Positions 1 through 64,000 of a stretch of 64,000 bases of DNA are shown in pieces (the stretch's first letter is position 1; the number at the start of each line of letters is the position of its first letter). The position numbers and the translations under genes were made by a program. The stretch is from Thuidium tamariscinum (lineage: Eukaryota > Streptophyta > Bryopsida > Hypnales > Thuidiaceae): contig OX344752.2 of assembly GCA_947034885.2 (NCBI GenBank), positions 30,796,386-30,860,385 on the forward strand, given 5' to 3'. The notes under the pieces were generated by a model. It saw only the letters and a program-made list of their open reading frames with translations. It was not told where the DNA came from and did no database searches.

Positions 1-1132
1 TGAAACTATTTTATTGTGTAGATATCTTCTTCCTAAATGATTGACTATTAGCTACCACATAGCAAATGCAAATGGCCAAGTTGGGATTGCAATTCACTTC
101 TAATCTAAGTTAAGAAGCAACATGTCAAAGGCAATGACACCCTTCAATATCTATGAGGTTCGAAGTTTTGCCTTCAATTGGATGAAGACGACGATCTAGC
201 GTGATTCCCAATTGACATGACTTTATTGTCGGGTGAAGGCAATAGTTTGATTGATTAGAGAGGGTGCCCAACCGACGAACCGAGCATGTTGGACGTAAGT
301 TAATTTATTGGCTCTGTCTTTCTAGACAAAGTCTATAGCATTGACTATGGTGGATTTTGGACCTCTATTTCCAAATCCTATTTATAACCCTATTTGCATT
401 GCAACACAATCATTAGAGAAATTTTGAGCTCTCTAGAGGGCCGTTAGGAATTGACATGCAAAGCTATTTATTGAAGGCTAAAGATGATAGCCTTAGTACA
501 CAATATGTGTCGCTACCTTGTGTGAATATTCATCAAGTACTTATGAATTTGTTAAATAAAGAATTCACTTATTGTACCAAGGACTTGAATGACAAAAAGT
601 ACCTATTGTTCCATTGTCCAATAAGAGGTATTTCATGGTGCAAACATCATGAGCATGAAGTACCAATGATCTTATTAAAAAAAAAAGTCTCACTCATTGT
701 ACTAAAAACACATGAGCCATTAGTACTTAATTGCACCAAATTTGTCCTTCTCCAAATAAAATAATCCCTCAATGTACTTAATATTTGAATGACAAGAAGT
801 ACCTAATGTCCCATTATCCAATAAAAAAACATGTATCTTTATAAACATCATGATGTCAAAATGGGTGGAAATAGGGAAAAATAGTTGTCCTATATTTGAC
901 AAGTACGCATTTAAATCCAATTGAGGACCCCAATTGAGGCCATTCTAGAGGCCCTTTGGAGAGTTCAAAATTTCTCTAATGTGACATAGACAATAACATG
1001 GGCTGGAGGCTGGGAGCTTGGCATCTTTGCCTGCAAGACCCACCAAGGGCGGGTCTTGGAAGACGATCGTCTAATGCGGAGGCTTGCCAGTTGGAAGACG
1101 AAGCTGAAACTCTAGGTCACCGTGCAAAGTTG

Positions 1133-1219
1133 ATGGATCCCTCGGGACTAGCAGACGAAGATTCTGACATTGCGACGAAGCAAATGCACTTGCAATCAGC
1201 GAGCAACTTCGTGCAGTAG
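1133..1219 (+). other. Short conserved ORF in copy A (possible gene remnant)
   Basis: A 28-codon frame starts at ATG and ends with TAG. It is preserved at 23277-23363 with one amino-acid change (Ile to Met). Similarity between the duplicate copies resumes just upstream of this ATG after an unalignable block, and the sequence here is richer in GC than its surroundings. It could be the tail of a lost coding exon or a small uORF-like frame. No family is recognised. Confidence 0.2.
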
Positions 1220-2998
1220 AAACTGCGTCCCTCGATCTTGTGATTGAATTCTGTTTCACCAAGTTTTCAGTTGCTTGAATAACGAAACTAATTGTCATGC
1301 TGGCCATTTGAATGGGTTACTGAGACCCCTCGCACTTCTCCTTTCATCCCATTTCATAATCCTGTGTTGTCACCACAGTTGCATAATGGCTGTCACACAC
1401 CTGCAAATTTTTTTTATAAGATTTGCACCACGGCTACATATTGAATAAAAGATAACGGCCCTTTAAAGGGTTTAGTTTGTTTTAATGAAGCATTTGGTTA
1501 TGCTTCCTAATTTCAAAATGTCTTGTTTTTTTGGTTCATTCTTGTTGGCAATAGTGAAAGACGATATTTGATGCTTTAAGTGTAGAGTGCACACTATGTT
1601 TGTTCTTAGATGTTATATGAATAAATTCAAAAGCTTCAAAGTATTGATCATAGGTGTATCCATAATTGATCATACTTAGGCTCTCATATGTACAAGTTTT
1701 ATATCTTGAGCAAAAAGTAGTTAGCATCACATTTGACAATCAAGGGAAGTTACCTTAACCCTTAAAATTTTTAGCAATTTTTAGGGTATTTGGATTATGA
1801 TTTTGTATCTTACAAAGAATAGAAGCTCAAAGGGTGATGAATCATTTCTAGGTAAAATTAAGCTTAGGATCTTGTAGGAAGCCAAGCCCTTGTTATCTTT
1901 ACAAATTTTGGTTTCAATCCTAACCAACTCATAGTTTGCAAGATTTTAATATAAAACTAAAGGTTACTTCAAGAAAATCTATGTTTCAGCAAACCTAAAA
2001 TTGTACTTTGATAGGCTTTTTTGGGCAAATAACATTTTGGAAAGTTGGCATCTTATGGTCATTTTCAAAATAACTAGGTTCTACATGTACAAAAAGAAAC
2101 CTTATATTTTTAAGACCAAAAATGAGTGAGAAAATGGTCTTGCAACAATGACCTCTTCATTCTTAAGTTTCAAAAATTATGAGATAAATGGGGTTCATTT
2201 GTCATAAAATTGAAGCCAAAATTCAAGATTAGATATGATAAAGTGAACAAAGACAAGAAATGACACACAATAGGAAAAAATTTTAAATGGCTCAAATCAA
2301 TGTGCAAGATGTTTATTTTAGTGGTTTTTAGTGAGAAGATGTAATAAAGCAAATGCCTTCACGTCATTGGCTAGAGTTCCTTATCCAATGACTCTTTGGC
2401 TCTTTCCCTTTTATTAAACCACCTAAACTTCCAACTTTTATAAATTCAATAGTAAATTTTCTTTTTAATTTGAAATCACTACTTCATAGCTAACTTTATT
2501 GAGTCTAAAAAATAGGTGATTTTTCACATTCTTAAGTCTAACAGTGGTTGTTCTAAAAACGGATTGACTATATAGTTGCTAAAAATTTTAAGCGATAAAG
2601 GTTTAGCTACATCTACACAACTAAACTAGTTAGGAAGCCATCATATAAACATTAAAAGATTCATTTGGAGGTTATATTCTTTTGGTTGTTGGCTTTTCTA
2701 AGTGCTAGTCATATGCAATTTGTTCTCTTTTAGAACAACATTGATTTTATGAAATTTAGATCAAAGTCTTGAAGTTTTCAAACTCCAAGTTAAAGATAAA
2801 ATATTTAATGTAAAATGAAGTGAAATTCTTCATTGTACATCATTATGCCTCTAATCTAACATTAAGATGCCTTCTTTTGTGCAATTTATATAGACATGTG
2901 AAAGTTGAATTAAATGAAACTCTATATTCGTCTTTTGATTCTTCAATTAATTTGAGGATTAATTATAGGACATAAATTATTTAGGTAGATAAAAAAAC

Positions 2999-3000
2999 TA

Positions 3001-3019
<19 letters not shown>
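2999..3019. repeat. (TA)n microsatellite
   Basis: Perfect TA dinucleotide run. It is absent at the homologous place in copy B (about 25170), so it expanded or was lost after the duplication. Confidence 0.85.
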
Positions 3020-3031
<12 letters not shown>

Positions 3032-4542
3032 CTTCAAGTTAGATTTAAATCATTTATAAGTGATACTTTGTATTTCCTACAATTGTGAGGATTTTGAACC
3101 AATTTGATTGTGTAGGGGATAAACTTTGTATTCATTGATGGATTTTATTTTATATATAGGTGGAACAACATGAAATGAAATTGAAAAGTAAACAAATGAC
3201 ATTGGTTCATTGCAAGTTTTTTGTATTTTATTTCCAAATATATGCATTAGATGTACCATATGCCAATCTAAATCCATAATATTTTTGTATCCATTCTTAA
3301 TTTGTATAGAATTTCAAATTAAAAAGATTTGGATTGTAGAGGAGATCTACAAGTTTGGATTTTAATACAATTCAAGGTGTTGTACAATAGTGTCGAAATG
3401 AAAATGACATTTTTACATTTGCAAAGAAAGAAATTTCATTGTTGCCAACTTTGACACCCTCCAAGGGCTTTAATCTTTTGACAAGATCATCTCTATGTTC
3501 ACAATATTTGTTCTAAGTTTCAAGGCCAAAAATTTAATATTAAAAAACAAATTGAAATCTACCAACATGTGTAGTTGTGAGAAAAATCACTATTGTCAAC
3601 ATTGACACCCTTTCAAGGATTGGAGAAATTTCTTTTACTATGAAGTTTTTGTCATGAAATAAACTCTCTACTGATATTATGTGTGCCAAATTTCAGGGTC
3701 AAAAGATTTATGCAAAAAAAGGGATATTCCAAATCTACAAACATGTGATGTTGTAAAAGACAATTTCACTACTGCCAACTTTGTCAACTTTGCCCAAGGC
3801 GGGTTGAGAAATTGTTTATTTACCATGAAAAATTTGTCATAAAATCACTTCTATGTTGGTGAGATAAATGGCAAATTTCAAATTCAAAAGATTCACCTAG
3901 AAAAAGACATTCTAAATCTATTGATATTTGTTGTTGTGAGACTGATTTTTTACATCCGAGTCAAAGATTGACTTACAAAATGACACTATTTCAAGAGTTG
4001 AAAAAATCATTCTTACAACTATACATGTTGGTAGATTTGAAGATATCTTTTTTTGTGTGAATCTTTTGAAGTAGAAATTTGGTCTACATGTTATCAACAT
4101 AGAGGTGATTTTTTGACAAAAAGTTTCATGGTAAATAAACAATTCTTCAACCTTTGAATATACTCTTTAGTTTCCTACAAACATGGTTGTAAGAGATGTC
4201 AAAGTCAATCATCACCATGTAATAGAGATGTGGTACTAGAATCTATTCCTCCAAAACTTTTCGTCTAAATTACGCCATAAGTAATAACATGGGTGATTTG
4301 ATTTCTCTAGGAATGTATCATTCCTCTATATTTTCTCTTTTCTAGTTGTACTTTTAGTTTAGGAATCTTATAATGACCTAATATTGTGCATTCAGTTGCT
4401 GTGCTCTCTATATTTGTGGATCACAAAGTTTACATTTAAAGATGAAAATTTTAAGACAAGTGCAATGATTTTCTTGTTGTGAATTGCAAATTTTTTATGG
4501 AGGTTGAAGATGTATAGCATGATATTTCTTTGCCTTATTTAA

Positions 4543-5271
4543 CCCTGAAATGCCGGACCTGTACCCACAGTTTTCAGCCCTTGTGTCCAACACTCTCTTT
4601 GCTCCCATTTCGGGACTATATTTGTATCAAAAAAATTGTATTTATTTTTCAGAGATAAAGCTACATGTTTTCTGCACTTCCCAAAAAATGTAGATTTTTT
4701 TGAGGAAAATTGATTTCACAGAGAATTTTTGAAAAAAAAGTGAAGAAAAATCATATCAAATAGAAAATTATCTCAAAAAATCTGAGAATTTCACCATGTG
4801 TGGGAATTTCAGTGGCAAACATCATGGTATAAACTCAATTTCCGTGTCATTCTATAATTGCAATCCAGAAGACTTTGAAAGTACATATAAAGTTCAAATT
4901 GCAATAAAATATTCAAATTATGTTTGTTTTTCAAAACTCCAATCGAAAAAGAAACTAGAATAGATTACCTTCATTTTGTTAGTTGGGCTCAAACTCCAAA
5001 AACATCATTTTTTTGGAGAAATTTGAGATTTAGACCAAGGAACAAAATTTTCCAAAATATACTAAAAATAGCATATTTTGTGATCCGTTTTTTTCTGTAA
5101 TTTCTAATTCATGTGAAGAGAAACACTCACATAACTACAAAAGGAATTAGGTATTCTTCATAATCCTTTGTGAAAGGTCAAGCAACAAGAAATGGATGAA
5201 AAATTGCTAGCAATCTCCCTGCTTGGAAATTCGTCCAAACACCACGAAATGGCGCCGTCGGCGCTTTAGGG
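4543..5271. mobile_element. TTAA-flanked piggyBac-like non-autonomous element
   Basis: A TTAA tetranucleotide lies immediately outside each end (4539-4542 and 5272-5275). The ends are CCCTGAAATGCC... and, on the opposite strand, CCCTAAAGCGCC..., which is the CCC-start/TTAA-target signature of the piggyBac superfamily. It is 729 bp, AT-rich inside, and has no ORF. It lies within the 1281 bp missing from copy B, but that deletion is larger than the element, so it is not a clean empty site. Confidence 0.55.
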
Positions 5272-6589
5272 TTAATGACAAGAGTCAAAAAGATAAGTGG
5301 GACATGCCAAGACATGCAACACTTAAAAACCTGACGGTGTTTGGTTCTGTCTTGAAGATAAAACCTGAATTTCTTTCTTCAAAAATGTGATAAGGTAAAA
5401 CAGCCTAAATGATTGGTTTGCACTATTGACATTGTTGAAAAATTAATTCTTTTTCCTATGTACTAAATACAAATGGACAAAATGGAAAGGCCATTTGAAA
5501 TTTTATTTTGTTTATATAGTATGAATTTGTTTTCTTATTTGGAAGTGTGGTGTCTAATTGGCCTTTATCACTAAGTGTCCACACTCATCTTTAAAATTGA
5601 CTATTTTAGAAAAATGATGGCAAGGTATTATTTGGAAGAATATTTTGGAATTGAGAGGCAAAAGAAAGTTGTACAATTTGAGTTTAAATTCTATTCATAC
5701 ATGTAGATTCACCAATGCTATCTCCAATATTTTCTGTAAATTTTAAAAGAGAAAAGAAATTCAAAATTCATTCAAAATTCAATTACAAGCAGAAAAAAAT
5801 TCATTTTTGCACTAAATTTTGTAGGAAGGGATTTGATGCAAGGTTCTCTTGACATGGTGATTTTTTGGGATCTTTTGTTATTTGATTCTATGACCTTATT
5901 TTTGTAATTCTTAGTTTGAAATAGAGTCAATGAAATTTTCAAATGGTCAACCACCTTATAAACCTACACATTTGTAATTTTAGAAAAAACATGGACTTTG
6001 GTAACACCAAATCTAATCTTTAGAAAGGGCAACAACTTTATAAAGTATCTTTAAAAATTAGGATGACTTTCATCAAAGTTGTATTGAGATAGAAATTTGG
6101 TTTTCAATCTATACATCATCTACAAATTAGACATTACAACACTTTAAGGTTAAAGAGTATTTAGATTACTCTATAAACCAAAAAAACTGCATTTATAATG
6201 GTCACTAGTGTACCTTTCTTTGTTGCCATAGTCAAAATAAAACTAAATTTTTTTTTAATCTAGTTTTTTAATTTATGAAAAATTGAAATTAATTTTTTTT
6301 ACAAAGTAGAGCTAAATGCCACACAATAAAGCTTTTATAGCCTTCTTCACATTGAATTTCTAATGCTACCAAGAATGCAAATGGGAGATATGCAAATATG
6401 AAGATTTTACAATAAATATTGTAATAAACACTTTTACACCAAATGTTTTATTTTATTTTAAAAATATTAAGAATTGAATAAAACAAAGTACTTCAAAGTT
6501 TATTTTAGAATAAATCTATAACTGCCCTAAAATAAAAAACCCTTCTAACGTTTGTTTTAATAATCTAAATGAAATGATTTAAAGCTTTT

Positions 6590-6887
6590 GACACACATAT
6601 ATATATATAAATCTTGAAACTCAATTTCAAATTTTTATTTCTTAAAAAGTGATTTTTTCAAAAAGAATTGGAACTTCCTGTGCTACCTATCAAACACTGA
6701 AAAATTACATATCATACAATAACTTTTGAACCATGTAGTTAAAAGTTATGAAAATTTTTAGGCCTTAAAGCTACACCCTAAGAAAATTTTGTGTAAAAAT
6801 TTCAAAGGATAAAAAGAAAAATTCCATTGATAGTAAGCTACCCAAAATTTCCATGTTGCCAATAAACGCAATTTGGACCTTTAGGGG
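6590..6887. mobile_element. Right part of a family-B TTAA element (copy A)
   Basis: The right end reads ...CCTTTAGGGG followed by TTAA at 6888-6891. The interior aligns with the right part of the nested element at 41137-42079, for example the stretch around the shared 'aaaagttat' and 'gtaagctaccc' words. The left end could not be located. The same end is present in copy B at 27787 with TTAA at 27788-27791, so insertion predates the duplication. Confidence 0.5.
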
Positions 6888-7792
6888 TTAACATTGTCAA
6901 CTTTGATTCAAATTTTGAAAAAGTCATAAATTCATAATTTATAAAACAATGGTATTTTGTCTAAACACCTTGAGCCATTAGAAATTAAAATCCCTAAAGT
7001 ACAAGAAGTGTTTTTAATAGAAATGGTCAAAAATTGTGGTATTTTCTTAAATAGGGACCATGTTGTAGTTGAGTTTCAAAAAATAATCCTAGCAATCAAG
7101 GAGGTGAGAGAATTATACTTCAATTTTGTATTTGATGAATCACTCTTCTAATTTTCAAATTGATGGAAACTTTCCACTCGTGCGAAGTTTAAGGTTTAGA
7201 GGGGTCAAATCCTTGATCTAGTATGTTAGACTTTGGGAGTATTTGGGTGCAAACAAAAGAAGCGGTTCTTAAATGCAATTTAATTACTCTAATTCTTGAA
7301 GGCCTAGAGACCTTTTGTAGTTATACAATACATTATGAATCTGGAGGTATTTGATTAGAAAAACACTAACCAAATATTTTACAAAACAAAACAAACTAAT
7401 GATATAATAGTACATAAATAACAATGTATTACAATCCATACATCACATTACAACTAAAGAGTTATGAGGCTAAACATGGGGGGTGTAGAGAGGGACATCA
7501 ATGGCCCTTCAAGGACTAAGCTCGGGGTATATCTAGATTAGATTTTGGAGATATGAATAGTGTGGAGCAAACTACGAGGAAGTTTGTGAAATCTTGCATA
7601 AGAAGTGAGGCTCTCTAATACTCTTGTAGGGCACAATTGAGTTTGCTATTAGCCATGCAATCAAGTTATTTGTTTCCAAATCTTGCTATGTGCATTTTGG
7701 ATTCTAAAATCTTGTCTCTATGCATTGGCTTCTTCAAAGAGATTTCAAAATGAGTTTCTAAATTTACCTTTTTTTTGGTCATGGAAGTGCAC

Positions 7793-8028
7793 TGTTGCTA
7801 GTATGTGAGCATAGAAGTGTGAGCTTATGAGCCTCAAAGATCATGCACCTATAGTATAGGTTCTTATACTATAGAAACCTTCTATACTAAGAATGTATTT
7901 ATATTATAGATACCTATATTATAGGTGTTTTTACTATAAACACCTTCAAAGGTGGTAGTATATCTACTTATATACATATTAGAAGCTCACATTCTTGCAT
8001 ATTCATGCTCACTCACTAGCATCGCTGC
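7793..8028. mobile_element. Foldback element with long imperfect inverted ends (copy A)
   Basis: The left arm begins GTTGCTAGTATGTGAGC. The right arm, read on the opposite strand, begins GATGCTAGTGAGTGAGC, and the arms pair imperfectly over about 40 bases. The centre (7855-7945) holds several short palindromes of the type ACCTATA...TATAGGT. There is no coding capacity. It resembles a foldback-type MITE; superfamily unknown. Confidence 0.45.
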
Positions 8029-10959
8029 TTGGATGTGTGCGCTTTTGTGGTGCAAATATAAGATGCTTAGATAACTCGTTGTTTATTGGTAATTTAAATA
8101 TGTACAATCAGAATCTTAAATCAAGAATTGTCAAGGAATCCTTTTAGACACATTAACAGTAAATTCTTTTTAGAAAGAACTACATATTTTGGAGTATCTT
8201 TGGATGATTGCAAGAAAGGCCTCCCTATCTTTGTCTTGTTTTGCTATGATACTTTTTTTTTCCGGGAGTACTTTAAAAATAGAAAAAAAATTTAAAACAA
8301 AAATAAAAATAAATTCAATGTATATTTCTTAAGGAAGAAGGTACCCTATGAAGGAAAAGTATAGGAAAATTTTCTAAGTAGGTGAACTAGACAAGTGCAA
8401 AGTATCATGAAAATGAGTTTTTTTACATTTTTTTTGTAATAATTTGTAAAAAATAGGAAAATAAATTTTTAAGAAAAAGTATAAATTTTCAATTTGAGAA
8501 GGATTGATGGTGATGAGATTTCACAAAAAGAATGATTTTGAAACCATTTTCAATGTTTAGAATTGCATGCGCAAGAGGTCCCTATTTGCATGAATGTAGA
8601 GGATATAAAATAATGTTTCCTTTAATTCTTATTGGTGGACACATGAATCTCTGGTGTGCAAATAGACAACATAAATTTCAAGTTTGTATCACTAATTTTG
8701 GACACTCCGTAGTACTAAAATCCCCTAAATCGCAAAGTGTGACAAATTAGCTAAATTAAAATTTAATTAAAAAATATTTTTTTTATTTCTAAAAAATAAG
8801 GAATCTTATCACCATCAAGTTGGCCATCTTCAATAAAAATTTCAAGTAAATTAAATCAATTCCCCCAAAGTTATAACCAATGGCAAAAAAATGACTTTGA
8901 TTGTGACGCCAAATAGTACAACCCTTTCTTGCAATCACCCCTTTGTAGTTTTTGTGAATTTACAAAGTTTAAACTTTGTATCCAAATTCTTCATCTTGTC
9001 ATTCTTGGGCCTTACCTAGCCAAATAGTACCAATTAGCTAACTATGGTAGGGTTTTAAGATTGATTAGCTTTTGTAGTTGGAAATCAAGCCTCCTATTGT
9101 GTGACCCAACTTGTAAGCAAACTAATTAGGAGTTGGGCTTTCAATTTAGCTAAATGCTACTGCTGGTTTGTATGTGGGTGATTGCACAAAGGACTAATAC
9201 TATTCCTTTCATTTTGTATTGCTACTAATGAATTTTTCTAAGCTAATGGTCAATTTTTTTTTAAATGGAGGTATTCCAAAAGAATGGTACAGCATTCCGT
9301 TAAAATGGCATGACATTCTGTTAAAATGGTACAATCATAGTCTAATTTGTAGAAATAAGTCTATGGAAGATGGCAATCCTAGCATGTATTTTTGTGAGTG
9401 GAGGGTGTGGAATGTAGCTATCACATAATTGGAATTCAACCTAAGATACTATAGATAGCTACAAAGCACACTTTGATTTCTTCCTCTACTTCTAGGCCTC
9501 CATGTCAAAATGGCATAGGGAATATGTCAAAATGACACAGGAAATCTGTCAAAGGGTCATTGCAAGAAACACTTATCAATTTCATTTCAAAATGGCCTAT
9601 TTCCATGAATCCAGTGACTTTTGAAATAATTTTTTTAAAACAAAATAAAATATGGATAATTTGAGGAGCAATGAGAATATTATGTCTCATAAAATTCAAA
9701 CCTAAGAAAATTTATCTCTAAAATTTATGCACAAAAAAAGGACAATGAGAAATACAACAAAAATAGACACTTTTTTCTTTGATTTTTTTAAAATAGTTAA
9801 AAAATTCAAAAAAATAAAATTCAAAAATCTATTTTTTCTTACTTAAAGATGCTTGTTCTCCAATAAATTCCATCTTCGAAAAAATATTTTGTGTTTTGTA
9901 TAAGTGTACGTTGGTAGTGCACTTTGAGCACATGTGGAAGTTGGACAGTTTAATATTTTCAAAAATTGGACTAAAACCCCCCAAAATGGCCAAAGTAGAC
10001 ACCCAATTGGGAGAAATTTAAAAATAATAAAATAATTTTGAGAAAATTGAAAAAATTATAAAACATATAAAATTTTTGTATGTATTTTTATTTCAAATTT
10101 CAAATCAAACGAACAAAAGATGAAAAAGTTATGAGCAAAAAACTACCTAGTAAAGGTCAAGGGGACAAAAAGAAAGGACAAGTGTTTCTCGCAATCACCC
10201 CAAAGTGGCACATGGAATATGTCAAAATGGCATGCGGAATACAACCATTTCAATGAAATTGACCATACTACTTTAAAATAAGGAAAATAATTGTTTTTAA
10301 AATTAAAGAATATGGCCAATGTTTGCACCTTCAAATGTGAAGGTAACTACCAAAGGAAATCAATAAGAAAGTTTTCTAAATAGAAAACTAGAAAGTGCCA
10401 AAATGAAGAGAAAAAGATATTTCAATGTTTTAATTAAGAATTTTTTTTAAAATGGAAAATTAAAGAAAACAAGAATTTTCCATTTGTAACAACTTGTAAG
10501 AACGAGAAGAATTTTTTTCCAAAAGCCTGCATTTGCAATGATCCACATAAGGTGGAAACACCCAAAACCGTCCATTTAAGGAATTCAGCATAGTTGGAGG
10601 GAGATTTTCCTAAAATTGATATTTTTCTAGTATTAGCGAGTGAAAATTATGAATATTCAAAAAAAGAAATAAATTTTTTAGACATTGTATGTAATTTCTA
10701 TGTTTTTTTGAAGTGATGGGTGCCTAGACCACTGAAAGTGTCCAGTAGGTGCACCCAAAACTGAACCCTGCGAATCAGCCCTGAGCCAACCAGATTTTCT
10801 TAAGTGTCCTTCACCTGTGTCAACAAATTATTTTCACACATGTGTCAAACACATTAACTACACTCTAGGGACATATTTGAGTGACTCTACACTCCACTGC
10901 AAGGTACAGGGACGGGAATGGGTGTTTCTCCCTTAATTACTGCAAACTGATCCTGTTGC

Positions 10960-11640
10960 GAACGCAGAAAATCTGAAGGGCAGCGCGTTCTGCGGGGTGC
11001 CCGCTTCTTCTTTGGCATGGCTGCCCGACTGGGAGACTTGACCGTGAAAGAGGCGCATCAACCACGACCGAACCCTAACCAAAAACAGAAGAAGCAGAGC
11101 GTGCGCATGAAACCCTGAGCTGAGCTTCCGAACGAAAGTCCGAGGCGATCGAGGTCAGGATCGTGAGCACGAGCGTGTAGCCATGAGTGTGCTTGTGACC
11201 CAGGTGGTCGCCGACCCACCGACGTAGAGTTGCCCGCAGAAGGTCCCGCAGATAGAGACGCCGTTCACGGCCGCGGCCACATTTAGGGGAAGCACGCCGG
11301 GGTTGAGAGAATTCCGGTCGAAGCCCAAGGAGACGAGCCTCCGGAGAGATGCTCCTCACGAGGGTTCTGAAGGTCCGAAGGAGCCCCGAGCAGTCCAGTG
11401 CCACCGCCAGCCCAGTCTGTAGTAACTCGGACTAGCGGCGTTAAGTACGTTACAGAGGAGCTTGAGTCGGTTTCGTCTCCTTTCTTCTCCTCTCCCCTTC
11501 TTGAGTATCGTCTGCTCACTCCTTGTGTTGAGGTTGAGTTCCCTTGTGCTCTCTTGTCCTTATTGTTGGGACTGCTTGCGTGGAACTTAGTACAAGGCTG
11601 GGAGAGTTTTTAAGGGAAACTGGTTTTGATCAGATCTAGT
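10960..11640. promoter_or_regulatory. GC-rich region upstream of the TNL gene
   Basis: After 10 kb of AT-rich DNA, composition changes sharply to GC-rich with many CpG sites, followed by a pyrimidine-rich stretch (11470-11580). It lies 0.8-1.5 kb upstream of the TIR exon. I read it as the promoter and untranslated leader of the TNL gene, which is inference from position and composition. Overlapping ORFs on both strands look like by-products of GC richness. Confidence 0.35.
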
Positions 11641-12422
11641 TGCAGATGGGAGTGATGAACACGAAGGATTCGAAATGAAAAGGGGTCGTGAAGAAGAGGA
11701 AGATCTGTCTGAGATGCGTTTCATGCTTCTTCTGGATTTGTGATTTTAAGCTGTAAGATGAAACCACATAATGACTGGTTTGAAGGAATTCTTGTCACGT
11801 GCATGATGACTACCGATTCTTGCTTGTCGTCTCTTGCAGCATGTTGTTTTAGACTGAAATGTGAAAGGGAAATAATTCGATGGGCCACCTAATTTTCGTG
11901 CTGGATCATCTGTGTTGTCACTGCAGCCGATCCAACCCTTGGATGATGAAGCAGCGGGTCCTTCCAACGATGGTGACAATGACCGGTGAGATGCTCTTCA
12001 GTGAACCCCTGCTGTGTTAAGTTTCTGAGAATGGCTAGTGTGTATTGTAGCGTACCTGGAGGAAGAAACGAAGAGGAGGAAGAAACCTTCCAGCCTGAGG
12101 CTTTAATGAAAACCGTAAAAATGAAGATCTTTTCGTGGCTCTCAAGTTGGAATGCGAAATCTTAAGGCACTGAGCAAGGAGGGTTTCAGATCAGCATGGA
12201 ACTACCCGCTATAGGCTCTGATAATTATTTATGAAAATGGGTGTATTATCCTGAATCTCATTAACCTTTGTTTTCATAATTCAATAGGGTTCTCAGTACG
12301 TGGATTGGACTTTGCAGCCTTCCAAACCAACTAGAATTCTAGTTCTGTGCAGCCAATCCTCTATGTTCCTTGAGACTTGGGGTTCTTGTTTGTTGACATC
12401 TCTCAATTGTTGGTTTTGTCAG

Positions 12423-12996
12423 GGAACCAGAGTTAGAAGCCAAACATCAAATCTTTCTAAGCCACAGTGGAGTTCAGAAGAACTTCACTGAGCAATTGTG
12501 CGTAGATTTGGAAAGGTGGGAGTACTCGCCATTCTTTGACAAACGGCCTGATAGTTTACCGAAGGGTCGGAAATTTCCAGAACTCATATTTCAAGCTGCC
12601 CAACAATGTCGTGTTGCCATATTGGTATTATCTGAGGATTTTTTCACACGGACAAAGTGGCCCATGCTTGAGTTGGAGGCATTTGTGCAAGCCCAAAAAG
12701 ACAATCCTAGGAAGTTAGATATTCTCCCCATGTACTTGGGACTCTCAAGACAAGAATGTACAAAGAATGAAGAAAGATGCCAACATTGGCTATCTATGTG
12801 GAGAGATTGGGCCAAGTATGACAACAGGATTGATGTGGGCAAGTGGGAGGATGCATTGAATGTGTTGAGTCCTTCGAATGGAATTGAGTATGTGGAATCT
12901 TTGGGTGAAGTTGCATTGAGAGAGCAAATTGTGAGTGTTGTTCGTCGCCTACTTCCACCGGAGATGCAAATGTTCAAGGGAAAACACATATATTGA
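12423..12996 (+). CDS. TNL exon: TIR domain
   Basis: The exon starts after a pyrimidine-rich acceptor (AG at 12421-12422). Recognisable TIR features are the box-1-like IFLSHSG, then FFDKRP, then VAILVLSEDFF followed by KWPMLEL. The frame runs to TGA at 12994-12996. Two exits are possible. A good donor GTGAGT at 12931 ends the exon in phase 0, matching the next exon at 13501. Reading on instead gives a TIR-only product ending in ...KHIY, with another GTGAGG donor just after the stop at 12999. The residues after 12930 look like normal TIR-proximal sequence (VRRLLPPEM), so the stop could be a mutation or the end of a real short isoform. Confidence 0.75.
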
Positions 12997-13500
12997 AGGT
13001 GAGGAATCTTTTGTAACTACACTCAACATTATGATTGTCTACGCTCACCGAAAATGCAAGGATGCTTGATGTGGCTAGTGTACAAGTGGTTTGTGTAGAC
13101 TAGGGAAATGGCTCAAAAGAACATTGAAAGTCTCATGTCAACCAAGGGGGCACTTGTGTATGATCATGCAGTAAAATACAAAGTATGATTAACAATTTTA
13201 GCTAGGGAGTCCATCCAATTTGGTTGGCTTGGATATTAGTGACCGATTGGAACAATTTTGGATGGAATCTTGGTTTGAAACATGACATATTTTCATTAAA
13301 TTTTTCTATACAAGTTGCTATGGGTCAAAAGAGTTCTAGGAAGTAATTTTACTTTGAGCTACAATATATTTTCCAATTCAAAATATCATTTCGAGCTTGT
13401 ACAAGACTAAATGAGTTGCAATAAAGTATAGAGTTGATAATTTAACAAGTAGTTTTTTAGGTCAAACAAGCTAATTGACATTGCTTTTGCTTGAATGTAG

Positions 13501-13758
13501 GCTATAATCAACAAGATCAAGAATATAGAACCATCGCCACTTTATGGTGTTCGTTTAGTGGGTATTTATGGTATGGGAGGAATTGGAAAGACTACTTTTT
13601 GTAAAGTACTTTGCGATGAGTTGCATATGGAGTTTGAAGGGAGAGTATGCCATGCCGAATTGGGAGGCAAGAGTGAAGCAAATGAGTTGCACAAGGAAGT
13701 GTTGCGAAGATTGACGGATGTAAACCATGATAGTCTTAAGTCCAAAACTGAAGTTATG
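13501..13758 (+). CDS. TNL exon: NB-ARC P-loop
   Basis: The exon begins after TAG at 13498-13500 and ends at the strong donor GTGAGT (13759). It is 86 codons, phase 0 at both ends. It contains the Walker A motif GMGGIGKTT, which binds the nucleotide phosphates in NB-ARC ATPases, preceded by a typical Y/GVRLVGIY lead-in. No stop occurs inside. Confidence 0.85.
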
Positions 13759-13960
13759 GTGAGTTGAGCATATCTTGCCTTTGTTGAATACAGTTTCTTG
13801 GTGTGTTGATGTATTTATATTCTCGTATCATAATCTCATCAAAGACAACAACCTTAAAAAAATACCTAAGAGTTTCAAACTAGTCAATATGAAATATAAG
13901 ATTGTTGTTTTATTGATGGAAGTAAGCTTTGCTTACATTTCTAGAAATGTGCAATTGCAG

Positions 13961-14653
13961 ACCACAAATCTTCTTAAACGACGCCTACGTCAACACCCAG
14001 TCTTTTTGGTTGTGGATAATGTGTGGCAAGAGTCACTAGAGCAAGCCAAGGTGTACCTTAGTGCAGGTTTTGACTCTGGTAGCATTGTGATGGTGACAGC
14101 TCGTTCTGTTGACATACTGAATCGCTTAAATATCATGAAAAGTGATTGTCTAGAGATGCCTAATTTGGAAGAAGAAGATGCAAAGCAAATCTTTCTTCAC
14201 AATGCAACACCTTGTCCCTAACTTTTAAGTAAAGGTTATGGAAAGAAAATCCAATATTGCATTAGGCAATGTCGTTTTCGCAAAGGTACAAGTATGGAGG
14301 AGCATTTTCATCCTTTAGCACTCAAAGTTTTGGGTGCTCAATTGGGAAGCCTTGGATGTGATCCAGGAGTTTGGATGGAGAACTTATCTAAAGATGACAA
14401 ATTCAATCACTTTCGAGAGAATGACCATCCAATATTCAATATCCTCCGCAAAGGTTATGACTCATTATGCGAGGAAGACCAACTTTTATTCATGGATGCA
14501 ATTCTTTTTCATCCATTTCGAAGGAACTATTTGTTTAGCGGATTAAGTTTTGTATATATGTTTACAACCAAGTATGATATTGGGCACCTTGATATTTATG
14601 AATGGTTAAGTATCGTGCACAACTTGCCGGAAGTGAGGTTCGTCAAGGATCGA
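13961..14653 (+). CDS. TNL exon: NB-ARC kinase-2 to ARC domains, with in-frame TAA
   Basis: The acceptor ...TTGCAG is at 13955-13960 and a donor GTAAGAG is at 14654; phase 0. Visible motifs are kinase-2/Walker B (VFLVVDNVW), RNBS-B (GSIVMVTARS) and the GLPL-equivalent HPLALKVLG. The frame is broken once by TAA at 14219-14221, after ...NATPC P. It continues in the same frame with sequence that still reads like ARC1 and reaches the HPLALK motif. A CAA-to-TAA change would explain it. Nothing else in the exon is disrupted. Confidence 0.75.
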
Positions 14654-14972
14654 GTAAGAGTTTTAAATATTGATTTTCCGAATCATTATCCTTTTGCAAT
14701 TTAATGTCCGAACTAGAGCTTACTTTGAATCCATTGTAATTGTCCATTCATGATCTTGATATTTCATTCTTCAACCCAATTTGTGCTATGTCTATATACA
14801 TCTCTTTGCAATGCAAGTGATGTAAGTAGGATCCAAGGTTGACATAGTAGAAAAGGTCAATATTATTCGATGGTTTGTCTAGAACATAGTTGATCTAAAT
14901 TTCTTGACCTATTTGGTTACTTTTGCATTTTGGCTTTCCTAATATGGTATTGTGTTATATTTGTAATTGCAG

Positions 14973-16754
14973 TTGCAAGCTTTGAAGGCCAAATCATTGA
15001 TTGAAGGTGTCGGTGATGGTTTGAATGGTGTCATTGTTCATGACTTGTATCTTGAGTTTGCCAAATCCGAGGTGAAGAGGGGTGCTCTTGATACTAGACG
15101 TTGGGTGTGGTATGAGGAAGAAGCAACAAATCCTAACGACCTAGTGAGGAGACCATCAGGAAATTGTTGGTCCAATGTAGAGAGAATCTCTGTGAAGTAT
15201 GTCCACAATAAATTTAACACATCAATCCGGCATATGGCAACTATGGAAGGAGTGAAGTGGCAACAATTTTTCAATATGGTGGTGCTTCATCTTTTTATTA
15301 GTAGGAATGCAATGTTGGATTTGGGAGGTTTACAATGCTTGAAAAGCTTGCAATTGATTTGGGATCATAGAGACCAACAAGGTCACGGAAGTGGAGGCCA
15401 ACTATTAGGACTTGGAGAGCTGAGGAATCTTGCATGGCTTGAATTGAACAACATTCATTTTGCCCCATGTTTTTAGGAAATTGGTCAATCGACAAGGCTT
15501 GAGGTTTTGCGGTTGAATTCAAATTGCTCTGCGGAAAGCCTACCTTCAAATTCTTTAGAGCTACCAAATCTTGGCAAATGCATTCACTTACGGGAGCTTG
15601 TGCTTCAATGTAGGTGTCTTGTGTCATTTCCAAATTTGAGCAAGTTGACATCGTTGCGAAAGATTTTCTTTTTTAGGTGCCAGAATGCAAAAGAGTTGGT
15701 TGGATTGAGCTCACAAATGACTTCCTTGGAAGAGCTCTTCCTATTGCATTGCACTTCATTAAGCCAATGTCATGGTTTGGATGATGTAGTTTCATTGCAA
15801 CGGCTTCATATTGAATGTTGTTCCCAATTGAAGCAAACTCTTGATTTGCACAAGCTTACAAAGCTACGACAATTGGATTTGACATTGAACAAATTCAACA
15901 AGGTGCTAGGGTTGAACGATTCCATGCCATTGTTGGCACTTTCTGTTGGTGGTGATTCATTTGACGAGTTGCCCAGTTTACACTTATTGACGCATTTACA
16001 ACAGCTAAAGCTATCACATATTAAGCCTAGAGTGATGCCATGCTTTGATAGCTTCACTACCTTGGAAGATCTCAGCCTCATTAGTCTTCCAAAGGTTAGA
16101 TATATACATGGCATTTACTCAATGACAAGGTTGAGAAGTCTAACAATAGATTGTGTCCTTGATCTATTACAATTGCCTGAGTTAGGTGACTTGATGGCAT
16201 TACAATCCCTCAGCCTAACTTCTTGTTGTTGTTTGGTAGAGAATCTTGAATTACCAGATCTTCACAAGCTTGTAAACTTAGACTATTTAGGAATTTCCGG
16301 GACCCCAATTAGGAAGTTACCAAGATTGGACTGCCTTATGCAACTCAACATATTGGATTGCTCTGAAACTTTGCTAAGCAAATTACCCGCTCTCAATTGT
16401 TTAGACAACTTACAGTGCATCATGCTTTCTTATTGCCATGAGTTGACGAGCTTAGAGGAAGCGGGAAGCTTGCCCTCATTGACAAGCCTGATTGTTTTAG
16501 GGTGTTCTCACTTGAGGAGGTTGCCAAATTTACGGAGCTTCAAAAGTCTAAAGCTTCTCGCCATTGCGGGGAGTGGAGTGGGGCTAGATGCAGAAGACAT
16601 CCAGACCCTAGCAACCTTTCCTGGACTCCAGATTTATGATTGGGAAGGTGATGATGTGGTAATTTCTGAGTTATTAGAAGAAATGTCATTCGAAGAGGTT
16701 GCATTGCATTTGGAGGCAAAACAACTGGAGTATTTTACCAAAATGCAGAGTTAA
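14973..16754 (+). CDS. TNL exon: linker and leucine-rich repeats, with in-frame TAG
   Basis: The acceptor is ...AATTGCAG at 14965-14972. The first ~170 codons cover the NB-ARC/LRR linker (with KSLIEG and VHDLYLEFAK, the latter resembling the MHD-region HDL) and the first repeats. TAG at 15474-15476 interrupts, and the same frame then continues for more than 400 codons to TAA at 16752. The downstream part holds many 23-24-residue repeats of L..L..L.L..C..L..LP form, as in TNL LRRs. CAG-to-TAG is the simplest explanation of the interruption. No frameshift is visible across 1.8 kb. Confidence 0.8.
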
Positions 16755-17269
16755 AAAGTAGACCTCATTGGTGAAGTAGAAGTGTTATTGGCATCCCTTC
16801 CATACTTGTTATTACTCCAATTCAGCAACAATGTTTAGTCTTTATAGACGCCCTACATGAAGACTAAGGTAGTCATCAAAATTGTTCCCATTATTTGACC
16901 AATAGGTTTATTGGACCAACAACAAAGTTATTAATTGATTAGTTTTCAGTGTAAGTGTCCTTTAAGAGCTAAAAAGACTCATTTGAATTGTGAGACCTAT
17001 CTTGTCTAAAGTGATTTCATTTTAGATCCAATAGGTATTTTCTTCATTTTAATAGTGTCCTAAAAAGCTGTCTCTGCCAACCTTGGGATTAAGACACGTG
17101 TGTCTTTAAGCCTAAGGGAACAAGGCTTGTCACAAAGGTTGTTAGCTAAAATTATCAAGTTTTTAAATGAACAAGTTGATTTTGTTTCCAATGTTTATGT
17201 ATTTGGCATTCAACAATCGTACGTTAGTCCAAGTATGCATTCGAATGTACTTCCTATTGTTAAAATATC

Positions 17270-18240
17270 AAGTTCTTTTGTCGGTTCTTGTTGGCAATTG
17301 AAAAGGGATTGTAGATTCTTTAAGCATTTTGTTTTGGATGATGTATGAAAAAATTCAATAGCTTCAAAGTATTGATTTAAAGTATATCCAAAATTGATCA
17401 TATATTGAAGATCTACATTTTGGACAAGAATTTGTGGGGAATATATTTCACAATAGTTCATAATGAAGTATAGATACCTGAACATTATTGATTACATCTA
17501 TGCAACTAAACTTAGTCAACAAGCCATCTTGCAAACATTAGAAAAGTCATTCCGAGATTTTAGTTGTTGGCTTTTGTATGTGGTGGTTCTATGTGACATG
17601 TTCCCATTGAAAACAACATCAATTTTATGAAACTTTAATTCAAGTCTTCAAGTTTTCAAATTTTGAGATGAAATTCTATGATACAAAATGAAGTGAAATT
17701 CTTCATTGTCATTATTCCTCTAATCTAATATATACCATTTTTGTACAATTTAAGTTTATTACATAAAGATATGTCAAGGTTGAAACTAATTTTACGATGG
17801 TTTTTTTATTGTTAAAATAAGTATAAGATATAAAGCATTTGTTTAGCTAAATATAACAAGAAAATATTTTCTTACATCTTCAAATTAGATTATAATTATT
17901 TGAATTGATACTTTGAACCTTTTTTATTTTGTACAATTGCAGATATGTTGAAACAATTTGTTTGGATAGAAGTTAAATTTTCAATTCTAAGTATGGATTT
18001 TTATTCATTAATTTCTATTTATGTAGAAGATATGACATGAAATGAAACCAAAAAGTAAATTAAACAACATTGGTCAATTGCAAATTTGTCACATTTTTTC
18101 CAACTATTTTATATAATTATTAGTCTCATAAGTCAACCTAAATTGATAAAAATTCAAATTATAAAAGAAACCTACCGAAACTTGAAATTTAATACAATCC
18201 AAGCAAATATTGTACAATTAATAACCTTAGTAGAATACAT
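17270..18240. repeat. Older, diverged third copy of the duplicated segment
   Basis: The sequence downstream of the TNL gene aligns in pieces with 1530-3420 (and with its copy-B counterpart). Shared blocks include the run around 17360-17400 against 1640-1680, the run around 17490-17720 against 2600-2860, and 18000-18150 against 3120-3280. Several hundred bases (about 1740-2570 of copy A) are missing here. Divergence is much greater than between copies A and B, so this is an older duplication. It places copies A and B as former 3' flanks of TNL genes. Confidence 0.75.
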
Positions 18241-20331
18241 TTTTCATATTTGAGGAAAATTCATAATTGTTATATTAAAAACTTGTATCAATGATTGGCA
18301 ATACAAGATATTTGAAATTTCTCAAAAAAAAATTCTGACAATTCTTGAATTGCCAAAAGTAACCTGAAATTAGAATTTATTGAAGAAATAAGTCAAGTTC
18401 TTGCATACGGAGAATTATATGTAAATAATAAAATTTCAAAATTTTTAAATAAATCTAGAAGTTTTAAATTTAATAATCTTGAAAGAAAAAAATAATCTTT
18501 TGTATTAAAATCAAAACTTACAAATTTCTTTTGTAGGAAAAATGAAAATGTATCTGGGCATATTTAAAGTAAAAATTTCATGAGGTTTTGAATTTATAGA
18601 ATACAATATCATTGGCTAGAATTTGACATTAAATGTCTTTTTAGTAGACCAAATGTACCAAAAATTTGAAGATTTGAAATTCTTTTATTTACATTTAATG
18701 ATTTGTAGGGATTTCTCCAATAAATAATCAAAAACATAATATTTGGAGTCATCTTTTATTTATTTCTCTTTTTCAAAAATTAAAAAAGTTGATTCTAAGA
18801 AGATTATGTCACTTTTACTAAAAGAAGTTTATAAACTCTTTTGTGTAGAGTAGATTTTTTTGTTATACTTTGATTTCATTAATATTTCAAAAATAAATTT
18901 CAAATTTTAAGGCTTGAGAACAAGTTTTAGTCCTTGTATGCTGCTTTCATAATAACATGCCCTCATTTTGAGGCAAAAAATTTAATCTATGAATTAGTTC
19001 ATGTACAAAGTTCAAGTTTGTAATATTTTTTGGCCAATTCAATGTAAGTAATAAGGATAGTACTATACTTGACCCTAAATGACCAAGGCCTTTCATCACC
19101 AAAAGAAAATTTAAAATTGCCATTTCTATTGCAAAGAGTAAGAGAATTGTAAAATCGTTGTTTTTGCACATTTGATTGTAAGATTTTACTCCTAATTAGC
19201 TTGACAATCTATAGAATGAACTTTAGAAATCTCAACTTTGAAGATTGGATGATATTTGCATTTAATGTGAAAAAAAACAAAGTTTTTGCAAGTTGTGGGA
19301 TAAGATTATTTGACCAAGTTGAACCTTCTTAACTTAAAGTTTTTGCAGTGTACAGTTTTGAGCTTGAAATCTTAATGGTGGGAAATTGAGTTGAGAATGT
19401 TGGAAAAAGATTCAATAAAGAAAACATAATTTTCATTCTTAAGAAAATTGTTGAGTAGAAATAGATACGAGATGAAAGAAAAATCTAAATTATTAATATC
19501 TCTAAGGTGGAATTAAAATCCATTGATCACACTGGTGAAATTGTTCTAGCGAGCAAACTAAACCATTTAAATTTATTTTTCTTCAATTGTAGAATTTGCA
19601 TTTGGGAATGAATCCTACAAATTAATTTTTAAAGAAGATGCTTCGATTGCTTGGAAAATAAGATTTTCTATAAGGCTTTGACATCAATTATCCAAATGAC
19701 ATGAATCAAAATATTACATTTAGAAAAAACATTAACCTACAAGAAAAAAAATATTTTAAAAAGAAATTGAAACTTTTTATGCCTCCTAGCATCTCCAATT
19801 TTGACAACATAACTTTTGTTTTGGATCATAACTTTTGTTTGTAGGCATCAATTTTGAAAAAAAAATTATATTTCCACAAAGATAATTAGTCTTTCTATCT
19901 CCAATTTCTTTTCCCAAACTATGATGATAGAAATTGACATTGTAGACGCGTGCTTGAAATCCAAGTTGCCCTCTAAAGGGATATATGGTCTTTTTAGGGT
20001 TAAATTTTTGAAGATAGAGATACACATGTCCAAATTGCATGTAGTTATCTAAATCTATTGACATTGTAATATTATAATATTAATATTATAGATTAACTTG
20101 GAATCTTTGGAATCAATAAAGTCATATGATCCCTCAAGATTCTAACAATCATTGTTTGGTCATTAGTTATTTGACTTTGGAAGTGTTTTTGGGTGGAATT
20201 TCTTTTTCCAATTTTGAAAAATGCGAACTAGATCAAATTACTCTGATTTATGAATCCAAAACTAAGAGTACTACAATAAAGATTCCGAATTAAGAATATA
20301 TTTCTTGAAGTGCCTAGGATTTGCATTATGT
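18241..20331. other. Gene-free AT-rich stretch
   Basis: No long ORF, splice-compatible exon or recognisable repeat was seen. Some short words resemble the duplicated segment but do not align convincingly. Confidence 0.5.
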
Positions 20332-20335
20332 TTAA

Positions 20336-21357
20336 CCCTTAAATATTTTATTGATCCAAAATGGATCAATCCATTTTTGAAAAGCCATTTTTGGATTTAG
20401 GATTGTAAAGAGACACTTGAACTTGGGCTCATTTTCAAGAAAATGAAGTTAGCTATCAAATGGAACATTTAGATTTAGAAGAAGATTCATTGGTGATTCT
20501 ACAAAAAAAATTCAAAGTGGGTGGGGTCTAAGGCAAATAGTCAAAGAATCATGAAGTAGTATAATTTAGCTACTAAATCAAAGACACATGTTTTTTTATG
20601 TCTTTGGGATCTATGTGGCTTCAAATTTGTAACAGATCTTTCATTTCTATTATAGTTTTTGAATTTTAACAATAAACTCATCTTTACAACAAGCCCATTT
20701 TTCATTAGATCTTTTTTCAAGTTTCTAGGAGACTAGTTTGGGATTGTTCCTGAAAATATTCTTTATGCAGTCAATGATCCATTGTTAGTCTGATTTTCTT
20801 ACTCTTTAATTCTTTAAAGTTTCTATTTAAAAATTAATTAATTTCTAATTTATATGTATCTACAAGAACTAATAATGTGAGATTGCTTACGTGGTAGAAT
20901 TCTCCGCATTCTTGATGCATTTCCAATTCATTTCTATAGTCCAAGAATGTGTAGACTTCTAAAACTCTCAAAAAAACATCTAATATTGCTCATTTTTGGT
21001 CTTAAAAATATAAGATTTCATTCTGTAATTGAGAAATTTAGTTATCCTAAAATTCAATACATGATGCCAATTTTCTAAAATATTTTGTGACCTTTAGAAA
21101 CAATCAAAGCACAAGTTTAATTATGCTAGAACATTGAATTCTTTAAAGAAGCCTTCACTTTTGTATCATAATGATATAATCTTGCAACACATTACTTTAA
21201 TTGAAACCAAATTTTGTAGAGATGATAAGGATTGGGTTTTTACAAGATCCTACAATTAATTTTGCCTACAAATAACTCATCTTTATTTGAACTTCAACTC
21301 ATTGTCACTTATAAGATCAATTTCTAGGATACCTTGAATATGGTTGAAAATTAAGGG
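20336..21357. mobile_element. Candidate TTAA-flanked element
   Basis: TTAA lies at 20332-20335 and 21358-21361. The ends are CCCTTAAAT... and, on the opposite strand, CCCTTAATT.... Only about seven terminal bases match, and the interior is AT-rich without an ORF. It fits the local family of TTAA elements but is the weakest full-length candidate. Confidence 0.35.
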
Positions 21358-21361
21358 TTAA

Positions 21362-22648
21362 TAATGAGAACTCCGAAAAATTTCCAAGTGATTTTTTTGT
21401 TTAAATTCATGATTTTTTTGACCAATCATTGAAAAAAACTAAACATTGAAGATATTTCCTTTAAAGCAAATCTCTAGAAAGTTATGGAATTTTATAAAAC
21501 AAATGCTTCCTATTCTTGATGCTTTTATAACTTCTCCTCTAACTTGTCATTCTTCATACAAACTTCAAGAAAGTTATGGATTTTATTTTTCATAAGACAT
21601 TTGTATATTGTCCAAATTCCTTAAGCATGTATAGGTAAATTAAAACTCTTTTAAACAAGAAATGTTTTTCAAGAGAAATTGTCAAAAAAATTCTTTTTTG
21701 GATGCATTCATTATTTCATTATGTAGATTGAAAATACATACCATTTTCGAAAATTTCAACTATACAAAAGTGTTCAAAAATAATTAGGCAATAGAGTTTA
21801 TTGTCAAGTGTGTATGAAGAGCTTGAGTTTGAAGTCAATCTAGGACAAAACTCTTTAGAGTACCAAACAAAGGTTTGATGGAGTTTGATGCTATGTTGTT
21901 TCTTTCTACTATTATTAATTAAAACTTGCTCTAAAAACCACTTACACTCAAAATGTGTACATTAATTCTAATATGTGAACAATAATCCATTCTATTGAGC
22001 ACTTTATTTTAGTTCAAAGAATAATAATTTTGCTCCATTTTTTATGATTTTCTTTGAAGCAAAACCATTTTTCACAATTTCCTTATAAGTGAGATTTTAA
22101 TTCTTGAATTTTAATAAAGAAGTTTTCCTTTCAACTTTGCTATATAAAGGTAGCAAAATTTTGAGCCTTCTTGAAGAGAATATTTTCTCAAATTGCAATT
22201 GAGCCTCTATACCATTGAGAACTAAATTTTATTAGGTATGAACATGCAAAAATTCCAAAAGCAAAGAAGGACTCTACTTACCTCCAACATCACAAGGTCA
22301 AGTAATCCCGCAATACATTGGTGACTTTTTAATGTTTATTTGTATATTGAATGAATTTCAAAAGAATTCAAATAGGAAGAACAAATAGTCAAACTTTTTG
22401 AATGTGTAGAAATTTTTCCAAATTGTGAATGTACAAATTGCAAGATTATTTCTTGAAGTTAAAAATATTATATTTCTAACCTTGTTCAATTGGGTTAGGA
22501 AAGTGTGACTTCTTTTGTGGTGAGTTCTTCTTTTGTAGTGAAATTTTAATTAAATATTCTCGCTAATATCTTGAACCTCCTAGTAGTGTAAGGTATATTA
22601 CTCTTATGGTAGTTATACACTTACTAGTTTTCAGAGGGACAAACCTCA
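21362..22648. other. Gene-free AT-rich stretch
   Basis: Nothing recognisable was seen: no long ORF, no inverted repeat with a clear target duplication. Confidence 0.5.
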
Positions 22649-23276
22649 TGAAACTATTTTTCTTGTGTAGATGTCTTCTTCCTAAATGATTGACTATTAG
22701 CTACCACATAGCAAATGCAAATGGCCATGTTAGGATTGCAATTCACTTCTAATCTAAGTTAAGAAGCAACATGTCAAAGCCAAATGAATGACATCCTTCA
22801 ATATCTATGATTTTGGAAGTTTTGCCTTCAATTGGACGAAGACAACAATCTAGCTTGATTCCCACTTGACATGACTTTATTATCGAGTGAAGGCAATAGA
22901 TTGATTGATTAGAGAAGGTGCCCGACCAAGCATACTGGACATAAGTTAATTTATTGGCTCTGTCCTTCTAGACAGAGTCCATGGCATTGACTATTGTGGA
23001 TTTAGGATCTCTATTTCCAAATCCTATCTATAACCCTATTCACATTGCAACACAATGACGTAGGCAAACATTTGCTTGCCAAGAGGGCCACATGGATAAA
23101 CCCTTGTTTGGTTGAGGAAGGGAGTCTACCTAGGACTTAAGCGGACCCTTGGTTGGCCAAAGAGGGTTGCCTAGGCAAACTTCGTTGAGTTCACTATTTA
23201 TTTTATTACAATAATTTTGTTTAATTTCCCCTCTATTTATTATTTTAGTAATATTATTGTTCACCGAGCAAAGTTG

Positions 23277-23363
23277 ATGGATCCCTCCGGACTAGCAGAC
23301 GAAGATTCTGACATGGCGACGAAGCAAATGCACTTGCAATCAGCGAGCAACTTCGTGCAGTAG
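23277..23363 (+). other. Short conserved ORF in copy B (possible gene remnant)
   Basis: Counterpart of 1133-1219: same length, same stop, nearly identical product. The DNA just upstream is unrelated to copy A, so the conserved unit starts about here. Function unknown. Confidence 0.2.
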
Positions 23364-26300
23364 AAACTGCGTCCCTCGATCTTGTGATTGAATTCTGTTT
23401 CACCAAGTTTTCAGTTGCTTGAATAACGAAACTAATTGTCATGCTGCCTGCATGCGGGCACAGCCATTTGAATGGGTTACTGAGACTCCTCGCACTTCTC
23501 CTTTCATCCCATTTCATAATCCTGCGTTGTCGCCGCAGCTGCGTAATGGGTCACACATCCGCAAATTTTTTTTATAAAATTTGCACCACGGCTACATATT
23601 GAATAAAAGATAACGGCCCTTTACAGGGTTTAGTTTGTTTTAATGAAGCATTTGGTTATGCTTCCTAATTTCAAAATGGCTCGTATTTTTGGTTCATTCT
23701 TGTTGGCAATTGAAAGACGATACTAGATGCTTTAAGTGTAGAGTGTACAATATGTTTTTTCTTAGATGTCATATGAATAAATTCAAAAGCTTCAAAGTAT
23801 TGATCATAGGTGTATCCATGATTGATCATACTGAGGCTCTCATATGTACAAGTTCTATATCTTGAGCAAAAAGTAGTTAACATCACATTTGACAATCAAG
23901 GGAAGTTACCTTAACCCTTAAAATTTTTAGCAATTTTTAGGGTATTTGGATTATGATTTTGTATCTTACAAAGAATAGAAGCTCAAAGGGTGATGAATCA
24001 TTTCTAGGTAAAATTAAGCTTAGGATCTTGTAGGAAGCCAAGCCCTTGTTATCTTTACAAATTTTGGTTTCAATCCTAACCAACTCATAGTTTGCAAGAT
24101 TTTAATATAAAACTAAAGGTTACTTCAAGAAAATCTTTGTTTCAGCAAACCTAAAACTCTACTTTGATAGGCTTTTTTGGGCAAATAACATTTTGGAAAG
24201 TTGGCATCTGATGGTCATTTTCAAAATAACTAGGTTCTACATGTATAAAAAGAAATCTTATATTTTTAAGACCAAAAATGAGTGAGCAAATGGTCTTGCA
24301 ACAATGACCTCTTCATTCTTAAGTTTCAAAAATTATGAAATAAATGGATTTCATTTGTCATAAAATTGAAGCCAAAATTCAAGATTAGATATGATAAAGT
24401 GAACAAAGACAAGAAATGGCACATATAATGGAAAAAAAAATTGGAAAATGGCTCAAATCCAAGTGCAAGATGTTTATTTTAGTGGTTTTTAGTGAGAAGA
24501 CGTAATAAAGCAAATGCCTCCACGTCATTGGTTAGAGTTCCTTATCCAATGACTCTTTGGCTCTTTCCCTTTTATTAGACCATCTACACTTTGGAAACTT
24601 TTATAATTCAATAGTAAATTTTCTTTTTAATTTGAAATCACCACTTCATAGCTAACTTTATTGAGTTTAAGAAATAAGTGACTTTTCACATTCTTAAGTC
24701 TAAAAGTGGTTGTTCTAAAAACGGACCAATTATATAATTGTTGAAAATTTTAAGCGATAAAGGTTTGGCTACATCTACGCAACTAAACTAGTTAGGAAGC
24801 CATCATATAAACATTAAAAGATTCATCTGGAGGTTATGTTCTTTTGGTTGTTGGCTTTTCTAAGTGTTAGTCATATGCAATTTGTTCTCTTTTAGAACAA
24901 CATTGATTTTATGAAATTTAAATCAAAGTCTTGAAGTTTTCAAACTCCAAGTTTGAGATAAAATATTTAATGTAAAATGAAATGAAATTCTTCATTGTAT
25001 GTCATTATGCCTCTAATCTAACATTAATATGCCTGCTTTTGTGCAATTTAACTTTGTTATATAGACATGTGAAAGTTGAATTAAATGAAACTCTACAATG
25101 GTCTTTTGATTCTTCAATTAATTTGAGGATTAATTATAGGATATAAAATATTTAGGTAGATAAAAAAAACAATATATGTATTTTTATATCTTCAAGTTAG
25201 ATTTAAATCATTTATAAGTGATATTTTTTATTTCCTACAATTGTGAGGATTTTGAACCAATTTGATTGTGTAAGAGATAAACTTTGTATTCATTGATGGA
25301 TTTTATTTTATATATAGGTGGAACAACATGAAATGAAATTGAAAAGTAAACAAATGACATTGGTTCATTGCAAGTTTGTTGTATTTTATTTCCAAATATA
25401 TGCATTAGATGTACCATATGCCAATCTAAATCCATAATATTTTTGTATCTATTCTTAATTTGTATAGAATTAAAAATTAAAAAGATTTAGATTGCAGAAG
25501 AGATCTACAACCTTCCATTTTAATACAATTCAAGGTATTGTACAATAGTGTCCAGATGAAAATGGCATTTTTACATTTGGAAAGAAAGAAATTTCATTGT
25601 TGCCAACTTTGACACCCTCCAAGGGCTTAAATCTTTTGACAAGATCATCTCTATGTTCACAATATTTGTTCTAAATTTCAAGGCCAAAAATTTAATATTA
25701 AAAAACAAATTGAAATCTACCAAGATGTGTAGTTGTGAGAAAAATCACTATTGTCAACTTTGACACCCTTTCAAGGATTGGAGAATTTTTTTTACTATGA
25801 AGTTTTTGTCATGAAATAAACTCTATGCTGATATTATGTGTTCCAAATTTCAGGGTCAAAAGATTTATGCAAAAAAAGAGATATTCAAAATCTACAAACA
25901 TGTGTTATTATAAAAGACAATTTCACTAGTGCCTACTTTGACACTTCCCCAAGGGGTTGAGAAATTGTTTATTTACCATGAAATTTTTTTCATAAAATCA
26001 CTTCTATGTTGGTGAGGTGAATGCCAAATTTCAAACTCAAAAGATTCACCTAGAAAAAGACATTCTAAATCTATTGATATTTGTTGTTGTGAGATTGATT
26101 TTTTACATCCATGTCAAACATTGACCCACAAAATGACACTATTTCAAGGGTTGAAAAAATCATTCTTACAACTATACATGTTGGTAGATTTTGAAAATAT
26201 CTTTTTTTGTGTGAATCTTTTAAAGTAGAAATTTGGTCTACATTTCTTTCTTCAAATATTTCTACTGTTTTGGAGTGTGATAAGGTAAAGCACCCTATGA

Positions 26301-28691
26301 TAGACTGAATGATTGGTTTGCACTATTGACATTGTTGAAAAATTAATTTCTTTTCTTATGTACTAAATACCAATGGAAAAAAATGGAAAGGCCATTTGAA
26401 ATTTTATTTTCATTATATAATATGAATTTGTTTTCAAATTTGGAAGTGTGATGTCCAATTGGCCTTAACTCTTAAGTATCCACACTCATCTCTAGGATTG
26501 ACTATTTTAGAAAAATCATGGCAAAGTACTATTTGGAAGAATATTTTGGAATTCAGAAGCAAAGAAAAGTTGTAGAATTTGAGTTTAAATTCTATCCATA
26601 CATATAGATTCACCAATGCTATCACCAATATTTTTTGTAAATTTCAAAAGGGAAAGAAATTCAAAATTCCTTCAAAATTCCATTACAAGCAAAAAGAATT
26701 TCATTTTTGTAGTAAATTTTGAAGGAAGGGATTTGATATAAGGTTCTCTTGACATGGTGATTTTTTGGGATTTTTCTATTATTTGATTCTATGACCTTAT
26801 TTTTGTAGTTTTTAGTTTGAATAAGAGTAAATGCAATTTTCAAATGGTCAAGCACTTGATAAACCTACACATTTGTAATTTTAGAAAAAACATGGACACT
26901 GATAATACCAAATCTAATCTTTAGAATGGACAACAACTTCATAAAGTATCCTTAAACAATTAGGATGACTTACATCAAAGTTGTATTGAGATAGAAATTT
27001 GATTTTCAATCTATACATCATCTAGAAATTAGACATTACAACACTTTAAGGTTAAAGAGTATTTAGATTACTCTATAAACAAAAAAAAGTGCATTTATAA
27101 TGGTCAGTAGTGCACCTTTCTTTGTTGCCATAGTCAAAATAAAACTAAAAATCATTTTCAATCTACTTTTTTAATTTATAAAAAATTGAAATCATTTTTT
27201 TTTACAAAGTAGAGCTAAATGCCACATAATAAAGCTTTTATACCCTTCTTCACAATGAATTTCTAATGCTACCAAGAATGCAAATGGGAGATATGCAAAT
27301 ATGAAGATTTTACAATAAATATTGTAATAAACACTTTTACACCCAATGTATTATTTTGTTTTTCAAAATATTAAGAATTGAATAAAACAAAGTACTTCAA
27401 AGTTTATTTTAGAGTAGTAAATCTAGAACTGCCCTAAAACTAAAAACCCTTCTAACTTTTGTTTTAATAATCTAAATGAAATGATTTAAAGCTTTTGATA
27501 CATATATATAAATCTTAAAACTCAATTTCAAATTTTTATTTCTTAAAAAGTGATTTTTTTCAAAAAAATTGGAACTGCCTATGCTACTTATCAAACACTC
27601 AAAAATTACATATCATACAATAACTTTTGAACCATGTAGTTAAAAGTTATGAAAATTTTTAGGCCTTAAAGCTACACCCTAAGAAAATTTTGTGTAAAAT
27701 TTCAAAGGAAAAAAAGAAAAATTCCATTGATAGTAAGCTACCCAAAATTTCCATGTTGCCAATAAACGCAATTTGGTCCTTTAGGGGTTAACATTGTCAA
27801 CTTTGATTCAAATTTTGAAAAAGTCACAAATTCATAATTTATAAAACAATGGTATTTTGTCTAAACACCTTGAGCCTTTAGAGATTAAAATCCCTAAAGT
27901 ACAAGAGGTGTTTTTAATAGAAATGGTCAAAAATTGTGGTATTTTCTTAAATAGGGACCATGTTGTAGTTGAGTTTCAAAAAATAATCCTAGCAATCAAG
28001 GAGGTGAGAGAATTATACTTCAATTTTCTAATTGATGAATCACTCTTCCTATTTTCAAATTGATAGAAACTTTTCACTTGTGCAAAGTTTAAGGTTTAGA
28101 GGGGTCAAATCCTTGATCTAGTATTTTAGACTTTGGGAGTATTTGGGTGCAAACAAAAAAAGCGGTTCTTAAATGCAATTTAATTACTCTAACCCTTGAA
28201 GGCCTAGAGACCTTTTGTTTTTATACAATACATTATGAATCCGGAGGTATTTGATTAGAGAAACATTGACTAAATATTTTACAAAACAAAGCAAACTAAT
28301 GATATAATAGTACATAAATAACAATGTATTACAATCCATACATCACATTACAACTTAAGAGTTATGAGGCTAAACATGGGGGGTGTAGAGAGGGAATCAA
28401 GGGCCCTTCAAGGACTAAGCTTGGGGTATATCTTGATTAGATTTTGGAGATATGAATAGCGTGGAGCAAACTAGGAAGAAGTTTGTGAAACCTTGCATAA
28501 GAAGTGAGGCTCTGTAACACTCTTATAGGGCACAATTGAGTTTGCTATTAGCCATGCAATCAAGTTATTTGTTTCCAAATCTTGCCATGTGCATTTTGGA
28601 CTCTAAAATCTTGTCTCTATGCATTGGCTTCTTCAAAGAGATTTCAAAATGAGTTTCTAAATTTAACTTTTTTTGGTCTTGGAAGTGCACA

Positions 28692-28925
28692 GTTGCTAGT
28701 ATGTGAGCATAGAAGTGTGAGCTTATGAGCCTCAAAGATCATGCACCTTTAATATAGGTGCTTCTACTATAGAAACCTTCTATAATAAGAGTGTATTTAT
28801 ATTATAGATACCTATATCATAGGTATTTTTATTATAAAGACCTTCAAAGGTGGTAGTATATCTACTTATATACATAGTAGAAGCTCACATGCTTGCATGT
28901 TCATGCTCACACACTAGCATTGTTG
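28692..28925. mobile_element. Foldback element with long imperfect inverted ends (copy B)
   Basis: Homologue of 7793-8028, with the same arms and the same palindromic centre, slightly diverged. It was present before the segmental duplication. Confidence 0.45.
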
Positions 28926-29130
28926 CTTGGAAGTGTGGGCTTTTGTGGTGCAAATATAAGATGCTTAGGTAACTCGTTGTTTATTGGTAATTTAAATATG
29001 TACAATTAGAAAATTAAATCAAGAATTGTCAAGAAATCCTTTTTGACACATTAAAAGTAAATTTTTTTAGAAAAAACTACATATTTTGGAGTGTCTTTGG
29101 GTGATTGCAAGAAAAGCCTCCCGTTTTTTG

Positions 29131-29431
29131 CATTAGATGAAATTTGAGGGCATTACAGGACCGTTTCGGGTCTGTTCCCGAAACGGCTCCCAATGCCGCA
29201 GAACCCTGTCAGCCCGACTTTTATTGAAAAATAAAAAATAAAAAAAAATAAAAAAAAATTGGGGGGTCCTGAAATATGAAAATAAGTCCAAAAAAAAAAA
29301 AATTTGAAAAAAAATAAAAATATTACGTGGCAGTGTCCCGACCACGTAGGATTCGGGTTTACAGGGCAGAAACTGCGTTCCCGCAGTCCGGGAACCCGCA
29401 GTCTCCTAATGCCCTCAAATTTCTTCTAATG
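29131..29431. mobile_element. 301-bp MITE with 25-bp inverted ends, unique to copy B
   Basis: The terminal inverted repeats are at 29131-29155 and 29407-29431; they start CATTAGATGAAATTTGAGGG and its counterpart, with one mismatch in 25. The empty site is visible in copy A near 8233, where the flanks are joined directly. Inside is a 10-bp stem (CCGTTTCGGG with its complement, 29159-29186), plus A-rich tracts and GC-rich segments. I see no clear target-site duplication. It has no ORF, so it must be mobilised in trans. Confidence 0.8.
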
Positions 29432-31114
29432 TCTTGTTTTGCTATAATACTCATTTTTTGGGGGAGTACTTTAAAAATAGGAAATTTTTTTTAAATAAAA
29501 ATAAAAATATTTTCAATGTATATTTCTTGAAGAAGTAGGTACCCTATGAAGGAAAAGCGTAGGAAAATTTTCTAAGTAGGTGAACTAGACAAGTGAAAAA
29601 TATCATGAAAATGAGCACTTTTACATTTTTTTTGTAATAATTTGTAAAAAATAGGAAAACACATTACTAAGGAAAAGTAAAAATTATCAATTTTAGAAGG
29701 ATTGATGGTGATGAGATTTCACAAAAAGAATGATTTTGAAACCATTTTCAAAGTCTAGAATTGTATGCGCAAGAGGTCCCTATTTGCATGAATGTAGAGG
29801 ATATAAAATAATGTTTTCTTTAATTCTTTTTGGTGGACACATGAATCTCTAGTGTGCAAATAGACAACATAAATTTCAAGTTTGTATCACTAATTTTGGA
29901 TACTCCATAGTACTTAAAACCCCTAAATCGCAAAGTGTGACAAATTAGCTAAATTAAAATTTAATTAAAAATGTTTTTTTTATTTTCAAAAAATAAGGAA
30001 TCTTATCACCATCAAGTTGGCCATCTTCAATAAAAATTTCAAGTAAGTTAAATTAATTCCCGCAAAGTTATAACCAATGGTATAAAAATGACTTTGATTG
30101 TGACGCCAAATAGTACAACCCTTTCTTGCATCACCCCTTTGTAGTATTTGTGAATTTACAAAGTTCAAACTTTGTATCAAAATTCTCCATCTTGTCATTC
30201 TTGGGCCTTACCGAGCGAAATAGCACCAATTAGCTAACTACGGTAGGATTTTAAGATTGATTAGCTTTTGTAGTTGGATGTCAAGCATCCTATTGTGTGA
30301 CCCCACTTGTAAGCAAACTAATTAGGAGTTGGGCTTTCAATTTAGCTAAATGCTACCGCTTGTTTGTATGTGGGTGATTGCACAAAGCACTAATACTATT
30401 CGTTCCATTTGTATTGCTACTAATGGATTTTTCTAAACAAATGGTCAATTTTGTTAAAATGGTGGTATTCCAATAGAATGGTAAAACATTCCGTTAAAAT
30501 GGCACAAACATAGTCTAATTTGTAGAAAGAAGTCTATGGAAGATGGCAATCCTAGCATGTATTTTTGTGAGTGGAGGGTGTGGAATGTAGCTATCATATA
30601 ATTGGAATTCAACCTAAGATACTATAGATAGCTACAAAGCACACTTTGATTTCTTCCTCTACTTCTAGGCCTCCATGTCAAAATATCATAGGAAATATGT
30701 CAAAATGACACTGGAAATCTGTCAAAGGGTCATTGCAAGAAACACTTACCAGTTTCGTCTCAAAATGGCCTATTTCCATGAATCATTTGACTTTTGAAAT
30801 AAGTTTTTCTTCAATAAAATAAAATATGGATAATTTGAGGAGCAATGGGAATATTATGTCTCATAAAATTCAAACCTAAGAAAATTTATCTCTAAAAGTT
30901 ATGCACAAAAAAAGGACAATGGAAAATACAATGAAAATAGACACCTTTTTCTTTGATTTTTTAAAAATAGTTAAAAAATTCAAAAAAATAAAATTCAAGG
31001 ACCTATGTTTCTTTACTTAAAGATGCTTCTTCTCCAATAAATTTCATCTTCGAAAAAATATTTTGTGTTTTGTATAAGTGTACCCTAGTAGTGCACTTTG
31101 AGCACATGTGGAAG

Positions 31115-31640
31115 CAGGGTTTTCTCTGGCGACAACGCGACAACGAGACGTCACGCGACGTCCAGTGGATACCCCGCGACGTCCAATAGAGTCAAAGTTA
31201 CCTTTGACTTTTAAAAAGTTTACCCCCCTTTTACCAAGGCCACCTGGATGCCATGTGGCGTCCGCGTGGCAAATTCGGAGGCGCATGCGGGTCCAGCGGA
31301 GGCGACCGCGTAAGAAGGCGACCGCGCGTGGGGGCGACCGCGGGAGAGGGCGACTGCGTGTGGAGGGCGACCGCGTGTGGAGGGCGACCGCGTGTGGAGG
31401 GCGACAGCGGGAAAAGGCGACCGCGCGTGGAGGGCGACCACGCTTTGCACAGGGACGACCCGAAGTCGCCTCTTCCTACCCGTGGTCACCTCCAACATAC
31501 CCGCAGTCGCCCTACCGCGACCCGCAGTCGCCCCACCGAGACCCGCAGTCGCCCCACCGAGACCCAAGGTCGCCTGCCTCCGACATCGGCATTCACCCTG
31601 TACCCGTGGTCGCACCACCTATAAATGCAGTCGCCCCCTC
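31115..31640 (+). repeat. GC-rich island 1: two opposed arrays of the CGCGGTCGCC core
   Basis: Composition jumps from very AT-rich to very GC-rich at 31115. The region 31300-31440 holds nine units of GGCGACCGCG spaced about 16-17 bp apart. From 31450 to 31640 about eight units run in the opposite orientation (CGCAGTCGCC and variants such as AAGGTCGCC). The part nearest the gene therefore has the gene-sense orientation. Overlapping Arg/Gly- and Pro/Ser-rich ORFs in all frames are by-products of the short period. It ends with a TATA-like element upstream of the RING-type gene. Confidence 0.85.
31620..31626 (+). promoter_or_regulatory. TATA-like box of the 31781 gene
   Basis: TATAAAT lies between two island repeat units, 155 bp upstream of the ATG at 31781. 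The position is compatible with a core promoter with a leader of about 130 bases. Confidence 0.5.
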
Positions 31641-31780
31641 ATATTACCTTCATTCTCCATCGAGGCTTCTGGTCTTGCAACCTTCATTGGCTGCATGCAT
31701 TAACCTTTGGATGAATATTGACTATTTTCTCTATTCGGCTACGTTTTCGTGATTCTTTGTTATCGACTGCAACAAATCCC

Positions 31781-34250
31781 ATGGCTTCCGAAGGCAACAA
31801 TCTTGTGCCACTCCCGGTTTTGACCAACACGCGCGCGCCTCGTGCGGTCAGGAAGGCTGTCATCGACAAAGGTCGTAAGCGGAGAGGCAACACTCATAGA
31901 AAGCGATGGCATGTGCTGAGAAATCCAAACCACCCTGCTTTTAAAGGGTGGGATGAGGAAGAAGAACCATGGACGTTGCAGACTTGTGAAGAATATATTG
32001 AATGGTGTCACATTGATAAGTTGTTTCCACCATGGCGTCATCATTTCAATCGACACACCAACAAAGCGAACTTGAAGTATTGTGAAAATACACCTTACGT
32101 TCAAAGGTGCATCGAATTGTGGCAAGTCCTCTACAAAACCCCTTTTGTAGAGAGGAATGAAGTGACTGTTTTCATTGCCCAAGGAGCATATGCTGAGCTT
32201 GTTTTGAAGAAAGAAGTGGATTGGTCCACTATCAAAGAAACTGCCTACGTGGAACGTCCAGAGACTGGATTAATACCAAGAGGGGTATTGAAATTTCCAG
32301 AAGGTGGACTTGGACCAATTCGAAGTGATCCTCAGAACAAGGTAACAGAACCTGAAACTGAAGAATCTGAAGAGGACAATGACTCTGATGGCACACGACC
32401 TCCAAGAAAAGAGCGAGTCAAGCAACAAATTGTCACTCCCATTCAAGTGCAAGTTCCGAATGTTAAGGGGGCTTCTGCATCACGAGGATTGAGACCAAAA
32501 CGTCCTACCAAGGTTCGACGTTCGACCATTCAAATCGGACCTTCATCAAACTCAACAACACTTCCCACGCTCCCGTTGCCAATTGGTAACACAATCGATG
32601 TCTTCGAGTTCGGTGCGGCTGATGATCCCCCCGTGGAAGTTTCCCCGAATGTTTCTATTCACATTCCTCCATCTCAAGAAAATTCAACTATGGCTCTATC
32701 TGAGGCTCTGGACCTCTTGAAGACCAAAGACGCCACAATCGCTTCAATGCAATTGGACCTGAAGAAATTGCAGTCTGATTTGGACCATAAAAACGCTCTT
32801 CTTTCACAGCAGTCCAAAGATCTTCAACGCCTTCGACAAAAAGAGCGTGAGACGATCACTTTGTCGGATATGGATGATGGCATTGTTGAACAGGATCCAC
32901 ATCATTTGGACAAGGTTGTGGCAGATGTCACTAGCGGTCTCCTCCATTGTTCTCCACCTGTTGCTAAGCGTACAAAGCGTTCTTCAATTATTCCAACCAC
33001 GTTTCTTCCTACCATCATGGAAAAACATATCGTCGACCCCAACGATGTCGAGGAAACCCAAGATTCTCTTTCATTTCCTGCGCCTACGCATCTCTTATCT
33101 TCAACAAAGAAATTGGATCTTCGAGAAGAAAACAACATACTGCGAGCACAGTTGGCTCAATTGGCAGCCACATACTATCATTGGAAAGTTGCTTGTATTC
33201 TCACCGTGGATAGATCACAACAAATAGCTCAAGAATTGGACAAAGTTGCGAAGAACTTCGTTGCAAAGGCCCCAAAACGTGAGAATGGAATGACATCGTG
33301 GCCATTGTTGGAGGACATGTTTCCTAAGAACCTACCCATGGTGAACGCAGAAAATGGAGGAATCAATTGGACACAACTTGGTTGGGACTACCAAAAACAG
33401 ATGTCGTGCCACTTGGATGAGAAAGAACGACAACTTTTGTGGCCAAAGCCAGCAACCTTTGTTTTGAACCATACAAAATGTCCTATCTGTCTGGAATCCT
33501 TTGGCCCTGAAGGAGGGTGGGCATTGGGATCATGCACGCACGTTTACCATCCTCAATGTCTCATTGTGCAATGCCTAATAAGGTGACGTTGCGTGATTTG
33601 TTCGGCACCATTTCATGATCATTTGTATGCCATGTTCAACCTAATGACATACATGCCACCTTCTTGGGAACACAATGGTGAAACAACTATGGATACGAGA
33701 TTTGCTGTGGAGCTGGCGTGAAGGCCAACATGATCAAGAAAAAGGACCCGCTAGATCTCAGTTGAATTGGGAAACTGATCCTGATGAAATTCTTCGAGTT
33801 GCACCTCGGCTCATGGGAGCAGGCCCACGTAACGAGGGGAGGAGGGCATTTTTTTTTCAATGTCTCGGTGGATATTTTGATAAGACCTCTGCAACCTTCA
33901 AGTGGGGCCCTCACCCACTGAAACATCGTTGGGATTTAGAAGGGAATAGAGTGGCCAACCAAGACTCAAACGCCTCTCTTGAAGACTTAACTAGTATGGC
34001 GTACCTTGACTCTACATATGGGCCATATTACACAAGTCAAGCCCTCGACTTTCTATTGGAACAGCACTCTCCACAAACTGCAAGGACCCTTGAAGCTTTG
34101 AAGGATTCCAATGTTTTAGAGTCCATTTTGAGTGCAGATGGTCCAGCTTCTCGTACTCGTGCGAAGCGTAAGCTTGACGTTGAGGAATCATCCAATTATG
34201 AGCATGGTGAGGCAAGTGGTGCCCAAGATAATGCACATGTTGTCACCTAA
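31781..34250 (+). pseudogene. WCHIDKLF-family protein with coiled coil and RING finger, interrupted
   Basis: I chose the ATG at 31781 (good context, CCCATGG) over the upstream open frame. The N-terminus is basic, followed by the ~130-residue domain shared with the genes at 40076 and 56480: GW, EPW, WCHIDKLFP at about residues 75-83, NKANL.YC, VQRC, VDWSTIK. Then come an acidic low-complexity region, a coiled coil (about 297-360) and a RING finger from about residue 567 (CPIC, C-T-H, H-P-Q-C). TGA at 33584-33586 falls between ligands six and seven; the same frame resumes with CVIC, so the RING was once complete (C3H2C3). A one-base frame change near 33700-33721 then leads into a further ~180 codons ending with TAA at 34250. 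RING proteins usually act as E3 ubiquitin ligases; the N-terminal domain is unrecognised. Confidence 0.75.
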
Positions 34251-34543
34251 ATATTAGCACTATTTTGTGACATCAACTTCACTTTTGTAATGGTATAAAT
34301 AGCAAAAGGCCCATAGTACGCACTTATATGATATCCATAGTGAATACTCCTCACTTGCATTGTGGATCAATAGAATTTGCTTTGGAGAATTTGATTCTAC
34401 AACTTTGCTTTTTGTTAATATAAAGCAATTTCATATTGCTTATATTTTTAATATAAACCACCTTTGCCTTTCTACAAGAAAACTGTATTCTTTCCTAGTT
34501 TCCTTGTTTCCATAAAAAATATCATTGTCATGGATTTTGTTTA
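34251..34543. other. 3' flank of the 31781 gene
   Basis: AT-rich sequence after the TAA stop, with several AATAAA-like words (for example around 34369 and 34425) that could serve 3' end formation. No gene. Confidence 0.3.
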
Positions 34544-35700
34544 CTCTCAAAGGCCTATGGCCATTTTTCCATCAAGAACCACTAAGAACTGCCATTTTGG
34601 TTGCATTTATCCAAAAGACCAAAAAAATGTATTTTTATAAAATTTAACGATCTTGTATTTTGTTTGTCTGAGATCATGTGGTCAAAATTTCATGAAGTTT
34701 GACCATATACATTAGAAGATTTAAGCATTGAAAGTTGGAAAACATAGTCTTCTTAAACACTATCCTGCATTCCTACAATTCCAAATGACTTTGACTGCCA
34801 TTTGCTGAATTTTTTTCTACTATGGACTTTAAATTTAAATTTGTATGTATTTAAGAATTGAGTAGAAAGTCTAATAAAAGAATTCCCAAAAAAGAATGCT
34901 TGTTTTTCTTTCTTTACAAAAATATAAAATAAAAATAGGTCCAAGATTGAAAAATTATAAAGTAAAAGTAGGTCCAAGATTTTTTCAAATACTTCACTGT
35001 AGGATGTTCTACTTAGGTGGCTTGAAAATATGTGGACAAAAATTCAGAAATTTTCACCGTGTACATTACAAGATTTGAATATTTGAACTACCAAAAATCT
35101 TTTTTTATTCCTCTTAAAATTTGAGCTAATGTTCTTGGTAAGGTCACATTTGTATGAAAAAATACTGAAGATGATGGTAAGTCTTTGAATTCATTTTCCA
35201 ATGCAAATTGACTATATATTCAAAACATTTGAAATCGTTTGGGATAGTAAAACATAGAGAAAAAAAAATAGTTAGTACTTAGTAGTTAGTAGAGAGAAGT
35301 AGAAAATGCTTGAATATACTATAGTGTGAATGATTTCTTTTTAAAAATGAAAAATGCTAATTGTATATGGCTACACCTTCAAATATAGTTATAAACTGTA
35401 AACAATCTTCACCCAATAATTGATTTTTTTCTTCAAAAATATTAAAAATTGAATTAAGTAAATCATTTCAGCCTTTTTTTATAATCTATAGTATACAAAT
35501 TCGATATCTACCCACAAACTACCACAAACTACAATTCATCATAACTTTTGCAGGTTTGAAATGGAATGATTCCAAGCTTTCGACATAAATAGAACTCTAA
35601 TAAACAAAGGTTACTTATTTACTTCCACTTCCTAATTGTTCCGGAGATGGAAATGTCTAGATTTAGACTGGCAACAAGTAGGAACATTAGTATACACCGC
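34544..35700. mobile_element. Degenerate family-B TTAA element
   Basis: The left end resembles that of the element at 58428 (CTCTCAAAGGCCTATGGCC against CCCCCAAAGGACTGAGGC), with the TTAA decayed. The interior aligns with 58460-58640 (shared 'gagatcatgtgg' and 'aaatttcatgaagtttgac') and with 41590-41820 of the nested element. The right end is not recognisable, so the end coordinate is approximate. It starts about 290 bp after the stop of the 31781 gene, as a family-B element also follows the 56480 gene. Confidence 0.55.
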
Positions 35701-36762
35701 TTATAGAATCGTATAATTTTCTGAAATTGTTGTTCAAAGATTGTTGTACATTAAAAAAAAATTTAAGACATATGAAGTGAAGAATAAATTATTGTGGAGA
35801 AATGTTTAACCATGAGAATTTTACAAATATAATTACATAAATATTAATATATTCTAATTATTGAGTCACAAGAATTTGGACATAATTATGCAACAAATTA
35901 TTGATTTTAGAAACCAAAAAAATGTAACAATTATTCTAAATTTGTTATAAAATCATCATATTAAAATATTAAAAAAATGTGCTCACTTCAATCACTTGAT
36001 AATGGATTCTCATTTTTCAATTTACGGTTAGGGTTCAAGTATAATCTACATAAGAAAATTTTATCAGTTTTAATCCCTAAAGGACCAAGTTGCATCTTCT
36101 ATCAATCACAAAATTTTAGACATTCATGGTTCATGAGAAAACTTTTTGATTTTGTATTTTTTAGAAAAAAATATTTATTGCTAATAAATTCTCTTTAAAG
36201 TTTTAACATTTTTTTAAATTAATGGACAAATGGTCAACTACAAAAAAATTGGGAGTATCTTGAGTATAAAAATAGATTGGAAATTTGACATTAAGTCATT
36301 TGCATTTTGCAATACACCTAGTCAAGCGGCCAACAAAGGTTTTGCACATTTAACCTTTTGAAGATAATTGAAAACCATATCTTAAATATTTAAATTTTTT
36401 TGAAGGGGGACATAAAATGTTTTAATGTAATAATCGAAAGGAAGGGTGCTCAAGGTCTTATTAGATAATGATAGAACCTTATAAGGGAAGAGTTTAGGAA
36501 TTACCGAAATACGATTTTCCAACAAAAGTTTCAACTTCCAATACTAGTTTAAGAAAATAACATGTAAAATGAATTTAGATTTCTTGTAATATTAAAATTG
36601 AATGACTTTCAATAAATAATAAGAACTATTTTGAATTTTATGAACACTACATTTGACAAGATTAAGAAAATTAAACAAAGGTGGATGCAATAAATTCATT
36701 TGCTATTTTGTCTCATTTGGCATGTGATGATCTATCCCTTGGCGATTACTTTTGTGTTTTAA
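35701..36762. other. Gene-free AT-rich stretch
   Basis: No credible ORF or repeat boundary was seen. An open frame of 73 codons at 35977 looks like chance. Confidence 0.45.
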
Positions 36763-37299
36763 CCCTTTAGGGCCTAGCATGCCAATTTTGGTTCTTTTAA
36801 ATTGAATTTTGGGAATTCGAACACTCTATTGGCCTTAGATGTGAGGGCACGGGTATTCCGCTTCCAATGAGCCATTGGCCATCAAATTTGGAGCAATGAT
36901 GATTTGTCTATTGCAACCTGAAGTTGAAAATTTTAGAGTTTCAAAATGCACTATGGAACATATTTCTCTATTGAATTTATTTGTATATAACTAAAGAAAG
37001 CATGCCAACTTTACTATAGTGTTCAATATAATGAATTCTATTTTCAATAAAAATTTCATGGGAAATTGAGCTTTTTTATAATTACTATGATTTTTCAAAG
37101 GTATAAACTTTAAAGAATCATATAAATTTCATTTTTTTCCCAAAAATAAATTAAAAATCACATTAGATAGAAGATATGAATTATTATTTGTAGAAAAATA
37201 ATAATTTAAATTAAATTATAAAATTTTAATATGAAAATTTGATTCTAGAAGAATTCAAGAGGTTGCTTGGGGCTCCTTAGGCCCTAAACTCCTAAAGGG
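36763..37299. mobile_element. TTAA-flanked element with CCCTTTAGG ends
   Basis: TTAA lies at 36759-36762 and 37300-37303. The left end is CCCTTTAGGGCCTAGCATGC; the right end on the opposite strand is CCCTTTAGGAGTTTAGGGCC, so the first nine bases match exactly and the GCCTA block recurs. It is 537 bp and non-coding. The superfamily signature is as for piggyBac-like elements. Confidence 0.6.
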
Positions 37300-37303
37300 T
37301 TAA

Positions 37304-38585
37304 TTTTAAATGACGCAAAAATTTTAGAGAACGTGCTCATCACTATTATACAATTTGTCTAATTTTTAAATTACTTTTAAAAATATTTCACTATTTCAAA
37401 ATAGACCCAAACTAAAAGTCCAAAATGCCATTTTGGAGGTTTTCAGTACTATTGAGTCCCTTTTTTAATGATTTTGAGCTCAAATTTGGATAAAATGGTC
37501 TTCAAGTAGACTTGTAGCTATATAGAGAAGGAATTTAGGATAAATTATTTTTATGTGATGTAGTGGTGTACAAGTCCATACAGCGAACCTCCTTCTATGT
37601 CTTTTGGGAAACATGTGAAAAATGATTTTGGTGATTATATTAATGAATAACCACCTCCATAAAGTTTTTGAAAATTATAAAAAATTTGTTTTTTTATAAA
37701 TTTAATTTTCTATATTTTACTAATTAGAACAATGAGACATATATTTCCATGAGGTTTGGTACTTCTCAAATTCTCCTACTTAGAGATTTCCTTAACAAAT
37801 ATCCTTTCATGTTTTTTTTCATCTTCAAGGTGTTTACAATAGTCATATTTTTTTTTAATTCAAAATTATTTTAATAATTTTAAAGTACTCCACTACTCCC
37901 CAAAAAAGAAACCAGATGCAACAAATGGTTCAAAGGTTTAAGGTATTTGCCCACATCTCTTTCCATTCTCATACCAAAATTAGTCGATGATATTAAATTG
38001 TGAGTGCTTACTCATATTTTAAAATACTATACTCTATGAGCCCATTAAAACTCTTGTTTTGTTCTCTCACTTTGAAAATGAATTTCAAACTTTTAACTTC
38101 CACAATTTATAGTGAAGTACCATAGAAATAGAATTTACATGTGAAATTGTGAATAATAAGGAGTAGCACTTTCGCTGTCATATGATGGTACAACATTCTT
38201 GTAGAAATTTTTAATTCCAATTCATGATGTCCATTGGTCAAACAATAATTATTATAAACATTCAAGTTTGCTTATGGGTGCTTTAGTGTGTTACACAATG
38301 TTTATAATTTAAAATATATCTTCACTTTATTATAAACATTTTGTTTCAAATTTCTAACTATTATAGGAAATTGAAATCATCCATTCTTTGAAGTTGGAAA
38401 TAGCGCACAACCTTGGTATTCAACAATTTTTCCACATCTTTACAAAAGACTCATGCACATCGAAATGACAAAACTTAATATTTTCTATTCATTTGAAGGA
38501 AGTGACATCTCAAAAAGTAGGCCTACAAGGCTACAACCAAAAACCGCCAAGAAGGGTTTTTTTAGTAGTTTAATAGGTGCTTCCT
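37304..38585. other. 3' flank of the minus-strand gene; gene-free
   Basis: AT-rich. The part nearest 38585 is the expected 3' untranslated region of the minus-strand gene. Nothing else was recognised. Confidence 0.4.
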
Positions 38586-40076
38586 CTATTGCTCAAAAAA
38601 ATCACTCTCTTTGGGTTCTGGCCCCATCTTCTGTATATCTACACGTTTAGCGCCTTTAGCTGTAGTACGTAGGTTCCAATGCCGCCATGCACTCTCAAAA
38701 CGGATTTCTGACTGCAATTTTGACGACTCTTGTTGTAAGACAAGAGTTTTCTGTTCGTGCAGTTTAACAAGCTTTAGAAGTGTTGATAACTCTTCTGGTG
38801 TGTTGCCATATTCAGGAGCTATAGCTGAGACATCTAATGTCGAGGCACATTGTATTGCAGCATTGTAGTACTCTCTTTCTTTTGCATCTACTTGCAAATT
38901 GACCCCTCTCCTTTCATTCTGCACCCGCCCACGTTCACGTTCCAAAATCTTCATTTTCTGTTGAAGAACAACACACTCATCCATTGGATACAAACGACCC
39001 TCTGCTTTCTTTTTCCAGTAATTATCTCTGCTTCTCTTCAAAGTAGCAAAGCGCGAGTCGTTTTCCGAGATGCCGTTTTGTAATATCTTCAACTCTTCTC
39101 TCAACCCATGTACCGGAGCTGCATTTGATGAAGTTGATAAACGATAGTTTCGTATTTTTTGGAGAGCTTCAATTTCCCCCTTTGTTTCTTGCAAACCAGA
39201 AATTGCACTTTGTATTTTAGCGAACAATACATCTACATCGTCTTCAAAGTCGCTTCCACTTCCACCGCAGTGACCCACCAAAACATTGTGGTCTACTTCC
39301 ATAGGTTGTACTGCCTATGTACGTTGTGTGCCTTCATTGTGGATATTTTCACCAACTACAAATTCTTCAACCTTCTCTTTTCCCTTGTTGGCAATTTCCA
39401 CTTCCAAGGCCACCTTTCTTTCTTCCATAACATCATCTTCAGTGTCGCTTTGGAAATCATATCCATCATATTCGTGGGTATGCTCATCTGAGCTAGAATT
39501 TGGCGACCACGCAATTTCGGCATTAGAAACGGCCAGCCTTCCCAATTTCACAGGCATTAGTGTGTTCTTGACATCTGCTAATGCAACTTCATTCACAATC
39601 GATGTTTCTTCAGGACGATCTCCGATGGGGTGCCCCTTCAAGGTACTCCAGTCCACGTTCTTCTTGAGTATGCATTCAGCATATACCATTTGGACAAGAT
39701 ACAAAGCGAAATTGTCATTTCGATAAGGCTTAGGCTCATCATACAACCTCGTCCATACAGCTAGACATCTTTGCTTGAAAGCCTCATTGGTGCAATATCC
39801 AAGATTTGCCTTGTTTTGCGCCAAGTGTATCTTGTGACGCCATAGCGGAAACAACTTATCAATGTGGCACCAATCCACGTATTTGTTTACCGTTTCGTAA
39901 CTCCAAGGCTCAGGTTCTGCTCTCCAGCCTAAAAAAGCCTTTATCTTTGGATGCAAAAGCAAAGGCACACGCTTCTTGCGACTTTTTCCACCCCTCTTAC
40001 GACTCTTGTCACGAACCGCCTTCTTCTTCAATGCAAGTGCTAGTTTACTTGGGGCAGGTGGAGGCTGGGCATCCAT
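38586..40076 (-). pseudogene. WCHIDKLF-family protein, one in-frame TAG
   Basis: The gene reads from ATG at 40076 to TAG at 38586. A basic N-terminus is followed by the shared domain: FLGW, EPEPW, WCHIDKLFP at about residues 69-77, NKANLGYC, QRC, LVQMVYAE, VDWSTLKG. Then come an acidic stretch (DTEDD) and a long coiled-coil region. A single TAG at 39317-39315 splits it after ...EGTQRT. Both halves are in the same frame and the downstream half still codes for over 230 residues, including a C-terminal TPEEL...AWRHW region that has a counterpart at the end of the 56480 gene. There is no RING. No frameshift is visible. Function is unknown; the coiled coil suggests an oligomer or scaffold. Confidence 0.75.
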
Positions 40077-40358
40077 AATGATCAATTTGTACGTAGAATG
40101 CTGAACTATGTACTTTCTCTAAACTTCTAAGAGTGTAAGACTAAGCTAGTACTATAAAAGTGTAAAATCCTAGAATCGTTGTACTTCACATTTACAGAAG
40201 TCTTTCCATTACAAAAGATGTACCTTAAACTATTCACATTTACAAAAATGTTTACATTTACAAAAAATCAATCTTCTATAGTACTGGTGATGTAGTGTGG
40301 GTGAACGGAGCAATACGGAAGACCAAAAGTTCAAAACGAACCAAAACTCCTAACTCAT

Positions 40359-40402
40359 GGGCACGCAATCAGCCACGTCTAGGTGGGTGATTCTCAATGC
40401 GC
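40359..40402 (-). promoter_or_regulatory. 44-bp shared promoter block, copy 1
   Basis: On the minus strand it begins GCGCATTG, continues TCACCCACC, and ends with GTGGCTGATTGCGTGCCC. It aligns without gaps with 46200-46243 and 56317-56360. It lies between the last island unit and the ATG, 283 bp upstream of the 40076 start. In all three loci the last repeat unit (ACCCGCA-TCGCC) sits 11-12 bp before it. It is presumably a core promoter or transcribed leader. Confidence 0.75.
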
Positions 40403-40585
40403 TGAGAAGGAGTGGCGACTGCGGGTAAGGCGACTGCGGTATATACCCGCAGTCGCTTAGGGGCGAGTGCGGGTCCACCTGAGAGGCGACCGCGGGTACA
40501 ACCACGAGGGGCGACCGCGGGTCCTGGAAGAGAGGGCGACTTCGGGTCCCAAAAGACTGGCGACCGCGGCTCTGGCCTTCGTGGC
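40403..40585 (-). repeat. GC-rich island 2
   Basis: About eight units of GGCGACYGCGGG on the plus strand, meaning CCCGCRGTCGCC in the direction of the minus-strand gene. One unit contains a palindromic GGTATATACC (about 40438). The island ends abruptly at about 40585, just before a TTAA-family element. Variants such as GACTGCG and GACTTCG are single-base changes of the core. Confidence 0.85.
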
Positions 40586-40603
40586 TTTCTTACTTTTATC
40601 ATA

Positions 40604-42177
40604 CCCCTAAATGCCCAAGGCACCCTAATGTAGTGTCAAAGACACTTTGAAGTTCATGAAAACCTTACCAAAAGTTCATTTTCAATGGTTTATGTTTTTG
40701 GAAGGCTTTTTTCGAAGTCTAGTTTTACCATCAATAATCCAATTTTGAAAATGAATGATTATGATTTTTCTATTCAAAAATTAGTTCAAGGGTATCCATT
40801 GCAATCTTGACTTTCCATAGTATTAAAGACTCCTAGAAATACACTAGATCTTAGTGAAAAACTCACACAAGAAATTCATTTAAAAAAATTATAGAGTACA
40901 TTTTGAGAAGCCATAAATTGATTGTGATTATGCTTGTTAGGCCCCTACACCTAGTATTTTTTTGGTGACCACCTTTTTAGATTTGACATGCAAAAAGAAA
41001 GCTCAAAGATTTTCATAGTTTCTACACCTTCATGATCAAACATTACAATCTTTCAATCCATAAGTGATATACTTGTGTTTTCTTTTTCTATGTGATCTTT
41101 AACATGTCTACTTCAAATTTCTAAAGTTTCAATTAACCCCTAAAGGTTTTTGACTATGTTTCCACCAAAATCTAGAACTGTAATTTCTAATACGAGTGCA
41201 ATTTTTTTGAAAAAAAAGGTTTTTGACATATTCCACCGTGGGCTCTTGTAGTTAGGTGGTTGGAAAAGATACGCAAAAACATTCAGAAATTTCCACCATG
41301 TAGACTGCAAGACATTAACCTTTGAAGTAGCAAAAATCTTTTTTTTAACCCTGCAAAAAAACAAGGATTATGCTCTGCACAAGGTAACATTTGTATGAAA
41401 AAATACTCAAAATGATGGTCACTTTGTGAATTCATTTTAAAATTCAAGTTGGCTATATGTTAAAAAAAATTCAAATCATTTGGAATTGTATAACACATAA
41501 TTATGAAAAAAATAGTTAGTAGAAAGAAGTAGGAAATGCTTGAAAATATTAAATTGTGAACTATTTATTTCAAAAATTAAAAATGTCAATCCCAATTGTT
41601 GAAATATTGTAATAAACAATCTTCACCCAATGTTTTAGTTTTTTTCCAAAAATATTAAAAATTGAATTAAATACAAAACTTCAACTTCTTTGTAGAGTAA
41701 AGATTTTATATTTACCCACAAACTAGCCAAAACTAAAATTCCTCATTACTTTTGACTCATTTATCAAAATGGATCGAATCAAAGCTTTCTACATAGGAAA
41801 AAACATAGTACACTATATTCAAAAAATTTATTTTAGATAAAATTAATTTTCAAGAAGTTTTTTTTGCTGCCTAGGCTGCCCGCATTTCAAGCAAAAAAAC
41901 ATATCATGCCATAACTCTTTAACTGTGTGGTCTAAAGTTATAAAAATTGTTGGGCCTTGAAGCTACTGCTCGGACACATGTTTTGTGAAAATTTTGAAGA
42001 AAAACAAACAAACTCCATTCGTAGTGAGCTACCCGAAATTGCTATTTTGCGAAAAAAACGCAGTTGAAGGCTTTAGGTGTTAAAAGAAAATTTATTCAAA
42101 TTATGAAGAATGTTGTATCTTGTTCCAATTTAGAGCAAATTCTAAGAAGTTCGAAACAAGCTTTAGTCATTGAGGGG
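40604..42177. mobile_element. Family-A TTAA element carrying a nested family-B element
   Basis: The left end is CCCCTAAATGCCCAAGGCAC; the right end is ...CTTTAGTCATTGAGGGG followed by TTAA (42178-42181). The left TTAA is decayed to CATA. It aligns over its length with the solo element 53464-52827 (opposite orientation), apart from the nested insertion 41137-42079. Without the insert it is about 630 bp. No ORF. Confidence 0.75.
41137..42079. mobile_element. Family-B element nested in family A, with clean TTAA duplication
   Basis: TTAA lies at 41133-41136 and 42080-42083. The ends are CCCCTAAAGG and, opposite strand, CACCTAAAGC. The uninterrupted target is seen in the related family-A copy at 52921-52924, where the sequence passes through a single TTAA. 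This is direct evidence for TTAA-specific insertion with a 4-bp duplication, diagnostic of piggyBac-type transposition. It is 943 bp and non-coding, and related inside to 58428-59349. Confidence 0.85.
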
Positions 42178-42181
42178 TTAA

Positions 42182-44346
42182 GCTTGGATGGAAGTCGTTG
42201 TACTTCTCAAGCATACTTATTGAAGTTCTTATATTCAAGGATTACATTTTGTGGTATTAGGGTACATTTTTTAAATTAGAAATGCAAAACTTTGTTAATT
42301 GTTTGACCAACCAAAAATTGCATTCAAATTTGGAATAGAAAAATGAAGTCCTAGAATAAAATAACACCAAACTCCCAAAGAAAAATAGCAACATCCTATT
42401 CAATCCAATTTGAAGAAATTAAGAAAATTTATTTTTTATTCCAATTTGAAAGTTTATCCTAATTTCAATAATTTAGGAAATTTACATCATTGAGTATTTA
42501 ATCACCATTTGAACTTTGGATCTATTAGTATTTAGTATAGTCTATTGAATTTTCTATCATAGAATAACATAAAAATTCATCCCATAATATATGCATATAA
42601 GGAATTATCACATTCTCAGAGTTTCTTTTTTATTTGAAAAAAATTCACAAAAAATTCGAAAATCCTTATGACAAAAAAAATACTTTTGAAAAAATATGTG
42701 TATAATACTTGATACAATTGTAATTGCAATAATTCACTAAACAATGTGAAGAATATTGAAGTTTGATCAAATAGTCATGATAGTATTTGTTCATTTATCC
42801 TGAAATGCCCACTGAACTTAGAAAATTTACTATGATTTATTTTAAAACTAAGTGATAAAAAAGAAAGGGTCTGTTTAGTTTTTTTTAAATTATATCATAT
42901 GCAGGGCTTCTATATGGCCCATCAAATGCTACATATCATTTTTAATATTAATTAGGTTGTAGTGAGGAGAGGTTCCTATCTATCTAAAGGTATTACTAAG
43001 AAATAAATAAAAAAATTGATTAAAGCCCAACCTCCCAACCATGACTTCTTCAGTAAGCTCCAAAAAATAAGTTAAATTCATTTGATCACTCACCCTCCCT
43101 ACACCCCTATTTGAATTTTCAAGTGCATGGTATGGCATTTGGCATTTGATATGGGAGATATGCCAAAGTCTATATACATATCCATCTAGTATAATATGCC
43201 ATATTTGTACCCGAATTTATATTTCTATCATAAGTAATTGTATAATAATGAAAATGGCATTCCATTTCTTTGTATATCCCCTATATGTGTACATAGTAGA
43301 AGAAAGGAATTTTTTTTGAAGAATGGCATGAATACATTGAGAACAAATTAGAGACTTAGATTTCATATATAAGATAGCCTTATTTTTTAAATGTGGATGG
43401 ATTTATAAAAAGCCATAGGAATTTGAATAGACGCTCTTCATAGTTTTTAAAAAGAAATAAAGTCATCTTAAATACAATAATTAAAGTTAAAAGCCTCACA
43501 TCACAAGACATCTTAACTTAGGTCTATACCTTAAATGAAAAAGAGTGATCCCATTAAGGCAATCAACCAATTTATCGGAATTGTCCAAATGTATGGTCTA
43601 TTTAGATCTAAATAAATAGGCAATTTTATGTTCATTTGATGTATTATATGAAGTTGTCTTTTCATAGCTAAACAAAAGGTCTTGATTTAGACAAAAATAT
43701 AAACCTTGGATGACTTTTCAAAACCAAGCAATTGCAAAAATGCTCAATGCAAAATTGGAGAGAGAAAATTAGCCAATCAATAACCACTTTATAAAAAACA
43801 ATATCCTTGATTAGTAAGCAGCAAGAGGCCAATAGTGATTAGTTGAAGTATATAGTGAATGGGCATAGCCAAGTGAAAATTATGTTTTTCCAATATACGT
43901 CACTGAATTGCAAGGCTTTGAAATCACTCTTTCATTGATCCCATCCTTATCAAAATTCACGCATATATTATAAATTATTTATAATTGCACTTGGCAAAAA
44001 TTGAGAAATTCATCTTCTGTGAAAGTTTGAGATATGGTCTCAAAAATCTTTCTGTCTACGGAAAAAAAGAACTTCTAATCTTTTATGTATGGTATCTCAA
44101 AATTTACATTGTCAAAATCTAAAAATATTGGAAAGACTAGTAGACTAATTTAGTAATGATGATGGTAGGATTTCTCAATTGATTCTGCAAAAAATTTAAT
44201 ATAATTTCAATTTTAATATGGCAATTTGGAGGTAGTTTTGGAAAAAGGACCCTTTAGACATTTAGGATTTAAAGATTCGCCTTGTTAGGATAAAATATAA
44301 AAGTCTATGATTATACCACCAATTGTCAAAATCCTTTTTAAACATT
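42182..44346. other. Gene-free AT-rich stretch
   Basis: No credible ORF or bounded repeat was seen. The region just before 44347 contains 'ataaaatataaaag' (44290-44303), TATA-like, but this is expected by chance in such DNA. Confidence 0.45.
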
Positions 44347-45054
44347 ATGTTTCATTTCCCTACTACTCAAGAGAAAAAAAAATTGATGATTTTTTGTTTT
44401 CGAAGTCAAAAAAATAAAAAGCCAGAAAAGCCAGCTCAATCCATTGCTTCAGTCCGTCTAGCCTTGTTCCATATAGATGGCGACGGTCCTATTGCCACGC
44501 GAGATTTTTCCGAGGGTTGTGTGAGATTGCCGAGGAAAGTCACGAAGAACCCCACAAGGCCACAACCAGCGGGAACTCTTGAGGGAGAGGCAACTTCAGA
44601 CCCTAATGGAGCGGGAGCTTATAAGGTAGATGGAGAACTACCAAGAGATTTTGACCAGGTCAGTGTCAGGGATCAATTTTTGCAGTGGCGTACTCTGTAC
44701 TCCCGGATCTTACAGCATTATCAAAAACTCGAGAAGAGGGGTCAGTTGCTTGGTAATCGACCTGACTTGCAGGCAATGAAGCAGATGAATGAAGAAGGAA
44801 AATCTAATGAGTTTCAAAAGTTTGGTCACGTTCCCGGAATTGTAGTCGGTGATCAATTTGAATTTTGGTCTGAAATGTTTGCCGTTGGGTGGCACCGGCA
44901 AGTGCAAGGAGGGATTGCATGGGTTGAAGATCTAGGGGAGAAGGTGGCTTGCAGCGTGGTGATCTCAGGTGGTTACCGAGATGATGATGACCATGGGGAG
45001 ACAGTCAAATACACTGGCCATGAAACCAAGAAATCAAAAATCAATAAATCATAG
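44347..45054 (+). pseudogene. Truncated SUVH-type gene fragment with SRA/YDG domain
   Basis: The frame opens at ATG 44347; the part resembling a known family begins after 44421. The middle (VRDQFLQWRTLY...LEKRG...DLQAMKQMNEEG) matches the helical stretch before the SRA domain of plant SUVH proteins. It is followed by the SRA/YDG signature GHVPGIVVGDQFEFW, VGWHRQ..GGI, and ISGGYRDDDDHGE.VKYTG. SRA domains bind methylated cytosine and, in SUVH histone H3K9 methyltransferases, recruit silencing. Here the domain stops half-way: after YTGHE the frame runs into basic residues and a TAG, with no second SRA half, pre-SET or SET. No splice donor suits continuation. It is probably a captured or duplicated fragment, although a short SRA protein cannot be excluded. 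Confidence 0.7.
44401..44420. repeat. 20-bp direct repeat, left copy
   Basis: CGAAGTCAAAAAAATAAAAA. It matches 45730-45749 with one mismatch and brackets the SRA fragment and the convergent ORF. Possible long target-site duplication or repair microhomology. Confidence 0.6.
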
Positions 45055-45175
45055 TGACGTTTCCAACATGCGCATGAAAACTTGTATTACTTTCAAAGGT
45101 TCAAACAAACCATTTCCATTACAAGCTCCATGTACCATGAATATCTAAACACCTAAGTCTACATTCCTTTAATTT

Positions 45176-45661
45176 CTAAGGCTTGTAATCAACGTCTCCT
45201 CTCACCTCAGCTCCACTACTATGACCTCTTGAATCCCATTCCGAGTCTTCTTCATTACTTGTGCTGTCCATACTATCGGATGAAGACTGTAGAGCTCGCT
45301 CTTTTCTTCCGGATATTTGCTTTGATGCAAGCGATCTCTTGCGTCTACCCTTCTTTTTCTCTTTCACCATGTCTCTACCTCCTAGTGTAGACTTCCCAAT
45401 TCCTTGTTCAAGACCATTAACCGGTTTCACTTTGCTTTGTGAGAAAGGTTCACATACATCAAGGGGGGTTCGACCTAGACTTTGCCGCTTCGATGGTGAT
45501 CTTGCAAAGGCCTCCAGTATTCTTTTATTTCTAGCTTTCTTGGACTCTTTCATTGCTGGTTGTCTTGCTTTTGATCCGTTTGGAATGATGATCTCATTTG
45601 CGACCAAAAAAAGAGATCGATCCAATGACTTCACCGAACGTAGACCAAACATGGACTCCAA
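45176..45661 (-). CDS. Lys/Arg/Ser-rich hypothetical protein, convergent to the SRA fragment
   Basis: The open frame ends at 45176, 120 bp from the stop of the SRA fragment. The ATG at 45661 is the first in frame, but the frame stays open upstream to about 45750, so an earlier exon may exist. The product is very basic with clusters such as KEKKKGRRKR (nuclear-localisation-like) and a Ser/Asp/Glu-rich C-terminus. Codon pattern and length suggest real coding origin, since the opposite strand is also open but gives a less protein-like sequence. No family recognised; a nuclear or chromatin role is only a guess. It may be a fragment like its neighbour. Confidence 0.4.
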   Translation of the reverse strand: MESMFGLRSVKSLDRSLFLVANEIIIPNGSKARQPAMKESKKARNKRILEAFARSPSKRQSLGRTPLDVCEPFSQSKVKPVNGLEQGIGKSTLGGRDMVKEKKKGRRKRSLASKQISGRKERALQSSSDSMDSTSNEEDSEWDSRGHSSGAEVRGDVDYKP

Positions 45662-45729
45662 CGTTTCATCTTCTTGTGGATCCTTATTTCCGTTGCGTAA
45701 ACTACCGAGACCACCTAAACTTGCATTGC

Positions 45730-45749
45730 CGAAGTCAGAAAAATAAAAA
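45730..45749. repeat. 20-bp direct repeat, right copy
   Basis: CGAAGTCAGAAAAATAAAAA, the partner of 44401-44420. The block between is 1309 bp and less AT-rich than the outside flanks. Confidence 0.6.
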
Positions 45750-45924
45750 ATTCATTTCTTAAACTAAAATATCCTATTTAAAAAGATTTGTGATTCAAAA
45801 GTATTTTGGTTTTTTCGAATAAAATTTTTAAATAAAATTTTATAATGCAAAAGAAAACAAAAGATTAGTTTCTAATCTATTTGACAATTCCTAACTCTTT
45901 TTTTCTATGACCTAGTGAAGCCCA

Positions 45925-46199
45925 GACGCGGTCGCCCCAAGAGACGCGGTCGCCCCCAGAGGCGCGGTCGGCCCCGAAGAGGCGCGGTCGGTCCCCCAGA
46001 GGCGCGGTCGCCCCCCCCTATCCGCGGTCGCCCTCCACCTACCCGATGTCGCCCCTCCACAGAGCCGCGGTTGCCCTAAACCTACCCGCAGTCGCCTCCA
46101 TGCCGACCCGCAGTCGCCCCTCTCGATCCGTGGTCGCCTCGCACCCGCTGTCCAATACTTAAGCGTTCTCCATTACCCGCAGTCGCCACTCTTGGCCAT
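45925..46199 (+). repeat. GC-rich island 3
   Basis: A run of units of the form RGACGCGGTCGCCCC and ACCCGCAGTCGCC, all in the sense of the downstream kinase gene. Early units have the intact core (CGCGGTCGCC); later ones show CGCAGTCGCC and TGGTCGCC, single transition changes. The last unit (ACCCGCAGTCGCC, about 46175) stands 12 bp before the 44-bp shared block. Confidence 0.85.
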
Positions 46200-46243
46200 G
46201 CGCACTGTCTTTCACCCACCTCTGAGTGGCTGAATGCGTGCCC
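46200..46243 (+). promoter_or_regulatory. 44-bp shared promoter block, copy 2
   Basis: It begins GCGCACTG, continues TCACCCACC, and ends with GTGGCTGAATGCGTGCCC. It is identical in spacing to the blocks of two WCHIDKLF-family genes although the gene here is a kinase. It lies 91 bp upstream of the ATG at 46334. Confidence 0.75.
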
Positions 46244-46333
46244 GTTGGTCCAGGTTTATTTTCTTGGGGGCGGACTTTTTGCATTTTTCTCCTACGAAAT
46301 TAGAAGTTGGTGTTATTTCTTTGAAGGAGCACC

Positions 46334-47914
46334 ATGTCCAATCCACGTGAAGGCACTAGCACGAGGCGGATGTCAATTTGGGATCTAGATGATCCTAAGC
46401 ATTTTGAAGTCCCTATAGCTACAGGCGTGACAATTGGGAGTGCAACCGAAACCAAGCCAAAGAAGCCTAGGACAGCTAATGAGAAGGACCCGACGTACCC
46501 ACCTCCAAGTTATACAAAGTTTGCATATGAGGTGTCCTTACAATGGTATGCAAGAAAAAGTGTGCAATTTCTGGAGGCAAGCTATTTCAGAGATCCCTCG
46601 ACAGGTGCTCTAAAATTGGTGGATGATTTGGAGGCTAGGATTTTAAGCAAGTGCTATGAATCTGATGATTTCAAAGACGTGGATTTGACATACAATTCAA
46701 GCCTTCAACGTTGGCTTACCGACACTGTTCAGTCTATAATTTTTAATACCAAGAGATTGATGACTGATCTTCGACCACAAGTGGCAAGGCAACCACTAGA
46801 TGATGAAGCAAAGTAGTTTCGTGAGAAGATGGAATGGTGGCAAACAACTGTGAAGAAATTATCAAAGTCTGGATCAAGGGGTTTCAAGTGGAAAAACGAT
46901 GCTGTGAAGGCTGCATTTGCAAAAGATGGTGGACTATGTATTACTTGGATACCACCTTCAGCAAAGGTGGAGCCCCTTAGTGGATTCTGTCGTAAAGGTG
47001 GGCATGGCAAGGTGCGCAAAGTGCGTATTTTAGGGTTGGATACGTTCCCTGAATATATCACTTTAGCTAGGAAAATGCCAAAAACCAAGAACTTGCACGA
47101 TGCAAGGGTGGAACGATCCGTAGAAGCCTTGGTATGTCCCCTAAATCATGCTGGCATAATAAAGTTTTGTGCTATGAATTCGAAAACCATGGAGTCGTAT
47201 ACTCTATGGTGGAATGGAGGTCATTTGGGTGAATTGCTCGATTTGAACAAGAAGGTGTCACCAATCGTGGAATGGCACAAGGTGAATCAGATCAGACAAT
47301 TGCCTGAGGAGAAACAAAAAGAAGTCAGCCTTTTTCGAAGGCACAAGGCCAAATTAGCATGGGCTCTTGTGTACGTGACTCATCTTATGCATCAGTCATT
47401 GGTGTTGCACAACGACTTGTCTCCAAGGAATATATTGTTGCATTTTCCTGATTATTCCAATGAGATCATCAACATCGGTATTTGTGATTGGGGAATTGCA
47501 AGTCATATGGATGAGAAAGCCCCATCACACTATGGATACCGTACCAATGAAGAGATGGAGAGACAACAACTAGGGCGTTGGTGGGTGGCTCCAGAGTTGT
47601 TCTACACATTTGGGCCACAAAATTCCAATACAAGCCTATCCATTATGCAAGCAACGCATCGATATACCGTGCAATCGGATTCATATTCTATTGGAAAATT
47701 GGCAAAAAGCATGAAGATTGAGTGGACTGGCGACTTTGATGAAGACATCTTCAAAAATCGAGATGCATGTAGGTACTTTGCCTTGAAGTTGGATCAATTG
47801 ACTAGAAAAGATCCAAAGGACAGACCAACGTGTACGGAGGTCGTAAGTTTGCTCATGGGGCCTCCATGGTGCATGAAACCCCCCGAATTAGTTTTCCGTG
47901 ACTCACCTCTGTAG
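46334..47914 (+). pseudogene. Protein kinase with N-terminal extension, one in-frame TAG
   Basis: The gene starts at ATG 46334 (context ACCATGT) and ends with tandem TAG TAG at 47912. An N-terminal extension of about 200 residues is unrecognised. The kinase domain follows: glycine loop GKGGHGKV-like (about 221-226), LARKM with the probable ATP lysine (about 247), catalytic loop HNDLSPRNILL (HND instead of HRD, with Asp and Asn kept, about 359-366), ICDWGIAS (DWG instead of DFG, about 385), and WWVAPE (about 399). These changes keep the catalytic residues, so the fold was probably active. TAG at 46814-46816 interrupts before the kinase domain after ...DDEAK; the frame then continues undamaged for over 360 codons. 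An internal ATG at 46829 could start a kinase-only product. Substrates are unknown. Confidence 0.8.
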
Positions 47915-48545
47915 TAGTGAGTGTATGAGGGAGTATGATTTAGTAGAGAGTATTTTAGTACAAGGAAGCTAATGGCCACATTGTGTGCCTTTCATTTTGT
48001 AATAGGATTTATGTGTATATAAAAATATTTTATATTATGAACAATGTGTTCACACTACTAAATCAAACATATTGAAAGTTGAATGAAAAAATATTTGATT
48101 ACTTGGATGAATTTCCAAATGTTTGAAATTCATATGTAATTTGAGTTATTGAGTATTAGACATGCGGGCTATCAAATTATTTTATGGTGAGAATTAACCA
48201 AGTAAAATTTGTAGTTTAAGATAGTAAATGATGTAGCATTGATTGCATTTGTCATTTACGATTTGATACAAAAATTTGAAAATCAAATCATCGAAGTCAA
48301 ATCTTTCTCTGAAATAATGAATATACTTTTGTGTCCACTGAATTATTCAAACAATTGATTTTCTGTGCCACATTTTCGTAGACAATATCAATTTTGATTT
48401 CTCTTAAGAGACTTCTAAACAAAAAATTTCACCTCACACAACTATTTCACTTTCTAATGTTCATTGAATTATGGAAGAAATCCTCTTCTTCCAATGTACT
48501 AGTAGGTCGTGGAAGTCTCTTATAAGTCTTTAATCAATAAATTAC
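47915..48545. other. 3' flank of the kinase gene
   Basis: AT-rich with no ORF. It probably contains the 3' untranslated region. Confidence 0.35.
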
Positions 48546-49200
48546 TAAATGCCCAAGGCACCTAACTTTGGTGTTTGCATAATTTTGAAGTTAAATTAAA
48601 ACTAACAAAGTTGTTATTTTTAGTGGTTCTTATTTTTTGGAAAGTCTTCTAAGAAGTCTTATTTTAATGTCAACAATCCAATTTAGAAAATGATTGACAG
48701 TGATTTTTCTATTCAAGATTTTGTGCAAGGTTAATCAACTACCCATTACATTCTTCACTTTACGTAGTATTGAGAGTTTTTGAAAATGAGCCTCAAATAC
48801 GCTTATATGCTCAATTTAGGAGAAAAATGCACGTTCAAAATTCATTTAAATAAATTGTAGATTAGATTTTGAAAAGGCATAAATTGATTGGAATCATGCA
48901 GGTTAAGCCCTTTAACCTCGTATTTCTTTGGTCACCAACTTTTCAAATTTTACTTGTGAAAACAGAATATAAAGACTTCACATCACTTTTTATTTATGTC
49001 TTGTTGAAAAATGTACTTGAATTACAAACTTCAATTGTATAGGAATTTATAGACTTCAATAAGGCTACTAATTTTAAATTAGAAGTATATTTGAGTCATT
49101 TTCATCTAATATTATTTCATCCTTGGTAGATGACTTTTTTCAATTTTTGCTTTAAACAAATGTTAGAATGGTATACATGCATAGACCCTTATAACCCTTT
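48546..49200. mobile_element. Degenerate family-A TTAA element
   Basis: The left part reads CTAAATGCCCAAGGCACC, and the interior (48600-48960) aligns with the family-A copies at 40604 and 53464, for example 'tttttctattcaag' and the block 'aattgattggaatcatgcaggtt'. The terminal bases have decayed and the right end is unclear, so the end coordinate is approximate. Confidence 0.5.
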
Positions 49201-50290
49201 AGGGAACAACTTTTATTTTATTTTTTGGATGCTGCATCTCCAATTGTGGTGTGATGTTTTCAAATTTTGTTGAATTAAAATAAGAATAGGGTCATAGGGA
49301 GATTCATAGAAAGATTGTTAATATTAAAATGATTTTTTTCCAAATTACCAGTCCATTGATTCCAACAAACAAGAGCGGCTCTAAAGTTTGTTGCAAAGAA
49401 GTGTAAGTAATGAACAACAAATACATGCAATGATTTAATATTTGTAAGACTATTCAATCTCAAGGGCTACAGTGAGTGGAAGAAGTAGCTATATATGTAT
49501 GAACAAATGTAGGATGCCAAATAATCATTTTGATAAAAATTACAATTTGATTTTAAAATTTTATATACTACAATATATAGAAAATGATATAGGGTGTTTT
49601 TAAATATTGTAGGGTACAAATTAAAGGTGTGCATTAGAAAAAAATTGACTTGGATCTTGGGGTATCTCCTTTAATATTCCATTATTGAACCAAAACTCTT
49701 AATTAGTGTTGTTATTTTGTGAGTTGGTCTGGTGGTCGCATCATCAATTAGTCTCGTCGTTAATTACCACGTCACTAATTTGTAGATATTAGATAGGTTG
49801 TACTAGGAATGTAATACTAGTCTACCAATCCCATTCCATCTTTCCTTACAGTGAATGTGTTAATAGTCTCAAAAGTTTCATGTCATGTTTGCAATTAGTG
49901 TATTTAGAAGAGGAATGTGTATTTAGAAGAGGAATTTCTTAAATAAAAATTTTCTATATATACTTAAAGTATCCGATTCGGTGTATGTTTAAGGAGAATC
50001 TAATTAGGTGTATGTTTAAAAAGGATCTTATATTCTGTAAAAATTGGAATTGACAAAACGAGATATTATAAGAGGATCAATTTTATACAAGCTAATGAGC
50101 ACAAGTGCGATACTAATTATATCAATTGCACTTCATCACAATAGATTATTTTCATCTGGCTTAGTGGTTTGAATATGTTCGAATCTTTAATTTTTTAAAT
50201 GGATTAGTTGATATCATGTAATACCACATTTTATTTGGCAATATTCAAACTGAATTCAAAACATTAACTTATATAGATTTGGTACAAGGA
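49201..50290. other. Gene-free AT-rich stretch
   Basis: Nothing recognisable, apart from a short near-duplication around 49905-49935 (GTGTATTTAGAAGAGGAAT twice) and another around 49980-50010 (ATTCGGTGTATGTTTAA and a variant). Confidence 0.4.
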
Positions 50291-51058
50291 AGTCCTTAGA
50301 CCTGGGAAAACATGATGAAAAAAAGGAAAGTTCATTTGCTAATTTGAAACACCTCCATCATGAAACATTTATATCTTTCAATCCATAAGAGATATCGTGT
50401 ATTATGTTTTTCCTATTTGATCTAAGACATGTCTACTTTTTATTTGTTGGATGACTTATAGCAAAGCATAAGAGGGTTTTTGAAATCTATATAAGGCCCT
50501 TAGAGATAGACATGCACACCTATTTAATGAAGACAAAAACTAGTAGTTGAAATATTGTGTGAAGTAAAAGTAGAGACTACAATAACAAGGCACTATTACC
50601 AAATATTAAATTTGGATAGTATAACATTATATCGATGGTTGGAAAAGAAAATCCACTAGTGGAGTCAATGTACAATACTATATTATTATCTTAATGGTTG
50701 TACAAAATAGTGTTCCTGATTGGATAGTTTGGTGTCATCTTCATGTCCTAAACCCAAATTTTAAATGACAAAGCTTCATCATGGTCTCCGTGATCCACCC
50801 AATGAAAGCTATTGTCACATGGAAGTACACATTGGAAAAAAATCTTTTCCAATGAGCACGTATAGGGAAGTAGTCATCCTCAAGGAGAATATTTAAATAC
50901 AAAAGCACCCTTCCAAACACCTATTAGCGGCCCTCTTTAGAATTCAAAAATCCTCTAAGGCTCTAATGAATGGATTAAGGTTACCAAAGGATTGGTGTAT
51001 TGTTCAATTATAACTATTTTCCTAAAACTATTAAAGAAGTACTCCGGACATTTACATG
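50291..51058. mobile_element. Family-A remnant, paired with 55690-55955
   Basis: The part 50300-50460 aligns closely with 55690-55860, and 50970-51058 with 55880-55955. The right end ('ggacatttacatg') corresponds to the family-A right end. The copy near 55.9 kb is shorter by about 500 bp in the middle. Together with the island that follows, this makes a duplicated module. Confidence 0.55.
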
Positions 51059-51062
51059 GTAA

Positions 51063-51886
51063 CCCCTAAATGCCCAAGCCTTTTCAATTTTTATTTATTT
51101 TTTCATATTTTTCAAGTGTATTTTGAATATGAAAAAAATATATGAGCTTGTAGTCATCCCTAGTGAAGCAAATTGATTTTCTTCCCAAATTATACCACAT
51201 GGATGTTTAAAGAACTTGTTTATTAATAAGTACACAAATTTTGAGTACAAAATTGCATAGGAGTTGTGAGATTATAACAAGAGAGTAGTACATCTTTTAT
51301 ACTTTGTATATTGCTCTTTCCCACAAAGTTTCTCAAATTTGCATATGAATTGTGTTGGGGGTTGGAGGGGACATAATTAACTACAAAGAGTGTTAGCACA
51401 CTAAAATGCATTTAAAAAAAAATTAGTTTCACATGAAAAGCTATTGAATTCATTAGACAATCCACCTTGCAATTGTTGAAATGCAATTATTTTTTTAAAG
51501 TAGAATTTGGAAATAACTCCAAGTCAATAGTTGTATGATTAAATTTTCAATGTTGAATCATGGAAACACTTTCTTCTTTCCATTCTAACCATTCTCAAAG
51601 CAAATGGATATGTACTATTTCTTAGATCTCAAATCAAGTGAAATTGCATAAATCTAGGAAATGAAGTAAAATTGGCAAGCTTTACACTTCACTTATGACA
51701 CATGTATGCCTTTGAAGACCTCTCAATAATCAAATATATACTTTTTACAGTGAAAAATGAAAGTTCTCAATAGTTAACCCTTAAAAGTGTCTAATTTTTT
51801 TTAAGGTTCAAGGAATGTAACTGCCTATTCAGATATGGGCCTTTAATTTCAGATCGACCATATATGGTCGGTTGGGTAGGTAGGGG
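51063..51886. mobile_element. TTAA-type element inserted at the edge of island module 4
   Basis: It is flanked by GTAA (51059-51062) and TTAA (51887-51890). The left end is CCCCTAAATGCCCAAGCC; the right end on the opposite strand is CCCCTACCTACCCAACC. The empty site is visible in the related module at 55956-55959 (TCAA), where 'catttacatg' runs directly into 'tatcttcaatactctt'. It is 824 bp with no ORF. Confidence 0.65.
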
Positions 51887-51890
51887 TTAA

Positions 51891-52440
51891 TACCTTCAAT
51901 AATCTTGGTTGGATCCAGCCGGCTGCCTCCATATTTTTAGGTGGCCAAATATTTTGGGGGGGGGGAGGGGGGAATTTCAAATTTATTCCTTTCCTTACCA
52001 GTAGGCGCGGTCGCTGTTCTTCTGGAGGCTTTTTAATTGTCGGACCCGCGGTCGCCCACCCGAGGTCGCACCCAAGGGCGGTCACTGTGTCCCAGGATCC
52101 CCGCCAGGACATGAGGTCGCCTCGATGCGAAGTCGCACCCACCCGCGGTTGTTGTGTTCCATGAGAGTGGAGTTTTGAACTTCCCGCAAGGACCCGAGGT
52201 CGCCCCTACGCGCGGTCGCAGTGCCAAGATCGGGGCTTCTGAACTTCCCCGCACGACCCGCAGTCGCCACCACGCGCAGTCGCCCACCCGAGGTCGCTGT
52301 GTGCCAGGATTCGAAGGACTTGAACATGGCGCCAAGACCCGAGGTCGCCCTACGCGCTGTCGCGCCAACCCACTGTCGCCCACTCGCGGGCGCGTGTTCG
52401 CAGTGCCAGAATCGGGGGTTTAGAAATTCTATGCCACACG
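51891..52440 (+). repeat. GC-rich island 4, with no gene behind it
   Basis: The left flank (51891-52010, with 'ttggatccagcc' and 'taggtggccaaat') is homologous to 55960-56060. The island proper (52000-52440) has many units such as ACCCGCGGTCGCC and ACCCGAGGTCGCC in plus orientation, interspersed with non-repeat words (for example 'gtgccagga'). It lacks the 44-bp promoter block, and no ORF of credible coding character follows before the next TTAA element at 52827. Overlapping ORFs are composition artefacts. Confidence 0.8.
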
Positions 52441-52826
52441 GTCGTGCCTTTATTTTTTCTATTTTTTTTTCTTTTTGAACAAATGGAGAAAATTCCATTG
52501 GCATAGGAACCAGTACATTCAGACTAGGGGCATCAAGCCTTTTGCAGAATTAGGCAGGATTACTCGCCTACCTCAAATGGGTTGTGTTCCTATTTGGAGG
52601 TGCTAGAATATGATTTGACTTTTCATTATTTGAAGAGTATTGATCTTATTCAAACAAAAAGGGGAATTTAATATTTAAAATCCTAAGGCCTGAAATTAAA
52701 ATATTTAACCCTTTTTGAATTATTTGCCATGAATCATTTTTTTCCCAACTCCGTACAATTAAGACATAACTTATAAGAGACCATGTCTTCAAGTAGTGAT
52801 AAACAAATGAATACAAAAGTGTTTAA

Positions 52827-53464
52827 CCCCTGAATGCCTAAGGCTTACTTTGAATTTCTTAGAATTTGCTCTAAATTGGAACAAGATGCAACATTCTTGA
52901 TAAGTTGAATAAATTTTCTTTTAATTGAAACTTTAGAAATTTGAAGTAGACATGTTAAAGATCACCTAGAAAAAGAAAACACAAGTATATCACTTCTGGA
53001 TTGAAAGATTGTAATGTTTGATCATGAGGGTGTAGAAAGTTTGAAAATCTTTGAGCTCTCTTTTTGCATGTCAAATCTAAAAAGGTGGTCACCAAAACAA
53101 TACTAGGTGTTAGGGCCTAAGAAGCATAGCCACAATCAATTTATGGCTTCTCAAAATGTAGTCTAAAATTTTTTGAAATGAATTTCTTGTGTGATTTTTT
53201 CTCTAAGATCTAGTGTATTTGAGGCTCATTTCCAAGAGTCTTTAACACTATGGATTGTCAAGATTGCAATGGGTACCCTTGCATTAAAATTTGAATAGAA
53301 AAATCATAATCATTCATTTTCAAAATTGGATTATTGATGGTAAATCTAGACTTTGAAAAAAGCCTTCCAAAAATATAAACCACTAAAAATAAATGTTTGG
53401 TAAGGCTTTCATGAACTTCAAAGTTTCTTTGACACCACATTTGAGTGCCATGGGCATTTAGGGG
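52827..53464. mobile_element. Complete family-A TTAA element
   Basis: TTAA lies at 52823-52826 and 53465-53468. The terminal inverted repeats are CCCCTGAATGCCTAAGGC and, opposite strand, CCCCTAAATGCCCATGGC, 15 of 18 matching. It is 638 bp with no ORF. It aligns in reverse orientation with 40604-42177 and carries the empty target (TTAA at 52921-52924) of the nested element there. Best-preserved reference copy of the family in this window. Confidence 0.85.
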
Positions 53465-53468
53465 TTAA

Positions 53469-55680
53469 AAAACACACAATTCTTCATTTCTGCAGACATC
53501 AGAACACTTGTAGATTATTGTGTTGTTTTTATTTCATTTTTTTTAATTTAGATTTTCATAAATACTCTTGCAAATCTTCTGTACTTAAGAAAATAAAGTA
53601 TGTTTGAAATTGTGAACAAACTTTTGAATTCAAGAAATTACCATTCCAAAACGATGTGAATAAATAAGTAAAATAAAAATCATAAATAATAATTACAATC
53701 TAAACATACTATATTGAACGTAAAGAAAATTCTTGTAAGAAGATAGTTACAATTATTCTATTTGTACTTTATGTTACAGTGATTTTAAAGGTTCAAATTT
53801 AATTGAAAAATAAGTTATGCTGTCATAGTGATAGTGTACCAATTATCTAACTATAGGGATATATTATGTAGATAATCACTTTTGATTGAATTATGTGATT
53901 AAATTGTTATCCTATATTTCATTTTATAGTATATCATTATAATTTTCAAAATTTGAATGAACCCTTGATCCCTTTAGGAATTAAACCTCAAATCTTTAAA
54001 AAATTTACCTTGGCTAACCTCAAAGTTTACAATTTTCATTTACACATTTCTATACTATCTACTTTGAGATCTTATAGTTAGGTAGGTGACTAAATCGAAT
54101 TTTAGACTTAAACTACACTTTGTTTCCAAAGATGACATTTAGTAAGATTTTAGTAAAGTATAGTTATGAAATTATAGTGATTAATTGTACATTTGTACTC
54201 ACTTTTTCTAGAAAATAAAAAATATTTTTTGAAAGATAATCTTTCATGATAAATTCTTTTTTTTCCCAAGGGATGAATTGCATTCATTGTTATCAAATTT
54301 CCAAACATGAAGGCTCTACTTGAGATAAATTTATGTACTTTAGATGAAAAGGTGGATTTGCATCCATTTTCAAACATTCATCCATGACCATAGATGTAAA
54401 AGAACTTCATGATCTTAGTAAAGATTATTTTTTGCTATTGGTTAAAAGAAAGATACTTGTAAGAAGAAAGAATGAAGAACTCCTCACTTCTTTACATGGT
54501 TGCAAATTTGAAAAGATCCTATTATAAACTTGTATGAATGAGAAATATTACATGTATTGAATACATTTTTAATCCTTCAAGGATGTTGAGGACATTTTTT
54601 GTCCTTCAAATGATCAACTGAACTTTGTATATATTGAAGAATGGATGATCTTCACACAATATTTTCAATGTAACTTCATTGACGAGCGCTATAGCCACAC
54701 TATTCATTTGAGTTCAAGACATTTAAAAATAAATAAGTTTATATGGGATTGTTTTGAACCCTAGAAATGGTACATTGTCTAATGCATTTCATTACTTTTA
54801 ATTCTTTTTCTCTTGGGACTTGATTTTGACAATTTGAAAACTTTCTTTTGATTTTGACAAAAACCAATAAATGAAGCTTATGAAATTTAGTTTCTACTAT
54901 TCCCTAAAATATAGAAGATCTCCTTAGATTAGTGAAGTTTGAATTTGAATATGTACAAGCACATTTCAAAATATAGAGTGGTACAAAAGTTAATTTACCT
55001 TGTAATTTTCTACACTATAATTTGCTTCTACTCTTGAAATTTTAGATTTTTGAACCAAGATTTATATTTGATATGGATTTCTCAAATTTTATTGTTAAGA
55101 ATATATTAGTAATATTGATTTTACATTCCATCCAACTAAGCACAACATAAATGACCAACATCGTTAGCGAAGGGGTCCCAAAGAATTGGTAAGGATATTT
55201 TCTCATGTTTCCCTCCACAACATCATGGCATGATTTTTATTTACATGAAGACTAATTAGGGGAGGGAATGCGGCATGAATGTGTTTCTCATTCTTTTAAC
55301 CCGTAGAATTCGGAGGCACATAAATTTGATTTTTCCTCAATTGCAATGCAAAATAGATTTGATTGAAATTCCTATTTTTACTAGTTCATATTAATGAGAA
55401 AATTACTAAAGGATGTCTAGTTTAAGCATCACAATACCGATCTAGAAATGATTGGTTATGTTTTTTGGGTTGAAGATTTACTGTAAAGATGTCTATTGCA
55501 ATCTTGCCTTTTTTAAGTCCTTAAGTAGGTATCACGGAGATGACTTGTAATTACATTAAAGGCTTAAGGAAAAATGAACTGAAAATTTCTTTTCTATAAT
55601 TTGTACATAGAAGATTCGGAGAAGGCAAAAATTGATTAGAATTATGTATATGAAACCCTCTGCCTTTTTTTCCACTAACT
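53469..55680. other. Gene-free AT-rich stretch
   Basis: No bounded element or credible ORF was seen. Base runs and short ORFs look random. Confidence 0.45.
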
Positions 55681-55689
55681 ACTTTTTTA

Positions 55690-55955
55690 GATTAGACCTG
55701 GGAAAACATGATGAAAAGAAGAGAAGTTCATTTGGCAATTTGAATACTTCTATCATGAAACATTTAAATCTATCAATCCATAAGAGATATCGTGTATTAT
55801 GTTTTTCCTAGTTGGTCTAAGACATGTCTATTTTTAATTTGTTGGATGACTTTTAGAAAAGAATGGATAATTTAAGCTTATGAAAGGATTGGTTTATTGT
55901 TGAACAAAAACTATTTTTCTCAAACAATTTAAGAAATGATTTGGGCATTTACATG
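55690..55955. mobile_element. Family-A remnant preceding island 5
   Basis: It aligns with 50300-51058 and, more distantly, with the interiors of the family-A elements (around 40960-41100). Its right end 'gggcatttacatg' is followed by TCAA, a decayed TTAA, directly before the island module. Confidence 0.5.
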
Positions 55956-56059
55956 TCAATATCTTCAATACTCTTCAGTGGATCCAGCCAGTTGCCTCCA
56001 AAATTTTAGGTGGCCAAATAATTTTTGGGGGCAATTTCAAAATCCTGAATTTTCTTACC

Positions 56060-56316
56060 AGGAGGCGCGGTCGCCCCACGTGCGGTCGCTGGAGGAGGGA
56101 AGTTTGAACTTCCCGCCCGACCCGCGGTCGCCCCACGCGCGGTCGCTGGAGGAGGGAGTTTGAACTTCTCGCCCGACCCGCAGTCGCCTGACGCGCGGTC
56201 GCCCCACGCGAAGTCACCCCCTACCCGAGGTCGCCTCGACCTGTACCCGCACTCGCCCCTGTGCGACTTCGGGTGCATAAGCAGTCGCCCCCACCCGCAT
56301 TCGCCATTTTCGCTTT
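56060..56316 (+). repeat. GC-rich island 5
   Basis: Units CGCGGTCGCC alternate with 'ggaggaggga' and 'ttgaacttcccgcccgac', giving a longer repeat of about 70 bp duplicated at 56060-56190. Later units vary (CGCAGTCGCC, CGAGGTCGCC, CGCATTCGCC). The orientation is that of the downstream gene. The last unit precedes the 44-bp block by 11 bp. Confidence 0.85.
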
Positions 56317-56360
56317 GTGCACTGCTTGTTACCCACCGTGAAGTGGCTGACTACGTGTTC
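56317..56360 (+). promoter_or_regulatory. 44-bp shared promoter block, copy 3
   Basis: It begins GTGCACTG, continues TACCCACC, and ends with GTGGCTGACTACGTGTTC. It is the most diverged of the three copies; its differences are mostly transitions. It lies 120 bp before the ATG at 56480. Confidence 0.7.
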
Positions 56361-56479
56361 AACAACTGTTTTCACTTTTCAGGGGTTCATTCTTCTCCAC
56401 TTTGTGCTCTAAGCTAGTGTCTCGTGCAACCTGTCATACATTGAGGTATTTTTAAATACCCACTGAAGATTATAGTTCA

Positions 56480-57907
56480 ATGGATGCCATGAAGAAGAAG
56501 GTGAAGGCCAAAGGAAAAAAACAAAGAAGGCAACGCCACATCCTTCTTGATCCTAATGCGATGGCTTATCCAGGTTGGGATAGAATTCAAGGTGATTGGA
56601 CCACGACCACTTGTAAGGGATTCATTCAGTGGTGTCACATTGACAAGCTTTTCCATCATTATCGGCACAAGATTCATGTGCAATCGAATGTGGCAAACCT
56701 TCATTCGTGCACTCACGATGCATTTGTGCAACGATGTATTGAAGTTTATCGGTACTTGCACAACACATAGACCGTGCCGAGAAATGAGGTTCAATTGTAT
56801 CTGTGTGAGATGGTGTATGCAGAGGTCATTCTGAGAAGAACGGTGGATTGGAGGACCATCAAGGGATCGAAGATGGCCACCATTCCAACAACCAAAGACA
56901 TTCCTAGAGCGGGTCCTTCCCCCAATCCAAGAGCAGGGCTAGGAAAAAATCTTTTCATCAAAAATGTAGTGCCTAATGATGAGTATCAGTGGTCACATCA
57001 CGCGAGTTCGGATGAAGAGAATGAACCATTGAATGAATTATTGGATATGGCCAAGATGGAAGAGCCACCTACAAAATTGGAAGAAGTGGTGGCGCCTCTT
57101 CAAATGCCATTGCTTGATGTGGAACAAATGTCGGGCATTGAAGAAAAGCTTGAAGTGGAACAAATGTTGGGCATTGAAGAAAAGCTTAAAGATACAATTT
57201 ATGAAGACACGAAAGAGTATTACAATGATCATCTCAAGCTACTTCTTCAAGACTTGGAAGAGAAGCAGAAAGAGTTAAAGACTCTACAGGACGAGGCTAT
57301 GGAAGATTTGGGTGATGGGGTTCCAACCCTTCTAGCCCAAATTGAAACTGCTCGAATCCAATTGTCAAAGCAACATGAGGAGATGAAGAACTTGGAAGCG
57401 TTTTATCTTAGCTTCTATGGTTCTCAAGATGGAACTTCTAGTTCTACGGTCGATAACCCAATTACAAAGGAAAGGCTTGCAAAAGCCATGGAGGACTCCA
57501 AAGAAGAAGATGATCATTGTGACCGTGAGAAAAGAGGTCTTGAAGAGGCACAATTGAGGTTGACGCACCTTTGTGAGATCACGGACAAAGCCCCACTTGA
57601 CCGTGTTGTTGACATGTACGGTTGGGGAGACTTTTGTACACAACATGAGATGACCCCCTTGGAAGTAGAGGAATTGAAGAAGAAATTAGTTGCTTCTCTT
57701 AAGGTGGAAAATGAGTTGCAAGAGAAAGTGGATAAACAAAAGACAGTCCTGGAGATGCAGAAAGCAACTAAGACAGCTTGGTTACGTGGAGAGTGGTGGA
57801 AACATGACATTCTATCCAAGCTCAAGAGTGAACAGAAGGTGGCTTGGTCCCAAATATTAGCTAAGAGGCAGAAGAGAGAAGAGAAGGGCAAAAAAAATGT
57901 TGAGTGA
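56480..57907 (+). pseudogene. WCHIDKLF-family protein with coiled coils, one in-frame TAG
   Basis: The ATG at 56480 is followed by a Lys/Arg-rich start and the family domain: YPGW, WCHIDKLFH at about residues 51-59, NVANLHSC, VQRC, LCEMVYAE, VDWRTIKG. TAG at 56768-56770 lies in the middle of that domain; the same frame continues immediately (TVPRNEV, matching FVERNEV of the 31781 gene). After an acidic segment come coiled coils, then a TPLEVEEL...AWLRGEWW region corresponding to the end of the 40076 gene, and TGA at 57907. There is no RING. A 12-residue internal tandem duplication lies at 57119-57190. No frameshift. The protein role is unknown. Confidence 0.75.
57119..57190 (+). repeat. 36-bp in-frame tandem duplication in the 56480 gene
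   Basis: Two adjacent 36-bp units (57119-57154 and 57155-57190) encode VEQM(S/L)GIEEKL plus one residue twice. They differ at only a few bases, so the duplication is recent, and its length keeps the frame. Confidence 0.85.
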
Positions 57908-58427
57908 CATGGTAGTTTTTTAGCATTTTGAGAACCACAACGTTTTTTTGTAATTACATATGTATATATTTGATACCTTTCGGTTTATACATTGTTGATG
58001 CTGTGATGAATTGTTTAACTCAAAGTTTTCAAATTTGCTAAAGGCATGATTGATTGCAAGTAATTGGTGAGCAATTTTCAAAAATTCATTGCTTGGATAT
58101 GTAGGAGATAAGAATTATTTCTATGCACAACATTGGTTTAGAATTGCATCTCCAAGAATGCTTTGGAATATATGTGTTTACATTTGTATATTGGGATAAT
58201 TCCATTCTAATTTCTGTATCAAAGTTTTCTCTCTAATACAATCACTTTTTGCACATCACATGGTGATTTGTTTGTAAATTTGAATGTGATGGTCTTATTA
58301 CATAGAAAAAATGAATTTAACAAATGTAACATCCATCTCTTCAAAGTTTGGTTATATGTGACACTCTCACAGTACTCATTGACATGTCAATGATCCTATT
58401 ATTGTTCTTGAATGGGATGTCTATTAA
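57908..58427. other. 3' flank of the 56480 gene
   Basis: AT-rich, non-coding, probably including the 3' untranslated region. It ends at the TTAA of the next element. Confidence 0.35.
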
Positions 58428-59349
58428 CCCCCAAAGGACTGAGGCATTTTGTGGCTTGAAACCACTCAAAACTGCCATGTTTGCTACTTCCTCCCAAGAA
58501 AACAACTAAAAAAAAATTAGAATCTAACTATAGGATCTTGTAAATTACTTGTCTGAGATCATGTGGTAAAAATTTCATGAAGTTTGACTGCACTGATTGG
58601 AAGATATTAGCATTCAAAATTGTCCAAATAAGTTTTTTTGAACTCTACTTACAATTTCAGATGACTTTGATTGCCATTTGTATAATTTTTTTGCAATATG
58701 GAGTATGAAGTTAAAATTTTTTATATTGAACATTTGAATTGAGGATTAGGGAAAATTTTTAAAAAGAAAAACTACTTGATTTTTATTCATGAAAAAATTG
58801 TGAAGCAAAAGTAGGTCCAAGATTGAATAAAACAGTAAGTGCTTAACAACTTTAAGATGTAATTGGAAAACTATGATCCCAACGGTGAGCTTGTTCTTGC
58901 AAACATCCTGAACTCTATCAAAAATTAAAATTAGGAAAATTTGGAAAATTGTATTCAAAAATACATTCTATAAGTTATTTTTTTAAGAAGGTGCTTAGAT
59001 TGCCCAAAATACAAGATTGTCCACAAGACCATCACTTTTTCATTATTAGTCCAAATGAAATCAACCAAAGCTTCAAATGTAGAAAAACAATATAATCTTA
59101 GAGAAAAAAAATTAAAAATTAAAAACAATGTTTATTGTGTTTTTTTTGGGCTTAGTGAACTATTGTTTGGACTTGGAATGGCATAACTTTTGCTTCGAAG
59201 CACCAATTGAAATAAAGATTATATTTTTGGAAAGCTAATTTGATTTCCTATCTTCAAAAGAAGTTTAAAAAAACCATAGCAAAAATCAAGTCACACAAGC
59301 CTGCCCGAAATTCCAAGTGTCCCCCGAGGGGACTTTAGTCCTTTAGGGG
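58428..59349. mobile_element. Complete family-B TTAA element
   Basis: TTAA lies at 58424-58427 and 59350-59353. The ends are CCCCCAAAGGACTGAGG and, opposite strand, CCCCTAAAGGACTAAAG, 14 of 17 matching. It is 922 bp and non-coding. The interior is related to 34544-35700 and to the nested element 41137-42079. Confidence 0.8.
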
Positions 59350-59899
59350 TTAATACAAAAGGTGATAGTGTGGATGTTCCTTACATACAATATTTAGCCT
59401 TGCAAATGAATTAAAATTAATAATCACAGATTCAAAATTTTTGATTGAAGGCCATAGGAATTAAATGAAATAAAATCATATGATATGATTTTTTTAAAAC
59501 TTTGATTTAGTTAGATACTTAGATTGATTGGGTTTTTCACCAAGCATTGAGTGTTAGAAATGCAAGGTCAGGAAGACTTTTTTTTCCTGTGTAATGTAAC
59601 AATCTTTGAATGCCTTTATAATAGGATGACCGTTGGATTTTTTTGATCAACTTGTATTTAACCTTATAAATGCTTAAATATTAATGAAAAATATGAAATG
59701 TGATATATTGTTACTTATAAAATACAGACTATCATTCTAATTGATTGACTTTGCATTGAATAGCATGAATCATTTGTTTTTCAATTGATTACCATTATAT
59801 TCATCATATACAAACTACATGGCCACAAAGGGTTTAGAGGCCCTTGTAGAATAAAAAATAGGAAATTTAAAAGTTTCTAATACTTCTTGAATATGAAAT

Positions 59900-61982
59900 G
59901 TCCAAGCTACAAAAATCCAATGTTTGTCAAACTTTGAAGTTGAACAAAACCTAACAAAGTTGCTATTTTCAATACATTATATTTTTGAAAATTTCTTTTT
60001 GAAGTCAACTTTTAGCTTCAATTAAATAAATTTGGAAAAGATGGATTATGATTTTTCTATTCAAGATACCTTACAAGGGGGTCCACTGCAATCAAGGTCT
60101 TTTACAATGTTTAGAGCTATTGGACATGAGTTATCAATAAAATACAGACATACAATACATCGTGTAGGAAAAATCCTATTAGAAATCGATTTGAAAATAC
60201 AGAAGAATACATTCCTAAGAAACAAAAATAGATTAGAATGATGTATGTAGGGCCTCTGCACTGCATTTATTTTGGCAACCAATTTGAGATTTGAGATTTC
60301 ACATTTGAGAAGAGAATTAGAACCCTTCAAATTGTTTTTGCTACTTTTATGAAATCAAATATTATAATCTTTTAATCCATAAGTGATATTGTTTTTCCAA
60401 AGTTCTCTATAACATGTGTGCTTTAAATTTATTTGGTTATATCTTCCAAAAAATGGATAAATTATATCAAATTGTTTACTACTCATTATAGTTTAAAAAT
60501 CTTTGTAGATGTTCAACAAAAGCTTTCATTAGGAATTCAAGGATTTTTTTACCCACTTGGGAGCTAATCAAATATTTTTGAAGCAATGAATGCCAAAGCT
60601 AAAAAAATGTGGTGTTTCAAAAAATTGGAGGAATAATCTAACCTTATAATATTGCTATTTTTAGAATTTAGAATTTCCAAATATTTATTTTTCCAAATTC
60701 ACTTGAAGCATAAAAAATTTTGATATAAAAAATGATAGATTGTGATTTTTCATTGAACATTCTCTGTAAATGTGTCATTGCTTTCTTGAATTTCTAGTTT
60801 CTATAGGTACCTTTGTGGAAATGTGGGGCTCTATTGAATGAGCATGAAATACACAATATTTTTGAAAAAAAATCCAAATTATGTTAGCTTATTTGAAAAT
60901 CCAAATTTTGTTAGAATAATAAAATCTACATATGTAAAATTTGTACATGGAAATAGATAGTAGATGACTACATGTAGAGGTTCTTCAAATAAAAAAGATA
61001 AAATTGCTTATGATTAGTAGTACCTCGATAACGTGTACATGTAACAATTGTATTATGAAATTTCATTTACATCTCATCTATTAAAAATAAATAAAATTCA
61101 TTCATTATCAATAAAAAAAGAAAAGCCAAATAATGAATGTGGAGCCTTTTAGGAAAAGGTGACTCTAAATTCTAAAGAAATTGAATGTCAATTTCAAAAT
61201 TGGGGAAGAATTCCAAGAATGGAGAACACATATTGTTGCTTGTTGATTTGATGTCATTGATGACCAATGTACCAAAGAAAAAATTGTATTGTACATGATG
61301 CAATAATGTAATAATTGTTTCTATCTCCAAAGTGTTTGTATAGGACAATTGTTTTTTGTGTAGTGATGAATTATAGATCAGTTTAATAATATAAAATAGA
61401 TTGGAAGATAGTAAATTCATTTTGATTCTTAAATAGTTCTAAGCAAGTATTAAATGAGACACATGTGTTTAAATATCCAATTATTAAATATTTAAAACAA
61501 TACATCACTTGAACTTTATCCTCAAATTTGAAGAAGTCGTAACAAATCTATCACTTCAGTAGTTGGATTGACCCTTAATGAAATAAGAAATAATTTGTTT
61601 TGTATGAGATTGTTGGAAATTCGTTTAAATAAATTGTAGAGTGTATTTTGAGAATATCGGAATTGATTGATGTTAGGCATGTTAGGCACTTGAACCCCAA
61701 ATATTTTGGAGACTAAATTCTTAGATTTCTCAAGTAAAAAGAAGATTCAAAGAGTTTGACAGGCTTTTGGAATTTTAACACCTCCACAATAAAACATTAT
61801 AATCTTTTAATCAATAAGTGATATTGTTGTGTTTTATTTTTCTAAGTAATGTTTAACATATCTTGTTTGAATTGTTTTTGTAACATTGAACAAGAGTTTG
61901 ATAAGGCTTATAAAAATGTTCATTTTTTCTTCAATTTAGAACAAATTCCAAGAAGATTAAAAAAAATCTTGGTCATGTATGG
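59900..61982. mobile_element. Composite of degenerate family-A elements
   Basis: At least two family-A copies are recognisable. One runs from about 59910, with 'gattatgatttttctattcaag' near 60043. Another starts about 60585 ('gaatgccaaagct') and has its right part at 61630-61982. The last right end, ...CTTGGTCATGTATGG, abuts TTAA at 61983-61986, which also serves as the left target of the next element. No gene. Confidence 0.5.
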
Positions 61983-61986
61983 TTAA

Positions 61987-62470
61987 CCCCTATAAGACAA
62001 GGGTACACTAATTTGGTGTTTCCAAAATCTTGAAGTTAAATAAAACCTAACCAAGTTGCTATTTTTACTGGACTACATTTTGGGAGAAAGTTTTTGAAGT
62101 ATGCTTTAAGCTTATATTGAAAATAATAGACTATCATTTTTCTATCTAAGATATTCTGCTAGGGTATCCATCGAATGATACTTGCATATACTAGATCTTG
62201 GATATAAAATTACATTAGAAATTCATTTGAAAGAATAGTCCAATACATTTTATTGAGCCAAAACTTGATTGGGGTTATACATTTTAGATTATTCTAGTTA
62301 ATTTTTTTCCTCAAAATTTTTTAGGATTTGACTTGGGAAAAGACTATTGGAAGACTTAAACTCACTTTTACAATTTTTACACCCTCATGAGCAAACATTA
62401 TAATCTTTCAATCCAAAAGTAATGATGATGTGTTGGATTTTCCTAATTGATGTCTAGTATGTCTAATTTG
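61987..62470. mobile_element. Family-A element, left part, adjoining island 6
   Basis: The left end CCCCTATAAGACAAGGGTAC follows TTAA 61983-61986. The interior aligns with the family (for example 'cattataatctttcaatcc', about 62394). Similarity fades toward the GC island. No right end was found before the island, so the island and gene may have been placed inside this copy or replaced its right half. Confidence 0.55.
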
Positions 62471-62617
62471 AATTTGTACAATTACATTTCTCAAGAAATT
62501 GATGACGCTCATAATGAAGTAGTCTTTTTGTTGACTTAGTAAAAATTCCAAACAGGTCCAAGGGCCAGACGCGTTTCTTACCCTGGAAACATTTTTTTAA
62601 ACTCCAACTCGGATTTG

Positions 62618-62925
62618 GCATGCGCGGTCGCCCTACTTCTGGACCCGCGGTCGCCATGTTTGCGGACCCGCGGTCGCCCTCCAGACCTAGGCGAGGTCGC
62701 CTACCAGACCCGCGGTCGCCCTCCAGACCTGATGTCGCCTTACCTTTGGACCCGTTGTCGCCCCCTGAACGCGCGGTCGCCTTACCTTTGGACCCGATGC
62801 CGCCCCCCTGAACGCGCGGTCGCCTCACCGGTGGACCCGCGGTCGCGCAATTAGCCGCGGTTGCCCCTCCAAATTCCAGAGTTTGGCCCTTCACCCGCAG
62901 TCTCGTGTGGGGCGACCGCGGGTAA
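62618..62925 (+). repeat. GC-rich island 6
   Basis: About a dozen units such as ACCCGCGGTCGCC and GAACGCGCGGTCGCC, with longer repeats ('cttacctttggacccg' twice). Orientation is toward the transposase gene, except for one inverted unit at the very end (GGCGACCGCGGGT, about 62910). The 44-bp block is absent here. Confidence 0.85.
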
Positions 62926-62939
62926 ATGGAATGAGGCAC

Positions 62940-62946
62940 TATATAT
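62940..62946 (+). promoter_or_regulatory. TATA-like box of the transposase gene
   Basis: TATATAT directly after the island, 226 bp before the ATG at 63172. In the 31781 gene the TATA-like element is likewise at the gene-proximal end of the island. Confidence 0.45.
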
Positions 62947-63171
62947 GTTGAGGGAAGCAATAGTTTCTCATCTTGCTCTAGTGATTAGACTCTTGACTTG
63001 AACCTTCGAAAGAAGCTTCTTGCGGACGTTTGGATTCAACGGAGGACAACTACCTTGCTTTGAGAGGTTTTTAAAATCACTCAAAGTGGGTAGCTTTGTC
63101 ATTACATCTTTTACACTATTTACTTTATTGATCCAATGTTTTGGCGCCAAGATCACTTTTAGATTTGCACT

Positions 63172-64000
63172 ATGGTTGGCCCTGGTGGGGGACAGGGAGC
63201 AAGCGATACACAGAGGGCCACAAAAGATTGGGATCCTTGGCTCATACCATGTACACCTGACGATAATTCGAATTATCCTCGGAAATGTCTATTTTGTGGA
63301 TGGAGCAAAGTATTTGTACGGAAGAGGGCATTTAGTCACTTTGGATATGGCGGATTGACAACATCAGAGTGTTGTCCTAAAATCCCTAGGAGTGTGAAGA
63401 ACAAGTTTTCAGCATATGGTGGGGCGGTTCCTAAAGCCATGAGCTTTGAAGAAATGCATGAGGCACCATTAGTTGGTGCCCCAAGCAATGTTGAGGGTGA
63501 ATCCATCATTCAAGAACTAGAGCACATAGAAGTGGGAGGCCGTGGGGATCCTATTGGCTTGAACGAAAGTCAGACTATCGGCCCTGACTCAGTGGATTCT
63601 ACTCCAGCTATGGTCAAGAGAACAAGGAGTGGCCCTTCAACTTCTCGTCAAAGAAGTATGGATGAATCATTACAAGTGGGCCTCAGGCAGAAGTTGGATA
63701 GGATGTGGTCCTCTTTCTTTTACGAGGCTAACATTGCGTTCAACGTTGTGCGACACCCTACCTTCATCAAGGCTGTGAAAGAAACTGCAGCGGCTGGATT
63801 CTTGTATCACCCACCCGCAATGAACGCAATCTGCACAAAAATGATTGATGTGAAGAAGGCAGCGGTGAAGAAAGTAGTCACTGAGCGGACAAAACATTCT
63901 ATTGCCCAATATGGTGCAACTATTTGTACAGATGGATGGTCAGATACCAATAGACGTCCATTGATGAATATGATGCTTGTTTGTCCAGCCGGGGATACTT
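63172..64000 (+). CDS. BED-finger / DUF659 hAT-type transposase gene (partial, runs off the window)
   Basis: It starts at ATG 63172, preceded by an in-frame TAG at 63160, and stays open for 276 codons to the window end. It begins with a Gly-rich start, then WDPWLIPCTPDD and a BED-like zinc finger (CLFCG ... H ... C, residues about 40-70). After a variable linker comes a DUF659-type region (TERTKHSIAQYGATICTDGWSDTNRRPL). DUF659 proteins are plant relatives of hAT transposases; the TDGW(S/T)D motif includes the acidic residue of the catalytic RNase-H-like fold. The C-terminal hAT dimerisation region would lie beyond the window. It may be a live transposase, a domesticated gene or a relic. It is the only island gene here with no interruption in the visible part. 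Confidence 0.8.
   Translation, partial: MVGPGGGQGASDTQRATKDWDPWLIPCTPDDNSNYPRKCLFCGWSKVFVRKRAFSHFGYGGLTTSECCPKIPRSVKNKFSAYGGAVPKAMSFEEMHEAPLVGAPSNVEGESIIQELEHIEVGGRGDPIGLNESQTIGPDSVDSTPAMVKRTRSGPSTSRQRSMDESLQVGLRQKLDRMWSSFFYEANIAFNVVRHPTFIKAVKETAAAGFLYHPPAMNAICTKMIDVKKAAVKKVVTERTKHSIAQYGATICTDGWSDTNRRPLMNMMLVCPAGDT

Follow-up and report, generated by a model that had tools for sequence, protein, structure and literature searches.

A 37.3-kb hAT transposon in the moss Thuidium tamariscinum and the likely shared leaders of its cargo genes

An autonomous hAT element usually measures a few kilobases and carries one gene. The element described here resembles the hAT superfamily (Ac/Ds, Tam3, Hermes, Tol2) in its CAGGG-type ends, short inverted repeats, 8-bp duplication, dimerisation region and repeated motifs near the ends. 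It differs in its size of 37 kb and in at least four additional protein genes, which have array promoters of their own and conserved leaders. PMC6027215 defines hAT ends by the form (T/C)A(A/G)NG and by inverted repeats no shorter than 8 bp, and reports finding no hAT in Physcomitrella.

The window analysed is a stretch of 64,000 nucleotides, in which a preliminary description had drawn attention to three similar 44-bp blocks upstream of genes of different families (Table 1). We conclude, at a probability of about 0.78, that the blocks are promoter-proximal leaders of one kinase gene (B) and two WCHIDKLF-family genes (A and C), and that these three are cargo of a single 37.3-kb hAT transposon along with a WCHIDKLF-RING gene (D) and a transposase gene.

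Table 1. Positions of the features, numbered from the first letter of the window
Feature	Position	Strand	Remark
Empty-site relative	9933..9940	.	TGTGGAAG once only, in related repeat copy
Left target-site duplication TGTGGAAG	31107..31114	.	repeated at 68416-68423, right of element
Element portion in window	31115..64000	+	element end at 68415, beyond window
Left terminal inverted repeat CAGGGTTTTCTC	31115..31126	+
GCGAC-rich arrays upstream of gene D	31257..31614		minus 31257-31443, then plus 31460-31614
TATA-like box TATAAAT, gene D	31620..31626	+	read from sequence
Gene D conserved 60-nt leader	31646..31705	+
Gene D, WCHIDKLF family with C-terminal RING-like finger	31781..33586	+
Gene A, WCHIDKLF family	38586..40076	-	one in-frame stop, 39315-39317
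Block A, conserved leader	40359..40402	-
Gene A repeat array	40414..40569	-
TATA-like TATATA	40440..40445	-	43 bp upstream of block A; read from sequence
Gene B repeat array	45926..46187	+
TATA-like TACTTAAG	46156..46163	+	44 bp upstream of block B; read from sequence
Block B, conserved leader	46200..46243	+
Gene B, protein kinase	46334..47914	+	Pkinase match; in-frame stop 46814-46816
Orphan repeat array	52005..52380	+	no block or recognisable gene found downstream
Gene C repeat array	56065..56305	+
TATA-like GCATAAG	56275..56281	+	42 bp upstream of block C; read from sequence
Block C, conserved leader	56317..56360	+
Gene C, WCHIDKLF family	56480..57907	+	one in-frame stop, 56768-56770
Transposase gene repeat array	62622..62865	+
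hAT transposase gene	63172..64000	+	on to 66408 beyond window; one in-frame stop, 64513-64515
Right terminal inverted repeat CAGGGTTTTCTT	68404-68415	-	partner of left repeat

The blocks and the element that encloses them

The ungapped match that had been reported was borne out. Blocks A, B and C align without a gap over 44 bp, at identities of 34/44 (A-B), 30/44 (A-C) and 31/44 (B-C). Fifty local dinucleotide shuffles of the window, searched on both strands, gave top scores against A, B and C of 26, 26 and 27 of 44, so the similarity survives alignment statistics and is above chance. A scan of the window with a profile derived from these same three blocks scored them at 58.6, 59.9 and 54.8 bits, and the runner-up site reached 15.9. 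In an ungapped comparison, the likeness ends at the 3' edge of the blocks; 5' of them it extends between A and C only. Counting confirmed the reported spacings, with the block 11 (A), 12 (B) and 11 (C) bp from the last repeat unit and 282, 90 and 119 bp from the ATG, and the two families claimed to stand behind the block, a kinase and the WCHIDKLF family, are indeed unrelated. Scanning the window against Rfam gave no match at gathering thresholds, and the block core had no exact match in a viral collection. A "weaker match" placed near 31688, before gene D, is present (TGGCTGCATGCATTAAC at 31689) but is insignificant as sequence similarity, because the likeness of the gene D leader to blocks A, B and C was equalled by 432, 104 and 1179 of 2000 shuffles; homology of its sequence to the blocks was rejected. 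Genome-wide, 119 exact copies of the same TGGCTGCATGCATTAAC were found (control, 0), and it serves below as the D anchor.

All three blocks are enclosed by a single mobile element of 37,301 bp, from 31115 to 68415. Its terminal inverted repeats, CAGGGTTTTCTC and CAGGGTTTTCTT, are identical at 11 of 12 positions; the ends conform to the hAT definition given above, and the longer plant hAT pattern [T/C]AGNGNNG, as quoted in PMC6027215, fits the element end at 7 of 8 positions. Duplications of 8 bp flank both copies in which both ends were read (2/2), TGTGGAAG at the window copy and CTTGTAGG at a copy called C2, within the hAT range of 4 to 8 bp, usually 8. At the empty-site relative, 8232-9940 matches the left flank 29430-31114, and the right flank 68416-68714 matches 9933-10232 at 92.7%. 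We note that the window is rich in repeats.

The transposase matches Dimer_Tnp_hAT, the hAT C-terminal dimerisation region, at 29.4 bits against a Pfam cut-off of 21.4, and DUF659 scored 31.1 bits, under its cut-off of 34.7, on a 276-aa piece truncated by the window end. Pfam gave no match to a BED-type zinc finger in the first 276 aa, where a CxxC...H stretch is visible. Relatives of the transposase carry PF04937 and PF05699; the plant-named ones are hAT-like proteins of Physcomitrium patens and Ceratodon purpureus (P0139, P0140, P0142, P0144), at 42-63% identity over 17-45% of the query. The product of gene B matches Pkinase at 47.4 bits (Pfam cut-off, 31.7), and HNDLSPRN and CDWG, which we take to be kinase catalytic motifs, can be read in it; comparison with PDB sequences gave three weak matches to generic kinases. 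A structure model of the gene A protein was of low confidence (pLDDT 56.5), and its comparison with the PDB gave no useful match (a single one, E 2.7). Decay is evident in the window copy, where an in-frame stop interrupts each of A, B, C and the transposase gene, and D is stopped within its RING-like stretch. The frame of gene D runs on past that stop.

Copies in the genome and a second subfamily

Searching the genome with the block, as the preliminary description had proposed, found the core ACCCACCNNNNNGTGGCTGANTNCGTG at 104 exact places in 363 Mb and the reversed control at none; a variant with one extra fixed position (ACCCACCMNNNN...) gave 200 matches with up to 2 mismatches (control, 0). 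One hundred listed of the 104 places, their A, B and C labels set by eye from the matched letters, form 49 clusters (15 ABC, 8 AB, 7 BC, 6 AC and 13 single). Among these listed places, the order A, B, C is kept in 36/36 multi-block clusters, the complete ABC clusters are spread over 8 contigs, and 0 of 51 neighbouring block pairs less than 20 kb apart conflict in the element orientation that they imply. Of the 100, 94 have within 45 kb either another block or a D anchor that lies in the expected direction; the other 6 stand alone. Where the downstream protein was read (the window, pieces of two further copies and one second-subfamily element), the block was not restricted to a single protein family. 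The C2 copy matches the window at about 98% over 31114-40521 and 40511-42039, with further pieces at 94-99% that cover the kinase, C, the transposase and the right end at 68415. A C1 copy matches at about 98% over 31362-40521 and 40511-42049, with further pieces at 94-99% in the kinase region, 52132-53591, 59162-60163 and the transposase.

Sharing of the block had been ascribed to promoter capture, exon shuffling or a mobile cassette. Mobility is involved, but capture by separate genes, exon shuffling and a small cassette are unsupported, as the blocks lie in one 37.3-kb hAT element and other copies repeat their order. Capture by host genes in particular does not explain the blocks, because they are inside one element and the clusters keep their order. 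Chance nesting of the kinase, C and transposase genes, as separate elements in or beside a D/A element, would suit the repeat-rich window and the inversion of gene B in the second subfamily. However, the order is repeated in the 15 complete ABC clusters that the listed places form on 8 contigs, everything lies inside one target duplication in 2/2 copies with both ends read, and we consider nesting very unlikely. Even less likely is a small cassette of array plus block inserting upstream of unrelated host genes: it would account for the occurrence of one kind of block before two unrelated protein families and for one array without a recognised gene (52005-52380) but not for a single order in the multi-block clusters (36/36 among 100 listed places) or for the long colinear stretches of the copies.

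A second subfamily has D, A, B, C and the transposase gene, with arrays, downstream of one left end, and blocks stand before its A, B and C. That its five genes belong to a single element is presumed from that one left end, the right end not having been reached, and is not proven. Its gene C relative was identified by DNA match and ORF, and its gene B is inverted relative to that of the first subfamily. Between subfamilies, block identity is 39/44 for A and 39/44 for B, and blocks of different genes match at 29-35/44. Because same-gene blocks are the closer, duplication of promoters A and B within the element probably preceded the split of the subfamilies, and such a duplication would most likely have put the same leader on unrelated genes. 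The second-subfamily block C matches C at 32 and B at 35 of 43 aligned positions, and aligning block C across subfamilies needs an insertion and a loop one base shorter. By these alignments block C is more diverged than A and B and breaks the same-gene-closest pattern. The gene D leader is identical at 57/60 positions between the two subfamily consensuses, and the other 100-column rows match at 41-87. In D, A and B, four-fold degenerate sites are 46-53% identical between subfamilies (dS, 1.07-1.25; dN/dS, 0.14-0.16), and synonymous sites are close to saturation. These dN/dS values set the element apart from Pack-type elements, which lack a transposase gene and carry host gene fragments, as does its transposase gene.

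The least probable of the explanations weighed here is that the blocks are alike merely as derivatives of the last units of the GCGAC-rich arrays. Blocks do lie directly 3' of an array, but their letters differ by eye from the repeat unit. Moreover, the arrays hardly align between subfamilies while blocks A and B still match at 39/44, and unit number varies among copies, in contrast to a core found unchanged at 104 places. What the sequences themselves show is the element's ends, its 8-bp duplication, an empty-site relative, a transposase domain, further copies and, between two old subfamilies, conserved leaders of A, B and D.

Promoter design and leader fold

Genes A, B and C share what reads as a common promoter design, of GCGAC-rich array, TATA-like box and conserved leader. 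The leader of the transposase gene is conserved, yet its sequence differs from the blocks. Because the TATA-like box is 42-44 bp upstream, each block may occupy about +12 to +55 of the transcript. The upstream array may be where an element-encoded factor binds. The transposase is the simplest candidate, because hAT transposases bind repeated subterminal motifs; binding of the Herves transposase to subterminal repeats is reported in PMC3143072. GCGAC-rich arrays are also located near both ends of the element, and the element's genes and ends would form one regulon.

Folding predictions give a similar hairpin for all eight leaders from the two subfamilies, with 59 of 60 cells paired across five leaders. 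The hairpin motif, defined after the sequences had been seen, occurs in 8/8 leaders, which are not independent between subfamilies, and in 18-38 of 1000 shuffles of each. The z-scores are modest (-0.64 to -2.39), block C in an 84-nt context loses the hairpin and folds no better than shuffles, and pair 12-35 is broken in second-subfamily A. Covariation is weak: leaving second-subfamily C outside both counts, the score was reached by 26/500 shuffles, and the two double-sided pair changes were equalled in 225/500.

The leader may act as an RNA hairpin, with a lower and an upper stem separated by a 1x1 mismatch and a loop of 5-6 nt, or as a dyad-symmetric downstream promoter element. We give slightly less than even odds to the block acting purely at the DNA level, whether as a downstream core promoter element or as a dyad-symmetric binding site of a dimeric transcription factor, with the RNA hairpin a by-product of the dyad. 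Both subfamilies retain the dyad CCRC-N5/6-GTGG in their A, B and C blocks, its spacing from the TATA-like box varies little within the window (42-44 bp), and the weak RNA covariation points the same way. The D leaders, however, hold a similar fold with other letters, and the 1x1 mismatch is retained with changed letters (C.C in first-subfamily A, B and C; C.U in second-subfamily C; A.C and U.C in D). A broader proposal, which we regard as rather doubtful, is that a giant plant hAT runs its own regulon. Transposase-type arrays would have spread from the ends to the cargo promoters, a structured RNA leader would be read by an element-encoded protein, perhaps of the WCHIDKLF family, and kinase, RING and WCHIDKLF proteins would be co-expressed to aid moving or escape silencing.

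Comparison with known transposons

The Starship elements of fungi are likewise giant and cargo-carrying and have empty sites. They are described with a putative tyrosine recombinase gene (PMC12506042), whereas this element has a hAT transposase and an 8-bp duplication; no tyrosine recombinase (Starship captain) domain was found among the subset of element ORFs scanned with Pfam. ToxhAT/ToxTA of fungi is also a transposon with cargo and was formerly named after hAT. It is described as a non-autonomous element of 14 kb with a TA target site, likely of the Tc1/mariner type (PMC12506042). Our search of the open-access literature on giant or large hAT elements, cargo and moss hAT found no description of an element like this one.

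Spm/En (CACTA) encodes TNPA, which binds repeated motifs near the ends and in the promoter of the element itself. It belongs to a different superfamily from hAT and makes a 3-bp duplication. Spm/En nevertheless offers a precedent for array binding at ends and promoter by a protein of the element, binding that is putative here.

Two questions become testable with this element: whether a single element can coordinate several genes via common arrays and leaders, and why a cut-and-paste transposon retains a kinase together with a RING-like protein. It is also a warning that such cargo genes can pass in annotation as host gene families with odd common promoters. Ultimately, with its 37 kb, at least five genes, 104 block cores, 119 D anchors and a cargo under purifying selection between two old subfamilies, the element has more in common with giant cargo transposons than with Ac/Ds.

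Extent and gene content of the element

The preliminary description noted a weaker match to the leader blocks near the fourth gene, D, and a 17-mer from it, used here as a D anchor, has 119 exact copies in the genome searched (363 Mb, 19 contigs; the window is C4:30796386-30860385). Comparison of 20 of the 119 anchor loci with the window revealed a common, sharp left boundary at window position 31115. These 21 sequences divide into two subfamilies, nine in D1, the subfamily of the window, and 12 in D2, and the left end reads CAGGGTTTTCTC in D1 and CAGGGTTGTTCTG or a near variant in D2. Two D1 copies are ~98% identical to the window up to 42039-42049, gene A and block A included. The right end lies at 68415, within the 6 kb read past the window end (L031), where an inverted terminus is followed by TGTGGAAG, the same 8 bp found immediately before 31115. 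The right flank then resumes a repeat, the other window copy of which (9933-10232) is uninterrupted. Ends at 31115 and 68415 give the window copy a length of 37,301 bp. We note that a long repeat occurs twice in the window and that its second copy is broken by the element exactly at 31114.

Copies on two other contigs match the window in short pieces at 94 to 99%: on C1, the kinase region, 52132-53591, 59162-60163, and the transposase; on C2, the kinase, C, the transposase, and the right end. The C2 copy has CTTGTAGG at both flanks, and block C of the C1 copy was recovered in a genome-wide core search. For the 52132-53591 stretch, identity between the window and the C1 copy (L033) is 96%.

Gene D encodes a WCHIDKLF domain and a RING-like finger (zf-RING_11, 26.8 bits, slightly below the cut-off of 27), A and C a WCHIDKLF domain, B a protein kinase (47.4 bits), and the fifth gene a hAT transposase (Dimer_Tnp_hAT, 29.4 bits) whose plant-named relatives are mosses. 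Each gene is preceded by a GCGAC-rich array oriented as the gene, and D has arrays in both directions. One further array resembles these, with no block found and no gene recognized downstream. The window copy is decayed, with one in-frame stop each in A, B, C, and the transposase and a stop within the RING-like stretch of D. Between A and B, an ORF with a partial SRA domain (SAD_SRA, 72 bits) is perhaps captured or a piece of a spliced gene. Outside the element, ORFs with a TIR domain and leucine-rich-looking repeats resemble, by eye, plant immune receptors.

Window features, with TATA-like motifs read from the sequence and distances in bp
Feature	Position	Strand	TATA-like motif	Motif to block	Last repeat unit to block	Block to ATG
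Block A	40359-40402	-	TATATA	43	11	282
Block B	46200-46243	+	TACTTAAG	44	12	90
Block C	56317-56360	+	GCATAAG	42	11	119
Kinase gene, array, and block	45926-47914
Transposase leader	62940-63171
SAD_SRA ORF	44311-45054	+
Array without block	52005-52380	+
TIR ORFs	12397-16754
Long repeat, first copy	1-9940
Long repeat, second copy	22649-31114

The blocks in the genome and between subfamilies

The three ungapped 44-bp blocks of the preliminary description were found as claimed, and their identities (A-B, 34; A-C, 30; B-C, 31) exceed 27/44, the highest value reached after local dinucleotide shuffling of the window (50 shuffles). The core of the block has exact matches at 104 places in the genome, and a control has none. 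Among the 100 places listed, 33 are of type A, 34 of B, and 33 of C, as typed by eye from block letters rather than from the downstream protein. A D anchor lies within 45 kb in the expected direction for at least 75 of the 100, a lower bound because the anchor list used held 99 of the 119 places, ending on C11. Either such an anchor or another block lies within 45 kb of 94 listed places, and six are alone. The listed places form 49 clusters (ABC, 15; AB, 8; BC, 7; AC, 6; single, 13), and the order A(-) B(+) C(+) is kept in all 36 multi-block clusters under a rule that joined blocks only if implied orientation agreed; none of 51 neighboring pairs <20 kb apart is discordant in that orientation. 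Two regions of C8 (~20118321-20214825 and 23061824-23174288) hold several blocks in both orientations at odd spacing, which suggests nested or adjacent copies.

Beyond one D2 left end (L012, L040, L041), in sequence read short of the right end, lie D, A, B, C, and the transposase. Between subfamilies, dS is 1.07 to 1.25 and dN/dS 0.14 to 0.16 for D, A, and B (142 to 312 codons each, with D2 sequences truncated where the first stop occurs), and identity at four-fold degenerate sites is 46 to 53%. Arrays are barely alignable, and the 5' UTR of A has 43 to 51 matches per 100-column row lying wholly in UTR. By contrast, blocks A and B each match at 39/44 and the D leader at 57/60. An A-type block is present in 10 of 12 D2 loci, and in the other two similarity stops earlier. 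We conclude that the A, B, and D leaders are islands of constraint. Block C is less conserved, as D2 C (gapped) matches D1 C at 32/43 and D1 B at 35/43. A separate leader, unlike the A/B/C block and conserved between subfamilies (L041, ~7600-7790), precedes the transposase gene, and the kinase gene, array, and block are inverted in D2 (L040, ~4380-6520) relative to D1. In-frame stops are common in all five genes among the copies read, despite a dN/dS of ~0.15 between subfamilies for D, A, and B, which points to old selection followed by decay of individual copies.

RNA hairpin or DNA site

Assuming the customary distance from TATA box to transcription start, the blocks would span roughly +12 to +55 of the transcript. 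A similar hairpin of lower stem, 1x1 mismatch, upper stem, and 5- to 6-nt loop is predicted for eight leaders (A, B, C, and D in both subfamilies). The motif, defined post hoc and scored on subfamily pairs that are not independent, appears in 18 to 38 of 1,000 shuffles per leader. Pairing holds in 59 of 60 cells of five aligned leaders versus 22 to 40% in slid structures, and in 500 shuffles of the 3' letters the covariation score was matched by 26 and the count of doubly changed pairs by 225. In an 84-nt context, block C does not keep the hairpin. The block might instead be a DNA site, as a DNA dyad accounts for much of the hairpin pattern equally well and block C lacks gene-by-gene conservation; we hold this quite possible, at somewhat less than even odds. 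An element-run regulon, in which a structured RNA leader is read by an element-encoded protein, seems unlikely. The behavior of block C slightly raises our estimate for the DNA site and slightly lowers those for the regulon and for a giant hAT.

A probable giant hAT and its promoters

We favor, with a probability of roughly 0.78, a giant hAT element in which the cargo genes rely on copies of a single promoter design. The leader shared by the kinase and WCHIDKLF genes would then reflect an old promoter duplication inside the element. The transposase of Herves, another hAT, is reported to bind a short motif near both ends (PMC3143072). Here, GCGAC-rich units lie close to the two ends as well as at every promoter, and thus the transposase could be a regulator of the cargo genes. 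No such element was found described in the open-access literature searched. Ends, target duplication, and transposase assign it to the hATs, and its size, the number of its genes, and the promoter architecture they share set it apart as a variant among them.
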